NCBI GenBank assembly: GCA_022984795.1
Contig: JALIHJ010000021.1
Location: forward strand, 227,825-291,824
Reading direction: 5' to 3'
Source of the DNA: Fabrea salina
Lineage: Eukaryota; Ciliophora; Heterotrichea; Heterotrichida; Fabreidae
Length of the DNA stretch: 64,000 nt
The translations under genes and the position numbers were made by a program. Positions 1-64,000 of the stretch are shown piece by piece (position 1 is the first letter of the stretch; every line of letters begins with the position of its first letter). A model generated the notes under the pieces. The model did no database searches and was not told where the DNA came from. It was given only the letters and a program-made list of their open reading frames with translations.

Positions 1-303
1 CTTTACATGCTTTACAAGGTGCTCAACAAAGACATTCCAGAAGTTGCCTTTGGAGCAGTGTCTATCGGACTGGTGAAAACAGACATGTTTGAAACCACAC
101 AAGTAAGTGACCCCTCTGCAAAGGTGACTTTGCCTGAAGAAGTTTTGACTCCAGAAACTGCTTCAGACTTTATTTACTTTTTAGTAAACGAAACAACACC
201 TGAAGAGTACAGAGAAAAGGAGTGGGACATTTACGAGTCCAACCACCACTCCAGGTGGGTCAAGCAGGGACAAAAAAACCCTAAGCTTCCATTTGCGAGT
301 TAG
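1..303 (+). CDS. Short-chain dehydrogenase/reductase, C-terminal part (gene cut by window edge)
   Basis: The frame is open from base 1, so the gene continues to the left; the ATG at 7 is an internal Met rather than a start. The visible 100 residues contain a stretch resembling the SDR segment just after the active-site helix, with GLVKTDMF corresponding to the usual PGxVxTxM. Enzymes of this family reduce or oxidise carbonyl or alcohol groups with NAD(P)H on a Rossmann fold. The nucleotide-binding glycines and the YxxxK motif would lie outside the window, so substrate and cofactor cannot be inferred. The stop is TAG and the next gene starts 18 nt downstream on the same strand. The family call is moderate; a specific enzyme cannot be named. 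Confidence 0.55.
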   Translation, partial: LYMLYKVLNKDIPEVAFGAVSIGLVKTDMFETTQVSDPSAKVTLPEEVLTPETASDFIYFLVNETTPEEYREKEWDIYESNHHSRWVKQGQKNPKLPFAS

Positions 304-321
304 CCATATCTTAAATAAATT

Positions 322-2160
322 ATGCAAACCTACCAAGAACCCTTAATAACTTACAACAGAGAAAAGGTTATAGTTCTTGAAAGAGACCTTAACTCAACTA
401 TCCACCTAATAGATCCCAAAACTTCAGCTGTCCAGAAAAGACAAATTCCAAACCTTCCTTTCAAGCCCCAAGTAATCAAAGCCCATGGAGAGCTACTAGC
501 TATTCAAGGCAAAGAAGACTTAGTAGTAGCTAGTCTTACTGAACTAAGTGAGTGGAAACAAGTTTGGTTTCCAGAAACTAAGTACTTGTGTGTAGAGTGG
601 CATCCCCTCACAGAAACCTCAGTGGCCGTCTTAACTAGGGAAGCCCTAAGGCTGTTTGATGTGAACCTAAACACCAGGGAACCTGAGCAAGAAATTTCTT
701 TAGAGAAGCAAGGAGAGCACTTAGAAGTAGTGAGTTTCTGCTTCATTGAAGAATGCAGAAAAAGCACAGGGGCTTTAGCGTGTGCACTGCTAACGTCTTC
801 AGGAGAAGTATACTACCTTTCACCCTTTGTGCCCAGAAGGTTTAGTCTCAGCAAAGACTTCAGTGAGTTCGAAATGGTTTTTAAGATAGAAAACAACTCT
901 TACTCAGAGTTTGAAGTTAGGTCTTTGCAGTGGCTGGACGAAGTCACAAGGTGCAAACTGCCTGCTTCGAAGAGCTACTCCAAAGATTACTTCAGACTGA
1001 ACCAAGACCACATGACTGTTTACAAACCAGGAATCCAAGGACCAGCTTTTGCAGGTAAGGGGGAGTACTTTGGAATTACTTGTGTAAGTGGGTTCCGTCC
1101 CACTGTTTTTGTGCTGAGGAAGAAAGGAGGACTGGAGTTAGTGGTAGGAGTTGGGGATGTTTTTTTGTCCTTCCAAGACAAAGAAGCTTCCATGAAGTTG
1201 CATCTCTTCGAACAACTGAACTTCTATGAAGAACCAGGGTTGTTCAAAAGTTCAGGCAACCAGCACTTTTACGTAAACAAAAAAGTAGTTTACCAACTAT
1301 TCTTTCCCTGGATAAACGAAATCAGAGCCAAAATCGAACTGAGGAAAAGGCAAACTGAGTTCAAAAACAGTTTAGTTCTAGAAAGAAACCAACTTGAAGA
1401 AGTTAGTGACTTTGAAATAATCGACTACAGCAAAACAGTTAACTACTTAAGTTTCACTTCAAAGTCTAAAGTAGTTGACTTAAAAGTTCAGCAAGTAGTT
1501 GAAACTCCTAAGTACCAACTTAAACTTGAAGACCTAGAAGTCCAGAGCTCCTTAAAGTTGCCCACACAAGAAGAGGAAAAACAACCCCAGCCCTTCAAAG
1601 TAGAGGTTCCAAACACCGAAAGCAAAAAAGAAGAACTAACCTTCCTCACAGAAACCCTAGAAAAGTTCTTGAACGAAAAAGTAACTGAACTCCTAGACAA
1701 GTCAAGCACTCTAAAAGAAAAACTCCAAAAGTGGGAAGAAGTCCTAGTGAAAATCCAAAACCATAAAAACACCCTAGAAACCCAGAACTTACCCATCATC
1801 AACCAAACCAACCAACAACTCCAAGACAAAATAAACATTGTTTCAGAGAACAACGAAATCTTGGCTAAGAAACTAGAAACTCTCAGAAACCAAATCGAAC
1901 TGAAAAAAAAAGACTTGTCTCCTGAAGAAATCCAAGCTTACAAAAAGTTTTCCAAACTAGAACAAACCACCAAGTACCTCATGGAAGCTTCCAAAATCAA
2001 AACAAGACAACTAGAAACTGACAAGCAACTCTTCCGCTCTAAACTAAAGCAGTCCTGCAGTCTGCCCGAAGAAGTCGTTAAGAAACTCAGGAGCCTCAGA
2101 ACGAAACTAGCTTCTGCTTCGAACTTAATTCAAAAATATGAAGACAAATACAAAGACTAA
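322..2160 (+). CDS. Nup88-like nucleoporin (beta-propeller plus coiled coil)
   Basis: This is a 612-residue protein. The first ~380 residues look like a divergent beta-propeller rich in short hydrophobic strands. A block around residues 90-125 (EWHPLTETSVAVLTREALRL) resembles the Nup88/Nup82 segment where a WHP/WYP is followed by VLTSDN and an R-[IL]-[YF] strand. Residues ~430-612 are a long charged coiled coil rich in Lys, Glu and Gln. That architecture, N-terminal propeller and C-terminal helices, is the one Nup88 uses to anchor the Nup214/Nup62 complex on the cytoplasmic face of the nuclear pore and support mRNA export. The leader is a short A/T stretch. A generic propeller/coiled-coil protein remains possible, since similarity is judged by eye only. 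Confidence 0.5.
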   Translation: MQTYQEPLITYNREKVIVLERDLNSTIHLIDPKTSAVQKRQIPNLPFKPQVIKAHGELLAIQGKEDLVVASLTELSEWKQVWFPETKYLCVEWHPLTETSVAVLTREALRLFDVNLNTREPEQEISLEKQGEHLEVVSFCFIEECRKSTGALACALLTSSGEVYYLSPFVPRRFSLSKDFSEFEMVFKIENNSYSEFEVRSLQWLDEVTRCKLPASKSYSKDYFRLNQDHMTVYKPGIQGPAFAGKGEYFGITCVSGFRPTVFVLRKKGGLELVVGVGDVFLSFQDKEASMKLHLFEQLNFYEEPGLFKSSGNQHFYVNKKVVYQLFFPWINEIRAKIELRKRQTEFKNSLVLERNQLEEVSDFEIIDYSKTVNYLSFTSKSKVVDLKVQQVVETPKYQLKLEDLEVQSSLKLPTQEEEKQPQPFKVEVPNTESKKEELTFLTETLEKFLNEKVTELLDKSSTLKEKLQKWEEVLVKIQNHKNTLETQNLPIINQTNQQLQDKINIVSENNEILAKKLETLRNQIELKKKDLSPEEIQAYKKFSKLEQTTKYLMEASKIKTRQLETDKQLFRSKLKQSCSLPEEVVKKLRSLRTKLASASNLIQKYEDKYKD

Positions 2161-2175
2161 TGTTAAATAAAAATT

Positions 2176-2976
2176 ATGAGCAACTTTGGCTTCCGACTAA
2201 GAATAGCCCCAAAAGAACACCAGCCAGAAGCTCCACTCACAGAAAGAACTTCTACACGCACTGAAAGAATGATAGACAGCGTTCCTACTCAAAAGTACAG
2301 CAAAGATGACTGCTACCAAGTCCAAAACAGTGACTGGGAATCCATACTGGACTTGCAAGAAGACATCAAAAAGACCGCTAAAGAACTAAAGTCTTACCAC
2401 AGTCCTCAAAAGAAAGACTTCCAAGACGAATTAACCAAAAAACAAAGAGAAATTGACCAACTTAAAAGCAAAAACCAAGACTTGAAAAGCATAATTAAGC
2501 AGCTCTGTGAAGAAAAGTAAAGTTTAAGTAGAGACGAACTAGTTGACTTCAACATGAAGCTAACTGAAGAACTAGAAAACACCATTGAAAAATGCACTAG
2601 TCTCACTGTAAGCTTTACACAGAAACAACTCAAAAACCTACAAGACCCCAACACTTCTAAACTACTTAAGTACGCCAACTTCTTTTTACAGAAATTCACT
2701 GAAAACACTCAGCTCCAAGAACTACTAACAGACCGCATTGAAGAATCCACTTTTTTAAGTAAACTCAAAAAGGGTGACTACTACTACCCACTACTCAATT
2801 CGCTCCAGCTGCTGTCTGATATAGGAGTCCACCTCTCACAAAACACCTCAAAAGACGACACTCAGCACTTGCTAAGAACTGTAAACCTACAAAGTGACCG
2901 AATTGCTAACTTAAACCGAAAGATTTCAGCTACAATTTCTTCGCGAGTGTCACCAGAACCTAAATTTAAAATATAA
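2176..2976 (+). CDS. Coiled-coil protein of unknown function, two exons
   Basis: Two consecutive open frames (2176-2520 and 2554-2976) become one 261-residue protein when the 15-nt GTA...TAG segment at 2517-2531 is removed; 786 spliced bases give 262 codons including the stop. The join restores a Lys codon and continues DELVDFNMKL, carrying the same heptad-like charged helix through the junction. The N-terminal ~60 residues are polar and probably disordered. Residues ~60-175 are strongly coiled-coil. The C-terminal third is more mixed. No catalytic motif is visible and I do not recognise the family; a cytoskeletal or centriolar scaffold is plausible but unproven. Its TAA stop lies one base from the stop of the convergent HEAT-repeat gene. 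Confidence 0.75.
2517..2531 (+). other. 15-nt spliceosomal intron
   Basis: The sequence is GTAAAGTTTAAGTAG. It carries GT/AG ends with extended GTA...TAG, is exactly 15 nt, and its retention creates an immediate in-frame TAA. Removal fuses the two flanking coiled-coil frames without any loss. This length is characteristic of Stentor nuclear introns. Confidence 0.85.
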
Positions 2977-2977
2977 G

Positions 2978-5563
2978 TTAAGCATCTTCAGTAGAATACT
3001 TTGGAATGTGAATTTCAGGGTGTGAGTCCATGTACTGGTGGCCCCTTCCTCCTTGAGAAAACTCGTTTGTAAGCACTGTTAACATTTCTTTGAGCAAGTT
3101 CCCACACGCCCCTGGCAAAGAGTAAGGCAGAGCTAGTATTTCTTTTATCGCACACTTAATGCTTTGACGCTGTGGAACTCTTTCCCAAAACTCGTCTGAA
3201 ATCGCTTCTGGACTAAAACGGGCAATAGTTGAAGCCGTTGCCTTCCTTACAGAGGGATGTGAGTCGTGCAAACCTAGCAGCAAAGACCTAAAAGTGCAAG
3301 GACCAAACATTCCAAGTCCCCTTGCAGCTTGAGCGCGCATCTGGGGGTTTTGGTCTTTAGTCAAGGCTTCAATCAACATGAGTTGGCCTTGCGGTCCGAT
3401 ATTTACAATGCACCTGATAGCTGTAGCCCTGACTTCTTTTGAAGAGTCCCTGAGCATTCTGAAGTACAAAGGCAGTACAGTGCGGGGTTTCAAGTAAGTT
3501 ACTTGGTTGTTAGCCCTTTCAGTCAGTAAGTTCAGAGAGTTAAGGACTTCGTTCCTCACATTAGAAAGTCTGTCTCCTGAGAGCTTGAATAAGGTCTCCA
3601 CCACAAAGTCAATGTTGTTGTGGAACACGTTGGCCTGAGCAAAGGCCTTTACAGCACCAACTCGCAAACTAGTGTTGGTGTGGGGTTCGTGGTTCAGCAT
3701 GTCTAGAAGCAGTCTTTCTCCTTGAGGTCCAAGTCTCACTATTGTTTCTGCCACTGTTGCTCTGTTAATGCTTCCGTCTTTCAAAATCTTATGCAGCACT
3801 GGAATAGCTTTGCCTGCAATGTTCTGCCCAGCAGAAGCCAAAGAAATGCAAGCTGCTGTCCTTACTTTCCAGTAACCGTCTTTAAGCAACTCAATAAGTG
3901 CAGGTCCTGCCCTCCAGGCTGAAGTCCCTAGTCTTCCAATCGCCCAGCATGCCATTGTCCTCACTTGAGGCGAAGAGTCTCTTAACAACTTTGAAAGTGG
4001 ATTTACTGCGTCTACAGCTTCTGGCAACCCTATGAACCCTAAAGCGTAGGTAGCAGTTTCCCTCACTCCTTCAAATCCATCCCTGAGTGCACTGCACAAA
4101 GCAATTATTGCTTGGAGCGAAATAACTGCGTCTTCTTCGTTGTCAGGGTCAGTTGCTTGGGGCATAACTGGCAAGTTAGGAAAAACGTCTCCAAGGTCTC
4201 CCTCGCTTTCCCGCCTTATCCACCTTTGCATGCTGGCCAAGAAGTCCCTTCCGTTGATTTCTAGTATTGCTTCTTCAGCTTCTTCTTGAAGCAACACAGG
4301 GCATAGCGGTCCTATATAATTAACTATAGCTCCTGGGAACCTGTGTTCTTCGTAAAGCATAGTGTCTGTCACTATCCTCATTTCTAGTTGCTTAGGCCTA
4401 GTTGGTACTCTCCAGCACAAACTAGAAGCTGAAGCCATTCTTATTTTGGGATTTTCGCTTTGTTTGAGCAGTTTGATAAGGGTTTGTTCCCCTATTTGGC
4501 CAGCAGACCTAATAGTGCAGGCTACGAGTTGCCTATCAACGCTGCCTTCTTCCATAAGAGTCAGAAGCACAGGCAAAGCTCCTCCTTCCCACACAACTGA
4601 GTACATCCGGTTGAGAGCTGCTACTGCTTGGGTTCTTAAGTTAGAGTCAGGACTCAGGGCGTCTTGGGCCAAAGCAGGAACTATTATTGACCTTTGGATT
4701 ACATGAGAAGTTGCTAAGTTTTCCAGTAGCCAGTGCTGGAAGTAGGGGAAGTCCCTTGACGCCAAACGAATCAATGCATCGAACCCAGGAAGTCCTAGTC
4801 TGCACAAGCACGAAAAAGCTCCTTCGTGTATTTGCTTAAACTCAGAAGTTTCGTCGTGGTAAACCATGGTAGACAACAAAGCAAGTCTTTCAACCGAAAA
4901 AGGGTGTTCTCCTATAGTGCCTACAATGTCTAGAGCGCACTCTACGAACTCAGGGTCTTCTTCTTCCCAGGTTTCAAGGGAGTTCAAAACTTCATCCAGC
5001 ACTACTTCAGTTAAACTTTGGTTTAGTTCCTCAATGCTGTCGAAGAGTCCTTGGAGTCCTGCAAGTTTAACTTGTTTGCCTGGGTTACTTAAGCAGTTGA
5101 CGTACTTCATAACCTTTTCTTCTATCGAGAGTTCGTCAATTCCTCTGAAGTCTTCAGTGCTTTTAAGTTCCTCTAAGTTGTGTTTGAGTTGTTCTGACTT
5201 TTCAAAGAAAGGCACTGATTCTTGGTGGTAGTTTGCAAACTTACTAGCGGTTTGTCTGTCGAGGCTTCCGCGGGTTAGTTGTTCAGGTTCTTTTGAAAGA
5301 CTCATTTGGTGCTGGAGCATGCGAAGTCTTTTGCGTCGCGAAGGAGAGTAAACAGAAAGGTCCTCGTCAAGCACTCTGGACATGATTTTGTCTGTAGGTT
5401 GTGGTTGACTTACAGGCAGGTTGTAGTTAAAGGAGTCTTTGGAATAGTGTCTTTCTTTAGGTGGTGTGTAGTCACGATAGCCTGGAGAGTTGCCATAGTC
5501 GTCTGGGTAGTCTTCTACTGGTTGCATTTCTTCAGTGTCGGGGTACTCATAGTGGAAGCTCAT
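2978..5563 (-). CDS. Large HEAT/ARM-repeat protein
   Basis: The 861-residue protein has a ~110-residue polar, Tyr/Pro-rich N-terminus and then an almost continuous helical-repeat solenoid. Repeats show the HEAT pattern with conserved Arg/Asp turns, for example DSSPQVRTMACWAIGRLG, DGYWKVRTAACISLASAG and DQNPQMRAQAARGLGMFG. This resembles PBS-lyase-type HEAT repeats and condensin/importin-like scaffolds. Such solenoids bind partner proteins; no enzymatic residues are seen. The start ATG follows a TTATAAATTACTGTT leader. The stop is one base away from the convergent coiled-coil gene, so the two transcripts must overlap at their 3' ends. The specific partner is unknown. Confidence 0.8.
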   Translation of the reverse strand: MSFHYEYPDTEEMQPVEDYPDDYGNSPGYRDYTPPKERHYSKDSFNYNLPVSQPQPTDKIMSRVLDEDLSVYSPSRRKRLRMLQHQMSLSKEPEQLTRGSLDRQTASKFANYHQESVPFFEKSEQLKHNLEELKSTEDFRGIDELSIEEKVMKYVNCLSNPGKQVKLAGLQGLFDSIEELNQSLTEVVLDEVLNSLETWEEEDPEFVECALDIVGTIGEHPFSVERLALLSTMVYHDETSEFKQIHEGAFSCLCRLGLPGFDALIRLASRDFPYFQHWLLENLATSHVIQRSIIVPALAQDALSPDSNLRTQAVAALNRMYSVVWEGGALPVLLTLMEEGSVDRQLVACTIRSAGQIGEQTLIKLLKQSENPKIRMASASSLCWRVPTRPKQLEMRIVTDTMLYEEHRFPGAIVNYIGPLCPVLLQEEAEEAILEINGRDFLASMQRWIRRESEGDLGDVFPNLPVMPQATDPDNEEDAVISLQAIIALCSALRDGFEGVRETATYALGFIGLPEAVDAVNPLSKLLRDSSPQVRTMACWAIGRLGTSAWRAGPALIELLKDGYWKVRTAACISLASAGQNIAGKAIPVLHKILKDGSINRATVAETIVRLGPQGERLLLDMLNHEPHTNTSLRVGAVKAFAQANVFHNNIDFVVETLFKLSGDRLSNVRNEVLNSLNLLTERANNQVTYLKPRTVLPLYFRMLRDSSKEVRATAIRCIVNIGPQGQLMLIEALTKDQNPQMRAQAARGLGMFGPCTFRSLLLGLHDSHPSVRKATASTIARFSPEAISDEFWERVPQRQSIKCAIKEILALPYSLPGACGNLLKEMLTVLTNEFSQGGRGHQYMDSHPEIHIPKYSTEDA

Positions 5564-5591
5564 AACAGTAATTTATAATCAAAATGTCTAA

Positions 5592-7034
5592 TTACCTATT
5601 TTTACGGTGTCTTTTTTGAGTTTCTTCGTTGAGTACTTTGAGGGCTTTGTACTTGATTTCGTCTTCGGTGAGGGGGAGGGAAAAGTCTTCTTCTTCAGGA
5701 AGGTCTTTTTCAACCATGCTAGGGGTTTCTAAGTTGAATTTTCTGTTGTTTTTGTCAGAGTTAGCTACGTAGTGACTAGCTTTGGAGTTTTTAAGGACTC
5801 TGGAGTCGACTTCTTTTTCGATTAAACCTAAGTAGTGCAGAATGTTACTTTCGGTTACGTACTCTTCAACGTTCAGTTCTTTAGACTCAATGTTGAGCTT
5901 TTGTCTGAGTTTTTCAACTGCTTGAACAGCACTTTGGACTGACTGTTGGTTGGTTTTTTGGTTGTTTTGGCACTCTTCAAGAGTAGTGTTTAACTTGTTG
6001 ACTTTAGACTTGAGTCTACCAATGACTTCAGTGCGTTCTTTGATGTCAAAGCCGTCTTTGAGTTTGAGTTTTTCAACTGCAGACTTGATTTCGGAGATTT
6101 GGATGTCTAGTTTTTCCATCTCAGAACTAAGCTCAGTCACGTGGTTGAACAGAGAAAAGTTCTGCATTTCAGAGTCAAGGTACACCTTAATGACCTCTTC
6201 AACGGAACCCAGACCTGTTAGGTGCTTTAGGTTCTCTAGTTCTTGGTGGTACTTTTTGAGTTTGTTTTCTTCAGATTGGATTTCTTTTTCTTTGGTTTGG
6301 AGACGGCTTTGGAGTTGGTTTTGGAGACTTTGGGTGTTGCAGGTCTTTTCAGGGAAGCTGTGTGGGGTTTCGTAGATGAAGTCTTTAGAGAGTCGTTCGT
6401 ACTGGATCATTTTTTCGAGTTCGTTCCACTGGTTGTCGAAGTCTTCTTTTTCGGTTTGGATTTCTTGTTTGACTTCAGTTATTTTGTGCTTTAAGTGGTC
6501 TCTTTCTTTGATGGCGCGGCTGCCTTTTTCAACTACTTCGTTGATTTGGAGTCTTTTCTTTTCAAGTTCTTGTTCGAGTTCTTTGTAGTTCCAAGAAAAA
6601 ACTAGTCGTTCACGCCGCACACTGTCTATTTTGTTGCGTATTTGTCTGTTCTTAGCTACTTTTTCGTTGTAAGTTTGGAGTGCTTTGTCGATGTTGTTTT
6701 CTAGAGCTTTGATTTCGTTTTTGACCTTTTCGACTGTTTCTCGGTTGTTGGCGAAGTAGTCTGCTCTGAACTTCCTTTGGGCTTTGATTCTTTGGTTGCA
6801 GTGTTCTATGTGGGAGTTGAGTTGGGTTATTTTGAGGTCTTCAGACTTGATCTTTTTTGAGTAGGAGTCTAGTAAACTCTGGAGTCTGGATATCTCGCTT
6901 TTGAAGGTTATGTTCTTTTGTTCTCGGGAGTCAATGGGCACCTTAGATTTGATGTCTGTTACTTCTTTTTTCAGTGAGTCTAGTCTTTGTCTGTAACTTT
7001 CAGTACTCAGTCCTGTTTCTAAGCTCTCACTCAT
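5592..7034 (-). CDS. Outer dynein arm docking complex subunit (ODAD1/CCDC114/CCDC63, DC2-like)
   Basis: The 480-residue protein is almost entirely coiled coil. Residues ~125-210 carry the family-like block with N-x-x-[IL]-R-x-x-[IL]-D-x-x-R-R-E-R followed by a second helix with Glu/Lys heptads and a conserved S-R-A-x-x-x-R-D element, as in the DC2 proteins CCDC63, CCDC114 and Chlamydomonas ODA1. These proteins fix outer dynein arms to doublet microtubules every 24 nm. The window also encodes an outer-arm dynein heavy chain, which fits a ciliary genome. The only plausible start is the ATG at 7034; the next Met is far inside. That start is just 5 nt from the divergent RING gene's ATG. Alternative: another axonemal coiled-coil protein. 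Confidence 0.65.
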   Translation of the reverse strand: MSESLETGLSTESYRQRLDSLKKEVTDIKSKVPIDSREQKNITFKSEISRLQSLLDSYSKKIKSEDLKITQLNSHIEHCNQRIKAQRKFRADYFANNRETVEKVKNEIKALENNIDKALQTYNEKVAKNRQIRNKIDSVRRERLVFSWNYKELEQELEKKRLQINEVVEKGSRAIKERDHLKHKITEVKQEIQTEKEDFDNQWNELEKMIQYERLSKDFIYETPHSFPEKTCNTQSLQNQLQSRLQTKEKEIQSEENKLKKYHQELENLKHLTGLGSVEEVIKVYLDSEMQNFSLFNHVTELSSEMEKLDIQISEIKSAVEKLKLKDGFDIKERTEVIGRLKSKVNKLNTTLEECQNNQKTNQQSVQSAVQAVEKLRQKLNIESKELNVEEYVTESNILHYLGLIEKEVDSRVLKNSKASHYVANSDKNNRKFNLETPSMVEKDLPEEEDFSLPLTEDEIKYKALKVLNEETQKRHRKNR

Positions 7035-7039
7035 TAACT

Positions 7040-7768
7040 ATGGCGCACTCAGCTCTCAAAGGTTTCGACAAGTCTCGCTTTGTGTCTGCTCTCAACGACC
7101 ACTTCACTTGTAAAGTTTGCCAAAACGTAGTGAGGCACCCAGTAGAGTGCACTGAGTGCGAAAACCTCACTTGCGAAGACTGCTTGCAATCTGCTTGTCC
7201 TTACGAGTGTTCTAGCTTCGTTCCCAAAAAACCAGCCAAGTTCGCACAGATCTTTTACAACTCCTTAAAACTTAAGTGTGCAAATTCTTCTTCGGGGTGC
7301 GAGTTTGTAGGCACTTGCGAGGAAATTGAGTTCCACGAACCAACTTGCATGTACGTTTACTTAAAGTGTGCCAGTCCTATATGCAGTCAGCAGTTCTTGA
7401 AAGCACAACGCATCAAGCTCAGGAAAAACGAAATGCTTTGTTCTGACCTTTGCGAACACACTTACAACTTTTACTCGACTTTGGAGTCTGGAAGCCTTGA
7501 AGTGCTTCAGAAGTTCTCGACAGAATTAACTTTGGCTAAACAAATAATTGATGTGCAGGTTATGAAAGAACTAGGGGCTAAAGCGAGTTTTATTCAAGAA
7601 AAAAAGAAAGAAATTAAAAGACACCAGTCAGAACTAGAAGCCAGAAAAGACGAATTAAAGGCTAGGAAGGAAAAGTTCCACCCTGGAAGGTGGAACACAC
7701 ACAGCTTAATGTGGAGTTGCTGTGGAAGGCCCAATAAGTATTCTGTTGGCTGCAGAGTCATATTTTGA
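7040..7768 (+). CDS. RING/TRAF-type zinc-finger protein
   Basis: The predicted protein has 242 residues. The open frame extends further upstream but has no ATG there (its 5' limit is a GTG), so the ATG at 7040 is chosen. Residues ~20-60 contain a RING-like cysteine cluster with CxxC pairs (C-K-V-C, C-T-E-C, C-E-D-C). Residues ~75-105 look like a TRAF-type zinc finger with Cys, Cys, His and Cys spacing. A charged coiled coil (~165-205) follows. The tail has a W-S-C-C ... G-C motif that may bind another metal ion. The layout suggests an E3 ubiquitin ligase or signalling adaptor. The stop is TGA, one of only two TGA stops seen here, and 25 nt separate it from the PP2C gene. Confidence 0.7.
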   Translation: MAHSALKGFDKSRFVSALNDHFTCKVCQNVVRHPVECTECENLTCEDCLQSACPYECSSFVPKKPAKFAQIFYNSLKLKCANSSSGCEFVGTCEEIEFHEPTCMYVYLKCASPICSQQFLKAQRIKLRKNEMLCSDLCEHTYNFYSTLESGSLEVLQKFSTELTLAKQIIDVQVMKELGAKASFIQEKKKEIKRHQSELEARKDELKARKEKFHPGRWNTHSLMWSCCGRPNKYSVGCRVIF

Positions 7769-7793
7769 GATCAGTGCTTAATAAAGACTTTAA

Positions 7794-9329
7794 ATGGAAA
7801 ACAGAAAGCCCAAGTTATTGCTGAGGTGCACTGGAGGAGTGTTTAGAGACAGGTTCTTTTCTTTCGGAGCTAGAGAACTCGAACTAAGGGGAAACATCAC
7901 TCTGGGCAACTCAAACCAAGATACAATCCAAGTCCCAGACCCCAAAGTCAGTCCAAAGCAAGTACAAATAACCTCAGACTGCCTTCTGAGGAACTTAGCG
8001 CCAGAAAAAGGCACTTGGATCAAAGTCAGAGAACACTTCGACAAAGGAGAACCTCTGGAGTCTGGGAGTGAAATCAAAATAGGAAACTACTACTTCAAGG
8101 CAAGTGAAGGGAGTCCTGACTTACTTGAAAAAATATGGCTTGAAAGGTACGGCTTCGGGCACTTAAGAAACACTATTGGCAACAAAACCCTAAACGAAGT
8201 CAATGTTGCCGAACTAAGCACTTCCGAAACAGACAAAAAGAAACTGCAACAAGTGCTCAAACGAGTCAGGAAACTACCCAGTAGAATAAACAAAATAAAA
8301 CTATCGGGAAGCCACCACGAGTTTGAAGTAGGGTTCCAGCCTGTGACCATCGGAAGCTCAGAAGCAGCTACTTTGGAGTTGCCAGACATAGCTCCCCTTC
8401 AAGCTAAAATAGCTTTTATAAACAACAGGTTCTACATAGTCAGCCTGAACGAAACCAACAACCACGTGTATAAAAAGATGCCTACTGGTGAATCCATCCA
8501 ACTGTTTCCAGGAAGGGCTTTTAGAATCGGAGACACTGAGTTTGAGGTCTGCAGTCACCTTTACGGGAAGTACTCTTGCATAGGACTGAGACCTTCCATG
8601 GAGGATTCCTGTGTTTTGCACCAGAACTTGTTTGTATCTCAAGAACCCACTCTTTTCTGCGGAGTGTTTGACGGACACGGAGGGCCGCTTTGCGCAAGGT
8701 TCTTGAAGCAGTCACTTCCCAAAAAACTCAAGGAAAGGCTTTTGGGAGTTCAGGTGTCTGAGTGGCCTCGTTTGATTCCCCAAGTGTTTAAGGAGTGCGA
8801 CCAAGAGTTTGCCCGCAAAGAGCCAACACTGTGCAACGAGCAGGGCTCAACTGCTGTGACTTGCTTGATTTCTGGAAGGAACTTAGTAGTGAGCAACTTA
8901 GGAGACAGCAGGGCTGTGCTGTGCCGGGCAGGAAGGCCACTACAACTCACCACTGACCACAAACCTGACTCGCCTGAAGAAACCCACCGAATCAGAGGCC
9001 AAGGAGGAGCAGTGGCTTTTGGAAGAGTGTTTGGAATGCTAGCTGTTTCAAGGGCTTTCGGAGACAACGAGTTCAAAAGTCCAGGGACAGTGGTTAGTGT
9101 GGAGCCAGACACCAAAATCTTCGAACTGGAGTCTACTGACGAGTTTTTACTGGTGGCTTGTGACGGGCTTTTTGAAGCCTACACTAACGAAGAGGTGGTT
9201 GGAAGCATCAGAGAAAAGCTCAGAAACACTGGAGACCCTAACTTAGTTCTAAAGCAGGTGATTGAACACGCTGTTGAAACTAGACAGACCGGAGACAACG
9301 TGTCAGCGTTTCTGATTAAGTGTATATAA
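7794..9329 (+). CDS. PP2C-family Ser/Thr phosphatase with two FHA-like domains
   Basis: This is a 511-residue protein. Residues ~258-510 form a complete PPM/PP2C domain: RPSMED near the start, DGHGG at ~293-297, GDSRA at ~370-374, the ACDGL aspartate at ~457 and DN at 501-502, the acidic residues that hold the catalytic metal ions. Upstream are two divergent FHA-type beta-sandwiches (~15-100 and ~170-255). Each keeps the strand pattern and a Gly-led first loop, but SPKQVQI and APLQAKI replace the phosphothreonine-binding S-R-x-H, so phosphopeptide binding may be altered or lost. The FHA-PP2C combination recalls plant KAPP, although KAPP has one FHA. The TAA stop abuts the stop of the convergent F-box gene with no base between. 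Confidence 0.93.
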   Translation: MENRKPKLLLRCTGGVFRDRFFSFGARELELRGNITLGNSNQDTIQVPDPKVSPKQVQITSDCLLRNLAPEKGTWIKVREHFDKGEPLESGSEIKIGNYYFKASEGSPDLLEKIWLERYGFGHLRNTIGNKTLNEVNVAELSTSETDKKKLQQVLKRVRKLPSRINKIKLSGSHHEFEVGFQPVTIGSSEAATLELPDIAPLQAKIAFINNRFYIVSLNETNNHVYKKMPTGESIQLFPGRAFRIGDTEFEVCSHLYGKYSCIGLRPSMEDSCVLHQNLFVSQEPTLFCGVFDGHGGPLCARFLKQSLPKKLKERLLGVQVSEWPRLIPQVFKECDQEFARKEPTLCNEQGSTAVTCLISGRNLVVSNLGDSRAVLCRAGRPLQLTTDHKPDSPEETHRIRGQGGAVAFGRVFGMLAVSRAFGDNEFKSPGTVVSVEPDTKIFELESTDEFLLVACDGLFEAYTNEEVVGSIREKLRNTGDPNLVLKQVIEHAVETRQTGDNVSAFLIKCI

Positions 9330-10490
9330 CTACTGTATAGAGTCACTTAGACTTAACACTTTTCCTAAAAAGTTTATTTGTAAAACGTCTATGTTGGTTC
9401 TTTCCAAGTCCATTCCAAATTCTGAGTTGAGGTTGTGGGAGTTAATCATTTTGACGTAAACGTACATGCAGCCCACTGGGAACTCCAAGTCCACTCTGAA
9501 CAAGTTAGCGAACTTGTCTTTGAAGTTCACCCACAAAACTGGTCGAAGGTTGGCTTTGTGTCTTGGGAACTCCACATACTCCACATTGCCTTGGTCTGAA
9601 AGAGCTAAGTTGCTTCCGAACTCAGACTTAACTCCTTCAAAACTAGTTAAGTTGCTTCTGCACTCAAAGTTGGCATCAGTGGGTTCTACATAAGTGTCAG
9701 AAACCATCAGAAGTAAAGTTTTGACAGGACAACTGAAGTGAGTGCCTCTTTTGATCTTAACTTTGGCAATGCTGCTGGAGTAGTTAAGTCCTTCTAGCAG
9801 TTGGTAGTTAAAGTCCCTCACTAAAGTATAGGGGTTGTTCTTTTGCAGGCTTTCAAAGGCACAAGCACTTTCCTCAGCAAACCTTTTTAAGTTCCCAAGG
9901 GACTCCAGGAACCCAGACTCTCCTTCAGGAGTAAACTCCCAAAAGAAGTCTGCTCCGTAAGTTCGGTAGAGCCACAAAAAAGTTTGCTTTTCGCACTCAG
10001 TAGCATAGTCGTCAGGAGTTACTGGTCGAGACTTAAACAAAAACCCGTTGTGGGTGTTGACCACTTTAGCTAGTTGGTTAGAAAGAGCTTTTTCTTCTTG
10101 AGACAAAGACTCATAGTAAGGCTTGCCCAGAACTGCTCCACAAACAAAGTTGTCCTTGTCTCCCCTGGAACAGTACCCAAGACTTTCTTTCCAAAATACA
10201 TTTCCAACCCAGAAAAGCATGTTGTCTTCCTGAACTCCTCCTGTAGTTCCTATTCCTTCGAACCTAAGTAACTGGTTCCCTTTTTTAAGAGTTTTCAGTA
10301 GTTCAAAAGGCTTCTCCAAACAGAACTTCTGGGCAGTGTTGAGGTAAGTACTGATGTAGTTGTTAGCAAACTGGTTGCTGCCCAACAAAGCACTGAAAGC
10401 CTTGTTAACTCTGCAAACACTTAAGTACAAGTCCGGAAGGTCTAGGTACTGCATAACTTCTGAAACAAGGCACTCGTCCAAAAACTCCAT
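9330..10490 (-). CDS. F-box protein
   Basis: The protein has 386 residues, starting at the ATG at 10490. The longer open frame upstream is opened only by a TTG and would overlap the divergent helicase gene. Residues ~1-45 read as an F-box helix bundle (MEFLDECLVSEVMQYLDLPD, then L-x-V-C-R-V-N-K-x-F). F-boxes recruit substrates to SKP1-cullin-F-box ubiquitin ligases, and a SKP1 gene is present at 20.8-21.3 kb. The remaining ~340 residues form a beta-rich, aromatic-rich domain that I do not recognise, presumably the substrate-binding part. The stop is TAG, contiguous with the TAA of the PP2C gene on the other strand. Confidence 0.7.
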   Translation of the reverse strand: MEFLDECLVSEVMQYLDLPDLYLSVCRVNKAFSALLGSNQFANNYISTYLNTAQKFCLEKPFELLKTLKKGNQLLRFEGIGTTGGVQEDNMLFWVGNVFWKESLGYCSRGDKDNFVCGAVLGKPYYESLSQEEKALSNQLAKVVNTHNGFLFKSRPVTPDDYATECEKQTFLWLYRTYGADFFWEFTPEGESGFLESLGNLKRFAEESACAFESLQKNNPYTLVRDFNYQLLEGLNYSSSIAKVKIKRGTHFSCPVKTLLLMVSDTYVEPTDANFECRSNLTSFEGVKSEFGSNLALSDQGNVEYVEFPRHKANLRPVLWVNFKDKFANLFRVDLEFPVGCMYVYVKMINSHNLNSEFGMDLERTNIDVLQINFLGKVLSLSDSIQ

Positions 10491-10504
10491 TTCCACCTTA
10501 ATAT

Positions 10505-12145
10505 ATGAAACTACACAAAACTTCTTTTTTCTCAGACTTAGAAGACGACTACAACCCAGTAGACTGGAGCTTTGCCAACTCAAATGTGTCCCAGGAAGCA
10601 GAACCCTCAGTTCCTTCTAAGCGGACCAGAAAAGACAAAGTAGTCCAGCAAACCAACGTGACGTTTGGGGAACTCGGCCTAGCCAAACCCCTTGTGCGGG
10701 CCTGCGACCAACTAGGCTTTCTTTCGCCAACTAAAATCCAAGCAGAAGCGGTTCCTTTGATATCTAAGGGCTTCGACGCTTTGATATGTGCACAAACTGG
10801 TTCGGGAAAAACAGGGGCCTTTGCTTTGCCCTTGCTCCACAGACTCTTGTACAGGAACAAACGACTCCAAGCTACGAGGATGCTGGTCCTGAGTCCTACA
10901 AGGGAGTTGTCCCAACAAACCCTTTCTATGATCGAAGCCTACACCAAAGTCAGCGACATCTCCAGCCGAGTAGTGTTTGGAGGAGCAAACTCAGCCAAAG
11001 AAATCAAACAACTCCAGTTGTGTCCAGACGTGCTCATAGGAACTCCGGGAAGGATACTTGACCACATCATCAACTCCAAAGACGTCAGCTTCGACTACGT
11101 GGACTTCTTAGTCCTGGACGAAGCTGACCGACTACTTGACATGGGCTTCAAAAGAGAAGTCCAAGAAATCATCAAAAAACTTCCCAGAGACCGCCAAACT
11201 GTGTTGGCTTCTGCAACACTTGGAAAAAACGTAGAGGGCTTGGCTGAACTTGCACTTAAGAACCCTGTTCGAGTTGGCAAAGCAGGACTTCCAGACACCC
11301 TTAAACAGGTGATAGTTCGCTTGAAGGAAGACAAAGACCGAGAAAGCATAGCTTTTTACCTAGTCAAACACCAAGTCCAAAAAGACGTCATAATATTTGT
11401 AAAAACCAAAGAACAGTGCCACCGGCTCTACTTAACTCTGAAACTCCTAGGCCACAAAATAGGCGAACTCCACGGAAACTTAACCCAACAGCAAAGACTC
11501 AACGCTTTAACCAACTTCCAAAACGGAGAAATCGAAATACTTGTAGCAACCGACTTAGCAGCTAGAGGTTTGGACCTTCCCGTAGAAGCAGTGATTAACC
11601 TCCACATTCCTGAAGACCTCAACAAACTCCTCCACAGAATAGGACGCACAGCCAGGGCTGGACAAGAAGGCGTGTCAGTGAGTCTGTGCACGCCTGAAGA
11701 AAGAACCAAACTCAGAAAAACAGTGAAGTCTTCAATCCCTTCGTTAACCATAGACCAAGCAAAGTTCGAAGCAGCCCAACAAGAGTACCAAGAACTAAAA
11801 CACAAGGTCAAAATAACCATGGCCGAAGAAAGAGTCGAAAAAGAAATCCAAGAAGCCGAAAAACAAACCTTAAGAGCCAGGAACCTCATTGACTACGCTG
11901 ACGAAATCTACAACCGACCCAAAAAAAGGTGGATTGCCGAAAAACCAGACAAACGAGAACCCAAAGAACAAACCCCCAAACAACCCAAAATGAGTCGCGA
12001 CATCGAAGGCAAAGTAATGAGGCACAAACTAATGACCCAAAAGTACAAAGCTGAAACTAAAGGCATCAAAATGATCCACAAACACATTGAAAAGGCCAAC
12101 AAAAAACGAAAAAGCAAAAAACCCCAGAAAAAACGCAAGTTCTAA
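10505..12145 (+). CDS. DRS1/DDX27: DEAD-box RNA helicase, Drs1/DDX27 family (ribosome biogenesis)
   Basis: The 546-residue protein has all DEAD-box motifs: Q motif (F-x-x-L-x-L and PTKIQ at ~54-79), Walker A AQTGSGKT at ~96-103, PTREL ~131, TPGR ~180, DEAD ~205-208, SAT ~236-238, ARGLD in motif V and HRIGRTARAG in motif VI. The C-terminal ~130 residues are Lys/Arg/Glu-rich with a M-S-R-D-I-E-G-K-V-M-R element and a basic tail, as in the Drs1/DDX27 group. That helicase acts in the nucleolus on pre-60S rRNA processing. The ATG lies 14 nt from the start of the divergent F-box gene. Another ribosome-assembly DEAD helicase is the main alternative. Confidence 0.9.
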   Translation: MKLHKTSFFSDLEDDYNPVDWSFANSNVSQEAEPSVPSKRTRKDKVVQQTNVTFGELGLAKPLVRACDQLGFLSPTKIQAEAVPLISKGFDALICAQTGSGKTGAFALPLLHRLLYRNKRLQATRMLVLSPTRELSQQTLSMIEAYTKVSDISSRVVFGGANSAKEIKQLQLCPDVLIGTPGRILDHIINSKDVSFDYVDFLVLDEADRLLDMGFKREVQEIIKKLPRDRQTVLASATLGKNVEGLAELALKNPVRVGKAGLPDTLKQVIVRLKEDKDRESIAFYLVKHQVQKDVIIFVKTKEQCHRLYLTLKLLGHKIGELHGNLTQQQRLNALTNFQNGEIEILVATDLAARGLDLPVEAVINLHIPEDLNKLLHRIGRTARAGQEGVSVSLCTPEERTKLRKTVKSSIPSLTIDQAKFEAAQQEYQELKHKVKITMAEERVEKEIQEAEKQTLRARNLIDYADEIYNRPKKRWIAEKPDKREPKEQTPKQPKMSRDIEGKVMRHKLMTQKYKAETKGIKMIHKHIEKANKKRKSKKPQKKRKF

Positions 12146-12157
12146 GTTAAATACACC

Positions 12158-12697
12158 TTACCTAGTTAGTTTGTCAGTAAGCCAGTCCAAGCCTTGTGGC
12201 AAGCCTTCTCCAGTAATTGCTGAGCAGGGCTGAAGGTGCCACTCATGGTCCCTAATGGTTGTTAAGTTCATGAGTTCAGAGACTTCTTGGGGCTCAGAAG
12301 CAGTGGGCAAGTCTTGTTTGTTAGCCAAAACCAACACAGGGACTCCTCTTAAGTTGTCATCCAGCAACAAGTTGAAAAGCTCCATCTTAGCCAAAAGAGC
12401 TGAGTTGGAGTCTGAACTGTCCACTACAAAAACAACTCCTTGTGCTGAAGCGAAGTAAGTAGACCAAGAAGGCCTAATGGACTCCTGACCGCCTAAGTCC
12501 CAAACTTGCAAGTGTACGTTGCCGTGCTTGACTTCTTCTACGTTGCTTCCGATAGTGGGGTGGGCCATCACTACAGTTCCCAACTGGAGTTTGTAAAGAA
12601 TAGTGGTTTTCCCAGCGTTGGCCAGTCCTACAAGAACTACTTTGTACTCTTGGTCGCCCCTTAGTTTACGCCAGAGCTTAGAAAAAATAAACCCCAT
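12158..12697 (-). CDS. ARL5: ARL5-type Arf-like small GTPase
   Basis: The protein has 179 residues from the ATG at 12697; the upstream open frame begins with TTG and would run into the divergent gene. It starts MG, so Gly2 is a likely myristoylation site. Motifs are GLANAGKT at 24-31, switch I with PTIGSNVEE, the ARL5-like WDLGGQE at 66-72, NKQD at 126-129 and SAITGEGL near 159. The SNVEE switch I and the WHLQPCSAITGEGL block match ARL5A/B better than ARF1. ARL5 acts at the trans-Golgi, recruiting tethers. One oddity is Ala in place of the usual Asp of GLDxAGKT. The convergent helicase stop is 12 nt away. Confidence 0.9.
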   Translation of the reverse strand: MGFIFSKLWRKLRGDQEYKVVLVGLANAGKTTILYKLQLGTVVMAHPTIGSNVEEVKHGNVHLQVWDLGGQESIRPSWSTYFASAQGVVFVVDSSDSNSALLAKMELFNLLLDDNLRGVPVLVLANKQDLPTASEPQEVSELMNLTTIRDHEWHLQPCSAITGEGLPQGLDWLTDKLTR

Positions 12698-12705
12698 TCT
12701 AATAA

Positions 12706-13041
12706 ATGCATAAGTCAAACAAGAACGCAAAAAGCTGCACTTGTGTTGTGCCTAAGAACTTCGAAATCCCTATTGAAGACAGGTCGAGTTCCTTCAAAAA
12801 AATCAACTTGCCTAAAATAGAACGCAAGTCTCCCCAAAAAACCACTCCAGTTAAAAAAACTTCTAGGCTCGGAAAAGCCCAACTCATTTTCCAAGCAGAC
12901 CCAGTTACTTCTGAGTTCCTTAAAAAGCATATGAGCCAACCCTCACTTAGATTAACCCAAATTGGGAACCAAGCCATAAACTACAAGAAAATCGACGAAG
13001 TCTACTTAAACTACCTTAAGTACAAAAACAGGTTTAAGTGA
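12706..13041 (+). CDS. Small basic protein of unknown function
   Basis: This predicted protein has 111 residues, is rich in Lys and Ser, and has a cysteine pair (CTC) near the N-terminus. The C-terminal end, with Y-L-N-Y-L-K-Y-K, could be a short helix. I see no known domain. The reading frame is supported by its exact fit between neighbours: the ATG lies 8 nt from the ARL5 start on the other strand, and a TGA stop is followed by 30 nt before the carboxypeptidase gene. If UGA were Trp it would extend only a few residues to a TAA, but the rest of the window argues for TGA as stop. A DNA- or RNA-associated or cytoskeletal accessory role is possible but unsupported. Confidence 0.55.
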   Translation: MHKSNKNAKSCTCVVPKNFEIPIEDRSSSFKKINLPKIERKSPQKTTPVKKTSRLGKAQLIFQADPVTSEFLKKHMSQPSLRLTQIGNQAINYKKIDEVYLNYLKYKNRFK

Positions 13042-13071
13042 TCTATATTCATAACTTAATATTAATGAAAC

Positions 13072-15312
13072 ATGTTGAATGACTTACTTCCTAAGCCATT
13101 GCCCCTTGTAGAATCCGGCAAGTATGCCGACAACCCAACTCCGCAATGGAGAGTGAAAACTGTTCCTTCAGCACTGGACTCACTTCCCTACTCACTCCAG
13201 CTGAAGTACCAAAACTCTAACAATTCTCAAGGCACCTTAGTTTTCAAAGCTCAGAACCCCAGCACTCTAGAAGACATGCAAACCAACATCACCAAACTAC
13301 TCAACAACAGCAAAGAACCTCCTGAAGTCGACCAAGTAAAAGGCTTCCTCAAGTTCAGTAGCTTTTTGGAAAGTGGCAACTTGGACGAAGTCTACGCACT
13401 TGACAAGCAAGAGTACAACTTGTTTTTGAGACCAGACACAAACACCAAAGGCCAAACCCAGTGGTTTTATTTCTGTGTGGAGCCCTTGCAAGTGAACTCA
13501 ACTGTCAAGTTCAATATTTGTAACATAAAAAAACCAGTGAAACTCTACAAGAAAGGGCTTAAACCACTTTACTGCTTAGAACACTCTGCAGAGTGGAAAG
13601 TTGTTTCTGGTGGAGTTGAGTTTTACAGAAACAACAGCCCAAGTGCAGGCAAGAGCTACAACTTGTCTTTTAGCTTCAATTTTTCGGAAAACAGAAGGGT
13701 TTTTTTTGCCTTTTCAGAACCCTATACATACAGCACGATGCTATCTTTTTTGGGTAGCATGGAAGCCAACATAGGTGCAGTGGACCAAACTCTCTACAGC
13801 AAAGACCTTTTGTACCGCAGAAACACTCTTTGCAAGTCCTTAGCTGGCCTTTCACTCCACAAAATAGAACTCACAGCTCCCAAAAAGAAAGGCCTTTCTA
13901 TCTCCAAACGAAAAGCTGTAGTCATCAGTGCCCGAGTCCACGCAGGCGAGACTTGTGGGTCTTGGGTGATGCAAGGAGTCCTTGAGTTCCTAACTTCTGA
14001 GAACCCTAAAGCCAAGCACCTTTTAGAAAACTACATTTTTTACCTAGTGCCTATGCTCAACCCTGACGGAGTTGTGTGTGGCAACTCAAGGTGCAGCTTG
14101 ATGGGAGTGGACCTCAACAGAAGGTGGGAAGCCCCCAGTGCTCTGACGCACCCTCCAATTTACTACTTCAAACAGCTGCTCCACAAAGTTTCGAGCAAAA
14201 GAGAAGTACTGATGTTTTGTGACTTGCACGCACACTCTAAAAAAGAAAACTGCTTTATTTACGGGTGCAACTTAGCAGCTTCTGGGGGCTTTACTTCTTG
14301 GACCAAAGTTAGACTCTTTCCTAAGGTTTTTGCTTCAATGACTCCTTTTTTTAGTTACCCTGACTGCAAGTTCAGAGTGGAACCTGAAAAACAAGGCACA
14401 GGCAGAGTGGTGGTTTGGAAAGAGTTTTCAGTGACTAACAGTTTTACTTTGGAGTCTAGTTTCCACGCTTTCCAGGTCTCAGGCCAAACCTGCTCATTTA
14501 AAAACGAAGACTACAAAGACATCGGAAGTAAGTTGTTAACTTCTTTGCATGAATACACACACTCACTCAAAAGCATAGAGTTTGAACTCAAAATAAACGG
14601 AGGGTGGCTGAAACCTGGACGCCTCAAGCAACTCGCAGGGTGCTCTGCCCAAGAAAAACTCCAAAAAGAAATCGAACAAGCCAGGAAGTACACTCGTTCC
14701 CAAGCCAGCAAAAAACGCAACAGCAAACAAATAGAGGTCAAGGACTGGAGGAGTTACTTCACAAACGAAGAACTCGAAAAAGCCTACGACAAAACACTAA
14801 GAGGCGAAGACGACGAAGAAATAGACAGTTCAGGCTCAGACTCCTGCCCTTCTGAAGACAACTTAGAAGAAGTTTCTATCCAGTTCCACAAAACCCCTGA
14901 AAGACCTACAAGGACCTCTTATGGACTCCAAAGACCTGGACGCAAAAAATACAGGTCTCTGAAAAGCTGTTCGAGTTCAGAAAACCTCAACTCTGAAAAC
15001 CTAGGCCGACTTAAAGTGCCTCCAGGCCCCAAGACTGAAAAACACCCCAGGAGCCTTAAAAACTCTCCCTGCAACCGAACACACCCTCACAGAATAATGC
15101 TTAAGTTCGCCTCTTCCCGACCCAAAACTACTTCCAAGCCTTCCAGGAAGCTCCCCATTCCTATAGACCCTGCTTTTAAAAGGCAGCATTTTATGAGTCC
15201 CCTAGAAGTCCCTGTTCTCGACCAACGCAAAAACAAACGCAAACAAAAGCCCTTAGAAATCAGGTCCACTAAACTGCAAGGAGTACCTGTGCACCGCTAC
15301 AACCCTCTATAA
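13072..15312 (+). CDS. Cytosolic carboxypeptidase (M14D, AGBL2/3-like), tubulin-modifying
   Basis: This is a 746-residue protein. Residues ~95-245 form the N-terminal beta-sandwich typical of cytosolic carboxypeptidases (F-x-x-G-N-L-x-x-V, W-F-Y-F, P-Y-T-Y-S). Residues ~280-500 are the M14 catalytic domain: zinc ligands H290 and E293 in HAGET, the NPDGV loop at ~330, arginine of DLNRRW at ~350, the third zinc-ligand histidine of DLHAHS at ~386, and catalytic Glu461 in TLESS. These enzymes remove C-terminal glutamates or tyrosine from tubulin and other proteins. A ~245-residue basic, Ser/Pro-rich tail, probably disordered, follows. A second carboxypeptidase of the CCP5 type is encoded at 52.8-54.3 kb. 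The exact subfamily is uncertain. Confidence 0.9.
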   Translation: MLNDLLPKPLPLVESGKYADNPTPQWRVKTVPSALDSLPYSLQLKYQNSNNSQGTLVFKAQNPSTLEDMQTNITKLLNNSKEPPEVDQVKGFLKFSSFLESGNLDEVYALDKQEYNLFLRPDTNTKGQTQWFYFCVEPLQVNSTVKFNICNIKKPVKLYKKGLKPLYCLEHSAEWKVVSGGVEFYRNNSPSAGKSYNLSFSFNFSENRRVFFAFSEPYTYSTMLSFLGSMEANIGAVDQTLYSKDLLYRRNTLCKSLAGLSLHKIELTAPKKKGLSISKRKAVVISARVHAGETCGSWVMQGVLEFLTSENPKAKHLLENYIFYLVPMLNPDGVVCGNSRCSLMGVDLNRRWEAPSALTHPPIYYFKQLLHKVSSKREVLMFCDLHAHSKKENCFIYGCNLAASGGFTSWTKVRLFPKVFASMTPFFSYPDCKFRVEPEKQGTGRVVVWKEFSVTNSFTLESSFHAFQVSGQTCSFKNEDYKDIGSKLLTSLHEYTHSLKSIEFELKINGGWLKPGRLKQLAGCSAQEKLQKEIEQARKYTRSQASKKRNSKQIEVKDWRSYFTNEELEKAYDKTLRGEDDEEIDSSGSDSCPSEDNLEEVSIQFHKTPERPTRTSYGLQRPGRKKYRSLKSCSSSENLNSENLGRLKVPPGPKTEKHPRSLKNSPCNRTHPHRIMLKFASSRPKTTSKPSRKLPIPIDPAFKRQHFMSPLEVPVLDQRKNKRKQKPLEIRSTKLQGVPVHRYNPL

Positions 15313-15327
15313 GTCTGCTATAAATAA

Positions 15328-15693
15328 ATGGCATCTGTGGCACACAGTCAACTTTCCAAAGGAGAACACGATGAGCTTTGCTGTATCTACTCAGCATTGC
15401 TGCTGCACGACGAAGGCATTGATGTCGATTCTTCCAAAATCAACAAACTCATTTCGGTCTCCGGGAACGAGGTTGAAAAGTACTGGCCTGTCTTGTTTGC
15501 AAACGCTCTGAAAGGGAAGAACATCAGCGACTTATTAACTAACTTGGGTTCTGGAGCAGGACCTTCCGCCCAAGAAGGAGCTCCTCAAGAGACTGCAGGT
15601 GAAGCAACCAAAGAAGAAGAGAAAAAAGAAGAAGAAGAAGAAGAAGCTATGGAAGGAGCTATGGACCTGTTCGGAGGTGACGACGACTGGTAG
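15328..15693 (+). CDS. RPLP1: 60S acidic ribosomal protein P1
   Basis: The 121-residue protein has the P1 dimerisation fold in residues 1-70 (E-L-C-C-I-Y-S-A-L-L-L-H-D, then I-x-V-x-x-x-K-I-N-K-L). A Gly/Ala hinge, an acidic run of Glu/Lys and a short C-terminal tail follow. P1/P2 dimers form the flexible stalk that recruits translation GTPases to the ribosome. The tail is unusual: it ends MDLFGGDDDW, whereas most eukaryotic P proteins end in an acidic stretch plus MGFGLFD. The Leu-Phe pair survives but four polar residues and a Trp follow it. The leader is TATAAATAA directly before the ATG. Confidence 0.95.
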   Translation: MASVAHSQLSKGEHDELCCIYSALLLHDEGIDVDSSKINKLISVSGNEVEKYWPVLFANALKGKNISDLLTNLGSGAGPSAQEGAPQETAGEATKEEEKKEEEEEEAMEGAMDLFGGDDDW

Positions 15694-15728
15694 TAAGTTA
15701 ACACATTCAGACTTAACTTGAGTTAATA

Positions 15729-16688
15729 ATGATTAATTTCAGACTACTGCTAAACAGGTTCTCAACCTCAAAAGCATTATGCAAAAATTTTCTGAACGAC
15801 TTAGAGTTTGCCTTGGAACAAAACTCAGAGTCACTAATCAGAGCTGTTGTGCAAGAAGCTCCTGTTTCGCAACTAGACGATGTGGGGATAAGTTTGGTCC
15901 TGTCAAGACTTTCAAAGACAAACATCAGTCCTGAGGAGTACATCCCTAAGTTCCAAAAAAGCCTTTCAGAGACTGAAATCGTTGACCCTAAAGCAGCAGC
16001 TTCATTGATATACGTCTTTTCTAGACTCAACTGCAGTTTCCCAGAGGAGTTACTCAACAAACTATTTCAAAAAGCAATTGCTGGGGAACTAGAGTCCAGG
16101 TACGTAGCCCAACTCTCAATAGGAATTTCCAAGTCTCGAATACCAGTTTCTAGCAAGTTTTCTTGTTTAAAAGAACTTGGGGAAACTATTTCTTCTAGAA
16201 TTCAAGAATTCAACGAATTAGACAGATTGTTCTTGCTTTACAGCTTTTCAAGGTTCCCTAACGAGCACTCAGAAAACATCATTAAAGAAATCATTGCTAA
16301 AAAGCCCATTTCAGAGTACAAAACTAGAGAACTGGCTTACTTAGCAGAAGCTTTAAGCAGGTTTCCTCTGGAAAAAGACCAGCTTTTGTTTTCTCAAATA
16401 GAAAACCAAGTACTCAAAACAAACGAAATTCCCAAACAAAGTCTAGTGCCTCTCCTGCACGCCTTCTCTAAACGAGGCATGGGGTCCGAAGAGCTATACA
16501 ACTTCTTCCAAAAAGAATTCGAAAGGCTTTTCAGCAACTTAGGACCAAAAAGTGTAGAAGTTTGTTTGTACTCTTTCCACAGAACTCCTTTCGTGTCTGC
16601 TGAGTTCGTCAGGAAGTTTGAGTTCTGCCAAGTTTCTGGAAAGAACCTTAGAACTATCAACTACTGGAAAAACAAACAAGTTAGTTAA
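15729..16688 (+). CDS. Probable mitochondrial helical-repeat protein
   Basis: The 319-residue protein starts with MINFRLLLNRFSTSKALCKN, which looks like a mitochondrial presequence: hydrophobic and basic, with no acids. The remainder is built of ~35-residue alpha-helical repeats with patterns such as L-A-Y-L-A-E-A-L-S-R-F and L-V-P-L-L-H-A-F-S-K-R. These recall the octotricopeptide/FAST-kinase/RAP-like repeat proteins that bind organellar RNAs. No RAP domain is obvious at the C-terminus, and the RNA-binding role is inference. The last eight bases overlap the end of the convergent TRP-like channel gene. Confidence 0.5.
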   Translation: MINFRLLLNRFSTSKALCKNFLNDLEFALEQNSESLIRAVVQEAPVSQLDDVGISLVLSRLSKTNISPEEYIPKFQKSLSETEIVDPKAAASLIYVFSRLNCSFPEELLNKLFQKAIAGELESRYVAQLSIGISKSRIPVSSKFSCLKELGETISSRIQEFNELDRLFLLYSFSRFPNEHSENIIKEIIAKKPISEYKTRELAYLAEALSRFPLEKDQLLFSQIENQVLKTNEIPKQSLVPLLHAFSKRGMGSEELYNFFQKEFERLFSNLGPKSVEVCLYSFHRTPFVSAEFVRKFEFCQVSGKNLRTINYWKNKQVS

Positions 16689-19600
16689 GTCTTGTTTTTA
16701 AGTAAGCAAACTGAGTTTCTATGGAGGACCTGATGTGCCTAGCCACTCCTAGCATCTGCTTGTAGTTCTCTTCCAAAGCCCTCATCGACCTTTCTAACCC
16801 TTCTAGTTTACGCAAGTCCACCTTAGTCCCCCCAGCATTGTTCAGGATGCTAACTCCTCCAATGCTCATAGACCCTACTTTTTCTTGGAACTTAGCAATG
16901 CCTTTCATAAAACTAGGCACGTTAACTTGCTTGGCTTGCTCCAGGTAGTCCTTTTTGTAAAGCCCTCCTTGCTTTTTAGGCAGCAGTCGTCTCATCCTTT
17001 CTAAGTTAACTGTGGAGTCTTTGCGTGAGTTGGAAAAGCGACTTAAAAAGTCTTTAACTAGTTCGTCGTCTTCTTCTGTAGATAACTTTTCTTGGTGGAG
17101 TTTGTCCACCAGAGTCCAAGCGTCTAAAAGTTGTTTGACGCTAACTTCTTCACTTGTAAGTCCTTTTAAAGTAGTTTGTATGTCTGTGATGAACTGCTTA
17201 GTTACTAGTTGATCGAACTTACTAGACTTGGTTTGTTTCTTTAAATCTGGAGTTTGGTAGGTCAGTCCCCAGTAGTCATAAAGGTCTCTGAAGTACACCA
17301 AAGTCAGCCAAGGAAGTCCTGTAAAGAACCACTGCAGCAACTTTAAACTACTAGCTGGAACTTTTTGTTGACTGGAGTTAGTAGTTTTGCTTTTTTTAGT
17401 GTATACAAAAAACCCTTTTAAGTACATCAAAGGAACACAAACTGCACTTGCTGTCAAGAACACCAAGAACTGACCTAAAGCGAACACAGAGTAAAAACAC
17501 TTACTGAGTGCTTCGTTGAGTTTGGAAGTGTCCTTCATGAAAGCAAAACAAGGAAGCAAAACAAAAGAAAAGTAGGAAAGCGGAGAGGGCAGCAAAATCA
17601 AAAACCCGTAGTTTTCACTCCACTCCAAACGGTTGTAGTGAGCAATTAACACAGCACTGTGCTCACTGTCAACCCGCGAACTTAAGTCTTCGTACACGTT
17701 AGAAAGAATAGCAATCAAAAGGTTCAGCAAAACCACGTTCGAAACAAGCAAGTACGCTCCGTAAAAAATCCCTCCCAAAGCTTCGTACTCCGTAAAAGCT
17801 GTGAGGTCGATTGACCCCAAAGCTGAAGCGTACAAAGACTGCATTGAAGTAAAAAAGTCAGGGAACTTGTAACTTTTGTCGTTGAACAAAGCTGTGAACA
17901 CTGAAGCAGAAAATATCAGCAAGCACAGAAATATCACAAAAAAGTCCACTGACTCTTTGAACATCAAGTAAATCATCCTTAAAAAAGGACCGAACTCCTT
18001 GTAAGTCAGCAAGATTCCCATGAACTTCAACCAAACCAACACAGTCATAAAAGAGTGCAAACAAGCATTGTACATACTGGGGTCTTCCAATACACTTCCA
18101 GTGTCCAGTATAACCAGCACTGCTCCTCCAAACATCAAAGAGTCAAGTAATATCCAGCCGTCAAACTCTTCTCTCTTAGTTTTTCTGAAAAACAAAAACC
18201 CATTTAAGTGCTGCGCCAACACTCCTCCTATCAAAAACCAACTAATCCACAAGTAAGTTTGCGTTGTAGTGTCTGCGTGCAGGTCACCAAACGCGTTGGA
18301 GGAGATTGCAGAGTACACTAGTAGAGTGTAAACTACCAATAGTAAGATAGAAGAAGCAGCATAGGCTTTTAGTCTTAAACTGCAGGACTCCTTCCACTGC
18401 CAGTACTGGAACAAGTAAGGCCTGGAGTAGTTTACTCGTTTTGTAAACTGAAGTGCTTCTTCTGAACTAGACACAAAGGAGTTATACAAAGTAGAAGCTC
18501 CCAGTATCCCAAAGTTCCTGTTGCGTCCGTTCCACATCTTACTGACAATCACTCCGATTTGGTAGTTGTCCAGCATGTTGTAGTAGTTGTTTTCTGAAAA
18601 GATGTTCAGTACACTCCTGCCTCTGAAGTCTGTTTGAGTTAAGTAGTACTTAAGTTGGTTCTCTTCTTTCAAAGCGTTTTCTAACTCACAGCCTAAGTCC
18701 TTGTACATGTTTGCTACTGAGTTGCAGTCGCTTTTGTATTTCAGTGAAGCTGAAGAAAACTTCTCCATGGTTTCTGCTACTAAAGTGCAGTGGAGAATAG
18801 GAGCTTTGCAGATAAGGACTTCGGTTCTTTTTTTAGCAAAGGTTTCAAGGACCTCACAAAGTTGCTCAGTCAGTTCTACGTGCCAGGAGTCTGCGCTCAC
18901 GCAACTAAGCATCTCTATAGCCTGCAAACAGGTTTCTCCTTTTTCAAGAAGTCCAATTAAAGTTTCTTGGATTTTGGGTTCGTTCAGAGTGATTCTGGCA
19001 GCTTGCACGTCAAGCATCCCTACACAGAGGTCGTAGAGCTGTTCTTTGAAGGCAGACAAAAAGTCTTCTGGCGAAAAGTTAGAGTCTTCTTGAGCAATGA
19101 ATTCTTGAGCAAGTTCTTGTTTGTTGAACTTAATGAGGATCTTCACAACTCCTTCTTCTCTGTTGGTGTGGGGCCACTGCAGTGCTTCTTCCACTAACTT
19201 GGGCTTCTTTCTCTGGAGGTAGTACTTGATTATTTCTGAAAACTTAAGTGTTTCTTGGAGTTCAGAAACTCCTTTTAACTCCTTGTAAGTTCTTTTCTGC
19301 TCTGAAAAGTCCACCCAAATTCTTTTTAAAAACTTCAAACACTCGTTCTGCAGAGCTGTTTCAAGGTGCTCTTTGTTCAGCAAAGAAGCCCCAAAGTCTA
19401 AAAGGGCTGTGCAGAGTTCGTCCTTGCCTAAGTGAAGTGCTTGGTTCAAACAGGTTCTAAGTAAGTGTTGGTCTCTAAGCAGTCTGAGTTTTACTTCTTG
19501 TCTTAGAGTTTCTTCGTAGTTGGTGTACTCTCTGAGTTTAGTAAAGTTCTTAAGCAGTTGTTCTGCAGCTTGGGTGTAGTCTTGGTGAACTAAGTACCAC

Positions 19601-20100
19601 AAGCACACTTCCAAATAGTCTTCTTGGTAGAGTTGCAGTTCTAAAACTTTAGGAACCAAACTTGACTTTCCTTGGACTGAAATGTCTACTAAAAGAGTTT
19701 CTGGAACTGAGTAGCCTGAATTAGCAAGGGACTTAGCAAACTCTAGTTGCTCATTCAAAACAGCTACGGTTACAGCTTTTCCTGACTGCAAGAACTTTTG
19801 GTTCTTTTTGGTGAACTCTGAATCAAAGGCTATTTCAGAAGCCCTTTGGGTGTTTTTGGCCTCTATGCTTTGAAGGAGTTCTGAGATTAAAGGGTCTTCT
19901 AGTTTAAGTTTAATTTTTTCTGCAGCTTCTTTGGAAAAGATTCCAGAGTCCAGCAAAAGGTTTCCTCCGAGTTTCTTTGCAAACTCACTACTTGAGCCTA
20001 AAAAGCTGCTTAAGTTGAACTTAGAAGTCCCGTTTTGCGGAGATTCTTCTTTAGAAACCTCTTCTTTTTTGGGTAAGTTCTGAAGCACCTGCTTAAACAT
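16681..20100 (-). CDS. TRP-like cation channel 1
   Basis: The 1,139-residue protein has ~560 residues of helical, ankyrin-like cytosolic repeats and then an ion-channel core. Hydrophobic segments lie at ~579-600 (S1), 617-637 (S2), 649-665 (S3), ~683-698 and ~719-738 (S4/S5), a pore region ~748-772, and S6 ~776-803 containing the TRP-typical VVLLNLLIAILSNVYE. After S6 there is a conserved YGFLILLPSPLS element and at least two more hydrophobic stretches (~832-854 and ~870-893), unusual for TRP channels. A coiled coil ends the protein. It is clearly paralogous to the gene at 49.2-52.8 kb. Such channels would admit Ca2+ or monovalent cations; gating and location are unknown. Confidence 0.8.
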   Translation of the reverse strand: MFKQVLQNLPKKEEVSKEESPQNGTSKFNLSSFLGSSSEFAKKLGGNLLLDSGIFSKEAAEKIKLKLEDPLISELLQSIEAKNTQRASEIAFDSEFTKKNQKFLQSGKAVTVAVLNEQLEFAKSLANSGYSVPETLLVDISVQGKSSLVPKVLELQLYQEDYLEVCLWYLVHQDYTQAAEQLLKNFTKLREYTNYEETLRQEVKLRLLRDQHLLRTCLNQALHLGKDELCTALLDFGASLLNKEHLETALQNECLKFLKRIWVDFSEQKRTYKELKGVSELQETLKFSEIIKYYLQRKKPKLVEEALQWPHTNREEGVVKILIKFNKQELAQEFIAQEDSNFSPEDFLSAFKEQLYDLCVGMLDVQAARITLNEPKIQETLIGLLEKGETCLQAIEMLSCVSADSWHVELTEQLCEVLETFAKKRTEVLICKAPILHCTLVAETMEKFSSASLKYKSDCNSVANMYKDLGCELENALKEENQLKYYLTQTDFRGRSVLNIFSENNYYNMLDNYQIGVIVSKMWNGRNRNFGILGASTLYNSFVSSSEEALQFTKRVNYSRPYLFQYWQWKESCSLRLKAYAASSILLLVVYTLLVYSAISSNAFGDLHADTTTQTYLWISWFLIGGVLAQHLNGFLFFRKTKREEFDGWILLDSLMFGGAVLVILDTGSVLEDPSMYNACLHSFMTVLVWLKFMGILLTYKEFGPFLRMIYLMFKESVDFFVIFLCLLIFSASVFTALFNDKSYKFPDFFTSMQSLYASALGSIDLTAFTEYEALGGIFYGAYLLVSNVVLLNLLIAILSNVYEDLSSRVDSEHSAVLIAHYNRLEWSENYGFLILLPSPLSYFSFVLLPCFAFMKDTSKLNEALSKCFYSVFALGQFLVFLTASAVCVPLMYLKGFFVYTKKSKTTNSSQQKVPASSLKLLQWFFTGLPWLTLVYFRDLYDYWGLTYQTPDLKKQTKSSKFDQLVTKQFITDIQTTLKGLTSEEVSVKQLLDAWTLVDKLHQEKLSTEEDDELVKDFLSRFSNSRKDSTVNLERMRRLLPKKQGGLYKKDYLEQAKQVNVPSFMKGIAKFQEKVGSMSIGGVSILNNAGGTKVDLRKLEGLERSMRALEENYKQMLGVARHIRSSIETQFAYLKTRLN

Positions 20101-20130
20101 TTATAAAGATGAACTGAACACTAAGTAATT

Positions 20131-20829
20131 ATGGATAAACTGCCAACAGCTAAAAAGAGTTTACTTTCAAGGAACCAAAAACCGAGTAGAACTGCTTGCA
20201 AAACTAAGCTTTTCCAAGAACAACTCAGACCTAGAACTCGTCTGAACTCTGTTTTAACTCACAAAACTCTTCACAGAAAAAGTTTGAGCTCAGGCAACTT
20301 TGAAGGCCAGTGCCTGAAACTAAACCCCTACTCCAGAGTAACTACTGTAGAGGACGCAATGAACTACCTCAGTCTGCGCAAAAAAGGGTGTTCTCGCGAA
20401 CAAGCCATCAGGTTCAGTTCCAAACAACACTGCATGCACGACTCCACCAAAAAGCACGACGGACCCTCAGAGCACAGGTGTCTCAAAGTGATACCCAACC
20501 GAAAAGAGGGTCCTAACTGGGGAGGCTGGCAGCTCCACCCTTTAAAGTTCAAAAACAGTCACAACTACAATAAACAAGAAAGCCTTGACGAAATTGCTTA
20601 CGAGTACTCTCAAAAGATCTTTCAGGAGTTTTTAGAGAACTACGACCTCACTCACGGATTCGCCCAGAAAAAGCCTGAACAAGTCCACAAACTCCTTCAA
20701 CTCAATACCAGAAACAAACCCTCCTTTGAACTGTTTACTAACTACAGAGTCTGCACAAGTCCAATTGGATTCTTGGGCAAAGCCCTACCTAAAACTCCCC
20801 TTACTGCAGCTACCAGAACTTCATATTAA
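20131..20829 (+). CDS. Unrecognised basic protein
   Basis: This predicted 232-residue protein is rich in Lys, Arg, His and Ser, with no transmembrane segment. A central block (residues ~105-170) has conserved-looking Trp, Gly, His and Asn residues (NWGGWQLHP) and a helix with S-L-D-E-I-A-Y-E-Y. I do not recognise a family. Support for coding comes from its full-length open frame, A/T-rich ATG context and exact fit between neighbours: 30 nt from the divergent TRP-like gene, and a TAA that overlaps the stop of the convergent SKP1 gene by four bases (TTAA read on both strands). Confidence 0.6.
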   Translation: MDKLPTAKKSLLSRNQKPSRTACKTKLFQEQLRPRTRLNSVLTHKTLHRKSLSSGNFEGQCLKLNPYSRVTTVEDAMNYLSLRKKGCSREQAIRFSSKQHCMHDSTKKHDGPSEHRCLKVIPNRKEGPNWGGWQLHPLKFKNSHNYNKQESLDEIAYEYSQKIFQEFLENYDLTHGFAQKKPEQVHKLLQLNTRNKPSFELFTNYRVCTSPIGFLGKALPKTPLTAATRTSY

Positions 20830-21341
20830 AGGTTAAGTCTTTCATTGATGTCTTCCATAGTCCAGGGGTTCTCTTGTTTGATCCTTGCTTCTTCAGCTTC
20901 AGTGAATTCCTCTTGAATTCCGTACTTGGCTTTTAACTCCTCTATGCTTTTGCCCTTGAACAAACTAGCAGTGTAACACGCACACAAGTCAAAAACACTT
21001 TTAAAGTCCAAAAAGTTGGCAGCTTTAATCATTTCAATTAACTGATCTTCAGAAAGTGACTTAACCCAGTTTTCGTCCCAAGGATCCTCCACTGCTCCCA
21101 CGAAGTTCACAGGAACAGGCTTTTTAGGGGGCTCAGGCGGCAAGTAGCTGTGGTGCTGTGCGAACTCCAGCATTTTAGAAAGCATGTTGGAAGAAATCTG
21201 ATGAAGAGGAATAATCTCGTCAGTCATTTCTTCTTCCACTACGTTTTTGATGAGACTACTCATGTTAGCTAAGCGCGAAGTAGACTGGAACCTGTCCCCT
21301 TCTTTGGAAACTAAAACTATTTGCTTTTCCTCAAAAATCAT
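20826..21341 (-). CDS. SKP1: SKP1, core SCF ubiquitin-ligase adaptor
   Basis: The 171-residue protein follows the SKP1 layout: an N-terminal BTB/POZ-like fold (residues ~5-75, with I-P-L-H-Q-I-S-S-N-M-L), a proline-rich loop, then the dimerisation helices with W-V-K-S-L-S-E-D-Q-L-I-E-M-I-K-A-A-N-F-L and a C-terminus with NPWTMEDINERLNL. SKP1 bridges cullin-1 to F-box proteins in the cytosol and nucleus. Three F-box proteins are encoded in this window (9.3-10.5, 54.3-55.0 and 61.5-62.6 kb). The N-terminal loop lacks the long acidic insertion of animal SKP1 and the F-box-binding C-terminus is intact. The stop overlaps that of the convergent gene. Confidence 0.95.
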   Translation of the reverse strand: MIFEEKQIVLVSKEGDRFQSTSRLANMSSLIKNVVEEEMTDEIIPLHQISSNMLSKMLEFAQHHSYLPPEPPKKPVPVNFVGAVEDPWDENWVKSLSEDQLIEMIKAANFLDFKSVFDLCACYTASLFKGKSIEELKAKYGIQEEFTEAEEARIKQENPWTMEDINERLNL

Positions 21342-21356
21342 TTTAAACGTTAGTTA

Positions 21357-24300
21357 TTACTTCTTAACTGGGTCGCCGATTCCTTCAACGTCCATAACTA
21401 TAGCAACTCCAGCCAGGATCCACTTAGCAGGGGGGTGCTTGGGTGTTCTGAGTTGGGCAGTGAACACGTAGGTGTTGCCTCTGTTTTCAGTTTTGTAAGC
21501 AGGGCAGTGGTAGATGTTCTTTTCTTCCTTTCCTTCTTGCACCAACACAGCTTTGCAGTTCACCACTGGCAAAGGACAAAACATTTCTTTGGGCTTCGAG
21601 TCTTCCACCATCGAGTTAGTAACGTCCCACCTCGCTCCGTCCAAGTTCAAACCTGTCACAAAGGCTCCTTCTCTGGGAGGGTCTTCAATTTCGTTTTCGT
21701 ACCTTTTAGTGATGTCTGTTTGGATGTACAGTTTGTTCAGTTCGGACTGGGTCTTTTGGGCGTGGAACTGCTTCACAGCGTTCAAGAAAGACTGAGGGTT
21801 GAACAGTCTAGCAATGTTAGTGACTTTGGGAACTGTTGTGGGTTCGTCTTTCCACTTAGAGAGTTGTTCAACTCGAGCTTGCAAGTTGACGAGCCACGAA
21901 CTAAGGCCTCTGCAAGAAGGCCAAGCCAGTTCAGTCCAGGTCGAAGGAACTTTTTCAAGCACTAAGCTGTCGATGGTCTTTTCCATCTTGTCAGTAGTAG
22001 TGAGTTCTCCGTTAAGTGCTAAGTTGATTTCCTTGAGACTTTTGTCCATCTCTACAAGCAAGTAGTTCATGTACTCGCACTCCTGCAAAAACACGTTGAT
22101 GAAACTCATTTTTTCGTCTTCTTCAGGAACTCTGCTTTTGATTTCGTCTAAGTCGAACTTCAGGTTTTCAAGGTTGAGTTCTTCTTGGATGTGGGAAACT
22201 ATTTCTTGGGCTATTTCGTTTTTGGTTTTGGCTGCACTGTCCTCTGCAGCTGACTCGTCTCTGGGCTGCAACTCCAACAAAGTCGAGAACAAGAACTGCC
22301 CCTGGGAAGTCAAGAACCCTATTTCGGCGTTTGAGTGGAGTCCAAAAGCTAAAGGAGTTTCGTAGGGGAAAGCTTCGTCAATGTACTCTACGTACTTTTG
22401 GTGCTCAGTAGGCGCAGGCGACTTAAAGGACGCCCCAGCTCTTCCGTCTGAGAAGGGGAAGAGTTCGAACTCGTCCAGCAACAAGTCCTGCATAAGGTTG
22501 GTCAAGTAAGTTTTGCAAAGTCTTCTGTCCCAGTCGTCCACAATGTGTCCTCCGTACATAATTTCTCCGAAGATGTAGCGGAGATCTTCCCAAGGGATCT
22601 TGGAAGAACCCTGGTTGTTTTCGAAGTAGTTGTTCAGCACCAAAGAAGAGTCCCTTAAGTCTCCCATACTGAAGGGGTAAAGCATGTTCCACCCTTTAGG
22701 GCCAAACTTCCTCCTTTCGAGCACAGTAGCGTGGAAGAAGCACAGTCCGAAGATAATAGACCTGACTCTAGGGTCTCTTTCGTTGAATTCTTCTTTGTTG
22801 AACTGGGCCATAGCTCTTTTGAGGTTGGCTTTCATACCCTGGGGAGGTTCGTTTGTGAGTTTAATTGACCTGTCCAAAATGCCAATTGGAATATCAGGCG
22901 AAGGCTCTGCAGACAAAAACAGCCTGAAGTTCATGTTGGACCCTTCCGAGGCAAACACGTCTAGTTTCTTTTCAAGCTGCAGCAGCCACTTAGGCATCAA
23001 GTGAATGTTTTCAAGAATGACCCAGTGGCCTTCTTTGTGTCCCATTTCAAGACAGTTCATAGCTAGTTGCTCCTGACCTTCTCCCATAGCAACGTTCCAG
23101 TAGTTCTTGTTTTCTTCAATGCCGCGTTTTTTGCCACTGACTTCTACGTCAGCTACTGGGTTGGTGCCTGGACTCAGAATGAAGAATATCGGAGTTGTGT
23201 TAGTAGCGTCTTCAAGGACGAACTCCAGAATTTCTCCAAAACTGTAGCCTTGGTCAATGTCTACGTAGTCGTCTCCTTTAGGCAATTCAACCCTTATCCA
23301 CTGGTTCACTGCACTGGTGAGTCTGTCTGGGCGCAAACACCTTAGAACTAACAGTTTTTGGAAAGGAGTGTTGTCGAGTCTCTTCCAGTCAAGTGGCAGT
23401 TTGGCGTTTTCAGGAGCTAGGTCGTTGAACCACTCCTTGAACCTAGTAGGTGCGTCCTTTTCCATGCTGGTAGCGAAGTTCTGGAACTCTTCAATTTCAA
23501 TGAGTCTCTGCACAGCTGACCAAGCAGTTTCGGGAAGCCAGTCCAAAGACTGAGGTTTTTCTATGTTAGGCTTAAGTGGGCACTTCAACAAGAAGTTTGC
23601 CATTTGGGGGTCGTAAGGGGTTTCTAAGTCGCCCTTTTGCATGAGACGGAGAGTGATTTGGGTCAAGAAGATTTGTTTGTGCTTTTCAAAGAGTCCTCTG
23701 CTGACCCAAGTGAAGATGGTCATTCTGATGTTGGCTTTGAGGTTGAGGACTCTTTCTTCAACCTCTTCAAAGGTTTCGGTCTTTTCAATGGCTTTCAAGA
23801 AGAAAGTCAAGAAACTTTCCAACGAGTACTGGTACATGTGGTTGATGTTGCACAGAGAAATAATCAAGAAGTAAAGCATAGCTCCTTCTGCTGCTACTCT
23901 TCTGTAGACTTCACGGGCTTCGTTGATGTTTTTTTCAGTTTCTTGGGCTTTGGCGGTTTTTTCTTGGATCTCACTAGAAGTTTGTTTGGTCTTTTCAAGG
24001 CCTTCAATGAGTTCGGTGTTGTCGAGGATAGTGCTGGGGTCGGCTGCAGACAGGTTGTTGAGGAGTTGTTCTTCCAAGTCTGCCAGAATCACTTTGTACT
24101 CGTTTTGTTCCTTCACTAACTTTTGTTTGTCCTCTTCGAGTTCGGGTTTTTCAATGTTAACTACTGTAGCTAAGAGTTGGTCTTCCAAACCACTTTCAGT
24201 CACAATGAAGTTCACAATGGTGCACTGAGCAGCGATTTCAGGTCTGTAGTGGGGGTTGTAAAGCTTGGTTTGCAGGTACAACTTGAAAGAGGGGTTGTAC

Positions 24301-27300
24301 TCGATTTCTTCTGAACCAAGTTTAATGAGCATGGTGTTTCTCCCCTTCTTGATGATGGCTTGGGACAACAAGGGTTCCAAAATAGCGTCTATTTCTTGTC
24401 CAATGCTTTCGAACATAACAATTTTGCCCATTGTGATGGCATTTTCTAACCTCTTGATCCACCTGTCTTGAGAAAACTGGATAATTTCTAACTCTTCTCC
24501 GTGCATCCCTCTAATCCACTTAGAGCCTTGCAGTTGTGGGTCAATTATTAGAGGCCAACGTTTGCAACTAGTGATCATACTTGCGTTTTCCACAGACATT
24601 CTGTCTGCAGGCAGTCCGAAGTTCTTCCACCTTGCTTCGTCTGCTCCAGTGCACAGGACCTTCAAAGGATCAACTCCTTCAGTGTAAGCTATTTTCCTTT
24701 CAACTATGTTGGGCAGCCAAGTTTCTGACCAAAGTTTCAGTCGCAAACTTGCAGAGAAAGGCCCAATGTAAGACACAAACGAAGAAGCAAGCAAAGCGTC
24801 TCCCAGAACTGTGACCATTTCTTTTTTGTACTGAGCTACGTTTTCGCTCCACCTAGTGTTTTCGTCCCCTAGGGAGCCTACGAGTTTCTCTGCCAAAGCC
24901 AGTTTGGTTTGGTACTCTTCAGCTTCTGACTCTACTTTTTCCTTTTTGACTTGTGCGTCAGTTAGTTTCTGTTGCAGAGTTTCTACGTGGTCTGTGGCAG
25001 CTTTGACCTTGGCACGGGCGCCTGAGAGTTCTTCTTCTTTGTCTGCAGCTTCTTTTTCAGCAGTTTCTTTGCGTTCCATCAAAGGTTTGACGTTTTTGTA
25101 GATCCTGTTGTACTCCACCACGTTAACTACCCAAGCACACAAGAAACTAGCAGCTTCTGACTTCTTGCCCATTTCTTTTTCGTTGAAGAAGTCCTGAGCA
25201 ATGATGGGTCTGAGTTGTTCCAGAATCCACTCGTCAATTTGTTCTTTGTTGAAGTTTTCAATTTCTTCTTTGAACTTAGCTGGTTGGTTCAGCATCTTCT
25301 GTGCAGCTTGCCACGCAAAGTTCTTCCGTTCTCCCCTCAAAAGCATCACAGCCTTTGCAACACTGTCTACTCCTTGAGGAGGTTTAGGCAGGGCTTTGAG
25401 TTCCTGGAGTGACTTCAGAGTCAAACAGTCCACTGCTTTTTTAGCTCTTTCCATCGCAGGTTGGGCTTCAGACAGTTCTGCTTCAGCTTCTGCCTTCAAC
25501 TTGTTGGCAGCTTGAGTGAGTTCTGCAGCAACAGCTTCTTCCTCAGCAGCGTCAGCCATTTCTTTGTCAGCCACTTCTTTGGCAGCAGTTACTTCTTCCA
25601 CCACTTGGCCTACGTACTCCTGTTCTTCTTTGACTTCAACCATCTTGACGTCAAGGTCTTGCTTAAGGTTTTCTACCTTGTCTTTGGTTTGGGCCAGTAT
25701 GTCCAGACCCTGGGACAGTCTTTCAATTGCTTGTTCGAGTCCTGCTCGTTTTTGGCCAATCAGTCTTTTGAAGAAGTCAATCAGTTCAAGGAAGGACTTA
25801 GGTGTGGTGTAGTTGTACCTACGTTCTCTCTGCAAGAAGTAAGCGTTGGCTTCGTTAACTGACACGTGCACGTCTGCCATGTAGTTAGCCATGGAATTCC
25901 TTATTTCGTCTGTGTCTACTTCAATCTCCTGCAAAAACTGGTAACCTACGTCGATCAGAGCTTCTCTTGGCCAGGGGTGGAACCAGTCAACCAGGGTGCA
26001 GGAAATGATTCCAGGGAACTTCCGTGCACGTCTTCGGAAAGTTTCTCCTACAGGCGAGAAGCACAGCACAATGTGCAAGTTCTTTCTAGCTTTGTCAATG
26101 AAGTACTCAAGCATAGCTTCAGGCGAGTCCACCAACACCCCTGCGCCTTTGGCTTCGTTGCGGAGAGAGTTAAAGATTCCGTCGAGTTCGTCTCTGTCAA
26201 ACAAGTCCTGGATGTACCCTGAACTCAAAATGTCGTTGATGTAGATCAAAAACCGTTCGTCTTGGATTTGGGTGTCTGTGAGCAAAAACACACAAGGACT
26301 CCCGCCTGCTTTGACTCCGGCCTTTTTGTACATTTCTTGGATGTCTGTTCTGAAGTCGTTCATGGTGTACTTGTCAGACACCAAAATGCTAATGACGTCG
26401 TAGCCCAAAATAAAGGCAGCCAAACGGGACAAAGACTGCTTTCCAGAACCTCCTACACCTACTAAAAGAGCGTTTCCTCCAGGCATGTCTAGGATCCTGG
26501 CTACTCTGCAAACGTGCTCCATAGCAATGTCGAAAAGCACCAAGTTCATTTGGGCGTTGGACTCGTTGTACTCGTCAAGTTTGTCAAGCAAAACTCTTTT
26601 AAGCTGGGCCATGTCTTTAATGGGCAAGTAAGCAGGGTCTCCGCCATGAGCACTCACGAACGAAGTGAAGATGTTGGGTTCTGCGTAGATTTCTTGACTA
26701 GCTTCGTCCTCGAACTTTTTGCAGCAGCGGTTAAGGTACTCTTTGTAGACTTCAACGTCTTTGTCAGCAATCAGTCTGTCCAAAAAGGTTCTATCGCACT
26801 CATGCATCCAAAGTTTCACAAAGTTGTCAACTGCACCTCTGTAAAGTCCAGGTTGACTCTGCATAACGCCTCCAATGATGCGTGAAATGTCTCTGAGGTT
26901 GAACTGGTAGTGGAACTTTTTAGCAGAAGGAGCAAACTCAGGGTTTGCACTGATGAGTTTAAAGAGCTCAAGTGTAGCATCAATGACTTTGTCTTTGAGT
27001 TTAGAAATCTTGGTGTCGAACTGGTTCAAGTGGCCTCCTAAGATAGAACTGTAAATGTGTACAAGGATTTCTTGGGAAGGAAGCATTGTGCCAAAAGTAG
27101 TAAAGTGACGCTGCAGTCGTGGGTCCACAGTGAAGGAACCTGCTTTGGGGTTCATGCAGGCCATGAACTGGATGTCCTTGAGTTTTTTCTGTTCTTCCAA
27201 GTGGTCCCTGTCAAACATTTGGTAGTAGTTCATCAACTGAATCAGCAAAGCTATGGGTGACTGGGTTCCGTAAGTGTCTACGTAAGGCATGTTCAAGTCG

Positions 27301-30300
27301 TCAATGAAGAAAATAAGTTGTTTGTTAGCTGGAGGACCGTACTCCCTACCCATTCTTTTTTCAACGTTGGACTCAATGAACCTTTGGAGTGCCATGGAGT
27401 CTGTGTAGTTGTTGAAGTTAATCGCTGAGTTCTGGACTTCTTCACTGTTCAAACAAGACAAGTAGTCCTTTGCTATGGTAGTTTTGCCAGTGCCACTGCC
27501 TCCAACAAACATTGTACCGCGGCGTCCCTGCACGTGCAGTTCAATCACAGCCTTTATTCTGATGATGTCCACAGTAGGCACAATGATGCTTGAAACTGTT
27601 TGTTCAGCAATAGGCACATACTCAGTAACTAAGTCTGCCCAGAGTTCCCAAGTTAGTTTCTTAGGGTCGAAGTAGTAGTCGTAAACAGTTCCTGCCTCCG
27701 GGAACTTCTTGAACTTGCTTCTCCACCAAGTGTTGAACTGTTTAGCCACAGTTTCGTCAGCAATAGCTCCTCCAATGGCCCAGACTCCTGCGTACATAAA
27801 GTAAGCTTCGAAAACGGTTTTCTTGTCTTCTTCTTTGAGGTTTTTAGCGACTTCCAGGAACTCTTTGGACTTCATTAAGGAAGACAACATGCAGCAAATG
27901 CTCTGCACAATAGAAATGTCCACTCGGGGCACTACTGGAGTGAACCTTCTGATTTCTTCAATGTTGTTTTCTTCTCCTTCAAAGAGTTGTTGGTAGTTAA
28001 GCATGAAGTGACTTTTAGCTATGTCGTCGTCCACTGTTTCCAGCCAAGAGTCCATGTAAGGCTTAGTTCCAATGTCTGTTTCGTTGATGTAAAGCACTCC
28101 TGCACGCGACACAGTAGCTGGGGTGGCGTTTCGCAAGTTAGAAATCTCAAAGATGAGTCTCATGGCTGAAGTCAAAGGAATCCTTTCGTTGGACACCAAA
28201 GTAAGGACTTTGTTGTCGTCCATGACTGTGTTAAGTGATTCAATCCAGTCAGGGTCAATGTCTCCGTCCAGTATAATCCACTTGTTTTTCTGGGTGGGTT
28301 TGTAGGGAGGTTGGTTCTTGTACATGTCCCTCATTACAACTGAAAGCACTCCGTCCTTCCACTCCTTGGTTTTGGTTAAGTACCCGAAGAGTTCGTGGGC
28401 TTCGACTGCTTTGGGGTTTATTGTTTCGTAAGCTGTTTCTGCTCCGTCAACTGCTGCTAGCATCTTCCACACTTCGGTTTTGCCGCATCCTGGAGGACCG
28501 ATTACAAACACTGAGTGCCTCACTTCCATGATTTCGGACAACTGAATGCACTTGCCTACAAAGGTTTCTTCAGCTTGCAGTTTGGCCCTTTTAGTCACTG
28601 CTTCGACCTTTTTGTACAAGTCAGGGTTGGTTTTGGCTTTGGGGTTCAAACCTGGGAACAAGTCCCTGATTAAAGTCAAGAAAATAGGTTTGTCGTCAGT
28701 CACGATCTTAGGCAAGTTAAAGTCTCTGAGTGCCCTCATAAGAACAGGGTCTTCGTCCATGTCTGTGTCTGCCCTTCTGAGTTTCCCAGCCATCCTGAGC
28801 ACTGACTTCACAGCCCTCAAACCCCAGTCGTAGTGCTTTTGCTTGGAAAGTAGTTCTTTGGACAGTCCGTACAAAGTCACGAACTTGTCTGAAAGCACTC
28901 TGGCGTTTTTGAAGCCCTCAGACATAAGCATGTTTTCGCAGATAAGTTTGGTGTCAGGCACAACCATAGCACAGGACCTAAACAGAGCCTTGATGTTTTC
29001 GGGAAGTTCAGTCCTTCCAGCGTAACCTGGGTTCATAGTGATAAAGAACCCAACAGTGTGTTTCAGCAAAATGTTTTCTTCTGCTTCGAAAATGAACCTT
29101 TCTTTGCCAGCTCTTTGGGCGTCCAGAATAGTTTTGACCTGAGTAGAAACCACAGACAACACCTCAATTGAAATCCTGTTAAACTCGTCAAAGCACCCCC
29201 AAGCACCTGTTTGCGCAAGACCTAAGAAAATCCTTGCCATGGACTCTTTGTTCATTTGGGGCGAACAGTTAAACACCATCACAGGCAAGCCAATGGCACG
29301 GCCCAAGTCCTTCACAGTTTCAGTCTTCCCAGTTCCTGCAGGTCCAGCAGGAGCTCCTCCCATAATCAAGTTCAAAGCCTGGGTCAAAGTGATGTAGCAC
29401 CTGTCTGTCAAAGGAGTAATCACAAGTCTTCCGCAGTTGCCCACGTACTCGTAAGAGTAGTAGTCTTTCCAGTCACAAATTGAAATGTGGCAGTCTTTGT
29501 TAGGGTCTGTTTCAGAAGCTATGCCTTTCCACTCAAACTTCAGTTGGCTCTGCCAGGCAAAGTCAGCTACGTCGCTTACTTTCGTCACAGCAAACTTCTC
29601 CACAACGTCCCTGCCGTGCACGTCAATAGTGATCAAACTGATGATTTTGCACCTGAGGTCAGAAGAGATGCCTGGTTGCATCACTCTGTCAATCAGTTTG
29701 TTGATTCTGTCAACAGAGACTTTTGCGTAGTCCTTCATGGCACTTTCAGACCCCACGAAAACTTCTTCGATAGTTCTAGTCACTTCTTCTGTCCAAACAA
29801 TTTGAGTTCCTACAATAGCTAACTGTGCAGGGTAGTCGTCAATCCAGATCTCTCTGGGTTTTTCTCCTTGGATGTCCCAGAGTTCTGCTGTTTGTCTGCC
29901 TTCTTCCAAAATAGCTTTTAGGACTTTCCTCATCATTTCTTCAAAACTACTCAGCCAAGACTCCACTGCTCCTTCGCAAGCAAACTTGCCGCCGTTGACC
30001 TTTTGGGGGAAAGGCACGTACTCGCTTTCTTCTTTAGAGTACATTCCAATAGCAGTGTTAAGTTTGTTCCCAGTAGGGCCACTCTCGAACTCCACTCCTC
30101 TCATGCCGTTGAACAAGTCACCTAAGTACTCACACACCCTGTGAGGGTTGTTTCCGTTCGAAAGGATGTCCAACAAGGCTTGGTTGGAAATGAAGTAAAA
30201 CCTAGGGAACTGCTTTTTCTTCTGGGCCAAGTACTCGTTCAGGGCGTTTTCGCAAACTTCAATTTCTTGGTTGATGGTGTCCAGGCTTTCTTTCCTGCCT

Positions 30301-33300
30301 TCTACAGTTGTGGCTTCAACAATCAAGGGGTTTTCTTTGGCGTCGTTCATGATGTCCCTAAACTCGTTGTCAATCCCTTCGAAGGCTTTGGTTTGGTCAG
30401 GCAGTTGGCTCCTGATATCCTCCGAAGCCAGGAAAATAGTTTCTAGTCTCTTCCAGTTCCTTTGCACCTTCAGCCACACGTCCAAAGTAGCCTCTACTGC
30501 TTTGAGGGTTCCTAGCCAGTGGTTGACTCGGTCTTTGAAGTACTCTATGCTTTTGCCTGAACTCTGCATACTCATTAGTTCCATAGAGTGGGTTTCGTAC
30601 ATCTCCACTACTTCGTCCAGAGGCAGAATCACTGGACAGTCTTTGTGGATTTCAAAGGCCAGTTCTGCCACTGCCCAAGCTGCTTCGATGGCGTTGAGTT
30701 TCTTTTCAATGTTAGCTTCTTTTCCTGCCTGAGCTACTATTTCGTTAACGTCGTCTGCGTGTTCGTGCAGTTTGAGGTGCAGAAGGTCGTCTAGACTGAA
30801 AGTGGGCGAGGTGTGGTTTATTTGTTTGTGGGTGATTTGCATGAGTTGTCTCCAGTGACGAGGTTCCATGTTTGGAGAGTGCAAGTCGTTAATCAGGGGC
30901 AAAATAGTTGCCATGTTCTTCACAGTGTCTTGGAGAGTTGCGTACCCCTTCCAAGTCCTGATTTCTTTAGGAAGCACCTTCACCATGTTTTGCAGGTTTT
31001 TGTTTTGTTCAAGCAAGTCTTCAGTGTCAATTTTGTCCCAAAGCGTAGTTTTCCAGTCACTGTACTGGTTGTGCACTAGGGAAATGGCGTCCCAAAGTAC
31101 TTTTAAGAACTGGAGTTCCTGTCTGCACTCCTTCAGGGGTCTGTAGTTGTTTTTCTCAAGTTCAAAGAGTTCGTTGAGTTCGTTGTTTGCTCTGGCTTCG
31201 GACTCAATTTCAATCAGGCCTACCAAGAGTCTGTCGATGGCTTCGTAGGACTCGTTAATCACCTCGTCAGTGAGTTCTCCAAAGTTGAAGGGGCACTGTC
31301 CCAAGAACTCTTTTCGGTACTCGTCGACTTTCCTGTCGAAGTCCCAGAGTTTGCTTTTGATCTTTTTGGTTTCTTCAGTTTGGTGGGGCAGAATGATTGC
31401 TTTCACGTTGTTGACTTTCAGTTTAAGGTCCTGCCACTTAGTTTTCATGTCTTCGATTTTGGTGATGAGGTCTTCGTTCATCTGGACTCCGTGCTTCTTC
31501 AAAAGCGTGACTTTGTCTCTTAGGGGCAAAAACATGTTGTCGCAGATCTCAGTGATGGTCCTTACGTCCCTGACGTGACTCATAACTTTCATAAGTGCTT
31601 CTTGGGGAATGTCTTCTTCGTCTTCAAGCTCGATTCCTTTGCTCACAGTTTCAATGAACTTGCTTAGGTTGTTTAGAGACCCGTTCACGTTCCTCAACAA
31701 AAACCCAGTGTACACACTGATCCAGTTCTGGACTCTGGTGTTAAGTGCCACTTTCAGTGGTTCCACGTTGATTCTGAGCCAAGCAATGTCGTGTGGACTC
31801 TGCATGCCTTCAATTTTGGACTTCACGTTTTTGAGTTTGGTGATTTCTCCGTCGAAGTTGCCGAGTTCAGGCATTTTGATGCTGACTCCTTCGAAGATAG
31901 GGTGTGACTGGAGTTTTTCTAAGCGTTGTTGTTCTTCTTCTTCGTCTTCTCCTTCTCCTTTTCCTTTCTTTTCGTTTTCTCCTTGCACCAGGAAGTCTTC
32001 GAAGGTTTCGTTCAGGTCTTTTTCCCACAAGTAAGAAAACTCCATGAACTCTGACTTGAACTTTTCTGTTTGCTGCTCAATCCAGTCCAGGTGGTTCTCC
32101 ACTTTGCTCAAACAGAACCTAAACTCAAAGTCGTCGTTCACTTCAATGATGTAGTCCCCTGGAATCAAGTCAAGTCTCCCTATCAAAGTAGAAATCTTCA
32201 CAAAGTCAGCTATCCACCCGTGGACCAAGTCCCTCAGTCCACTTCTCGACATGTTGCTTTGGATTTCTGGAGTGTAAATCACTCTGGTGTCAGCTAATTC
32301 AATTCGCACGTCAAACATAGGAAGCATGTCGTTCTTTTTGATGTAAACTGGGTCGAAGTAGTCTGACAACTGGAGCAGACTCTTTTTGATAACGTTCACA
32401 AGACCTTCAATAACTAGTCCGTTGACAAAGTCTTGGTAAATCCCCCACTCAGGTGACTTCTTGGCGTTTTTGACGCATTCTCCAATGTCTTTGATGAACT
32501 TGTTGATTTCTTTGCCTCCTTTGTCGATGTCGTTGAGTTTGTTTACAATCGAAGCTTTGCTGGCTTGGTCGAAGTCGTCAGGGTTCATGGGTTTGGCTTT
32601 GCGTTTGATGAGTGGTTCTTCAGCCCACTTCTTCATGATGTCTTTGATTCCGTTTAAGTTAGACTGCATCGTTTTAACAGTTTTGTTCACGTCCTGAACC
32701 ACAATCATTGAAGCTTGGATGAACTCGTTGATGTTGGGAGACCTCCACTTCAAGTCCTTCAAACCTGGTTCTAGAGTTTGGTCCATTTTTTCGATTCTTT
32801 CTTGGAGCAAAGGCTTTTCTACCGGGTGGAGTGTTTGCTTGACTTCGTTGTACATAAAAACTATCAGGTCCAAATTCGCAACTTGAGTTCGGTAAACTTC
32901 GTTCTTGGCATAGATTTCTTGGGCACTCTCAGGAACAGGCATGTTGATCAAAAGGAAGTGCTTGACTTCTCTGAGAAGTTTCACAAGCGCAGGGTCAAAG
33001 TTGACTTTGAGCAAGCCAGTTTCTTCCTCCCTTGCAAGGAGGGGTTGTTTTAGTTTCTCGCGTCCTGACTCCTCCACCTCTGACTGCCAAACCTCGATTT
33101 TGGAGTTTTGGTACTCAGTTAAAGACTTCATCAAAGACTTGTAGAGTTTCTGAACGTCTTTGTATTCTTCCCTTTCAAAAATAGCGTCGTTGAAAGTAGA
33201 CAGTTTTTCCATGGGCTCCTTAATGCGCTCCATCAAGCCACGAGTCCAGTTGATGGCTCCTGTGACTGGGGGCATGTTTTTGGGAATGGGGGCTCTAGAG

Positions 33301-35012
33301 TCCAGTTCGTCCACTAGTGGCTTATTTTCTAAGAAAATTTGCTGCACTAGTTTCAGGTCTTGCTTGTATGTTTCAAGCAGAGTGATATGCTTCTTTTCAA
33401 GTTCGTCTTGGATAATGGGTCGGTTTAGAAGTCCTTCAAAAGAGTCTAGCAGCTTGAACTGTCCGTAAATAGTGTCAGAGTCGTCGAATCCTTGAGTAAG
33501 GATGCTTGCCAAGCGCCTTTCAAGTTCTTTAATTTTGCACCTGAACTCGTAAAAGTCGTCGTCGAACTCTTTAGCACCGACGTCCATGATGTCGTACTCC
33601 ACTAGTTGGAAGTCCTTCACAGCTTGTTCAAATTCATCGAAAATCTGCATTACTGAAGAAGTCAGAGTTTTGCCTTTAGTGCCTCCAATTTGGATTTTGT
33701 TTAGTTTGGAAAACTGGACAATGGTGCTGGTGAAGTGCTGAATGTCTTGACAGCGCTCTGAAAAAGAGTCAAGTCTTACAAACAAAGCGTTAGTAGTGAT
33801 GTTCCAAGAGTCTCCAGCTTGAGCCTTGTACTCGAAAAAGGCTTCTTTGAACTTAGCAATGATGTCCAGGATCACTGACAACTTCTCGCAGGCCACAGAA
33901 GACTCTTCGTTTTCAATCATGTCAAAAATGTCTTTGCCACTCACGAAGTTCCTGGCTTGGCTTATGATGGCGTTGCAGATTTCCCTAACAATCACAACTA
34001 GTCTTGCAGGGGTGTTGTAGTACTCTGAGTGCTGCCAAATCAGCAAAAGAGTGTGCATGATAGGCACAAACAGTTCTTGGAGTTCAGGGAAGTCCTTGGT
34101 GTCGTCAGTGAGGTCGTAAAACAATCCTGAAAGGGTAGACAAGTACTTGTAGTTGTCATTAGCTTCCATTCGCGCAGCTTTGACTTCTTTTTTCAACTTA
34201 GCAAACTGGTTGGTGTAGGTAGACTTGTTTTGTTCAAGGAACTTAAGGACTTTGCTGATTTTTTCGCTTTGGAGTTGGTCGTGGATGGAGTTGAGGTTTT
34301 CAGCTTTATTTTTCCAAAAAGCAATTTCTACGAGGGGGTTGGGGTTTTGTCCTTGCTTAAGGGCAGTTTCGGGGTCTTGTTTGAGGACGTTTTTGATTTG
34401 TTTAGTCCAAGTGATCACAGCTCCTTCTAGCACGTGGGCTTTGTCTTTGCTAGTGATTCTGTCAGAAGTAGTTGTTTCTTGAGGGGGAACTGGAAGCATA
34501 GTGCGGCCTTTGACTTCCCCAATGGTTACGTAAATGATGGAAAGGAACTGGTGGAACTTGTTTTCAATCAGTTCTTTAGAAACTAGGTCAGACCAGCCTT
34601 TTTGGTTTTCAGGGTTAGCTAGGACTGGGAGGAAGACTTCTTGGCACAGCAAACTCATGTTTTCCAGAACTGTGCCAGACATTTCCATAAAGGCCAACAA
34701 CTCCTTTACTCGTTCAGGCTCAATAGCAATGCCTCTTTCTGTCTTGTACATGAAGACGCCTTTGCGCTGTTTGAAGTTCGAAGGAGGCGGCAGTGTAGTG
34801 AGGAGGTTAACTCCTTCGCCGCCTGCTGGCAGAAACAACAAGTGGCCCACTTCGTCAGAGTCGTCTAGAAACAGGCCTAGAGCCCGCGCATTGTCTTCGT
34901 TGTCAAAGGAGCGTTTGAAGCGTTCAAAGCTCTTCTTCATTCCTAGCAGTCCTGCTACCCGCTTCATGATGTAGTCCTGCACTTCTGAATTTGACTTTTT
35001 CTCTTCACCCAT
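21357..35012 (-). CDS. Axonemal outer-arm dynein heavy chain (beta/DNAH9-11-17 type)
   Basis: A single uninterrupted 4,551-codon frame. The N-terminus contains the axonemal tail signature FLPVLANPENQKGW and a T-M-L-P-V-P element as in the DNAH9/11/17 (ODA beta) group. The motor has four Walker A motifs: GPAGTGKT at ~1890 (AAA1), GPPGCGKT ~2174 (AAA2), GGSGTGKT ~2506 (AAA3) and GVGGSGKQ ~2854 (AAA4). The antiparallel stalk with its microtubule-binding tip, AAA5/6 and the C-terminal domain ending in a Y-V-F-T-A-Q-L-R-T strand follow. It powers ciliary beating. Length is normal for the family. No intron is required. The 145-nt spacer upstream is among the longest in the window. The beta assignment is by eye. 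Confidence 0.96.
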   Translation of the reverse strand: MGEEKKSNSEVQDYIMKRVAGLLGMKKSFERFKRSFDNEDNARALGLFLDDSDEVGHLLFLPAGGEGVNLLTTLPPPSNFKQRKGVFMYKTERGIAIEPERVKELLAFMEMSGTVLENMSLLCQEVFLPVLANPENQKGWSDLVSKELIENKFHQFLSIIYVTIGEVKGRTMLPVPPQETTTSDRITSKDKAHVLEGAVITWTKQIKNVLKQDPETALKQGQNPNPLVEIAFWKNKAENLNSIHDQLQSEKISKVLKFLEQNKSTYTNQFAKLKKEVKAARMEANDNYKYLSTLSGLFYDLTDDTKDFPELQELFVPIMHTLLLIWQHSEYYNTPARLVVIVREICNAIISQARNFVSGKDIFDMIENEESSVACEKLSVILDIIAKFKEAFFEYKAQAGDSWNITTNALFVRLDSFSERCQDIQHFTSTIVQFSKLNKIQIGGTKGKTLTSSVMQIFDEFEQAVKDFQLVEYDIMDVGAKEFDDDFYEFRCKIKELERRLASILTQGFDDSDTIYGQFKLLDSFEGLLNRPIIQDELEKKHITLLETYKQDLKLVQQIFLENKPLVDELDSRAPIPKNMPPVTGAINWTRGLMERIKEPMEKLSTFNDAIFEREEYKDVQKLYKSLMKSLTEYQNSKIEVWQSEVEESGREKLKQPLLAREEETGLLKVNFDPALVKLLREVKHFLLINMPVPESAQEIYAKNEVYRTQVANLDLIVFMYNEVKQTLHPVEKPLLQERIEKMDQTLEPGLKDLKWRSPNINEFIQASMIVVQDVNKTVKTMQSNLNGIKDIMKKWAEEPLIKRKAKPMNPDDFDQASKASIVNKLNDIDKGGKEINKFIKDIGECVKNAKKSPEWGIYQDFVNGLVIEGLVNVIKKSLLQLSDYFDPVYIKKNDMLPMFDVRIELADTRVIYTPEIQSNMSRSGLRDLVHGWIADFVKISTLIGRLDLIPGDYIIEVNDDFEFRFCLSKVENHLDWIEQQTEKFKSEFMEFSYLWEKDLNETFEDFLVQGENEKKGKGEGEDEEEEQQRLEKLQSHPIFEGVSIKMPELGNFDGEITKLKNVKSKIEGMQSPHDIAWLRINVEPLKVALNTRVQNWISVYTGFLLRNVNGSLNNLSKFIETVSKGIELEDEEDIPQEALMKVMSHVRDVRTITEICDNMFLPLRDKVTLLKKHGVQMNEDLITKIEDMKTKWQDLKLKVNNVKAIILPHQTEETKKIKSKLWDFDRKVDEYRKEFLGQCPFNFGELTDEVINESYEAIDRLLVGLIEIESEARANNELNELFELEKNNYRPLKECRQELQFLKVLWDAISLVHNQYSDWKTTLWDKIDTEDLLEQNKNLQNMVKVLPKEIRTWKGYATLQDTVKNMATILPLINDLHSPNMEPRHWRQLMQITHKQINHTSPTFSLDDLLHLKLHEHADDVNEIVAQAGKEANIEKKLNAIEAAWAVAELAFEIHKDCPVILPLDEVVEMYETHSMELMSMQSSGKSIEYFKDRVNHWLGTLKAVEATLDVWLKVQRNWKRLETIFLASEDIRSQLPDQTKAFEGIDNEFRDIMNDAKENPLIVEATTVEGRKESLDTINQEIEVCENALNEYLAQKKKQFPRFYFISNQALLDILSNGNNPHRVCEYLGDLFNGMRGVEFESGPTGNKLNTAIGMYSKEESEYVPFPQKVNGGKFACEGAVESWLSSFEEMMRKVLKAILEEGRQTAELWDIQGEKPREIWIDDYPAQLAIVGTQIVWTEEVTRTIEEVFVGSESAMKDYAKVSVDRINKLIDRVMQPGISSDLRCKIISLITIDVHGRDVVEKFAVTKVSDVADFAWQSQLKFEWKGIASETDPNKDCHISICDWKDYYSYEYVGNCGRLVITPLTDRCYITLTQALNLIMGGAPAGPAGTGKTETVKDLGRAIGLPVMVFNCSPQMNKESMARIFLGLAQTGAWGCFDEFNRISIEVLSVVSTQVKTILDAQRAGKERFIFEAEENILLKHTVGFFITMNPGYAGRTELPENIKALFRSCAMVVPDTKLICENMLMSEGFKNARVLSDKFVTLYGLSKELLSKQKHYDWGLRAVKSVLRMAGKLRRADTDMDEDPVLMRALRDFNLPKIVTDDKPIFLTLIRDLFPGLNPKAKTNPDLYKKVEAVTKRAKLQAEETFVGKCIQLSEIMEVRHSVFVIGPPGCGKTEVWKMLAAVDGAETAYETINPKAVEAHELFGYLTKTKEWKDGVLSVVMRDMYKNQPPYKPTQKNKWIILDGDIDPDWIESLNTVMDDNKVLTLVSNERIPLTSAMRLIFEISNLRNATPATVSRAGVLYINETDIGTKPYMDSWLETVDDDIAKSHFMLNYQQLFEGEENNIEEIRRFTPVVPRVDISIVQSICCMLSSLMKSKEFLEVAKNLKEEDKKTVFEAYFMYAGVWAIGGAIADETVAKQFNTWWRSKFKKFPEAGTVYDYYFDPKKLTWELWADLVTEYVPIAEQTVSSIIVPTVDIIRIKAVIELHVQGRRGTMFVGGSGTGKTTIAKDYLSCLNSEEVQNSAINFNNYTDSMALQRFIESNVEKRMGREYGPPANKQLIFFIDDLNMPYVDTYGTQSPIALLIQLMNYYQMFDRDHLEEQKKLKDIQFMACMNPKAGSFTVDPRLQRHFTTFGTMLPSQEILVHIYSSILGGHLNQFDTKISKLKDKVIDATLELFKLISANPEFAPSAKKFHYQFNLRDISRIIGGVMQSQPGLYRGAVDNFVKLWMHECDRTFLDRLIADKDVEVYKEYLNRCCKKFEDEASQEIYAEPNIFTSFVSAHGGDPAYLPIKDMAQLKRVLLDKLDEYNESNAQMNLVLFDIAMEHVCRVARILDMPGGNALLVGVGGSGKQSLSRLAAFILGYDVISILVSDKYTMNDFRTDIQEMYKKAGVKAGGSPCVFLLTDTQIQDERFLIYINDILSSGYIQDLFDRDELDGIFNSLRNEAKGAGVLVDSPEAMLEYFIDKARKNLHIVLCFSPVGETFRRRARKFPGIISCTLVDWFHPWPREALIDVGYQFLQEIEVDTDEIRNSMANYMADVHVSVNEANAYFLQRERRYNYTTPKSFLELIDFFKRLIGQKRAGLEQAIERLSQGLDILAQTKDKVENLKQDLDVKMVEVKEEQEYVGQVVEEVTAAKEVADKEMADAAEEEAVAAELTQAANKLKAEAEAELSEAQPAMERAKKAVDCLTLKSLQELKALPKPPQGVDSVAKAVMLLRGERKNFAWQAAQKMLNQPAKFKEEIENFNKEQIDEWILEQLRPIIAQDFFNEKEMGKKSEAASFLCAWVVNVVEYNRIYKNVKPLMERKETAEKEAADKEEELSGARAKVKAATDHVETLQQKLTDAQVKKEKVESEAEEYQTKLALAEKLVGSLGDENTRWSENVAQYKKEMVTVLGDALLASSFVSYIGPFSASLRLKLWSETWLPNIVERKIAYTEGVDPLKVLCTGADEARWKNFGLPADRMSVENASMITSCKRWPLIIDPQLQGSKWIRGMHGEELEIIQFSQDRWIKRLENAITMGKIVMFESIGQEIDAILEPLLSQAIIKKGRNTMLIKLGSEEIEYNPSFKLYLQTKLYNPHYRPEIAAQCTIVNFIVTESGLEDQLLATVVNIEKPELEEDKQKLVKEQNEYKVILADLEEQLLNNLSAADPSTILDNTELIEGLEKTKQTSSEIQEKTAKAQETEKNINEAREVYRRVAAEGAMLYFLIISLCNINHMYQYSLESFLTFFLKAIEKTETFEEVEERVLNLKANIRMTIFTWVSRGLFEKHKQIFLTQITLRLMQKGDLETPYDPQMANFLLKCPLKPNIEKPQSLDWLPETAWSAVQRLIEIEEFQNFATSMEKDAPTRFKEWFNDLAPENAKLPLDWKRLDNTPFQKLLVLRCLRPDRLTSAVNQWIRVELPKGDDYVDIDQGYSFGEILEFVLEDATNTTPIFFILSPGTNPVADVEVSGKKRGIEENKNYWNVAMGEGQEQLAMNCLEMGHKEGHWVILENIHLMPKWLLQLEKKLDVFASEGSNMNFRLFLSAEPSPDIPIGILDRSIKLTNEPPQGMKANLKRAMAQFNKEEFNERDPRVRSIIFGLCFFHATVLERRKFGPKGWNMLYPFSMGDLRDSSLVLNNYFENNQGSSKIPWEDLRYIFGEIMYGGHIVDDWDRRLCKTYLTNLMQDLLLDEFELFPFSDGRAGASFKSPAPTEHQKYVEYIDEAFPYETPLAFGLHSNAEIGFLTSQGQFLFSTLLELQPRDESAAEDSAAKTKNEIAQEIVSHIQEELNLENLKFDLDEIKSRVPEEDEKMSFINVFLQECEYMNYLLVEMDKSLKEINLALNGELTTTDKMEKTIDSLVLEKVPSTWTELAWPSCRGLSSWLVNLQARVEQLSKWKDEPTTVPKVTNIARLFNPQSFLNAVKQFHAQKTQSELNKLYIQTDITKRYENEIEDPPREGAFVTGLNLDGARWDVTNSMVEDSKPKEMFCPLPVVNCKAVLVQEGKEEKNIYHCPAYKTENRGNTYVFTAQLRTPKHPPAKWILAGVAIVMDVEGIGDPVKK

Positions 35013-35157
35013 TTGTGGACAAAAATTTATTATAACTGCCTGAAATGGTGCTTCCTTTATGTTAATTTAAATTCGAGCAATCTCTTTAGTTATGTTGTTA
35101 GTCGTAATGTGGAGTGAACAGTTATCTTTAGTTGTGTAAAGATTTATTATACAAAAA
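35013..35157. promoter_or_regulatory. Divergent promoter region between dynein heavy chain and UBE2W
   Basis: These 145 A/T-rich bases lie between two divergent start codons and contain runs such as TTTATTATA and TTAATTTAAATT. I see no tRNA, repeat or conserved box. It is one of the few spacers long enough to hold conventional promoter elements. Confidence 0.5.
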
Positions 35158-35616
35158 ATGATGAGTCGGGCTCAAAAACGTCTCCAGAAGGAGTTGGAAG
35201 AAATGAGAACTAATTTCGCTGATATGTTTGAAGTCCAACTCGGAAACGAAGGCCAAAACGTCATGACTTGGCTGGTAACTTTCAATGGAGCTGAGGGCAG
35301 CGTATACGAAGGAGAAAGGTACACTCTTGAGTTTAAGTTCGACCAAGATTACCCTATAGAGGCTCCTGAAGTAGTTTTCAAAGGCAACTATCCCCACCAC
35401 GAGCACGTGTATTCCAACGGGTACATCTGCCTTTCCATCTTGTATGACGACTGGTCTCCTTCCTTGAAAGTAAGTTCAGTAGTTTTAAGCATCCTTTCAA
35501 TGCTTTCGAGCGCCGCTGAAAAAGCAAGACCTCATAATGACTCCAGCTTCATTAGGTACGCAAACGGCAGGAGTCCTAAAACCTTCAACTGGGTCTTCGA
35601 AGACGAAAAGTGCTAA
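35158..35616 (+). CDS. UBE2W: Ubiquitin-conjugating enzyme E2 W
   Basis: The 152-residue UBC fold matches UBE2W closely: QKRLQKEL at the N-terminus, V-Y-E-G-E-R-Y-T-L-x-F-K-F, the active-site segment HVYSNGYICLSIL with catalytic Cys at ~91, DDWSPSLKV-x-S-V-x-L-S-I-x-S-M-L-S-S, and an N-terminal-ubiquitination-type tail with F-N-W-V-F-E-D-E-K-C. UBE2W is unusual among E2s in attaching ubiquitin to protein N-termini rather than lysines, and in lacking the canonical HPN triad; this copy has HVYSNG instead. Two ATGs stand in tandem (35158 and 35161). The stop is directly adjacent to the stop of the convergent phosphomannomutase gene, with no spacer. Confidence 0.93.
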   Translation: MMSRAQKRLQKELEEMRTNFADMFEVQLGNEGQNVMTWLVTFNGAEGSVYEGERYTLEFKFDQDYPIEAPEVVFKGNYPHHEHVYSNGYICLSILYDDWSPSLKVSSVVLSILSMLSSAAEKARPHNDSSFIRYANGRSPKTFNWVFEDEKC

Positions 35617-36345
35617 TTAATTACTTCCTAGTATTTGCCTAACCTGAGCCATGGTGTCTTCAGGACCTGACACTTTGTGCCCCACTGTTCTTTCTGACTC
35701 AAAGATTTCGTGATCGTTGCCCCCAGGGTCTGTTTTATCCCCAAAGAAGTGAACAGTTTTGTAGGCTTCTAAGTGACTGAGGCAGTGGGTTTTGTCCCAA
35801 CCTACTGGGAACACGTCTATACTTATCTGGCCTCCTATGCTGAACTGTAGTCCCATATAGCTGAACATGTCTCTTAACTCTCCAACCATCTTTTGCCTGA
35901 TTTGGTTTGCTTCGTCCCACTTCACAAAGGCTTCCCTTTCACTTTGGGAACAGTTGCGTCCAATGGGCGAAAAGTTCAGCATGCCTTTTCTATACTCTAT
36001 GAAAGTTCCTCTTTTAATAGGTATGTCAATGTTAGCCACGTAACTCAAAGCAAAGTTAATCAAATTCTTGATGTTTTCTTCTCCTATGTGCAGAGCTATG
36101 GACTCTTCGTGGATTTGCTCTCCGTTCTTAAGCACCACGCACCCGTTCTCGGCAAAGGTGTAGTTCGCAAGGTTGATTAGTTCCTGCCCTAGTTGTTCAG
36201 TTATCTTGAAAAGGTCCGAGCCTCCTACAAAGCCAATGTGGACTTCTTTAGCTAGGGATTTTATGAACTCTACCATCTCCTCTTTAGCTTGTTGCCTCGG
36301 CAAGGTAAGTGTTCCGTCCACGTCGAACAAAAAGATTTCTTCCAT
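35617..36345 (-). CDS. PMM: Phosphomannomutase
   Basis: The 242-residue enzyme of the HAD superfamily interconverts mannose-6-phosphate and mannose-1-phosphate, feeding GDP-mannose for glycosylation and GPI anchors. The catalytic DVDGTLT motif places the nucleophile at Asp8 and the acid/base at Asp10. The cap domain contains R-x-G-M-L-N-F-S-P-I-G-R, and the C-terminus has FSIGGQISIDVFPVGWDK and FFGDKTDPGGNDHEIF, all diagnostic for PMM1/2. Length is typical. The gene ends exactly where the UBE2W coding sequence ends on the opposite strand, so both 3' untranslated regions must run into the neighbour. Confidence 0.97.
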   Translation of the reverse strand: MEEIFLFDVDGTLTLPRQQAKEEMVEFIKSLAKEVHIGFVGGSDLFKITEQLGQELINLANYTFAENGCVVLKNGEQIHEESIALHIGEENIKNLINFALSYVANIDIPIKRGTFIEYRKGMLNFSPIGRNCSQSEREAFVKWDEANQIRQKMVGELRDMFSYMGLQFSIGGQISIDVFPVGWDKTHCLSHLEAYKTVHFFGDKTDPGGNDHEIFESERTVGHKVSGPEDTMAQVRQILGSN

Positions 36346-36370
36346 GAATTAATATAGTTCATTTATCTAG

Positions 36371-37324
36371 TTACTTTTTTCTAATAGGCGGTTTGGTAGT
36401 TCCTATGTTTTTGTGGTTATTGACTCTGACAAACTGGACCCCGTTAGGCTTCTTTGCAGGAGGAACTTTTATTTTAGGTTTGGACTTTTTAGTTTCTTGG
36501 AGTTCAAGGGTGTCTGGTTTGCTGACTTGAAGGTCCTTGGTTTTGGGGGACTGCAAGGCTTGTCTGCTGCTGTTCATTGTTTCGTTGATTTGCTTGCTTA
36601 GCTCCAAAAGTCTTTCGCTTCTAGAAGAAAGAGTTAAGAGTGCGTGTTGTCCTTTTTGAATAACTGACTCTTGGTTTTCTTCGTCAACAGCAGTGAAGGT
36701 AGGAGTTGACTGTTTGCGGTGTAGACTGCCCAAGTGTTTAGAGGAGTCAAGCGTATGCACTAACTTAATAGAGTCTGTGATCTGTTCTAAAAACTGAAGA
36801 GTCCTGTACAGGGCTTCTTCGTAACTTTTTTGCTGCAGAAGTGCCCCGTACTTTTCGCAACCTCCTGTGCACTCTTCAAACACTTGGTAGATTTGTTTGT
36901 TTTTGTAAAGTTTCCCCATCCAGTTGACTCCAAGGTGGACTATTTCCTCTCCAGTTTCCGGTTCTGAGTACAAAGAATTGGCTTTGCAGATCTTAACCAA
37001 GTCACTGAGTTTGCTTTGCAGGAGTTGGTTTTTCTCTTTTTCTTGACTGAGTTCGCTGTGGTACTCCATGGCTTTGCTGAAAAGTTCTTCGCGCTTCTTC
37101 ACTGCAGAAGACAGAGCTTCTCTGAGTTCCCGGTTCTTTTCAAGTAGTTTTTGGTTCTTCCAAGAAATCCTTTTAAGTTCCGACTTCAGTTCTGAAGTTG
37201 TGGGTTTTTCTGGCAAAACTGGGTCTTCAAATCCAATTTTTTTCTTTAGTTCTGTGTAAAACATTGAGTCATAGTTATAGTCTTCTTGGTACTTGTGAGG
37301 ATGCTTAGGCTTAGTTTGACTCAT
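36371..37324 (-). CDS. Coiled-coil protein of unknown function
   Basis: The protein has 317 residues from the ATG at 37324; the codon before it is TTG. Residues ~40-110 are a strong coiled coil rich in Leu, Lys and Glu. Residues ~125-215 are helical with Cys-rich C-T-G-G-C-E-K-Y-G. The last ~70 residues are a basic Lys/Pro/Thr tail likely to be disordered. No enzymatic motif is visible. The overall shape resembles basal-body or cytoskeletal scaffold proteins, but I do not recognise the family. It lies 25 nt upstream of phosphomannomutase on the same strand and 63 nt from the divergent protease gene. Confidence 0.65.
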   Translation of the reverse strand: MSQTKPKHPHKYQEDYNYDSMFYTELKKKIGFEDPVLPEKPTTSELKSELKRISWKNQKLLEKNRELREALSSAVKKREELFSKAMEYHSELSQEKEKNQLLQSKLSDLVKICKANSLYSEPETGEEIVHLGVNWMGKLYKNKQIYQVFEECTGGCEKYGALLQQKSYEEALYRTLQFLEQITDSIKLVHTLDSSKHLGSLHRKQSTPTFTAVDEENQESVIQKGQHALLTLSSRSERLLELSKQINETMNSSRQALQSPKTKDLQVSKPDTLELQETKKSKPKIKVPPAKKPNGVQFVRVNNHKNIGTTKPPIRKK

Positions 37325-37387
37325 CAACTCAATTTTATTACTTATATGAAGCTAAGTCGCTAAAATGGTGAACAAATTATAATAAAA

Positions 37388-38503
37388 ATGAAAGGTTTAG
37401 TGTTGGCTTTGATACTAGGAATGGCCCTTGGGGTCGTGCACATTCCCTTAAACCCCGTTCACAAAACTGAGGAAGAGCGCTACGCTTACTTCAAAACTCT
37501 CCAAATGAGGGAGTTCTTGGGACTCTCCAAAACCAACATCCCAATCACCAACTACTTGGATGCTCAGTACTATGGCCCAATTAAGATCGGCACTCCTGCT
37601 CAGGACTTCACAGTCATCTTTGACACTGGCTCTTCCAACTTGTGGGTTCCCTCTTCCCACTGCTGGTCACCCGCCTGCTTCCTCCATACTACTTACCATG
37701 CTGGCGAATCAAGCACCTATAAGAAAAACGGCACCAAACTCAGCATTCAGTATGGATCTGGTGCTGTGAGTGGCTACTTGTCCCAGGATACAGTTACTTG
37801 GGGAGGAATCCAAATTAGCGATGTCACTTTTGGTGAAATGACTGAAATGAACAGTGCTTCCTGGATTGCTTCTAAATTCGACGGAATTCTAGGAATGGCT
37901 TGGCAAGCTATTTCCGAAGACCACATTCCCCCTGTGTTCCAAACTATGTACAACGAAGGAAAGATCTCTGAAAGGAGCTTTGCTTTCTACTTAACTAAAA
38001 ACGCGGGTGAAAAAGGAAGTGAATTGACTCTTGGAGGCTACAACCCTGACCATGCCGTTGGAACCTGGAAAAAGGTCCCATTGATTTCTGAATCTTACTG
38101 GATGATTGCTCTTGACAGCATCAAGGTTAACCAAAAGGACATTGGAATGACCAACCTCAAGGGTATCGTAGACAGCGGAACTTCACTTTTGGTAGGAGAC
38201 ACCCCCATCGTTAAGGCTATTAACGAAATGATCGGAACTGTCAAGTCTGACTGTTCTAACGTCAACAGCTTGCCCAACGTAGAAATCGTGATCAACGGAG
38301 AAACTTACGTGCTCACTCCCGACAGTTACGTCCTCAAGGTTTCTGCTGCAGGAGAAACTGAATGCCTTAACGGCTTCAGAGGAGACGACTTCCCTCCTGA
38401 ACTCCAAGGAACCCTTATTTTGGGAGATCTCTTCATCAAGACTTACTACACCCTTTTCAGCTACGAGAACAGCGGAAGTGTAAGCTTCGTTGGAGCTAAG
38501 TAA
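37388..38503 (+). CDS. Pepsin-family aspartic protease (cathepsin D-like)
   Basis: The 371-residue preproenzyme starts with a hydrophobic signal peptide (~1-17). A short propeptide follows, with an R-x-x-Y-F-K-T-L-Q-M-R-E-F-L segment that would inhibit the active site. The mature A1 peptidase has DTGSS with catalytic Asp79, the flap Tyr122 in QYGSG and the second aspartate Asp262 in VDSGTS. Cysteine pairs fit the pepsin disulfides, and NGT at ~114 is a possible glycosylation site. Such enzymes digest protein in acidic food vacuoles or lysosomes. No polyproline loop or C-terminal membrane anchor is seen. The ATG context AATAAAAATG and the well-biased codons fit a highly expressed gene. Confidence 0.96.
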   Translation: MKGLVLALILGMALGVVHIPLNPVHKTEEERYAYFKTLQMREFLGLSKTNIPITNYLDAQYYGPIKIGTPAQDFTVIFDTGSSNLWVPSSHCWSPACFLHTTYHAGESSTYKKNGTKLSIQYGSGAVSGYLSQDTVTWGGIQISDVTFGEMTEMNSASWIASKFDGILGMAWQAISEDHIPPVFQTMYNEGKISERSFAFYLTKNAGEKGSELTLGGYNPDHAVGTWKKVPLISESYWMIALDSIKVNQKDIGMTNLKGIVDSGTSLLVGDTPIVKAINEMIGTVKSDCSNVNSLPNVEIVINGETYVLTPDSYVLKVSAAGETECLNGFRGDDFPPELQGTLILGDLFIKTYYTLFSYENSGSVSFVGAK

Positions 38504-38513
38504 TAATCATTAG

Positions 38514-39812
38514 TTAACAAAGGTCTTGGAACTCAGAGGTGTCTTGGACTTCATAAAGGACGTTGGCTAGGAACCCAGAAATTCTTTCGTCCACAGTTGC
38601 CACCATGAATATTTGTGCTTGGAAAGGTTCTAGAAGTTTGCAGTTTTTAGGAGACTGAGCTAAGTTGGACAGGATAATAGCTGCCATTTTGGCTTGTTTG
38701 TCTTCAGTTTCTTCGGTTTGGGAACTAGAAGACAACAAACTCACCAAACCCGAAATGCACCCAGGAGCTTTGCCAATCTTTACTTTGGTGTCTAGTCCTT
38801 GGTCGCTTAAGTTACTTAGTATTTCAAGCACACTGTCTTTGGCGCTGCTGTAGTGCAACAGCCACTTAGACAACTGGTTAAAGAACTCTTGTGGAAGCAA
38901 TTCTAGAACTTCTTCGTTGCCAATGGGCAAACTGAGTTTGCGCAGGCACTCTAGAGCTTTTTCTGCAAACTCTGACTGCAAACAGTCTATTAAGGTGCAG
39001 AGGAGTTCTTTGTGGTTTTCTAAGTCACGCAGGAAAATGTGCTTGCCTAAGTTAACAAGGATTTCTAGACAGTTTTCAATAGTTTCTTTGTCAAGCAAAG
39101 AATTAAAAATAGTAACAACAGTGTCAACTAGTCCCTGCACTCTGTAGAGTGTGATTTGGTTGTTCCTGATCATACTTAAGTTCCTAATCACCAGTAAAAT
39201 GCTTTTCATTTGTTCTGAAAGTTTGTTTTCACAAACAAACTCGTCTTTAAGGTGTTTGGAAGAGTCTTCCTCTTCAATTTCGATGTTTTCAGTGCAGAAG
39301 TTCAAGTAGCCCAGCATACTTTCCATCACTCCATTGTTTTCTATGTGGTAGTTCTGTGAAGTGTTGCAGCTAAAAAGCAAAAGAGTGTTTACTGCAAAGT
39401 TCACTTCTTCAAATGCCCGGCTGTCAAATGCCAGAATCATTCTTCTGTTGTTGAAAAGCATGTCTTTAGTTAAACGCACCTTTTTGTTCCCTGTTGCTGT
39501 GGTAAATTCGTTTTTAGCGGGAGCAAGGTCATCTGTGGACCTTTGGAAAAAGTGAGTTTGTTCGTAGGGGTACAGCACTTTGTAGTACAGGTTGCGAATC
39601 ATTCCTGTGGTGTGTTGCGAGGGGTGCTGCAGTGCAGTCACTACTTCTTTCCAAAGTTTGTTGTTACTTACTTGCTGGAACCCTCCTCTACTCACAACTT
39701 CTTTGTAGAGATGGTACAAGTCAACTTCTTTGCTGTCTATTTTGGGCACTTCAAAGGCTTCACCTTTGCTGTGGTGAAACTCGTAAAGCCTACCTATGAA
39801 CTCCTCAGCCAT
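38514..39812 (-). CDS. ARID-domain protein with ARM repeats (RSC9/ARID2-like chromatin-remodelling subunit)
   Basis: The 432-residue protein begins with an ARID DNA-binding domain (~1-90): F-I-G-R-L-Y-E-F-H, P-K-I-D-S-K-E-V-D-L-Y-H-L-Y-K-E-V-V-S-R-G-G-F-Q-Q-V, then W-K-E-V-V and a tyrosine-rich helix before LYPYE. The rest (~110-432) is an Armadillo-like helical solenoid with I-R-N-L-S-M-I-R-N-N and I-L-S-N-L repeats. An ARID followed by ARM repeats is the layout of yeast Rsc9 and animal ARID2, subunits of SWI/SNF-type remodellers. No RFX or zinc-finger domain is present. The start lies 9 nt from that of the divergent NUDC gene. Confidence 0.8.
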   Translation of the reverse strand: MAEEFIGRLYEFHHSKGEAFEVPKIDSKEVDLYHLYKEVVSRGGFQQVSNNKLWKEVVTALQHPSQHTTGMIRNLYYKVLYPYEQTHFFQRSTDDLAPAKNEFTTATGNKKVRLTKDMLFNNRRMILAFDSRAFEEVNFAVNTLLLFSCNTSQNYHIENNGVMESMLGYLNFCTENIEIEEEDSSKHLKDEFVCENKLSEQMKSILLVIRNLSMIRNNQITLYRVQGLVDTVVTIFNSLLDKETIENCLEILVNLGKHIFLRDLENHKELLCTLIDCLQSEFAEKALECLRKLSLPIGNEEVLELLPQEFFNQLSKWLLHYSSAKDSVLEILSNLSDQGLDTKVKIGKAPGCISGLVSLLSSSSQTEETEDKQAKMAAIILSNLAQSPKNCKLLEPFQAQIFMVATVDERISGFLANVLYEVQDTSEFQDLC

Positions 39813-39821
39813 TTCTAATTA

Positions 39822-40697
39822 ATGTCTGGAAGATTCGACGATATGCTTTTGGCCATGGCTCAGGAACTGGGCTCTATTGATTCAATACTTTACGAGTTCT
39901 TTGGGTTCCTCAAACGCAGAACTGACTTTTTCTTGCTAGCCAATCCAGGTGACAGAGCAGGGTTCCCTCCAGGGGCAGCTGAGCAAATGATTTATAGAGC
40001 CTACAAACAGCATAGAGAAGAGTTTGACAAAGAACACCCTTTCACTCCCCGCAAAGAAACCCCTCAAGAGAAAAAGCCAGAATCCAAGCAGGAACCTAAA
40101 AAGGAACCTAAAGAAGAATCCAAAGAGCCAAAGTCCTCTAAAGTCACAAATGACATAAGCACTTACAACGGAGGAGAAACAGACAAGTACAAGTGGAGCC
40201 AAGACATGACAGACGTAACAGTCCAAATCAAACTTCCTGAAGGAACCAAGTCAAAAGACATCATTGTAGACTTCAAACCCAAAAAACTCAAAGTGGCATT
40301 TAAAGGAAAACCCCAGCCCGAAGTCGAAGGAGACTTGTACGAAGCTATCCACGTAGAAAACTCTTTTTGGCAAATAGACGAAGGGTCCTTAATCATTTCT
40401 ATGGAAAAAGCAAAAGAGTCTGTTTGGAAGTGTGTGGTTTTAGGTGACGCTGAAATTGACCCCAAAACAGTGGACACCACTCGGAGAGTAGATGAGTATG
40501 ACGAGGAAACACAAATGGGAATCAGAAAAGTAATGCACGAACATGAAAGAAAAATGAAAGGACTCCCCTCCACTGACGAAGAAAAGGCTTACGAAGCCAT
40601 GCAGAAGATGTGGAAGGAGTCTCCTTACGCCAACGAACCCTTCGACCCCAGTAAACTTATGAATATTGCTAAACCAGCTGAGCCCTCTGAAGAGTAA
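39822..40697 (+). CDS. NUDC: NudC, dynein/HSP90-associated chaperone
   Basis: The 291-residue protein has the NUDC N-terminal helix pair (F-D-D-M-L-L-A-M-A-Q-E, F-F-G-F-L-K-R-R-T-D-F-F), a Lys/Glu/Pro-rich linker (~70-108), a CS/p23-like domain (~121-210, K-Y-K-W-S-Q through W-K-C-V-V) and a C-terminal helix with G-L-P-S-T-D-E-E-K. NudC supports folding and stability of LIS1 and dynein complexes and participates in nuclear migration and ciliogenesis. This suits a cell that builds thousands of cilia. The order and sizes of domains match animal and plant NUDC. The TAA is followed after 8 nt by the next gene on the same strand. Confidence 0.95.
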   Translation: MSGRFDDMLLAMAQELGSIDSILYEFFGFLKRRTDFFLLANPGDRAGFPPGAAEQMIYRAYKQHREEFDKEHPFTPRKETPQEKKPESKQEPKKEPKEESKEPKSSKVTNDISTYNGGETDKYKWSQDMTDVTVQIKLPEGTKSKDIIVDFKPKKLKVAFKGKPQPEVEGDLYEAIHVENSFWQIDEGSLIISMEKAKESVWKCVVLGDAEIDPKTVDTTRRVDEYDEETQMGIRKVMHEHERKMKGLPSTDEEKAYEAMQKMWKESPYANEPFDPSKLMNIAKPAEPSEE

Positions 40698-40705
40698 CTA
40701 ATAAA

Positions 40706-41149
40706 ATGGCATTCAAGGACTTTTATGGAAGACTCATACTAGTGATGATCATGGTAGTGGATGGGCTGTACTTAATAACCCACCCCCACGGGCCTGCAGA
40801 GTTGTTTAAGCAAGGCTACCTGGACACACACACAAGTTTACAGAGTGTGAGTGGCTACTCCTTTCCAGTGAGTCCTCAAGTCATTAACGAGAACGCGGTC
40901 TACATAATGGTTGTAGCTGGTTTCTTCGAAGTAACTGGAGCTTTGTTGACAGTACTGGGGTACAAACTAGGAGCACTGATAGTTGCATGTCAGTACATCA
41001 CAGCTAATGTGCTGGTCCACAACCCCCTTTACTACCAAAGTCCCCAGGAAAAAGTAGAAGAAGCCATGCAGGCCATTCTTAACTTTGGAGTAGTTTCTGC
41101 TTTGTTGATTTCAGTCGGCCAACCTAGGTGTCCAAAACTTAGTTCTTAA
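40706..41149 (+). CDS. Small four-helix membrane protein (DoxX/SURF4-like)
   Basis: The 147-residue protein has about four hydrophobic segments (~8-26, ~66-84, ~86-104 and ~120-137). A G-R-L-I-L-V-M-I-M-V-V-D-G-L start and an A-G-F-F-E-V-T-G-A-L-L-T-V-L-G pattern recall the DoxX family, where a glycine-rich second helix is followed by a G-x-x-x-A-x-x-L turn. DoxX-like proteins are poorly characterised bacterial and eukaryotic membrane proteins, and function here cannot be stated. The stop TAA shares its last A with the ATG of the next gene (TAATG). Family assignment is tentative. Confidence 0.5.
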   Translation: MAFKDFYGRLILVMIMVVDGLYLITHPHGPAELFKQGYLDTHTSLQSVSGYSFPVSPQVINENAVYIMVVAGFFEVTGALLTVLGYKLGALIVACQYITANVLVHNPLYYQSPQEKVEEAMQAILNFGVVSALLISVGQPRCPKLSS

Positions 41150-42183
41150 TGGATAATATAATGGTAATTAAGAACAACTTCTCAAAGACTCCTTTCAAAA
41201 AACAAACACCTGACCGAATACAAAAAACTGCTTCTTCCAGTAGGTTCCCTTCTAAGTTTTCTCCGCAAAAAAAGGCACAAACTCCCACTATAACCCGCAG
41301 TCCAATTTCAGCCCAAGAAAGTAATCTGTTGATGTACTCTGAAGTGTTTCTGCAAAAAAACGAACTTCCTTCTTCCCCCAACAAAAAAACACGCAGTGCC
41401 AGAACCAAACCTTCTTCTAGTGGGTTCTTTTACGAACAACTGTTAATTCCGGTCATCAACCCCCGACCTAACGAAACCCTGCAGGACCTTTTGTTTAAGT
41501 CTGAGTTGGGAGTTCCTCCTGGCGACTTAGAAAGAGAAGCAAAAACCAGCTTGGCACTTGGAGACCGACTGATGTCCCTCAAAAAGCTTAAAAGGGCTGC
41601 TAAGGCCTTTAGGAAACTCTACTTCGCTTCTGAGATGAGTCAGGACAAAGACGGCATGGCGATTGGACTCAACAGACTAGGAGTTATTTACTACAACAGG
41701 GGGTTCTTCAAAACTTCCAGAAAAATGCACGAAATGCACAGGGACCTTTGCGAAGAAGAGTTCATTCCTAGGTACAACTTAGGGATTATATTCAGAATCC
41801 TGGGGTTCTTTAAGTACAGTACTAGAGAACTTGAAAAGTCAGTAGACATTGCTACTGAAAAGAACGACAACGAAGGCCTTTTCATATCCTTGGCACAACT
41901 AGGTCTTACTTTTAAAGCCTCAAACTACTTAGACAAGTCCCAGCAGTACTTAGAAAGGGCCCTGGCTTTGTCCAGGTACTTCAGGTACAGTGAAATCCTT
42001 CAAGAAGTTAAAGTAGCCCTAGCTCACATTACTAGCCAGTTAGGCAAAACTGACGAGTCGAAACACCACTTCCTTTCAGGAATGCAAAACACCCGCGGCA
42101 AGTCAAGTGACCTCTGCAGGATAAACATTGGGATCCTCAAAGCAGAGCAGGAGTTTTGTAATAAATATGGAACCAAACTTTAG
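41149..42183 (+). CDS. TPR-repeat protein, possibly axonemal (TTC29-like)
   Basis: The predicted protein has 344 residues, or 340 if translation starts at the second ATG (41161), which would avoid overlap with the preceding stop. The first ~95 residues are basic and Ser/Pro/Thr-rich, probably disordered. Residues ~120-320 comprise tetratricopeptide-type helix pairs: LGDRLMSLKKLKRAAKAFRK, LNRLGVIYYNRGFFKTSRKM, YNLGIIFRILGFFKYSTREL and LAQLGLTFKASNYLDKSQQY. The pattern of long helix hairpins with A-x-x-Y/L-L-x-x-A resembles TTC29 and related ciliary TPR proteins. The 3' end overlaps the first 17 bases of the downstream helicase gene in another frame. Confidence 0.65.
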   Translation: MDNIMVIKNNFSKTPFKKQTPDRIQKTASSSRFPSKFSPQKKAQTPTITRSPISAQESNLLMYSEVFLQKNELPSSPNKKTRSARTKPSSSGFFYEQLLIPVINPRPNETLQDLLFKSELGVPPGDLEREAKTSLALGDRLMSLKKLKRAAKAFRKLYFASEMSQDKDGMAIGLNRLGVIYYNRGFFKTSRKMHEMHRDLCEEEFIPRYNLGIIFRILGFFKYSTRELEKSVDIATEKNDNEGLFISLAQLGLTFKASNYLDKSQQYLERALALSRYFRYSEILQEVKVALAHITSQLGKTDESKHHFLSGMQNTRGKSSDLCRINIGILKAEQEFCNKYGTKL

Positions 42184-45100
42184 ACATGACAGACGCCCTA
42201 GAAGGGGAAGGTGGCGCAGAGGTGACTCCTACACCGAGAAACAAACCAGGCCAGGCCCTCGAAGCAGAGGGCGTGGCAAGTCCAGGGGCTACAGGAAAAT
42301 CAACGAGGCTTTTCCTGGAAGAAACATCAACTTCGAAGAGCTCTACCAAAAATTCCCAAACAGAACCCAACTCCCCATTTACGCTGAAAAGGAAAGCATT
42401 CTGTCGTTCATTGCTAACGACCCAATTACTATAATCCAGGGAGAAACAGGTTGTGGCAAGTCTACCCAAATACCGCAGTACATCTTTGAGCGTTGGCCTG
42501 AAAAAGCCAGAATAGCAGTTGCTCAGCCCAGAAGACTCGCAGTTACCAATGTAGCACAAAGAGTAGCAGATGAAATGGACGTAAGACTAGGTTCTTTAGT
42601 AGGATACCACATCAAAGGCATCAACAAAACCAGTCCAGAAACCAGAATTAAGTTTATGACTAACGGAGTGTTGATCCAGGAACTGTCCTCAGACAACTTC
42701 CACTGGAACTTCGTGATCCTTGACGAAGTCCACGAAAGGTCCCTTGAAATGGACTTTTTGTTGTTGATTCTGAAGCACCGCTTGTCGAAGGATAAGAACT
42801 CCTTAAAACTTATTTTGATGTCAGCTACTTTGCAGGAAATGATGGGCAACTTCTACAGCAGCTCAGAACTTGAAAGGTTCAGCAGACTCAACCTAGACGA
42901 ACCTAGTTTTCAGGAAGAAAACAAGCAAGAAAAAGACCCTTGGGATGACTTAAGTCAAGAAGACGAAGAATTAGCTTCTGTTTGGGCCAATGCGTGGAAC
43001 GACTCAGCACCCAAATTTGAAACTTACAAACCTGGAATTTCAAACGCTTCAAACCCTTTTGAAATTCCTTTTGATGACTCAGTGCCCACACAGAAAGCTG
43101 GGGGCAGCCTTTTTGATGTAGAAATCTACTACCTCAAAGAGGTGTTTGAAATAGTCAACTCCAGTCCTGAACTGTACATTGCTGACGACTTCATTCAAGA
43201 CTACTTCCAACTTGACGCTAGTTACCAGCCTGAAGAAGTGTGTCCTTACTTGTACGAAGTAGCTTCTAGGTTAATTCTGGCACAACACCAAGGAGACTTT
43301 AAGCCTGAAAGAAAACTAGGGACCTTTTTGGTGTTTTTGCCAGGCATACAAGAAATCAACATGATGTGTGACAAACTCAACGAAGTTTCTCAAGAAACCG
43401 CTGAAAGTTTCGATATTTGTTTGCTGCACACTTCAATTCCTGAAGAAGAACACATGAAGGTGCTGCGGGAACCTCCGGCCAACAAACGGAGAATCATTTT
43501 GTCAACTAACATTGCAGAGAGTTCAGTCACCATCACTGACGTCCGTTTTATAGTGGACTTTGGGTACAGTCGGGAAGTGCTTTTTAACAGCAACACACAA
43601 AGCGAAAGTTTAGAACTTAAGTGGTCCTCCAAAGCTGAAATGAAACAAAGAGCAGGCAGAGCAGGACGCGTTGCAGGAGGAGTGGTTTTCAGGTTGATGC
43701 CTGAAGCCTTTTTTGAGTACAAACTTTACTCTTTTTCACAACCAGAAATCCAAAGGTGTCCCCTGGACAAAGTAGTTCTGAAACTCAAACAAATGAACTT
43801 AGGACACCCAGAAACAGTTTTAAGTAACGCCATGCAACCCCCTGACAGTCACGAAGTGGCCAAAACCAACCGTTACTTAAAAGAAATGGGAGCTATTAAC
43901 TCCAGTGGAGAAATCACTAACTTAGGCAAACTCTACGCCAACATGCCTTGTGACCTCAAGATTACAAGGCTTTGCTTGTTTGGGAAGGTTTTTGGGTGCA
44001 TGAACGAAGCTTTAGTGATAGCTGGACTGTTGAGTTTAGAAAGGTCGCCTTTTTTGAGTTTTGCCAACTACGCCAAAGAAAAGTCCAAAGAGCATCCCAA
44101 AATCTACATTTCAAAACTCAAGTACGACAACGGAATGAACAGTGACGTACTGACTTACTTAGTTGCGTTTATAGACTGGTATAAAAAGTTCGGTTGTGAA
44201 GTAGAAAAGGAAATGTTCAGGAACGAACAACGCAAAAACAAAAACCCCAAAGCAATCAAAGGCGAAATGGCTTACTGCATTAAGAACTGCATCAACCGCT
44301 CTTCAATGATTGAAGCACTCAGCAACTACGTAGACTTAAAAAGAAGGTTCATCAACGAAGGCTTCAGCAAAGATCACTTTGAAACTAAAAACGGCAAAAG
44401 AAAACCTTTGCCTGAGACTCCTTTAGACAACCAAACTGTGAGTTTGCTCAAAATGTGCATAGCAGGTGCCTTCAGCAGGCACTTGATGTACTCTGGGTAC
44501 TTCCACAGTGACGAAAGCAACCGCGAAACTTTGAAAATGAAGATTGGCAAAGACAAAAACAAGTCAATCATAGTACCCAACATTCCAGACTTTGTGACGA
44601 GCGAAGACATCACTGGTTTGCTCCACTTTGCCCAAGAACACGTCCAAATCGACATTAAAGGCTCCACAGGTTTCATTAACTTTGAACAAAAAAACTCTGG
44701 GTTCAATGACTCAGAGATTAAGTTCAACCTTAAACTTACTTTGTGGCTGGGCAGCTACCCCCAAAGGTACAATAACTTGGCTTGGTGCGTTGTCAAAAGA
44801 ACCAAAAGAAACCCTGAAACTGACGAAATAGTTGAACAGGAAACTCTAGGAGAACACAACTGGATGACTCTAAAAAAAGTTTCTAGGAACTTAATTAGAG
44901 AGGGCAAGTTTGCAAGGATTGATGAAAGATCCACTAAGGACAACTTCAAAAAGTCCGAAGAAATCGCTTTCCTTGCTAGGCCCCAGTACCCTTACTTGCT
45001 TAAGTTCAGCGACGTTTATAGTTGTTACGAAATAAGCATTGACTCAGAGTCAGTCAACCACATTTTGTTTTCAGAAAACCAAGAAAAGGCAGAGGGGTTG

Positions 45101-46201
45101 TTGATGGTTTCCAGTGACTACATCCAAAAAAAGTACTCTACACTCGGCAAAAACACTACAATGATGCCTATTCATCCACTGCTGCCTGAAATCATGACTA
45201 TTTTGTACGGAATTGACGTTGAGTTCTTTGCAGATGAAACCAACTCTAGATATGACAGTTTCAGAGTGAATTCTGGAACAAGGAAGATCAAGTTCAACTA
45301 CGAGTTCACAGGTCACGACTTGGAGTCAATAAACCTTCTGCGCCAAAAAATGTCCTCAGTGTTGAACGAAGAAAGTTGCAATGACTTGGAAGCACCCAAA
45401 GAAATAGTTCCTGTTTTGTTTGAACTGCTCAACAGACCCCGCAGAAGAATCCGAAGGGAGTACATTGACTGGAGGGCAGTTCTGGACTTTCCTTCCTCAG
45501 AAAAAAAACTCATGGTTGAAAGTCCAGAAGAAGTAGACCGCTACTTAAGACCCCTGCAGCCCCTCCAGATACCTGAAGACCCCAGACACTGGGACCCCTC
45601 AGCTAAGGAACTCTTTGCAAAGGAAGAACAAGAGATCAAACAGTTGAAAACTAACTACTGCAACGAACTCAACAAACTTGCGAAAAGAGCAAACTTCCTA
45701 GAACCCTTGATAGTTTGCAGATACTGCAAAAACAAAGTTTGTAGTTATGGCTCTATTGAGTCCACAGACGAAAGTGAAGTTTTTATTGTGCGTGGAACCT
45801 ATGGAACTTTAGAGCACATCCAGGAGTCAACTGAAGAACTTGCTGAGTCTATAGCAATGCGGTGGGAAGTTTCTGAGTTCGCTGTGTGCAGAGAAGGACA
45901 CCTCATAGGCTGGGTGAACGGGCAAAACACTTATGTGTTTTCAGAGTCTCCTTTGTTGGTGGAACTCATGAACGAAAGGTACCTTCCGTTTTCTAGAGAA
46001 CTTTGGAACAACAACTTTTCAGAGTTGCACCACACAGCCCAGACGGAAATTCAAAAACGCAGAGCTTTGGAGTATAAAGTCCCTTGTAAGGTTTGTGGAG
46101 TTAAGAACTTCGGAAGTGACAAAGACTTTTTCCACCACATTGAATTTGAACTTGAGCACTGGAAGAATGTTCAAAGTTTTATGGAAAGTTACATAACTTA
46201 A
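42167..46201 (+). CDS. DEAH/RHA-type RNA helicase, resembles TDRD9/Spindle-E
   Basis: The protein has 1,344 residues from the ATG at 42167; the frame is open further upstream but only from a TTG, and the next Met lies beyond the Walker A motif. A short Arg/Gly-rich N-terminus (1-45) is followed by Walker A GETGCGKST at ~92-100, DEVHER at ~186-191, SATLQ ~219-223, and C-terminal helicase motifs (STNIAES and QRAGRAGR). The DEVHER plus MDFLLL block and the split helicase core resemble TDRD9/Spindle-E, a helicase of germline small-RNA pathways. The C-terminus carries CxxC and CKVCG...H....H zinc-binding patterns rather than a clear Tudor domain. Alternative: another DHX helicase. Confidence 0.85.
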   Translation: MEPNFRHDRRPRRGRWRRGDSYTEKQTRPGPRSRGRGKSRGYRKINEAFPGRNINFEELYQKFPNRTQLPIYAEKESILSFIANDPITIIQGETGCGKSTQIPQYIFERWPEKARIAVAQPRRLAVTNVAQRVADEMDVRLGSLVGYHIKGINKTSPETRIKFMTNGVLIQELSSDNFHWNFVILDEVHERSLEMDFLLLILKHRLSKDKNSLKLILMSATLQEMMGNFYSSSELERFSRLNLDEPSFQEENKQEKDPWDDLSQEDEELASVWANAWNDSAPKFETYKPGISNASNPFEIPFDDSVPTQKAGGSLFDVEIYYLKEVFEIVNSSPELYIADDFIQDYFQLDASYQPEEVCPYLYEVASRLILAQHQGDFKPERKLGTFLVFLPGIQEINMMCDKLNEVSQETAESFDICLLHTSIPEEEHMKVLREPPANKRRIILSTNIAESSVTITDVRFIVDFGYSREVLFNSNTQSESLELKWSSKAEMKQRAGRAGRVAGGVVFRLMPEAFFEYKLYSFSQPEIQRCPLDKVVLKLKQMNLGHPETVLSNAMQPPDSHEVAKTNRYLKEMGAINSSGEITNLGKLYANMPCDLKITRLCLFGKVFGCMNEALVIAGLLSLERSPFLSFANYAKEKSKEHPKIYISKLKYDNGMNSDVLTYLVAFIDWYKKFGCEVEKEMFRNEQRKNKNPKAIKGEMAYCIKNCINRSSMIEALSNYVDLKRRFINEGFSKDHFETKNGKRKPLPETPLDNQTVSLLKMCIAGAFSRHLMYSGYFHSDESNRETLKMKIGKDKNKSIIVPNIPDFVTSEDITGLLHFAQEHVQIDIKGSTGFINFEQKNSGFNDSEIKFNLKLTLWLGSYPQRYNNLAWCVVKRTKRNPETDEIVEQETLGEHNWMTLKKVSRNLIREGKFARIDERSTKDNFKKSEEIAFLARPQYPYLLKFSDVYSCYEISIDSESVNHILFSENQEKAEGLLMVSSDYIQKKYSTLGKNTTMMPIHPLLPEIMTILYGIDVEFFADETNSRYDSFRVNSGTRKIKFNYEFTGHDLESINLLRQKMSSVLNEESCNDLEAPKEIVPVLFELLNRPRRRIRREYIDWRAVLDFPSSEKKLMVESPEEVDRYLRPLQPLQIPEDPRHWDPSAKELFAKEEQEIKQLKTNYCNELNKLAKRANFLEPLIVCRYCKNKVCSYGSIESTDESEVFIVRGTYGTLEHIQESTEELAESIAMRWEVSEFAVCREGHLIGWVNGQNTYVFSESPLLVELMNERYLPFSRELWNNNFSELHHTAQTEIQKRRALEYKVPCKVCGVKNFGSDKDFFHHIEFELEHWKNVQSFMESYIT

Positions 46202-46217
46202 ATATAAAGTTACTTAA

Positions 46218-47540
46218 ATGGAGGGAGACTGGAAACCTGGAGTTGCTAGGAACTACAACAACCCCAGCATAGAAGACTTGCTGGACGATAAAACCAGAAA
46301 CAAAGTAGCAAGTGACTTAAGAAAAGGCCTCAACAGCAAAGAACTAGCCAACAAGTTAAAACCATCAAAACCTGTAGCTACTTATAAGTCCCAGAACTAC
46401 ACTGGCAAAGCCACTCCTAAATCTTTGCCCTCAAAAGACCAAGACCTAGTTTCTTCTATGGCCTCCAAACTCCAGAAACTCGAAAAGACCAACGAAGTCC
46501 AGCGCAAAGAAATCAAAGATCAGACCCGAGTTATTTCAGACCTCAGAGCAGAAGTAGCTACTTTGAAGAAAGTAAGCAACGAAGACTACTTCGAAGAGTA
46601 CAAAAAACTCCAGGACGAAAACACCCAACTAAAACAGCAAGTTGCGGAAATGGAGGAATTTCTGAGCGACTACGGACTGAAGTGGGTAGGCAACGAACCC
46701 CAAGGCCAACTAGACGTAGAGAGTCTTATGCAAAACATCCCAGCTTCAGACCCCATGTACAGGTACAACTTGCCCAGAGAAATTGACGTTTTGGTGTTGG
46801 AAAGAAGAATTGAAGAACTCAACATCCTTGCTGAAAGGGATGCTTCTAAGATGGTGTCTGAAGGAGGCATCCACCGCTTCAAGGCACCTGAAAGCATCAC
46901 AATTACTTTCTTCAAAAACGGACTTGTGCTGGAAGGGTTCCCTTTCAAGCCTTACTCTTCCAACCAAGCCCAGAGTATACTGAGTGACATACTTGACGGA
47001 TACTTTCCTTACGACCTCAAAAGAAAGTTCCCCAACGGAGTTCCTTTGAAACTAGTAGACAGAACTTCCGAAATGTTTTCTGCAGCCAAAAACGTAGTGA
47101 ACACCCAAAATGAAGGGTCGCTGGGACTGTTAAGTAAAGACCAGTTCCTTTCCCAACTGCCTCAAAACGTTATTAAGGGAGGCAACGTAATCCCTGTGAG
47201 GGAAGAAGTAGGCAGGGCTTTTAGGGAAGAAAAGTCAGGCACTATTGAGGTGTTTACCCACGTAGACGAGTTCCTTCTTAAGTCCAAAGAACCTAAAGAC
47301 AAAATTACTACTTTGCGAATAAGAACTGAAGACGGCAAGCGCAACTTAATTATCAAAATGTGGTACGGAGACAAACTCCAGGACTTAAGGACCTACATCG
47401 AAACCAACAGGGAAAAGTCAGGCAACTACGAAATCAGGTCAACTTTTCCAGCTAAAGTTTTTGAATACAAAGACAACAGAACACTTGAAGAACTTGAAAT
47501 GACTCCTAACTTTGCTTTGGCACTGAGGGCTCTTGATTAA
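46218..47540 (+). CDS. UBXN11: UBXN11-like SEP/UBX protein (p97/VCP cofactor)
   Basis: The 440-residue protein contains a coiled coil (~80-150), a SEP domain (~222-285: I-T-I-T-F-F-K-N-G-L, F-K-P-Y-S-S-N-Q-A-Q, D-I-L-D-G-Y-F-P-Y-D-L-K, P-N-G-V-P-L-K-L-V-D) and a C-terminal UBX ubiquitin-like domain (~355-440, with T-T-L-R-I-R and T-F-P-A-K-V-F). A coiled coil in front of SEP and UBX is characteristic of UBXN11, which binds the AAA ATPase p97/VCP and, in animals, Rho-family proteins and actin. The canonical FPR p97 motif is not obvious. The gene sits tandem between the helicase (16 nt) and the SET gene (27 nt). Confidence 0.85.
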   Translation: MEGDWKPGVARNYNNPSIEDLLDDKTRNKVASDLRKGLNSKELANKLKPSKPVATYKSQNYTGKATPKSLPSKDQDLVSSMASKLQKLEKTNEVQRKEIKDQTRVISDLRAEVATLKKVSNEDYFEEYKKLQDENTQLKQQVAEMEEFLSDYGLKWVGNEPQGQLDVESLMQNIPASDPMYRYNLPREIDVLVLERRIEELNILAERDASKMVSEGGIHRFKAPESITITFFKNGLVLEGFPFKPYSSNQAQSILSDILDGYFPYDLKRKFPNGVPLKLVDRTSEMFSAAKNVVNTQNEGSLGLLSKDQFLSQLPQNVIKGGNVIPVREEVGRAFREEKSGTIEVFTHVDEFLLKSKEPKDKITTLRIRTEDGKRNLIIKMWYGDKLQDLRTYIETNREKSGNYEIRSTFPAKVFEYKDNRTLEELEMTPNFALALRALD

Positions 47541-47567
47541 ATATCGGTTTAAATGGGGGTTTATTAA

Positions 47568-49178
47568 ATGGAACAAAACCTAGTGCATATCCTTAAACAA
47601 ATAAACGCTGAGTTCGAAGACTACTCTAAAGTTTGCAGTCATTATCTTTACACTCAAAACCAAAACACCATCTGCACTTTCAAAATCCGAGTCAAAAAGC
47701 CTCTCCAGCAGTTCACTCAAGTAACTTACTGTTCTTCTCCAAAAGCATTCTACTCTTTTCCCAGTAAGTCCAACTTCCTCACTGAGCATACTTCATCTGA
47801 AAAGGAACCACATAAAGTTTTGGAAGGCGACCAGTTTATGTGGTTCCTGCTACTTAAACTACTCCCAAATAAAGTGCTTGAATTGGAGGCTATGTTCAAA
47901 CAGTTAGCTCGTTTACTCCAAAAAGACCAAAACTTTTTAATGAACTACTCAGCAAGTTTGCTCAAAAAATACTCCACTCAAACAAAAAGCACTTCTTTGT
48001 TTCAACAAGTTTTTTGTAGAAAGTGCTACAAGTTTTGCTGCAGTTCGCACCCCAAAAAAGTCCAGCAAAAGCACTCTAGGAATCAACTTCAGGACAACTC
48101 CTTTGCAGAGTACTACTCTAGGTTCAGCAAAACTGAGTGGTGGGCATCAAAACACAGTGTGCAGGAGTCAGGTCTGTGGGCTAAAAGTTTCCTTTGCAAA
48201 GACTTCTTAAATTGTGCACACTCCGCCACAGCTCCTCCTAAGTATCCCTTTGTTGCTTCAGTGTTTGTGCAGAAAAAAGTACTTAATCCTTGCTTTATGT
48301 CGCTCTTTTTGAGTGAGTCCTGCAAGTCCCTGAGTTATTTTTTAAACAAGTCTTTTGTACTTGAAGTGGTTCCCCTTGTTGACAAATTGCTTCCTTCTGA
48401 TACTTCACAGCACCCCAAGTTGCTAGTCAACACCTTTGCAGTTCACTGCAGTTGCAAACAAAAGTGCACTCCAGAGAACGGCTGTGTTTGTTTATCTGGA
48501 CCTTTTAACTCAGACTTTCCTAAGTGCTGCGATAAGTTCTGCAGTTGCACCCTTTTTTGCGAAGTTAAGTTTCTAGGTTGCAACTGCAAAATGGGGAAGT
48601 GCACCTCTGACTCCTGTATTTGCAGAGCGAATTCCCGTGAGTGCGACCCAGACTTGTGTTTGATGTGCTGTTGCTTGAGTTCTTTAACTAGGGAGTTCCA
48701 GGACTTACCTAGTTCCTTACTGTGCAAAAACACTTTTCTGCAAAAGGGCCACAAAAGAAGAACTGCAATTGGGTTATCTCAAATGCCAAAGGCAGGACTA
48801 GCACTTTTTTCGCTTGAAAGGATTAACCCCAGAGAGCCAATTACTGTTTACTGTGGAGAGTACATTTGCAAGTCAGAAGCAAATGTCAGAGGAGCACAGT
48901 ACGACCGCTTAGAAAGGTCTTACTTGTTCTCGCTTGACGCTGACTTTACTGTAGACTCTACTTTTATGGGAAACAAAATGCGCTTTGTCAACCACAAAAG
49001 TCACCAAGAAGAAAATTGTGAATGCACAGTCTGGAAAACTGCGTTTGGTACTTACGTAGTTTTGAGTGCAACTAAAAGCATAAGTCCAGGCGAAGAACTT
49101 ACTTTCAACTACAACTACACAGAGGAGACTAAGTTTAGGTGGTACATTGAGTATGAGTTAGGTTTTAGTGGTAATTAA
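47568..49178 (+). CDS. E(z)-type SET-domain histone methyltransferase
   Basis: The 536-residue protein has a Cys-rich CXC domain (~295-370, many CxC and CxxxxC pairs) immediately preceding a SET domain (~398-520). The SET domain has G-L-A-L-F-S near its start, Y-C-G-E-Y, the S-adenosylmethionine-binding R-F-V-N-H at ~472-476 and E-L-T-F-N-Y-N-Y at ~510-517, typical of E(z)/EZH H3K27 methyltransferases. In well-studied ciliates Ezl1-type enzymes place H3K27/K9 methylation during small-RNA-guided genome rearrangement and transposon silencing; that role here is inference. An additional cysteine cluster lies at ~150-160. The long N-terminal EED/SUZ12-interaction part of animal EZH2 is reduced. 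The convergent TRP-like gene ends one base away. Confidence 0.92.
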   Translation: MEQNLVHILKQINAEFEDYSKVCSHYLYTQNQNTICTFKIRVKKPLQQFTQVTYCSSPKAFYSFPSKSNFLTEHTSSEKEPHKVLEGDQFMWFLLLKLLPNKVLELEAMFKQLARLLQKDQNFLMNYSASLLKKYSTQTKSTSLFQQVFCRKCYKFCCSSHPKKVQQKHSRNQLQDNSFAEYYSRFSKTEWWASKHSVQESGLWAKSFLCKDFLNCAHSATAPPKYPFVASVFVQKKVLNPCFMSLFLSESCKSLSYFLNKSFVLEVVPLVDKLLPSDTSQHPKLLVNTFAVHCSCKQKCTPENGCVCLSGPFNSDFPKCCDKFCSCTLFCEVKFLGCNCKMGKCTSDSCICRANSRECDPDLCLMCCCLSSLTREFQDLPSSLLCKNTFLQKGHKRRTAIGLSQMPKAGLALFSLERINPREPITVYCGEYICKSEANVRGAQYDRLERSYLFSLDADFTVDSTFMGNKMRFVNHKSHQEENCECTVWKTAFGTYVVLSATKSISPGEELTFNYNYTEETKFRWYIEYELGFSGN

Positions 49179-49179
49179 C

Positions 49180-52100
49180 TTATTCATCTTCTTTGAACTC
49201 AGACATTAAGTCGTCTACAAAAGAAATGTCTTGTTTTGGAAGAGTTGCGAAGCCCTGGGACAACTCGTTCATGCTTTTAGACAAGTCCTCAAAACTAAGA
49301 AAAACCATGTCAAGGATGTTTTTGGCCTTTTTAGTGCTGATGTTGAGTCTCTTGAGTTGGGGAGTTTCTCCGGTAAGAACTTGTTTGGGTAAAGAAACTC
49401 CTTTGACTGTCACTGAACCACAAACTAAGTGGAACTTCTTCACACCCTTAAGCAACCAAGGCACAAAGGTATTTTCTAGAACTTCAAAGTACTCTTTGGT
49501 GTAGTAGTTGCGCACTGGAAACAAGATCTTCATTAAAGAAACACTGAGTGTTTGGTGCTTCTTGGAAACTAAGAACTGCATAAAGAACTCCCTAAACAGC
49601 AAGTGTCTTTGGTCCATTAGTTCTTTCTTCTCAAGCATCACTGGACTGATTGAAGTGTTGTCTTGCTCTATTAAGTCGTTGAGGAATTCCTCAAGAGTCA
49701 CTTCATCTTCCTCGAAGTTGCGCAGTATAGTCTGCACGTTCTTAATGAACCTTTCTGAAAATATAGAAACGAACTTGCTTTTGTTGTCTTCTTTGTCGTT
49801 GTACTGTTGTTTGTAAATTAAACTCCAAAAGTCCACTAGGTCCTTCAAGTAAGCGTACAGCAACACTCCAGGTCCCAGAACTACCCAGCCAAAAGCCCTT
49901 CTGTAAGAAAACACTCTGTAACTTATGTTAGGTTGAGTTTCCTCTTCTTCTTCTTCTGATGAACTTTCATCCTCGTTCTTGACTTTCTTTAAGATTTCGT
50001 GGCTGGTGGTTTTCTTAGACCCCGTTTTGCCAACAGGCACTACAGACTTAAAGTAAACTGAAGGAATGTACAGAGCCGACAAACCCATAAACAACCCCCA
50101 CTGAGGAATGACGTACAACACATAGAACACTTTGGAAAAAAAGTAGTTCCATCTCCGAGGATTCGAAGAAACCAACAAAACAGGCACAAAGACTGCTACA
50201 ATCACTGAGAGAGGTGAAGGAAGGAGTATCAAAATGCCGTAGTCTTCGTTCCACTTCCACTTGTGGTAATTCTGCACCAAAATAGCCCTGTACTCTCCGT
50301 CAACTCTTTCTGCAAGGGTTTCGTAAACGTTTGACAAAATAGCTATAAGTAAGTTCAGCAAAAGCACACTAGTCAGCAGCAAAAAGAGCGAAACCATAAG
50401 TTCTCCGTAGTAATCGTACTGAGTGAAACCCGTTATGCTGAAAGACGCTAAACCACCTCTAAACAGAGTCCTAAGGGATATTGCAAAGCTGGTGTACTCA
50501 AACCCTGCTCCTACAAAGTTGTCTCTGAACTGGGAAGTAAACACTGCTGCTCCACAAAGAAGTAAACAGAACCACAAGAAAGTGAAAGTAAACAAGTGCC
50601 TACTCATCAAGTACAACATGCGGATCAAAGGTCCTTGGCTTTTAGTGGTCAGAAGCACCGAAACAAACTTGAGCCATATAAGACACAACATAACACCGTG
50701 CATTATGGAGTTGTACTGCTTTGGAGTCAAAAAGCTCAAGAGCTTGCCTTCGCCCACGTATTCTTGGTTGAGTTCAAGCATAAGCACAAGCATCTGAGCA
50801 AACATCAAAAAGTCCAGAACTGCCCAAGAGTCCAGCATGTTTCCTCTTCCAGTTCTGAGTCCAAACACTAGGTGGAGCAGTTTTTCTATAACTATTCCAC
50901 CTATCCAAACCTGAGAAACCCTCAAAAAAGCCAAAGCTGTGGGGTCTTGGGTAACATCTTCCATCACGTCAGCTTCAGTTGCTGAGTCCACCATCAGGGT
51001 GTAGAAAAGCACAAGGAGCAAAGTTGAAACTGCCTGTGCCACAAATCTCATACTGCAGGAGTCCACTAGTTGTTCGAACTGGAACAAGTAAGGAAGTGAA
51101 GGGTCCATTCTTCCCAGGAAACTAAGTGCTTCTTCAGAATTCCCGGGGGCTTGTCCAGAAACGTAAAGGGTAGAAGCTTTGATTATTCCATAGTTCTTCC
51201 TCGAACCCACCCACAACTTACTCACTATTGCTCCAACTTCGTCTTGTTCAAGAAGTGGGTAAAACCGGTTCTCAGCAATGATTTGCAGCACTGTTCTGCT
51301 TCGAGAGTCTTCTTGCAACAGAAAGTACTCTAGTTTGTCTTCTTGCTTAATGTTTTCCTCAATTTCCTTTCCAAAGCTCACTAGAGTTTCAGCAGTGCTT
51401 ATGCATATGTTGGAGTAGTGAACGTTGACTGGAGCTAGTCGGTAAAGAAACTCTGCCAGCAGTGTCACGAAAAGAACAGGTTTGTGGGTTTTAATTAACT
51501 CGTCAGTTTTCTTAACAAAGTAATCGATGTTAGAGCACAGTTCCCTTGTTAGTTCGTAGTGCCAGTGCTCCGACTCTATGTTTGAAAGGAACTCAGCTGC
51601 GTAAATGCAGGTGCTCCCGTCATTCACTAATTTAACAATCAACTTTTGAGTTTCAAACTTTCCTAAAAACACTTTGGCTTCTTTGAACTTAAGCATTTCC
51701 ACAGCAAGTCTGTAGTACCCGTAGTTCACACAAGACTGGAACTCAGAAGGAGAGAGAGGACGCAATCGTTTATGCAGAACTTCACTGGCTAGTTCCTGCT
51801 GGTTGTTTTGCATACACACTTCCAGCACTCCTGGCTGGTCTGCTGCCCCAGGCCAGTTTATCACTCTTCGACCTTCGCTGAATTTTCTTTTTTCAAACAA
51901 AAACTTCAAAATGTACTTCACACTCAACCACTTGTTGACTACTTGTTGTTCAGAAGTGTCAACCACTTTCCCAGCTAGTTCTTTCCAAAGCACTCCTTTG
52001 TTGTTCCTTTTTTGGTGGTCTGCAGTTAGTTCGTGTTCTCCCATCCAAACACGTTTTAGAAACTCAAGGTTGTCTTGTTCAAGGGCTTTGCGGACCATAC

Positions 52101-52752
52101 TGGGATTAATAGCCCAGGGGTTCAAACTAAGTATCACTGAAGCTAGGTCATCGTCCCCTACACTCAAGGCTATGTCTAGAGCTTCTTCAACTAAGTACTT
52201 GTTTTTAATGAGTTCCTGGATGTCCTCAAACTCCCCCAAGCTGTCTCTTAACGGTCCCTTTTTGAAAAGCAGTTCCTCTGCAGAAAAGTTCCACCCCCTG
52301 TAAACCAAGTACCACAGTTCCAGTTCTGATCTTTCGGAGTAAAACTCGGCTTCTATGATGCTTTGGATAAAAAACTCGTCGTTATCCCTAATAGCTTCTA
52401 TTAAAAGGTTGGAAACTGAAGAGTACCCAAAGTTTTTCAACTCCTTTGCAAACTCAATGTGGCCTTTCTTCAGAGCTAAACTCAGGAGTTTTCCACTGCT
52501 TACAAAAACTTGGTTCTTTTCAATAAATTCAGAGTCAAGTGCTATGCTCCGGGCCAAAGGCAGTAGGTTCAGTTCGACGGCACTTAACAACTTGTGGGTT
52601 TCAGGATTCATGCTGCTTTGGTAGGCCTTTTCTAAATGGTGTTTGTCAATTGCACCTAGTTTCAAAAGCATGTTTGTTCCGAATTGGAGTCCCTTTGCAT
52701 GGGAAGTTGCGTCCACCAAACTAACAAAGTCGTTCTCCTTAGCTTCTTCCAT
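49180..52752 (-). CDS. TRP-like cation channel 2 (paralogue of the 16.7-20.1 kb gene)
   Basis: The 1,190-residue protein begins with ~560 residues of helical repeats similar to the first TRP-like protein, including a shared Y-G-I-I-K-A-S-T-L-Y segment before S1. Hydrophobic segments occur at ~570-590 (S1), ~612-632 (S2), ~643-660 (S3), ~682-702 and ~720-740 (S4/S5), a pore at ~750-772, and S6 at ~783-810 with the LLLNLLIAILSNVYE signature. Post-S6 the YGILILLPSPLS block (~838-849) is followed by two further hydrophobic stretches (~848-862 and ~875-900). An acidic Ser/Glu run lies at ~928-940. Likely role: Ca2+ or monovalent cation entry in a membrane not identified here. Confidence 0.8.
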   Translation of the reverse strand: MEEAKENDFVSLVDATSHAKGLQFGTNMLLKLGAIDKHHLEKAYQSSMNPETHKLLSAVELNLLPLARSIALDSEFIEKNQVFVSSGKLLSLALKKGHIEFAKELKNFGYSSVSNLLIEAIRDNDEFFIQSIIEAEFYSERSELELWYLVYRGWNFSAEELLFKKGPLRDSLGEFEDIQELIKNKYLVEEALDIALSVGDDDLASVILSLNPWAINPSMVRKALEQDNLEFLKRVWMGEHELTADHQKRNNKGVLWKELAGKVVDTSEQQVVNKWLSVKYILKFLFEKRKFSEGRRVINWPGAADQPGVLEVCMQNNQQELASEVLHKRLRPLSPSEFQSCVNYGYYRLAVEMLKFKEAKVFLGKFETQKLIVKLVNDGSTCIYAAEFLSNIESEHWHYELTRELCSNIDYFVKKTDELIKTHKPVLFVTLLAEFLYRLAPVNVHYSNICISTAETLVSFGKEIEENIKQEDKLEYFLLQEDSRSRTVLQIIAENRFYPLLEQDEVGAIVSKLWVGSRKNYGIIKASTLYVSGQAPGNSEEALSFLGRMDPSLPYLFQFEQLVDSCSMRFVAQAVSTLLLVLFYTLMVDSATEADVMEDVTQDPTALAFLRVSQVWIGGIVIEKLLHLVFGLRTGRGNMLDSWAVLDFLMFAQMLVLMLELNQEYVGEGKLLSFLTPKQYNSIMHGVMLCLIWLKFVSVLLTTKSQGPLIRMLYLMSRHLFTFTFLWFCLLLCGAAVFTSQFRDNFVGAGFEYTSFAISLRTLFRGGLASFSITGFTQYDYYGELMVSLFLLLTSVLLLNLLIAILSNVYETLAERVDGEYRAILVQNYHKWKWNEDYGILILLPSPLSVIVAVFVPVLLVSSNPRRWNYFFSKVFYVLYVIPQWGLFMGLSALYIPSVYFKSVVPVGKTGSKKTTSHEILKKVKNEDESSSEEEEEETQPNISYRVFSYRRAFGWVVLGPGVLLYAYLKDLVDFWSLIYKQQYNDKEDNKSKFVSIFSERFIKNVQTILRNFEEDEVTLEEFLNDLIEQDNTSISPVMLEKKELMDQRHLLFREFFMQFLVSKKHQTLSVSLMKILFPVRNYYTKEYFEVLENTFVPWLLKGVKKFHLVCGSVTVKGVSLPKQVLTGETPQLKRLNISTKKAKNILDMVFLSFEDLSKSMNELSQGFATLPKQDISFVDDLMSEFKEDE

Positions 52753-52763
52753 AGTAATTTAAT

Positions 52764-54254
52764 ATGGACATGGGAGGCAAGAACTACTTTTACCTCGACA
52801 ACATTGAGTTTGACTCTGAATTTGACAGTGGAAGTTTGGCAAAGGCTCAAAAGATTGACCAAGAGTACTGGATTTACACTTCTCGAGATGCTTCCAAAAG
52901 TTCTGCTAAGAGTTGGTTTTACTTCAGGGTCAAGTGCAGGGAACTAAGGTGCTTGCAACTCAGAATTAAGTCTTTGGGCTACCACTCAAAGATGCTGCAG
53001 GAAGGCCTCAAACCAGTTTTTAAAGACGAAGGTGGAAAATGGGGCAGAATCCCTCAGAAAGTGGGTTCTTGCAAAGGCGAACTTGGTTTGGAGTTGTTCT
53101 TTGAGCACCAAATGACTGCAAACGTAGTTTACTTTGCTTTGTACTACCCCTACTCTTACACAGACTGCCAAAACTTCCTTTGCAACTTAGAATCAGTCAG
53201 CTACCCCTTTTACTTCCGTCGGGAGAACTTAACTTCTTCGTTCGAAGGAAGAAGGTGCGACTTGCTTCTTATTTCCTCATTTGAAGACATCAAAGAAGAC
53301 CAGGACAGAATAGTTTCTGAAAACAAAAAAGCTGTAGTAGTCTCTGCAAGGGTTCATGCTGGAGAAACACCTAGTTCCTACGTTATGCAAGCAGTCATAG
53401 AATTCTTGCTTGGGAATGACCCCAGAGCTGAGGCTTTGAGGAACTACTTCGTGTTTTACATAGTGCCTATGTTGAACCCTGACGGTGTTTCAAGAGGCAA
53501 CTTGCGCCTTGATACTTTGGGCCAAGATCTAAACAGAACTTACAACTCTACTTCGCCTGAAAAATGCCCCACTATCTTTGCACTGAAGAACCTGCTTCAA
53601 GAACTGAGCCAAGAAATTTACTGCTTCATAGACCTTCACGCACACGCTAGCATCAAAGGAATATTTACCTTTGGCAACTTGATGAAGGACTTTAAACAGC
53701 AAATAGAGTCTGCGTTGTTTCCTAAGTTGATGGAACTCAACTCTCCTAACTTCCACTGGAAGCAGTGTTCTTTCAAAGACAACACAGAACAAACAGACAA
53801 GTCCAAAAACAGAGCAGGAACAGCAAGGACTTTTGGCTACTTGTGCACAGGGATCCCCAGAGTGTACACTTTAGAGTGCAACTACAATTCAGGCTTCAAA
53901 GTGAACGAAACCTACCCTTCAAACTTGGAAGAGTCTCCTTATTCCGACCACAAAAGTTATGTGTACTCCAACGGGCCTCCCTTGTACGATACTGAAATTT
54001 TCGAAGAAACTGGAAAGTCAGTTTGTGTGTCTATTTTGGACATGATTGACAAGAACCCCTTTAGTCGTCTGAAGAACAGTCCGTTCAAAGACCTGGAAAC
54101 GTTTAAAATTCACGTGGCTGAACAACTTACAGGCATTCCTCCCTTCAGGTACTACAACACTCTGAGGCACCTATGCAAAAGCAAGTATTCACTCAAAGAA
54201 ATCATCAGAGGAAAGGTCTCAGTGGTTTTGGGCAGCACGGAAAGCAGTAAATAA
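52764..54254 (+). CDS. AGBL5: Cytosolic carboxypeptidase, CCP5/AGBL5-like (tubulin deglutamylase)
   Basis: The 496-residue protein has the N-terminal beta-sandwich (~5-150, with G-S-L-A-K-A-Q-K-I and Y-P-Y-S-Y-T-D). The M14 zinc-peptidase domain follows, with H198 and E201 in HAGET, NPDGV ~239, the DLNRT arginine ~258, the third zinc-ligand histidine in DLHAH ~292 and the catalytic Glu371 in VYTLECNY. The Y-T-L-E-C-N-Y segment is characteristic of CCP5, the enzyme that removes branch-point glutamates from polyglutamylated tubulin. Compared with the CCP at 13.1-15.3 kb it has no long tail. The start codon is 11 nt from the divergent TRP-like start, and the stop is 3 nt from the next gene. Confidence 0.9.
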   Translation: MDMGGKNYFYLDNIEFDSEFDSGSLAKAQKIDQEYWIYTSRDASKSSAKSWFYFRVKCRELRCLQLRIKSLGYHSKMLQEGLKPVFKDEGGKWGRIPQKVGSCKGELGLELFFEHQMTANVVYFALYYPYSYTDCQNFLCNLESVSYPFYFRRENLTSSFEGRRCDLLLISSFEDIKEDQDRIVSENKKAVVVSARVHAGETPSSYVMQAVIEFLLGNDPRAEALRNYFVFYIVPMLNPDGVSRGNLRLDTLGQDLNRTYNSTSPEKCPTIFALKNLLQELSQEIYCFIDLHAHASIKGIFTFGNLMKDFKQQIESALFPKLMELNSPNFHWKQCSFKDNTEQTDKSKNRAGTARTFGYLCTGIPRVYTLECNYNSGFKVNETYPSNLEESPYSDHKSYVYSNGPPLYDTEIFEETGKSVCVSILDMIDKNPFSRLKNSPFKDLETFKIHVAEQLTGIPPFRYYNTLRHLCKSKYSLKEIIRGKVSVVLGSTESSK

Positions 54255-54257
54255 TAA

Positions 54258-54974
54258 ATGCAGTGTGTAATGTGGAATAAGAATATACTTAAAGAAATAT
54301 TTGAGTACTTAGAACCTAGGGACATTGCTGCCTTCAGAGGAGTTTGTAAAGACTGGCTTGACTTGTGTCAGGACAACAAAATTTGGAAAGAGGTAGTTGA
54401 AAGGGAGTTTCCTCAAGTTGTGGTGCTAGAAGACGTTAGCTGGAAAGGAGTAAAGAATGTCCACCTGTGGAAAAAAGGATACGAACAAAACGCATTTACT
54501 GTTGGTGTGGTTGGAAAAGACAGTTTGGGAATGGTTGACGAGCTCTCAAAGTTTATTTTGGGCAAAGACTTTGTTTCGTTTGCTTTTGTGTCGCCACCTT
54601 CTTTAGAAAAGGCTTGTTTTTTGTTCCCGGAAGTGCACTGCTGGCTTTGGCTAGCAGACTCTGCTGAACCTGAGTGGGAACTAAAAGTTTCTAAGAAACT
54701 AGAATCTCTAAACAACAGTGTGACTCCCCACAGTTTGGTAGTTGTGGGTGGAGACCCTTGTGATTCAAGTTTGCACGCACTTCAACACAAGCACCTTAAG
54801 TTCCTTATACTTAAAGACTGTTCCTTAAAAAGTATCCAAGACACTACTAACTCTATCCTCAGTGTTATACAAGAAACTGGAGTTAGTGCCAGAAATGAAT
54901 TCTTTGATTCAATACAATTCCAAAACACCCAATCTAAAAGCACCAACTCCAAAAAAGGCTGCAGTCTGCTTTAA
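54258..54974 (+). CDS. F-box protein fused to a Ras-like pseudo-GTPase domain with C-terminal CAAX-like motif
   Basis: This predicted protein has 238 residues (or 234 from the second ATG). Residues ~1-48 are an F-box (ILKEIFEYLEPRDIAAF, then VCKDW). Residues ~78-210 align by eye with a Ras/Rab fold: strand plus P-loop-like GKDSLGMV where the Walker Lys-Ser are Met-Val, DPCD where NKxD is expected and a KDC in place of SAK. The loss of these residues implies no normal GTP binding. The C-terminus is KKGCSLL: a Cys-Ser-Leu-Leu CAAX-type box preceded by Lys residues, suggesting geranylgeranylation and membrane attachment. It begins three bases after the carboxypeptidase stop (TAATAAATG). I know no standard family with this order. 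Confidence 0.65.
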   Translation: MQCVMWNKNILKEIFEYLEPRDIAAFRGVCKDWLDLCQDNKIWKEVVEREFPQVVVLEDVSWKGVKNVHLWKKGYEQNAFTVGVVGKDSLGMVDELSKFILGKDFVSFAFVSPPSLEKACFLFPEVHCWLWLADSAEPEWELKVSKKLESLNNSVTPHSLVVVGGDPCDSSLHALQHKHLKFLILKDCSLKSIQDTTNSILSVIQETGVSARNEFFDSIQFQNTQSKSTNSKKGCSLL

Positions 54975-54993
54975 GTATAACTTATTAAGAATG

Positions 54994-56937
54994 TTAGTCA
55001 ACCTTTATCAAGGAATATATTGCCCTCACAAAAACAAATGTAGCAATGAAACCTGCTGTGCCCGTTATCAACGCAAACGCCATGCTGCCCAACAACATGT
55101 ACCCGAAGTAAAGAACCACTGAAGAAACCCTTGTGAAATTCAGTTCTGTCAAGTAATAAAGAATCGAGTACCCAAACAAGTACACTCCAGAACTCCCAGC
55201 TACTCCGAAACTCAGCCACCACCACCTGTAGTCTTCCCTGCACAACAAAATGTAAGTCATTAAAATCGAAACTTCAGCTGAGGTAATCAACAGCACCAAA
55301 AAGCACAGAAACAAAAAGCCAAACAAGTAGTAAAACAAAGTGTGGTGCCACATACTTTTCATCAAGTAACTAAGTTCAATAAACATACACCCAAAAGGCA
55401 GAGACCCAGCCATAACGCAAATGGCATTGATTTTAAAAGAACTTTGGAGAGTACTCAAAGGCTTTGGTATTTTGTTTACTTTGCAAGGGTTCTCAATAGC
55501 TGTTTTCCTGTAGCCGATTGCACTTCCCAAAAACACCAGTGGAACTGAGATCCCAAACCACAGCACCAACAACACCAACAAAGACACAAAAGGAACTGCC
55601 CCTGAACTCTCTTCGCCCCAAATCAACAGATTCACTACAAAGAACACACAAAAGCATACTCCCGGAACAAAAAAGGCAGTTCCTACAGTGTTGCTTTTCC
55701 AGTGCAGTCCTCCAAACATTTTGTATAGCCTTGAAGAAGTGAACCCTGCAAAAACTCCCATGAAAACAAACAACAAAAGCATAGTAGTCAAAAGTCCTCC
55801 TCTGTGTGCTGGAGACAAAAATCCCAAACAAGCAAACACCAGAGTCAGAACTCCCATTCCGATCACCTGGACTCCAGAACCCACCAGCACACTGAAAATT
55901 CCTGAGTAACCCGGAGCACGGAAAATTTCTCCTTTGATCTGCTTCCACCCCAAGTCTGTGTCTGCGTTCAGTTCTGCCCTTTCGTTGTAAGAGGAAATGT
56001 CCCTGCTAATTGTTTTACTCAGAATGTGTGCTACCATCCCCGACAAAAAAAGCACCATTGCAAAGGAGTTGATAATTGAAAGCCAGTGAACTTCGGCATT
56101 CCCCTTCCCGAAGTAAAGGTACATGTCCCAGCGCGAAGCCCACTTCACAGGGCTTTCCTCAAAACTCACTGAGTAAGTAAACGTTAAGTCCCTTTCAAGC
56201 ATTTGTGGGTAAAAAACTTCTATTTCGTAGGTAAAGGGCTGGTTTTCGATGTCGTCAGGCCTCAAGTCTTTTTCTGGAAGTCCTTTTGTGTACTCTAGGT
56301 AGTTCTTGAATTTCTGGTCTTTGCAAGCGATCTTTTCTCCTTCGTTGGCAAGACTAATGGGTTCTACTAAAAAGCCCACTACTCTCCACTTTTCGTTTGT
56401 GTCGTCTGAAAGGTTGTGCACTTTCACCACTATGTGGGCGTGGTTGTTCACAAAGTACCTGTTTTCTTTCTTGTACCCTATAGGGAACCCATCTTGGTAG
56501 TAGTTAGCTCTTACGTTTTGGTTGTCTGAGTAACGCAAGTTCATCCTTAGTCCCGAAGGCAAGTTGTCCATCACCCAGGAAGCCTCGTACTGGTTGTCTA
56601 TCATCCACTTGAAGTTCTCAATTTTGCTGTTGCTGTTTGTGCGTGTGCACAAAACCTTGCAGTCTTCGTTCATGTTCATAAACACTTCGTAAGGGGAAGT
56701 TTCCATGCGGTCTCCAGACAGAATCTGGCCTAGGTTTTCCCCCTTCTTTTCTAGGTTGTTTGGCTTGCAAAAGTTCAAGTAGTAGTAATCAAATGGCAAC
56801 TGGGTTTCTGAGGAGTCGAGTTTGTTTACGTAGAGTTCAATTTTTTCCCCGTCTTCGTAGTCTTTGGGCATCACTCCCGGCAAATAGAACCCGTAACTAA
56901 CTGCTAACACTAGAACTAGCAACCCCAAACTTACCAT
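54994..56937 (-). CDS. TM9/nonaspanin (TM9SF2/4-like) endomembrane protein
   Basis: The 647-residue protein has a signal peptide (~1-17), a ~260-residue lumenal domain (F-Y-L-P-G-V-M-P-K-D-Y, Y-Y-L-N-F-C) and about nine C-terminal membrane helices from ~280. Polytopic segments include the conserved G-I-S-V-P-L-V-F-L-G and Y-F-x-x-x-x-I-Y-S-L-I-K-V-D terminus typical of the EMP70/TM9SF family. The C-terminus (K-V-D preceded by Ile-Leu-like residues) matches the COPI/KxD Golgi-retention signal. TM9 proteins help sort glycine-rich transmembrane domains and act in the Golgi and endosomes, also in phagocytosis and adhesion. The start lies 10 nt from the preceding gene's stop on the same strand. 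Confidence 0.97.
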   Translation of the reverse strand: MVSLGLLVLVLAVSYGFYLPGVMPKDYEDGEKIELYVNKLDSSETQLPFDYYYLNFCKPNNLEKKGENLGQILSGDRMETSPYEVFMNMNEDCKVLCTRTNSNSKIENFKWMIDNQYEASWVMDNLPSGLRMNLRYSDNQNVRANYYQDGFPIGYKKENRYFVNNHAHIVVKVHNLSDDTNEKWRVVGFLVEPISLANEGEKIACKDQKFKNYLEYTKGLPEKDLRPDDIENQPFTYEIEVFYPQMLERDLTFTYSVSFEESPVKWASRWDMYLYFGKGNAEVHWLSIINSFAMVLFLSGMVAHILSKTISRDISSYNERAELNADTDLGWKQIKGEIFRAPGYSGIFSVLVGSGVQVIGMGVLTLVFACLGFLSPAHRGGLLTTMLLLFVFMGVFAGFTSSRLYKMFGGLHWKSNTVGTAFFVPGVCFCVFFVVNLLIWGEESSGAVPFVSLLVLLVLWFGISVPLVFLGSAIGYRKTAIENPCKVNKIPKPLSTLQSSFKINAICVMAGSLPFGCMFIELSYLMKSMWHHTLFYYLFGFLFLCFLVLLITSAEVSILMTYILLCREDYRWWWLSFGVAGSSGVYLFGYSILYYLTELNFTRVSSVVLYFGYMLLGSMAFALITGTAGFIATFVFVRAIYSLIKVD

Positions 56938-56947
56938 TTATGACTCA

Positions 56948-57400
56948 TTAGATTAAATACTTGCAAAGTTTTTTCACTGGAACCGTTTGCAGCTTGTTTT
57001 GCTTGTAAGCAAACAAAACACCTTTGATTCTTTCCCACACATAAGGAAAGTAAACTGAGTTCTTTGCTCTTTCAGGAACCATTTCAAGAATTTCAGTGTA
57101 CTCCTTTGCTTCGAGGTTCAGAAAGTCAAAGTGCTTCGAAAGTCCGTGCATTATCAAAGCAATGGCTTCTTTGTGTCCGTCTATACAAGCATACTCTAAA
57201 AGCTTATATAGTTGCTGCTTGTCTTCTGGCAACTTCAGCAGCAACAAAATCTCGTATTGGCCTTGTCTAGCCGCAAACTCCCTAAGACTCATTCCTGAAA
57301 CTACTTCGTTTTGAAGAGAACTCTGGGTTTCTATTAACTTTTTCGTTGTTTCGTAGTCGCCTTTCTCCACTGCATGAAAAACCTGGTCTTTTAGAGACAT
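56948..57400 (-). CDS. Small ankyrin-like protein
   Basis: The 150-residue protein has helical pairs resembling degenerate ankyrin repeats: V-F-H-A-V-E-K-G-D-Y-E-T-T-K-K-L-I at the N-terminus, A-A-R-Q-G-Q-Y-E-I-L-L-L-L and A-C-I-D-G-H-K-E-A-I-A-L-I. These are three to four repeat units of ~33 residues, followed by a basic C-terminal helix. Ankyrin proteins mediate protein contacts; no further function is visible. The gene is tandem between TM9 and MFSD1 genes, 10 nt from each, which is a tight head-to-tail row on the minus strand. Confidence 0.65.
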   Translation of the reverse strand: MSLKDQVFHAVEKGDYETTKKLIETQSSLQNEVVSGMSLREFAARQGQYEILLLLKLPEDKQQLYKLLEYACIDGHKEAIALIMHGLSKHFDFLNLEAKEYTEILEMVPERAKNSVYFPYVWERIKGVLFAYKQNKLQTVPVKKLCKYLI

Positions 57401-57410
57401 TTATTTACAA

Positions 57411-58838
57411 CTACTTACTAACAAAACTCCTCTTCACAAAAGAGGCCCTCAGTGCAGAACTCTCAAGTTCATCAGAACCCACACCTTCTTCAAGCAATTT
57501 CTGAATTCCTAGTTTGGGGTTACTTGAATTGAGTATTCTCGTTCCCTCAACAGCATTCAACCAAACTGCAGTAACTATGCCTACAACTCCAAAACTCATA
57601 AACAACAGACTCACCCAAAAGTACCCTCCAGAACTAGAGTCGTGGATTCTGCCTACTAGCATCGGAGCTACCGCCAAACCTAAGTTTTGAGTTGCTGTCA
57701 CTACTCCAAACGCAGTTCCAACTGTCCTTGCCTCCACCACAAGTGGAACCGAAGCCCACATCACAGAAGCATAAATTGAATACCCTATCCCCAGCAGGCC
57801 TAAAGGGAACGCTGAGTAAAAGCACTCCTTACATTCGGGCATCAAAAGGTAGACAAAGTGAACCAAAAACATGAGAACTGAAGATGCTATAATCAAGTAT
57901 CCTCTTTTACCTGTTTTGTCAACTACAAATCCGAACACCGGGCAAGCAATCCCTGCAATTCCATAGGTTATGCTCATTATGTAGTCGGCTGTAGTCAAGG
58001 AAAACCCAAATCTTTCCTGAAAGAACTTCCCAGCTATGTTGTTGAAAGACATCACACAAACATACACCACCAAACAGTTGACTGCAATAAGCCAAAAGCT
58101 CAGCCCAAACCTTTTGACATCAGAAAACTTTACTTTTTCTGAAGGGTCTAGTTTCTTCTTTGCCTTTATTCCAAGTTTTGCGTCTCTGTGGCGGTCTATT
58201 AAACTTAGCAAAACTCCACACACCAAAGAAACTAAGCACACTCCTAAACCAAAAAAGAGTCCAAACACTACTGAATCTGTTAAGTGGTAAAACAGTGGCT
58301 CAGTCATATTGTTCAGTACACTCCCTAGTCTAGAAATACTTATGTTCATTCCCAAAGCCATAGCAAGTTCCTTTCCTTCAAACCAGCTAGCCACTAAGGT
58401 GCTTTGCGAAACATTCAGACTCTCTCCGCCCAAACCAAAAACTACCCTTCCTCCCAGTGCAATTCCATAAGACTTCAAAAAAACACCAAACCCAAACAAA
58501 GTCTGTCCTAAACACACAAGTCCCGAAAACACCACTATTCCTATTCTCACGCCTAACAAGTCAACTATGTACCCTCCAAACAGAGGAAAAATTATGTTTG
58601 GAAAAGAATACAACGAATAAAACAAATTGTACTTAAAACTGCTTATGTCTAGATGCTAAGTGCAAATTACTTCTTCAAGTTGGCTTTGCAGAGCAGCAGG
58701 GTTGTCGTAAACATAATAACTCCCAAAGCAAAGCAAGCATGCTAAGGATAGCATTAAATACCTCAGTTTCGACTTGCTGACGTCATACTCAGTACTATTG
58801 CTAGGTGCATGCAGTACTTCTGGCGCCTCACTATCCAT
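57411..58838 (-). CDS. MFSD1: MFSD1-like major facilitator transporter, two exons
   Basis: Removing a 15-nt intron at 58656-58670 fuses two open frames into one 470-residue protein: exon 1 gives 56 codons from the ATG at 58838, exon 2 the rest. The join reads LQSQLEE then HLDISSFKYN then the transport core. The first helix has C-F-G-S-Y-Y-V-Y-D-N-P-A-A-L, and later L-Y-S-F-P-N-I-I-F-P-L-F-G-G-Y and G-L-G-G-E-S-L, all close to MFSD1, the lysosomal dipeptide exporter. About 12 transmembrane helices are visible. An apparent Met upstream of 58838 is coded by GTG and is rejected. Part of this gene is repeated at 63.4-64.0 kb. Confidence 0.93.
57887..58498. repeat. Source copy of a segment repeated beyond the telomere
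   Basis: These 612 bases inside MFSD1 exon 2 recur in the same orientation at 63391-64000. The copies are identical except for two single-base deletions in the distal copy, in a CCC run and a TTT run. The offset is 5,504 bases at the left junction. Confidence 0.95.
58656..58670 (-). other. 15-nt spliceosomal intron in MFSD1
   Basis: On the minus strand the sequence is GTAATTTGCACTTAG. It is the same length and has the same GTA...TAG ends as the intron at 2517-2531. Retention gives an in-frame TAG after Val-Ile-Cys-Thr; removal restores the MFSD1 first extramembrane loop. Confidence 0.9.
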
Positions 58839-58967
58839 TTTAACTAAGGTAGGACTAATTGCAGAACCATTAGGGTTTAAAACTACCAGCAAGCCCCAAG
58901 TGATCACTCCTAGTTCCTTGCTCCAAATACTCCAGGCTATAGCACAGTCCCAGTTTTGTACTAATTA

Positions 58968-60005
58968 TTAATCAAACTTAAATAAAGTTCTGTAAAGAAC
59001 GGAGCCTACATCAAAAACCAACCCCACGGGGTTTATAGCACTCCACCACTCACCGAAGTACCCGCTCTTTTTCTCCCCCGCGCTCCATAGTCTGACATTG
59101 TTGTCATAAGACCCCGAAACAAGGTAGTTCCCCATCTTTGTTAAGCACACAGTTGCGTCACCGTAACCTCTGAATGCAACCTCTTCCTTCATCTCTTGGA
59201 CGTTCCACACTCGGATGGTAGTGTCTAGTGATCCTGAAGCCAAATAGTAGTCACTCAAATGTGTCAAACAAAAAACTGAACCAAAGTGCCCCTCCAGCAC
59301 ACCTTCTGCACGCTTCGTCTGCACATTCCAAACTCTTATAGTGCAATCACTTGACCCTGATGCCAAATAACCACCAGCTACTGCTAAGGAAAATACCCAC
59401 CCTGTATGGCCCTTGAAGGTTACTTCTTCACGCCCTGTTTCGAGGTTCCATAACTTCACAGTCTCGTCCCAAGACCCAGAAGCTAAGTACCCATCTACTT
59501 CTGCCAAGCAACTAACTGCACTCTCGTGGCCTTTAAAAACCCTTTCCTCTTGCATGGTTTCAGTGTTCCATAGCCTAATCGTAGTGTCTACTGAACCAGA
59601 AACTAGGTAGTTTCCCACTAACTTGAGGCAAGCAACAAACTCTGTGTGTCCTTCTAAAATTGCTACTGTTTTCATGCTTTCAAGGTCCCAAAGCCTTATT
59701 GTTTTGTCTTCCGAGCCCGAAGCCAGGTATCTCCCAACCATCTCTAGACAATAGACCATACCAGTGTGCCCTCTAAGAACCTGCTTTTGTGTTTTGGTCT
59801 CGATCTCCCAAAGCCTTACGGTTTTATCGAAGGATCCTGATGCTAAGTACTTTCCAGCAACTATCAAACATAAAACCACGCTTGTGTGTCCTTCCAATGT
59901 TTTGCAAGGTTCTAAGTCCTTTATCATTTCGTCGATCTCCTTCCCGCAGTCTGCTCCCCTAATAAGTGGAATTGCTAGGTCCTCTAAATTCGAGCTAAGA
60001 TCCAT
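58968..60005 (-). CDS. Seven-bladed WD40 protein
   Basis: The 345-residue protein consists of ~37 N-terminal residues, seven highly regular WD40 repeats and a ~30-residue hydrophobic C-terminal tail. Each repeat has G-H at the start, a C-L strand, a Y-L-[AV]-S-G-S turn and [LV]-W at the end. The repeats are much more alike than in most old WD40 proteins, for instance GKYLASGSFDKTVRLW, GRYLASGSEDKTIRLW and GGYLASGSSDCTIRVW, which suggests recent internal expansion. Seven repeats give one closed propeller, a protein-binding platform. No F-box or enzyme domain is seen. The tail (GLVFDVGSVLY) might anchor to membrane or a partner. The stop is 130 nt from the MFSD1 start. Confidence 0.85.
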   Translation of the reverse strand: MDLSSNLEDLAIPLIRGADCGKEIDEMIKDLEPCKTLEGHTSVVLCLIVAGKYLASGSFDKTVRLWEIETKTQKQVLRGHTGMVYCLEMVGRYLASGSEDKTIRLWDLESMKTVAILEGHTEFVACLKLVGNYLVSGSVDTTIRLWNTETMQEERVFKGHESAVSCLAEVDGYLASGSWDETVKLWNLETGREEVTFKGHTGWVFSLAVAGGYLASGSSDCTIRVWNVQTKRAEGVLEGHFGSVFCLTHLSDYYLASGSLDTTIRVWNVQEMKEEVAFRGYGDATVCLTKMGNYLVSGSYDNNVRLWSAGEKKSGYFGEWWSAINPVGLVFDVGSVLYRTLFKFD

Positions 60006-60153
60006 TTATAACTTAGCTTTTCCACTCAATAAAACCTAAGCGCACCAAGTTCGTTTACTACACAAATTACTGTACTATGTTCAGCCAGGATCAAACTACA
60101 ACTATTTATTAGACTGCAGCCTATTCTTAGCCCAGAGGCTAGTCAATAAATCA
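60006..60153. other. Intergenic spacer upstream of the WD40 gene
   Basis: This spacer is 148 bases of A/T-rich sequence between the WD40 start and the stop of the HExxH gene, both on the minus strand. It should contain the WD40 promoter. The only notable string is a 15-base match to the bacterial 16S 5' end on the minus strand (60083-60097), which I regard as chance. Confidence 0.5.
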
Positions 60154-61278
60154 TTACGCATACTTAAAACCTTTAAGACCTCTGACTTGTTGTCTGTTTA
60201 TGTCGTAGAAGCACCCAGCAATGCCTGCTCTGTACTCAACTGACTTCTTCATCTTGAATGACTTCTGTCCTTTGCTGACTCCTTGTCTGTAGTTCTTGAG
60301 TACTTCTTCCTGGAAACTTTCTAGCAATGCATTCCAGTTGGAAATTTCTATCAAGAATTCAGCTAGATCTTGGTTCATTTCTTCAATTCTGAACCCAAAT
60401 AGCTGAGTCTCTAAGTGATTGCCCATCTCACTTTCTTGAGCTTCTTCAAAGGTGTCACTGGGTGTTCTTTTCTGAGGGAGTTTGACCCCTTCGTTGGATG
60501 TTTCTTGAGTCATTCTGATTCTTTTGCAAGGCTTTTCTGGACTGAGTTTGTACCAGTTTTCTTCCTTTTGAAATCGGTACAGTATATGACCCAGTTCGTG
60601 TATTAAAGTGCTTTCGAATGAAACCTTTTTGATAACACGCTCGTTTCTACTGCCTTGAGTTCTGTAATCATACTCTTTTGTTAGGATGACATGATTACCC
60701 AGCACAGACACTCCTTGGACTCTTTCCGGTAATCTTCGGCAAAAGTAAGAGCTTTCTCTCAAGTTCTGCAAAACTTCAGCAACTCTTGCCACTTTCAGTT
60801 CTGGAATCCTTCTTAATGCAGCTCTGAATGCAGTGGTTTGAACTATCTGTTCTAAGAAACCAAACATTTCCGGTGATATTTTCTCTATTGAGAAAAGCGG
60901 TAGTTCTATGTAGGGCAGAACTTTCAATCTCATGTCATGTAAAAGCGCAGTAACCCAGAAAGAAACCACTATCCTTCTTTTGATTTCTGCTTCTCCTGTA
61001 GTCTCATTCAAGTCCCCTAGTAGAGAGTCTTCTTCTATTGATCTTAAATATTCTGTCAGAACATCGCCAATTGGCATCTTCTCTCTTTGGAAGTGCTCCA
61101 AGTCTTCATTGATTATTTGGCTGTTCTTGTACACAGCCAGGAATGCTAGTACTTTGATTGCATTATTCCTTTCGAGAATTCTGAGTCCCTTATAATTCTT
61201 GGGGACTTTGGATAGACCAAGTGACTTTTTGAGTCTATCCACTTCCTGATTGAATACTCCTAGAGTCTCTTCATTCAT
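60154..61278 (-). CDS. Putative HExxH metallopeptidase-like protein
   Basis: The predicted protein has 374 residues from the first ATG at 61278; the frame is open a further 20 codons upstream but only from GTG. Most of the protein is helical. At ~226-231 the sequence IHELGH fits the HExxH zinc motif, and an acidic cluster 53-63 residues downstream (ESEMGNHLETQLFGF, ~282-296) could supply the third ligand as in gluzincin peptidases. No signal peptide is seen, so activity would be intracellular. I do not recognise a named family. His codons are about half CAT here, while genes to the left are strongly CAC-biased, consistent with a young subtelomeric gene. A non-enzymatic helical protein is the alternative. 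Confidence 0.55.
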   Translation of the reverse strand: MNEETLGVFNQEVDRLKKSLGLSKVPKNYKGLRILERNNAIKVLAFLAVYKNSQIINEDLEHFQREKMPIGDVLTEYLRSIEEDSLLGDLNETTGEAEIKRRIVVSFWVTALLHDMRLKVLPYIELPLFSIEKISPEMFGFLEQIVQTTAFRAALRRIPELKVARVAEVLQNLRESSYFCRRLPERVQGVSVLGNHVILTKEYDYRTQGSRNERVIKKVSFESTLIHELGHILYRFQKEENWYKLSPEKPCKRIRMTQETSNEGVKLPQKRTPSDTFEEAQESEMGNHLETQLFGFRIEEMNQDLAEFLIEISNWNALLESFQEEVLKNYRQGVSKGQKSFKMKKSVEYRAGIAGCFYDINRQQVRGLKGFKYA

Positions 61279-61514
61279 CTCACTGTTGAATAGTCTCTGG
61301 AGTGCACAAATATACTGAGTGAATGAGTCTTTGCACACCTCTGAGTCTAATGCAAGTACTGGGTTACTTTCTATTTATATACAATATTCAGAGTTTGATT
61401 GCTTGTATGTGGAAGAACTGTGTGAAGAACTATGCTAATACAGTCTTTTTAATTGTTAGAGTTCTCAAATCACAAGCTTAAACATCGACACTGTAATAGA
61501 CTTACATATGATAA
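61279..61514. promoter_or_regulatory. Divergent spacer between HExxH gene and F-box/WD40 gene
   Basis: This A/T-rich sequence of 236 bases separates two divergent start codons, including runs such as TATTTATATACAATATTC. No RNA gene or repeat is recognised. It is the longest gene-to-gene spacer in the window apart from the subtelomere. Confidence 0.45.
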
Positions 61515-62552
61515 ATGGAACCTAGGCTGATTGTAAGTGGAAGTCAGGATAAGACTGTCAGACTTTGGAGTAAACCAAAGAAACTATTCACCTTTAGAGA
61601 ATTGGGTAACTTAAGACCCATTCTCGAGGTGTTTAAGTTCCTGAGTCCTGAAGAGGTCATGGGAATTGCAAGAGTCAACAAGCAATTCTATGAAGCCTCT
61701 TTCCACTCCGAAGTACTGAAACCTGCATTCAGACAAACTAAGGTTCTTGAAGGCCATACTGATTGTATCTGGTCAGTTTCTGTGCCTGAGAGGAAAGGGA
61801 TACTAGTGTCTGCTAGTGATGATTCCACCATTCGATTGTGGAGTCTAGCTACTGGACAACTAACCCAAGTGCTTAAGGGGCATAGTAGTTGGGTATTGTC
61901 TGTGGCCATTTCTAGTGATGGGAAGTGGATTGTGTCGGGAAGTGAAGACAAAACACTTAGAGTGTGGAGTCTAGCTTCTGGACTAACCACTCAAGTACTA
62001 ACAGGCCATAGTTATGGTGTTAACTCAGTGGCCATTTCTAGCAAGGACCAATACATTGTTTCTTGTGGTTATGACAATACACTTAGGGTGTGGAGTCTAA
62101 CTACTGGAGAAGTGATTAAAGTCCTTCAAGGCCATAGCGGTATGGCCAATTCAGTGGCCATTTCAAAGACTGACGATTATATTGTCTCCGGGGGTTATGA
62201 CTGCACTGTTAGAGTGTGGAGTCTAGCTTCTGGAGACCTGATTAGGGTGCTGCAAGGACATGGTGGTAGAGTCTGGTCAGTGGCTATTTCAAGTGACGAG
62301 CAGTTCATAGTCTCAGGAAGTGGAGACAAAACCATCAGAGTGTGGAGTCTCACTTCCGGAGAAACTATTCAAGTACTCAGAGGCCACAGTCGAGGAGTAC
62401 TTTCAGTCAACCTATCAAGTGATGACAAGTACTTAGTGTCTGGAGGTGGCTATGGAGACTACTCAGTGAGAGTTTGGGACCTCTCCACAGGTCAACAGAC
62501 TCAAGAACTACAAGGCCATACTCATAATGTGTGGTCAGTTAACTTAATTTAA
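61515..62552 (+). CDS. F-box/WD40 protein with circularly closed propeller
   Basis: The 345-residue protein begins with half a WD40 blade (RLIVSGSQDKTVRLW, ~4-18). It then has an F-box-like helical insert (~28-62: LGNLRPILEVFKFLSPEEVM, then R-V-N-K-Q-F-Y), followed by six full WD40 repeats and finally a half repeat (LQGHTHNVWSVNLI) that would complete blade seven with the N-terminal strand. Repeats carry G-H, W-S-V or V-S-V-A-I-S, S-G-[SG] and R-V-W. The F-box would bind SKP1 and the propeller a substrate, as in FBXW ubiquitin-ligase receptors. The gene is subtelomeric, and His codons are mostly CAT, unlike genes to the left. Confidence 0.8.
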   Translation: MEPRLIVSGSQDKTVRLWSKPKKLFTFRELGNLRPILEVFKFLSPEEVMGIARVNKQFYEASFHSEVLKPAFRQTKVLEGHTDCIWSVSVPERKGILVSASDDSTIRLWSLATGQLTQVLKGHSSWVLSVAISSDGKWIVSGSEDKTLRVWSLASGLTTQVLTGHSYGVNSVAISSKDQYIVSCGYDNTLRVWSLTTGEVIKVLQGHSGMANSVAISKTDDYIVSGGYDCTVRVWSLASGDLIRVLQGHGGRVWSVAISSDEQFIVSGSGDKTIRVWSLTSGETIQVLRGHSRGVLSVNLSSDDKYLVSGGGYGDYSVRVWDLSTGQQTQELQGHTHNVWSVNLI

Positions 62553-62912
62553 TTATTGAATTCTTGATTAATTTGATTGGTAGTTCTTGATGCATTTCTA
62601 CATGTTCTTCATCTCTACTTAGAGTTCTTGCTTAAGTATTATTCTTGACTAGTCTTTATTCTGCTTACTCTAAGTGTTACTGACTACTTAAGTACTAACC
62701 AGTTCTACTTACACAGTGCTTATGACACTCTGTTACTAGTGATTACTTAGTGATTTATTGAACTAAGTACTGTGTTTATTCTACAATTAGTTGATGTATC
62801 AACTCTTGGTGTTAGGGTATTCTAACTCTGTGATTACTAAGTGTGTTTCTGAGTTAATGTTCTTGTTAACTACTCTTAGTTATTGTCTATTCAGTTATTA
62901 GGCGGGGTTAAG
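62553..62912. other. AT-rich subtelomeric spacer
   Basis: No convincing gene is seen in these 360 bases. Short recurring words such as ACTTAGT, CTTAAGTA, AAGTACT and GTTACT, and the near-duplicate GATTACTTAGTGAT, give it a degenerate-repeat look. One isolated telomere unit TGTTAGGG lies at 62810-62817, and a GGCGGGGTTAAG stretch immediately precedes the telomere array. Confidence 0.7.
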
Positions 62913-63390
62913 TTAGGGTGTTAGGGTGTTAGGGTGTTAGGGTGTTAGGGTGTTAGGGTGTTAGGGTGTTAGGGTGTTAGGGTGTTAGGGTGTTAGGGTG
63001 TTAGGGTGTTAGGGTGTTAGGGTGTTAGGGTGTTAGGGTGTTAGGGTGTTAGGGGGTGTTAGGGTGTTAGGGTGTTAGGGTGTTAGGGTGTTAGGGTGTT
63101 AGGGTGTTAGGGTGTTAGGGTGTTAGGGGGTGTTAGGGTGTTAGGGTGTTAGGGTGTTAGGGTGTTAGGGTGTTAGGGTGTTAGGGTGTTAGGGTGTTAG
63201 GGTGTTAGGGTGTTAGGGTGTTAGGGTGTTAGGGTGTTAGGGGTGTTAGGGTGTTAGGGTGTTAGGGTGTTAGGGTGTTAGGTGGTGTTAGGGTGTTAGG
63301 GTGTTAGGGTGTTAGTTGGTGTTAGGGTGTTAGGGTGTTAGGGTGTTAGGGTGTTAGGGTGTTAGGGTGTTAGGGTGTTAGGGTGTGTTA
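62913..63390 (+). repeat. Telomeric repeat array, unit TGTTAGGG
   Basis: The array is 478 bases, about 59 units, with the G-rich strand reading left to right, as expected for a right-hand chromosome end. Most units are exact. A few carry an extra G (around 63051, 63121 and 63240), one has TTAGGTGGTG (~63280) and one TTAGTTGGTG (~63313). The unit is the reverse complement of CCCTAACA, known from heterotrich ciliates. DNA nevertheless continues to the right of the array. Confidence 0.97.
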
Positions 63391-64000
63391 CTATAATCAA
63401 GTATCCTCTTTTACCTGTTTTGTCAACTACAAATCCGAACACCGGGCAAGCAATCCCTGCAATTCCATAGGTTATGCTCATTATGTAGTCGGCTGTAGTC
63501 AAGGAAAACCCAAATCTTTCCTGAAAGAACTTCCCAGCTATGTTGTTGAAAGACATCACACAAACATACACCACCAAACAGTTGACTGCAATAAGCCAAA
63601 AGCTCAGCCCAAACCTTTTGACATCAGAAAACTTTACTTTTTCTGAAGGGTCTAGTTTCTTCTTTGCCTTTATTCCAAGTTTTGCGTCTCTGTGGCGGTC
63701 TATTAAACTTAGCAAAACTCCACACACCAAAGAAACTAAGCACACTCCTAAACCAAAAAAGAGTCCAAACACTACTGAATCTGTTAAGTGGTAAAACAGT
63801 GGCTCAGTCATATTGTTCAGTACACTCCTAGTCTAGAAATACTTATGTTCATTCCCAAAGCCATAGCAAGTTCCTTCCTTCAAACCAGCTAGCCACTAAG
63901 GTGCTTTGCGAAACATTCAGACTCTCTCCGCCCAAACCAAAAACTACCCTTCCTCCCAGTGCAATTCCATAAGACTTCAAAAAAACACCAAACCCAAACA
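63391..64000 (-). pseudogene. Truncated second copy of MFSD1 exon 2, frame broken
   Basis: These 610 bases repeat 57887-58498 and run to the window edge. The copy lacks the MFSD1 C-terminus, because the telomere array takes its place, and reading toward the N-terminus is broken by two one-base deletions near 63827 and 63875, both in short homopolymers. No substitution separates the copies. The minus-strand frame reads from the MFSD1 sequence straight into telomere repeat. This could be a real terminal rearrangement or an assembly artefact with uncorrected read errors. Confidence 0.9.

What the first reader, a model, noticed from the sequence alone, without database searches (positions are those of the whole stretch)
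54258..54974. F-box fused to a prenylated Ras-like pseudo-GTPase
The N-terminal F-box is followed by a domain with the order of Ras motifs, but the P-loop Lys/Ser, NKxD Asn/Lys and SAK residues are all replaced (GKDSLGMV, DPCD, KDC). The protein still ends in a CAAX-type CSLL after basic residues. This would put an SCF substrate receptor on a membrane using a dead GTPase as the binding module. Some F-box proteins (FBXL2, FBXL20) carry CAAX boxes, but I know of no F-box/pseudo-GTPase/CAAX order.
Basis: partly seen in the sequence, partly recalled or inferred. Interest (0 to 1): 0.75.

Follow-up and report, generated by a model that had tools for sequence, protein, structure and literature searches.

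The report
Ciliate F-box protein with CaaX-like tail
A small protein gene, probably from a ciliate, joins a part that recruits a protein-tagging (ubiquitin) machine to a tail that looks made for a fatty membrane anchor; whether its middle part is really a dead Ras-type switch could not be shown.

Summary
The ORF at 54258-54974 (+, 238 aa) looks like a real gene. Its F-box is significant (Pfam E 2.9e-9). It ends in KKGCSLL, the only CaaX-type end among 40 predicted window proteins. The quoted GKDSLGMV, DPCD and KDC stretches are present. The Ras identification is not established: Pfam lists no Ras-superfamily hit, alignment to a Ras consensus is at chance (189 of 394 decoy windows and 280 of 1000 shuffles score as high), and no relative was found. 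Both structure models are poor (mean pLDDT 39 and 43); the best Foldseek matches are other alpha/beta folds. A degenerate G fold is neither shown nor refuted. Best reading: an SCF substrate receptor held at a membrane by a prenylated tail, with a degenerate alpha/beta domain as binding module. F-box/ARF-GTPase combinations, prenylated FBXL2, RhoBTB3 and Rab40 are in print, so the combination would be a new variant, not a new kind. The source is probably a heterotrich-like ciliate.

The parts
54258..54974 (+). ORF, 238 aa, F-box / alpha-beta domain / CaaX-type end, stop TAA
   Evidence: coding score positive in frame in 7 of 7 segments, best of six frames in 6 of 7
54285..54398 (+). F-box, residues 10-47
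   Evidence: PF12937 E 2.9e-9, PF00646 E 8.9e-9; phmmer to FBXW11 and FBXW1A chains, best E 0.0002
54492..54878 (+). Predicted alpha/beta domain, residues 79-207, family unknown; possible degenerate G domain
   Evidence: secondary structure of two low-confidence AF2 models; no family hit above cut-off
54513..54536 (+). GKDSLGMV, residues 86-93: P-loop-like spacing Gx4G without Lys-Ser/Thr
   Evidence: sequence; chance-level similarity
54753..54764 (+). DPCD, residues 166-169: at the place of NKxD in the local alignment to the Ras consensus
   Evidence: ungapped 26-residue alignment, score 30, not above decoys
54813..54821 (+). KDC, residues 186-188: proposed SAK equivalent
   Evidence: sequence only
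54879..54971 (+). Polar 31-residue tail (6 S, 3 N, 3 Q, 3 K) ending SKKGCSLL
54960..54971 (+). CSLL, CaaX-type C-terminus (X = Leu, geranylgeranyl type)
   Evidence: rule for X = Leu from PMC9141697 passages
20829..21341 (-). Skp1 homologue in the same window, the expected F-box partner
   Evidence: Pfam Skp1 E 9.4e-15, Skp1_POZ E 7.6e-12

Best explanation
The gene encodes a substrate receptor of an SCF (Skp1-Cul1-F-box) ubiquitin ligase. Residues 10-47 bind Skp1 (inferred from a significant F-box). Residues of about 79-207 form a small alpha/beta domain with no active site that I recognise, which I take to be the protein-binding (substrate) module. A probably flexible 31-residue tail carries a CSLL box that is probably geranylgeranylated, so the ligase would act at a membrane. 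Shown here: the ORF, the F-box, the CaaX-type end, and a Skp1 gene in the same window. Inferred: Skp1 binding, substrate binding, prenylation and membrane location. The alpha/beta domain may descend from a small GTPase (I give about 0.3), but this is not demonstrated.
For: F-box E 2.9e-9, above the Pfam cut-off. PDB F-box chains matched by the same stretch. Coding score positive in frame up to the C-terminus. Only CaaX-type end among 40 predicted proteins, 0.11 expected. Polar Lys-containing tail before the Cys. No GT-AG interval of 14-20 nt lies after 54882, that is in the last 29 codons, so a tiny intron would not remove the CaaX end. Skp1 and an E2 (35158-35613) are encoded in the window. 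Prenylated F-box proteins exist: FBXL2 is geranylgeranylated and so placed on membranes, dependent on its C-terminal CVIL (PMC9141697 passages).
Against: A single sequence: no orthologue was found, so neither the tail Cys nor the domain could be tested for conservation. The usual Leu-Pro at the start of an F-box (recalled) is not evident. The C-terminal domain has no family hit above cut-off. A CaaX word is expected by chance in about 1 of 360 proteins (0.00275). In one of 7 segments an antisense frame has the better coding score. No expression data.
Confidence: 0.5

Rival explanations
1. One reading: residues 78-210 are a Ras-family pseudo-GTPase fused behind an F-box, keeping the small-GTPase hypervariable tail and CaaX box. 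It would be the CUL1 counterpart of Rab40 (CUL5) and RhoBTB3 (CUL3).
For: Hydrophobic-G-x4-G after a first strand; a 26-residue ungapped local alignment of the Ras consensus (through NKCD) with residues ending in DPCD; strand-KDC-long helix, then a polar tail and CaaX, is the order of the C-terminal end of small GTPases (recalled); the loose combined pattern matches only this protein of 40, but was written post hoc. Foldseek of the fragment lists IRGQ at rank 31 and KRas at rank 32. Known pseudoGTPases have lost G motifs, and one paper counts even CheY receivers as a GTPase fold with degraded motifs (PMC5593906 passages), so the receiver-like matches do not exclude this reading.
Against: Similarity to the Ras consensus at chance: 189 of 394 decoy windows and 280 of 1000 shuffles as high for residues 75-212; 200 of 371 and 166 of 500 for residues 75-238. 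Global alignment is below average (291 of 371 decoys and 353 of 500 shuffles as high). The window's Arf as yardstick does no better (local 250 of 371 and 391 of 500). No Pfam Ras/Arf/Roc hit listed. About 130 residues rather than 160-170, and at least one strand and one helix too few in the models. Better Foldseek matches to other folds.
Confidence: 0.28
2. The middle domain is another three-layer alpha/beta fold (flavodoxin/receiver-like, five beta-alpha units), degenerate and non-enzymatic, serving as substrate-binding module of an F-box protein.
For: Element order and length of the models; among the 50 Foldseek rows shown the best include a 2-hydroxyisobutyryl-CoA mutase chain, a designed Rossmann protein, CpaE, TadZ and CheY-type receivers, with TMq up to 0.55.
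Against: Model mean pLDDT 43, no match at E<=0.001. The fragment model lacks the third strand seen in the full model. Alignment to a receiver consensus is also at chance (222 of 394 decoys, 443 of 1000 shuffles). Pfam lists no receiver hit. Poor three-layer alpha/beta models attract such matches easily.
Confidence: 0.4
3. An ordinary cytosolic F-box protein with a lineage-specific C-terminal domain; CSLL is a chance C-terminus and is not prenylated.
For: F-box proteins often carry unrecognised C-terminal regions (recalled). Among 40 proteins a CaaX-type end is expected 0.11 times by chance, which is not negligible. No conservation evidence is available.
Against: The end is preceded by KKG and a polar, probably flexible tail, as in prenylated proteins (comparison recalled).
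Confidence: 0.3

Closest known systems
Rab40 family (Rab GTPase + SOCS box, CRL5 receptor)
   Same: A small-GTPase domain built into a cullin-RING ligase receptor (PMC10509765 abstract and passages)
   Different: Rab40 has a SOCS box C-terminal to a recognisable Rab domain and uses Cullin5; here an F-box precedes an unrecognised domain. Prenylation of Rab40 is recalled: 'prenyl' occurs 0 times in that paper.
RhoBTB3 (atypical Rho + two BTB, CUL3 receptor, CaaX)
   Same: Atypical GTPase domain, cullin adaptor domain and C-terminal CaaX in one protein (PMC4931677 passages)
   Different: Adaptor is BTB/CUL3 and lies behind the GTPase; the GTPase part is recognisable and, in that paper's model, binds ATP; here the F-box comes first and there is no GTPase signal
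FBXL2 (prenylated F-box protein)
   Same: F-box protein with a CaaX-Leu C-terminus (CVIL), SCF component at cell membranes (PMC9141697 passages)
   Different: FBXL2 carries leucine-rich repeats; none found here
ARF-family GTPases combined with an F-box
   Same: F-box and a Ras-superfamily domain in one protein, as a lineage-specific innovation (PMC8358228 section 13 read whole)
   Different: Those keep a recognisable ARF domain; the paper left out extremely divergent sequences with disrupted motifs. Taxon, domain order and lipid signal of its F-box example not seen (figure not held)
Motif-less pseudoGTPases (p190RhoGAP pG1/pG2, CENP-M, fungal dynein LIC)
   Same: Would share a G fold without nucleotide binding (PMC5593906 passages)
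   Different: None is described in those passages as a ligase receptor; the G fold of pG1 is solved there, here it is not shown

Membership tests
F-box proteins (SCF receptors) | F-box domain by curated profile | tested here: met
   PF12937 37 bits (cut-off 24.3), PF00646 35.4 bits (cut-off 20.5)
F-box proteins (SCF receptors) | Binding to Skp1/Cul1 and substrate ubiquitination | not testable with these tools
   A Skp1 gene is present in the window; binding needs an experiment
Ras superfamily / pseudoGTPases | Significant sequence similarity to Ras, Rho, Rab, Arf or Roc profiles | tested here: not met
   No such hit listed with the limit at E 10 (filters drop most matches above about 0.1); chance-level alignment; the window's own Arf scores 125 against the same Ras consensus
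Ras superfamily / pseudoGTPases | Conserved G1, G3, G4, G5 residues | tested here: not met
   GKDSLGMV for GxxxxGKS/T, DPCD for NKxD, KDC for SAK, no DxxG between residues 94 and 165 (read by eye). A pseudoGTPase need not have them
Ras superfamily / pseudoGTPases | G-domain fold | tested here: inconclusive
   AF2 without alignment, mean pLDDT 39.4 and 43.0; Foldseek best matches other folds, none at E<=0.001
CaaX-prenylated proteins | C-terminal Cys-a-a-X | tested here: met
   CSLL then stop TAA; only such end of 40
CaaX-prenylated proteins | Conservation of the Cys in orthologues; lipid attachment | not testable with these tools
   No orthologue in the collections searched
Receiver / flavodoxin-like domains | Profile match or consensus similarity | tested here: not met
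   No such profile hit listed; 222 of 394 decoys and 443 of 1000 shuffles as high
RhoBTB | BTB domains behind a Rho domain | tested here: not met
   At E<=1 Pfam lists two F-box models and a sub-threshold DRTGG only
Rab40 | SOCS box behind a Rab domain | tested here: not met
   No SOCS-box or Ras hit listed

The most novel reading that the evidence does not exclude
A geranylgeranylated SCF receptor whose substrate-binding module is a small GTPase that lost every G motif: the CUL1-type counterpart of Rab40 (CUL5) and RhoBTB3 (CUL3), showing that small GTPases were recruited as cullin-ligase receptors independently, here in a heterotrich-like ciliate with a dead G domain.
Probability: 0.22. Interest if true: 0.65.

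Novelty: new variant of a known kind. Interest (0 to 1): 0.38.

Why it matters
If the tail is prenylated, this is a compact (238 aa) membrane-tethered SCF receptor in a ciliate, a simple system in which to ask how ubiquitin ligases are addressed to membranes. If the middle domain is also a degenerate small GTPase, it would add a CUL1 example to the Rab40 and RhoBTB cases and suggest repeated recruitment of GTPase folds as ligase receptors. If neither holds, it is one more lineage-specific F-box protein.

Tried and rejected
Searching the own genome: none is held. Relatives in GTDB genome contigs and IMG/VR viral contigs with the whole protein and with the middle fragment: 30, 8 and 32 pattern matches respectively, none confirmed by tblastn. 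These scans look for six 8-residue words of one sequence, and the collections are bacterial, archaeal and viral, so the misses say little. A genome-contig scan with the window's Arf, meant to find prokaryotic Ras-like sequences for a profile, also found nothing (23 pattern matches, none confirmed). No paralogue among 100 window ORFs of 60 aa or more.

Profile searches: Pfam and NCBIfam gave nothing for the middle domain except Pfam DRTGG at E 0.04-0.1, below its cut-off. It covers 39 residues and 38 of 105 model positions; I regard it as chance. PDB phmmer of residues 74-238 gave only three plastocyanin sequences at E 1.2-1.4, also regarded as chance.

Structure: full-length model mean pLDDT 39.4, fragment 74-212 mean pLDDT 43.0. 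The 50 rows shown for the full model are mostly TIM-barrel and unrelated entries at E 0.04 or worse. They include 9rkj_H, an entry with KRAS and VHL, at rank 13 (which molecule chain H is, is not stated) and the GTPase Toc34 at rank 49. The fragment gave generic alpha/beta folds. I do not read homology from either.

A stop-codon read-through fusion with the gene upstream was considered. The carboxypeptidase ORF 52764-54254 is in the same frame and two TAA codons stand between. Rejected: no sign of stop reassignment, as ORFs such as 21360-35012 (4551 aa) run without internal stops, and readings past the two TGA ends are short (5 and 25 codons).

Full report
The observation. The window holds a 238-codon ORF at 54258-54974 on the + strand. 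It is preceded by two in-frame TAA codons, the first of which closes the carboxypeptidase gene 52764-54254. Codon-usage scores trained on other window genes of 150 aa or more (this one left out) are positive in this frame in 7 of 7 segments. The frame is the best of six in 6 of 7; in 54573-54677 one antisense frame scores higher (0.26 against 0.14). The score per codon for the whole gene is 0.23; the 40 predicted genes range from 0.06 to 0.38. So the gene is real as far as sequence can tell.

F-box. Pfam F-box-like scores 37 bits, E 2.9e-9, residues 10-47; F-box scores 35.4 bits. phmmer against PDB sequences finds FBXW11 and FBXW1A (beta-TrCP) chains at E 0.0002-0.001 through the same region. 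I scanned 37 of the 40 predicted proteins with Pfam and the tables show an F-box in this one only (for two WD40 proteins only the best 25 families were shown). The three not scanned are the ORFs at 7-300, 21360-35012 and 63365-63811. A Skp1 homologue (20829-21341, minus strand) and an E2 (35158-35613) lie in the same window.

C-terminus. The last 31 residues are polar (6 S, 3 N, 3 Q, 3 K) and end SKKGCSLL. From window residue frequencies a CaaX-type word at the end has probability 0.00275 per protein, 0.11 expected in 40. One was seen; the only other protein with Cys at that place ends CEEK. With Leu last, geranylgeranylation is the expected type (PMC9141697 passages). Blepharisma, a heterotrich, has introns of mostly 15 and 16 bp (PMC9942806 passages), so I looked for GT-AG intervals of 14-20 nt. 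Four of 15 nt exist in the gene, but the last interval of any of these lengths ends at 54882, so none touches the last 29 codons. One of 15 nt at 54267 could change the first residues.

The middle domain. Pfam lists no Ras, Arf, Rho or Roc hit for residues 74-238 with the limit at E 10; HMMER's filters drop most matches above about 0.1. PDB phmmer lists only plastocyanins. I then scored residues 75-212 against a recalled Ras-family consensus. The best local alignment has score 30 and pairs the consensus up to NKCD with the window residues up to DPCD without gaps. But 189 of 394 windows from other window proteins, and 280 of 1000 shuffles, score as high. Residues 75-238 gave 200 of 371 and 166 of 500; global alignment gave 291 of 371 and 353 of 500; with the window's Arf as yardstick the local figures were 250 of 371 and 391 of 500. 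As a positive control that Arf scores 125 against the Ras consensus. A receiver-domain consensus does no better for residues 75-212: 222 of 394 decoys and 443 of 1000 shuffles. A loose pattern combining the three stretches matched this protein alone of 40, but I wrote it after seeing the sequence. Close versions of its three parts match 9, 2 and 37 of 40 proteins, so it gives no probability.

Structure. Two AlphaFold2 runs without alignment gave mean pLDDT 39.4 (full length) and 43.0 (residues 74-212), with no residue at 70 or more in either. In the full model the region reads b80-84, a89-100, b106-110, a113-122, b127-130, a139-151, b160-163, b180-184, a190-207. The fragment model agrees but has no strand at 127-130. 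The full model is one strand and one helix short of the Ras order (recalled) and is close to a five-unit beta-alpha fold with one helix missing. Foldseek of the fragment gave 1281 matches at E<=10 and none at E<=0.001; 50 rows were shown. The best are a 2-hydroxyisobutyryl-CoA mutase chain (TMq 0.51; its cobalamin-binding subunit, recalled) and a designed Rossmann protein. CpaE domains reach TMq 0.52-0.55 and CheY-like proteins follow; IRGQ is at rank 31 (0.39) and KRas at rank 32 (0.35). The full model gave noise. At this confidence the comparison cannot decide between a degenerate G fold and another alpha/beta fold, and leans slightly to the latter. [quoted passage not shown]

Where the window comes from. 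An array of 58 copies of the 8-base unit GTTAGGGT, a permutation of TGTTAGGG, lies at 62912-63386. Blepharisma telomeres are permutations of CCCTAACA, the reverse complement (PMC9942806 passages). Together with gaps between predicted genes that are mostly under 40 bases and no sign of stop reassignment, this points to a heterotrich-like ciliate with the standard code. Blepharisma stoltei itself reads UGA as Trp and is 66% AT, unlike this window (GC 0.40-0.47), so it is not that species. The genus remains unknown.

Mechanism. The best-supported reading is an SCF substrate receptor. Its F-box binds Skp1, the alpha/beta domain binds a target, and a geranylgeranyl group on Cys235 holds the ligase at a membrane. 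Only the sequence features are shown; binding, lipid and location are inferred. The small-GTPase origin of the middle domain is possible (order strand-KDC-helix-polar tail-CaaX) but not demonstrated.

What is known. FBXL2 is an F-box protein geranylgeranylated and placed on membranes through a C-terminal CVIL (PMC9141697 passages). RhoBTB3 unites an atypical GTPase domain, a CUL3 adaptor and CaaX (PMC4931677 passages). Rab40 unites a Rab domain and a CUL5 adaptor (PMC10509765 abstract and passages). ARF-family GTPases combined with an F-box are reported among lineage-specific architectures (PMC8358228 section 13 read whole). PseudoGTPases without nucleotide binding are a described class (PMC5593906 passages). 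AnkB of Legionella pneumophila is a further precedent for F-box plus CaaX; its F-box is stated in a search listing (PMC2790608), its CaaX is recalled. I found no paper describing F-box, pseudo-GTPase and CaaX in one protein, but I saw only listings: 0 papers, 20 listed of 2,736, 5 of 5, 12 of 19, 12 of 16 and 3 of 3, all open-licence full texts.

Verdict. A real F-box gene with a credible CaaX end and an unassigned alpha/beta domain. The pseudo-GTPase claim is unproven and could be settled quickly with orthologues from heterotrich genomes.

Noticed in passing
62912-63386 and 63391-64000: An array of the heterotrich telomere unit (TGTTAGGG on the + strand) is followed four bases later by a copy of 57887-58498 that runs to the window's end and is identical except for two missing single bases, at 58323 and 58372. 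A chromosome end inside the contig followed by repeated sequence suggests a chimeric assembly end, or a telomere array left inside a rearranged copy.
   Followed up: partly
52764-54257: The carboxypeptidase (M14) ORF ends TAATAA and the F-box ORF starts at the next base in the same frame, so the F-box gene's promoter probably lies inside the upstream gene, or the two share a transcript.
   Followed up: partly
13072-20100 and 49183-54254: Two cytosolic-carboxypeptidase-like genes and two genes with Ion_trans/polycystin-channel hits lie as two near-neighbour pairs in the window, perhaps an old segmental duplication.
   Followed up: no
58971-60005 and 61515-62549: Two WD40-repeat genes in opposite orientation near the telomere array, with the weakest coding scores of the 40 predicted genes (0.07 and 0.06).
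   Followed up: no
12161-12697: A recognisable Arf-family GTPase; the best PDB matches are named Arl8 and Arl5.
   Followed up: partly
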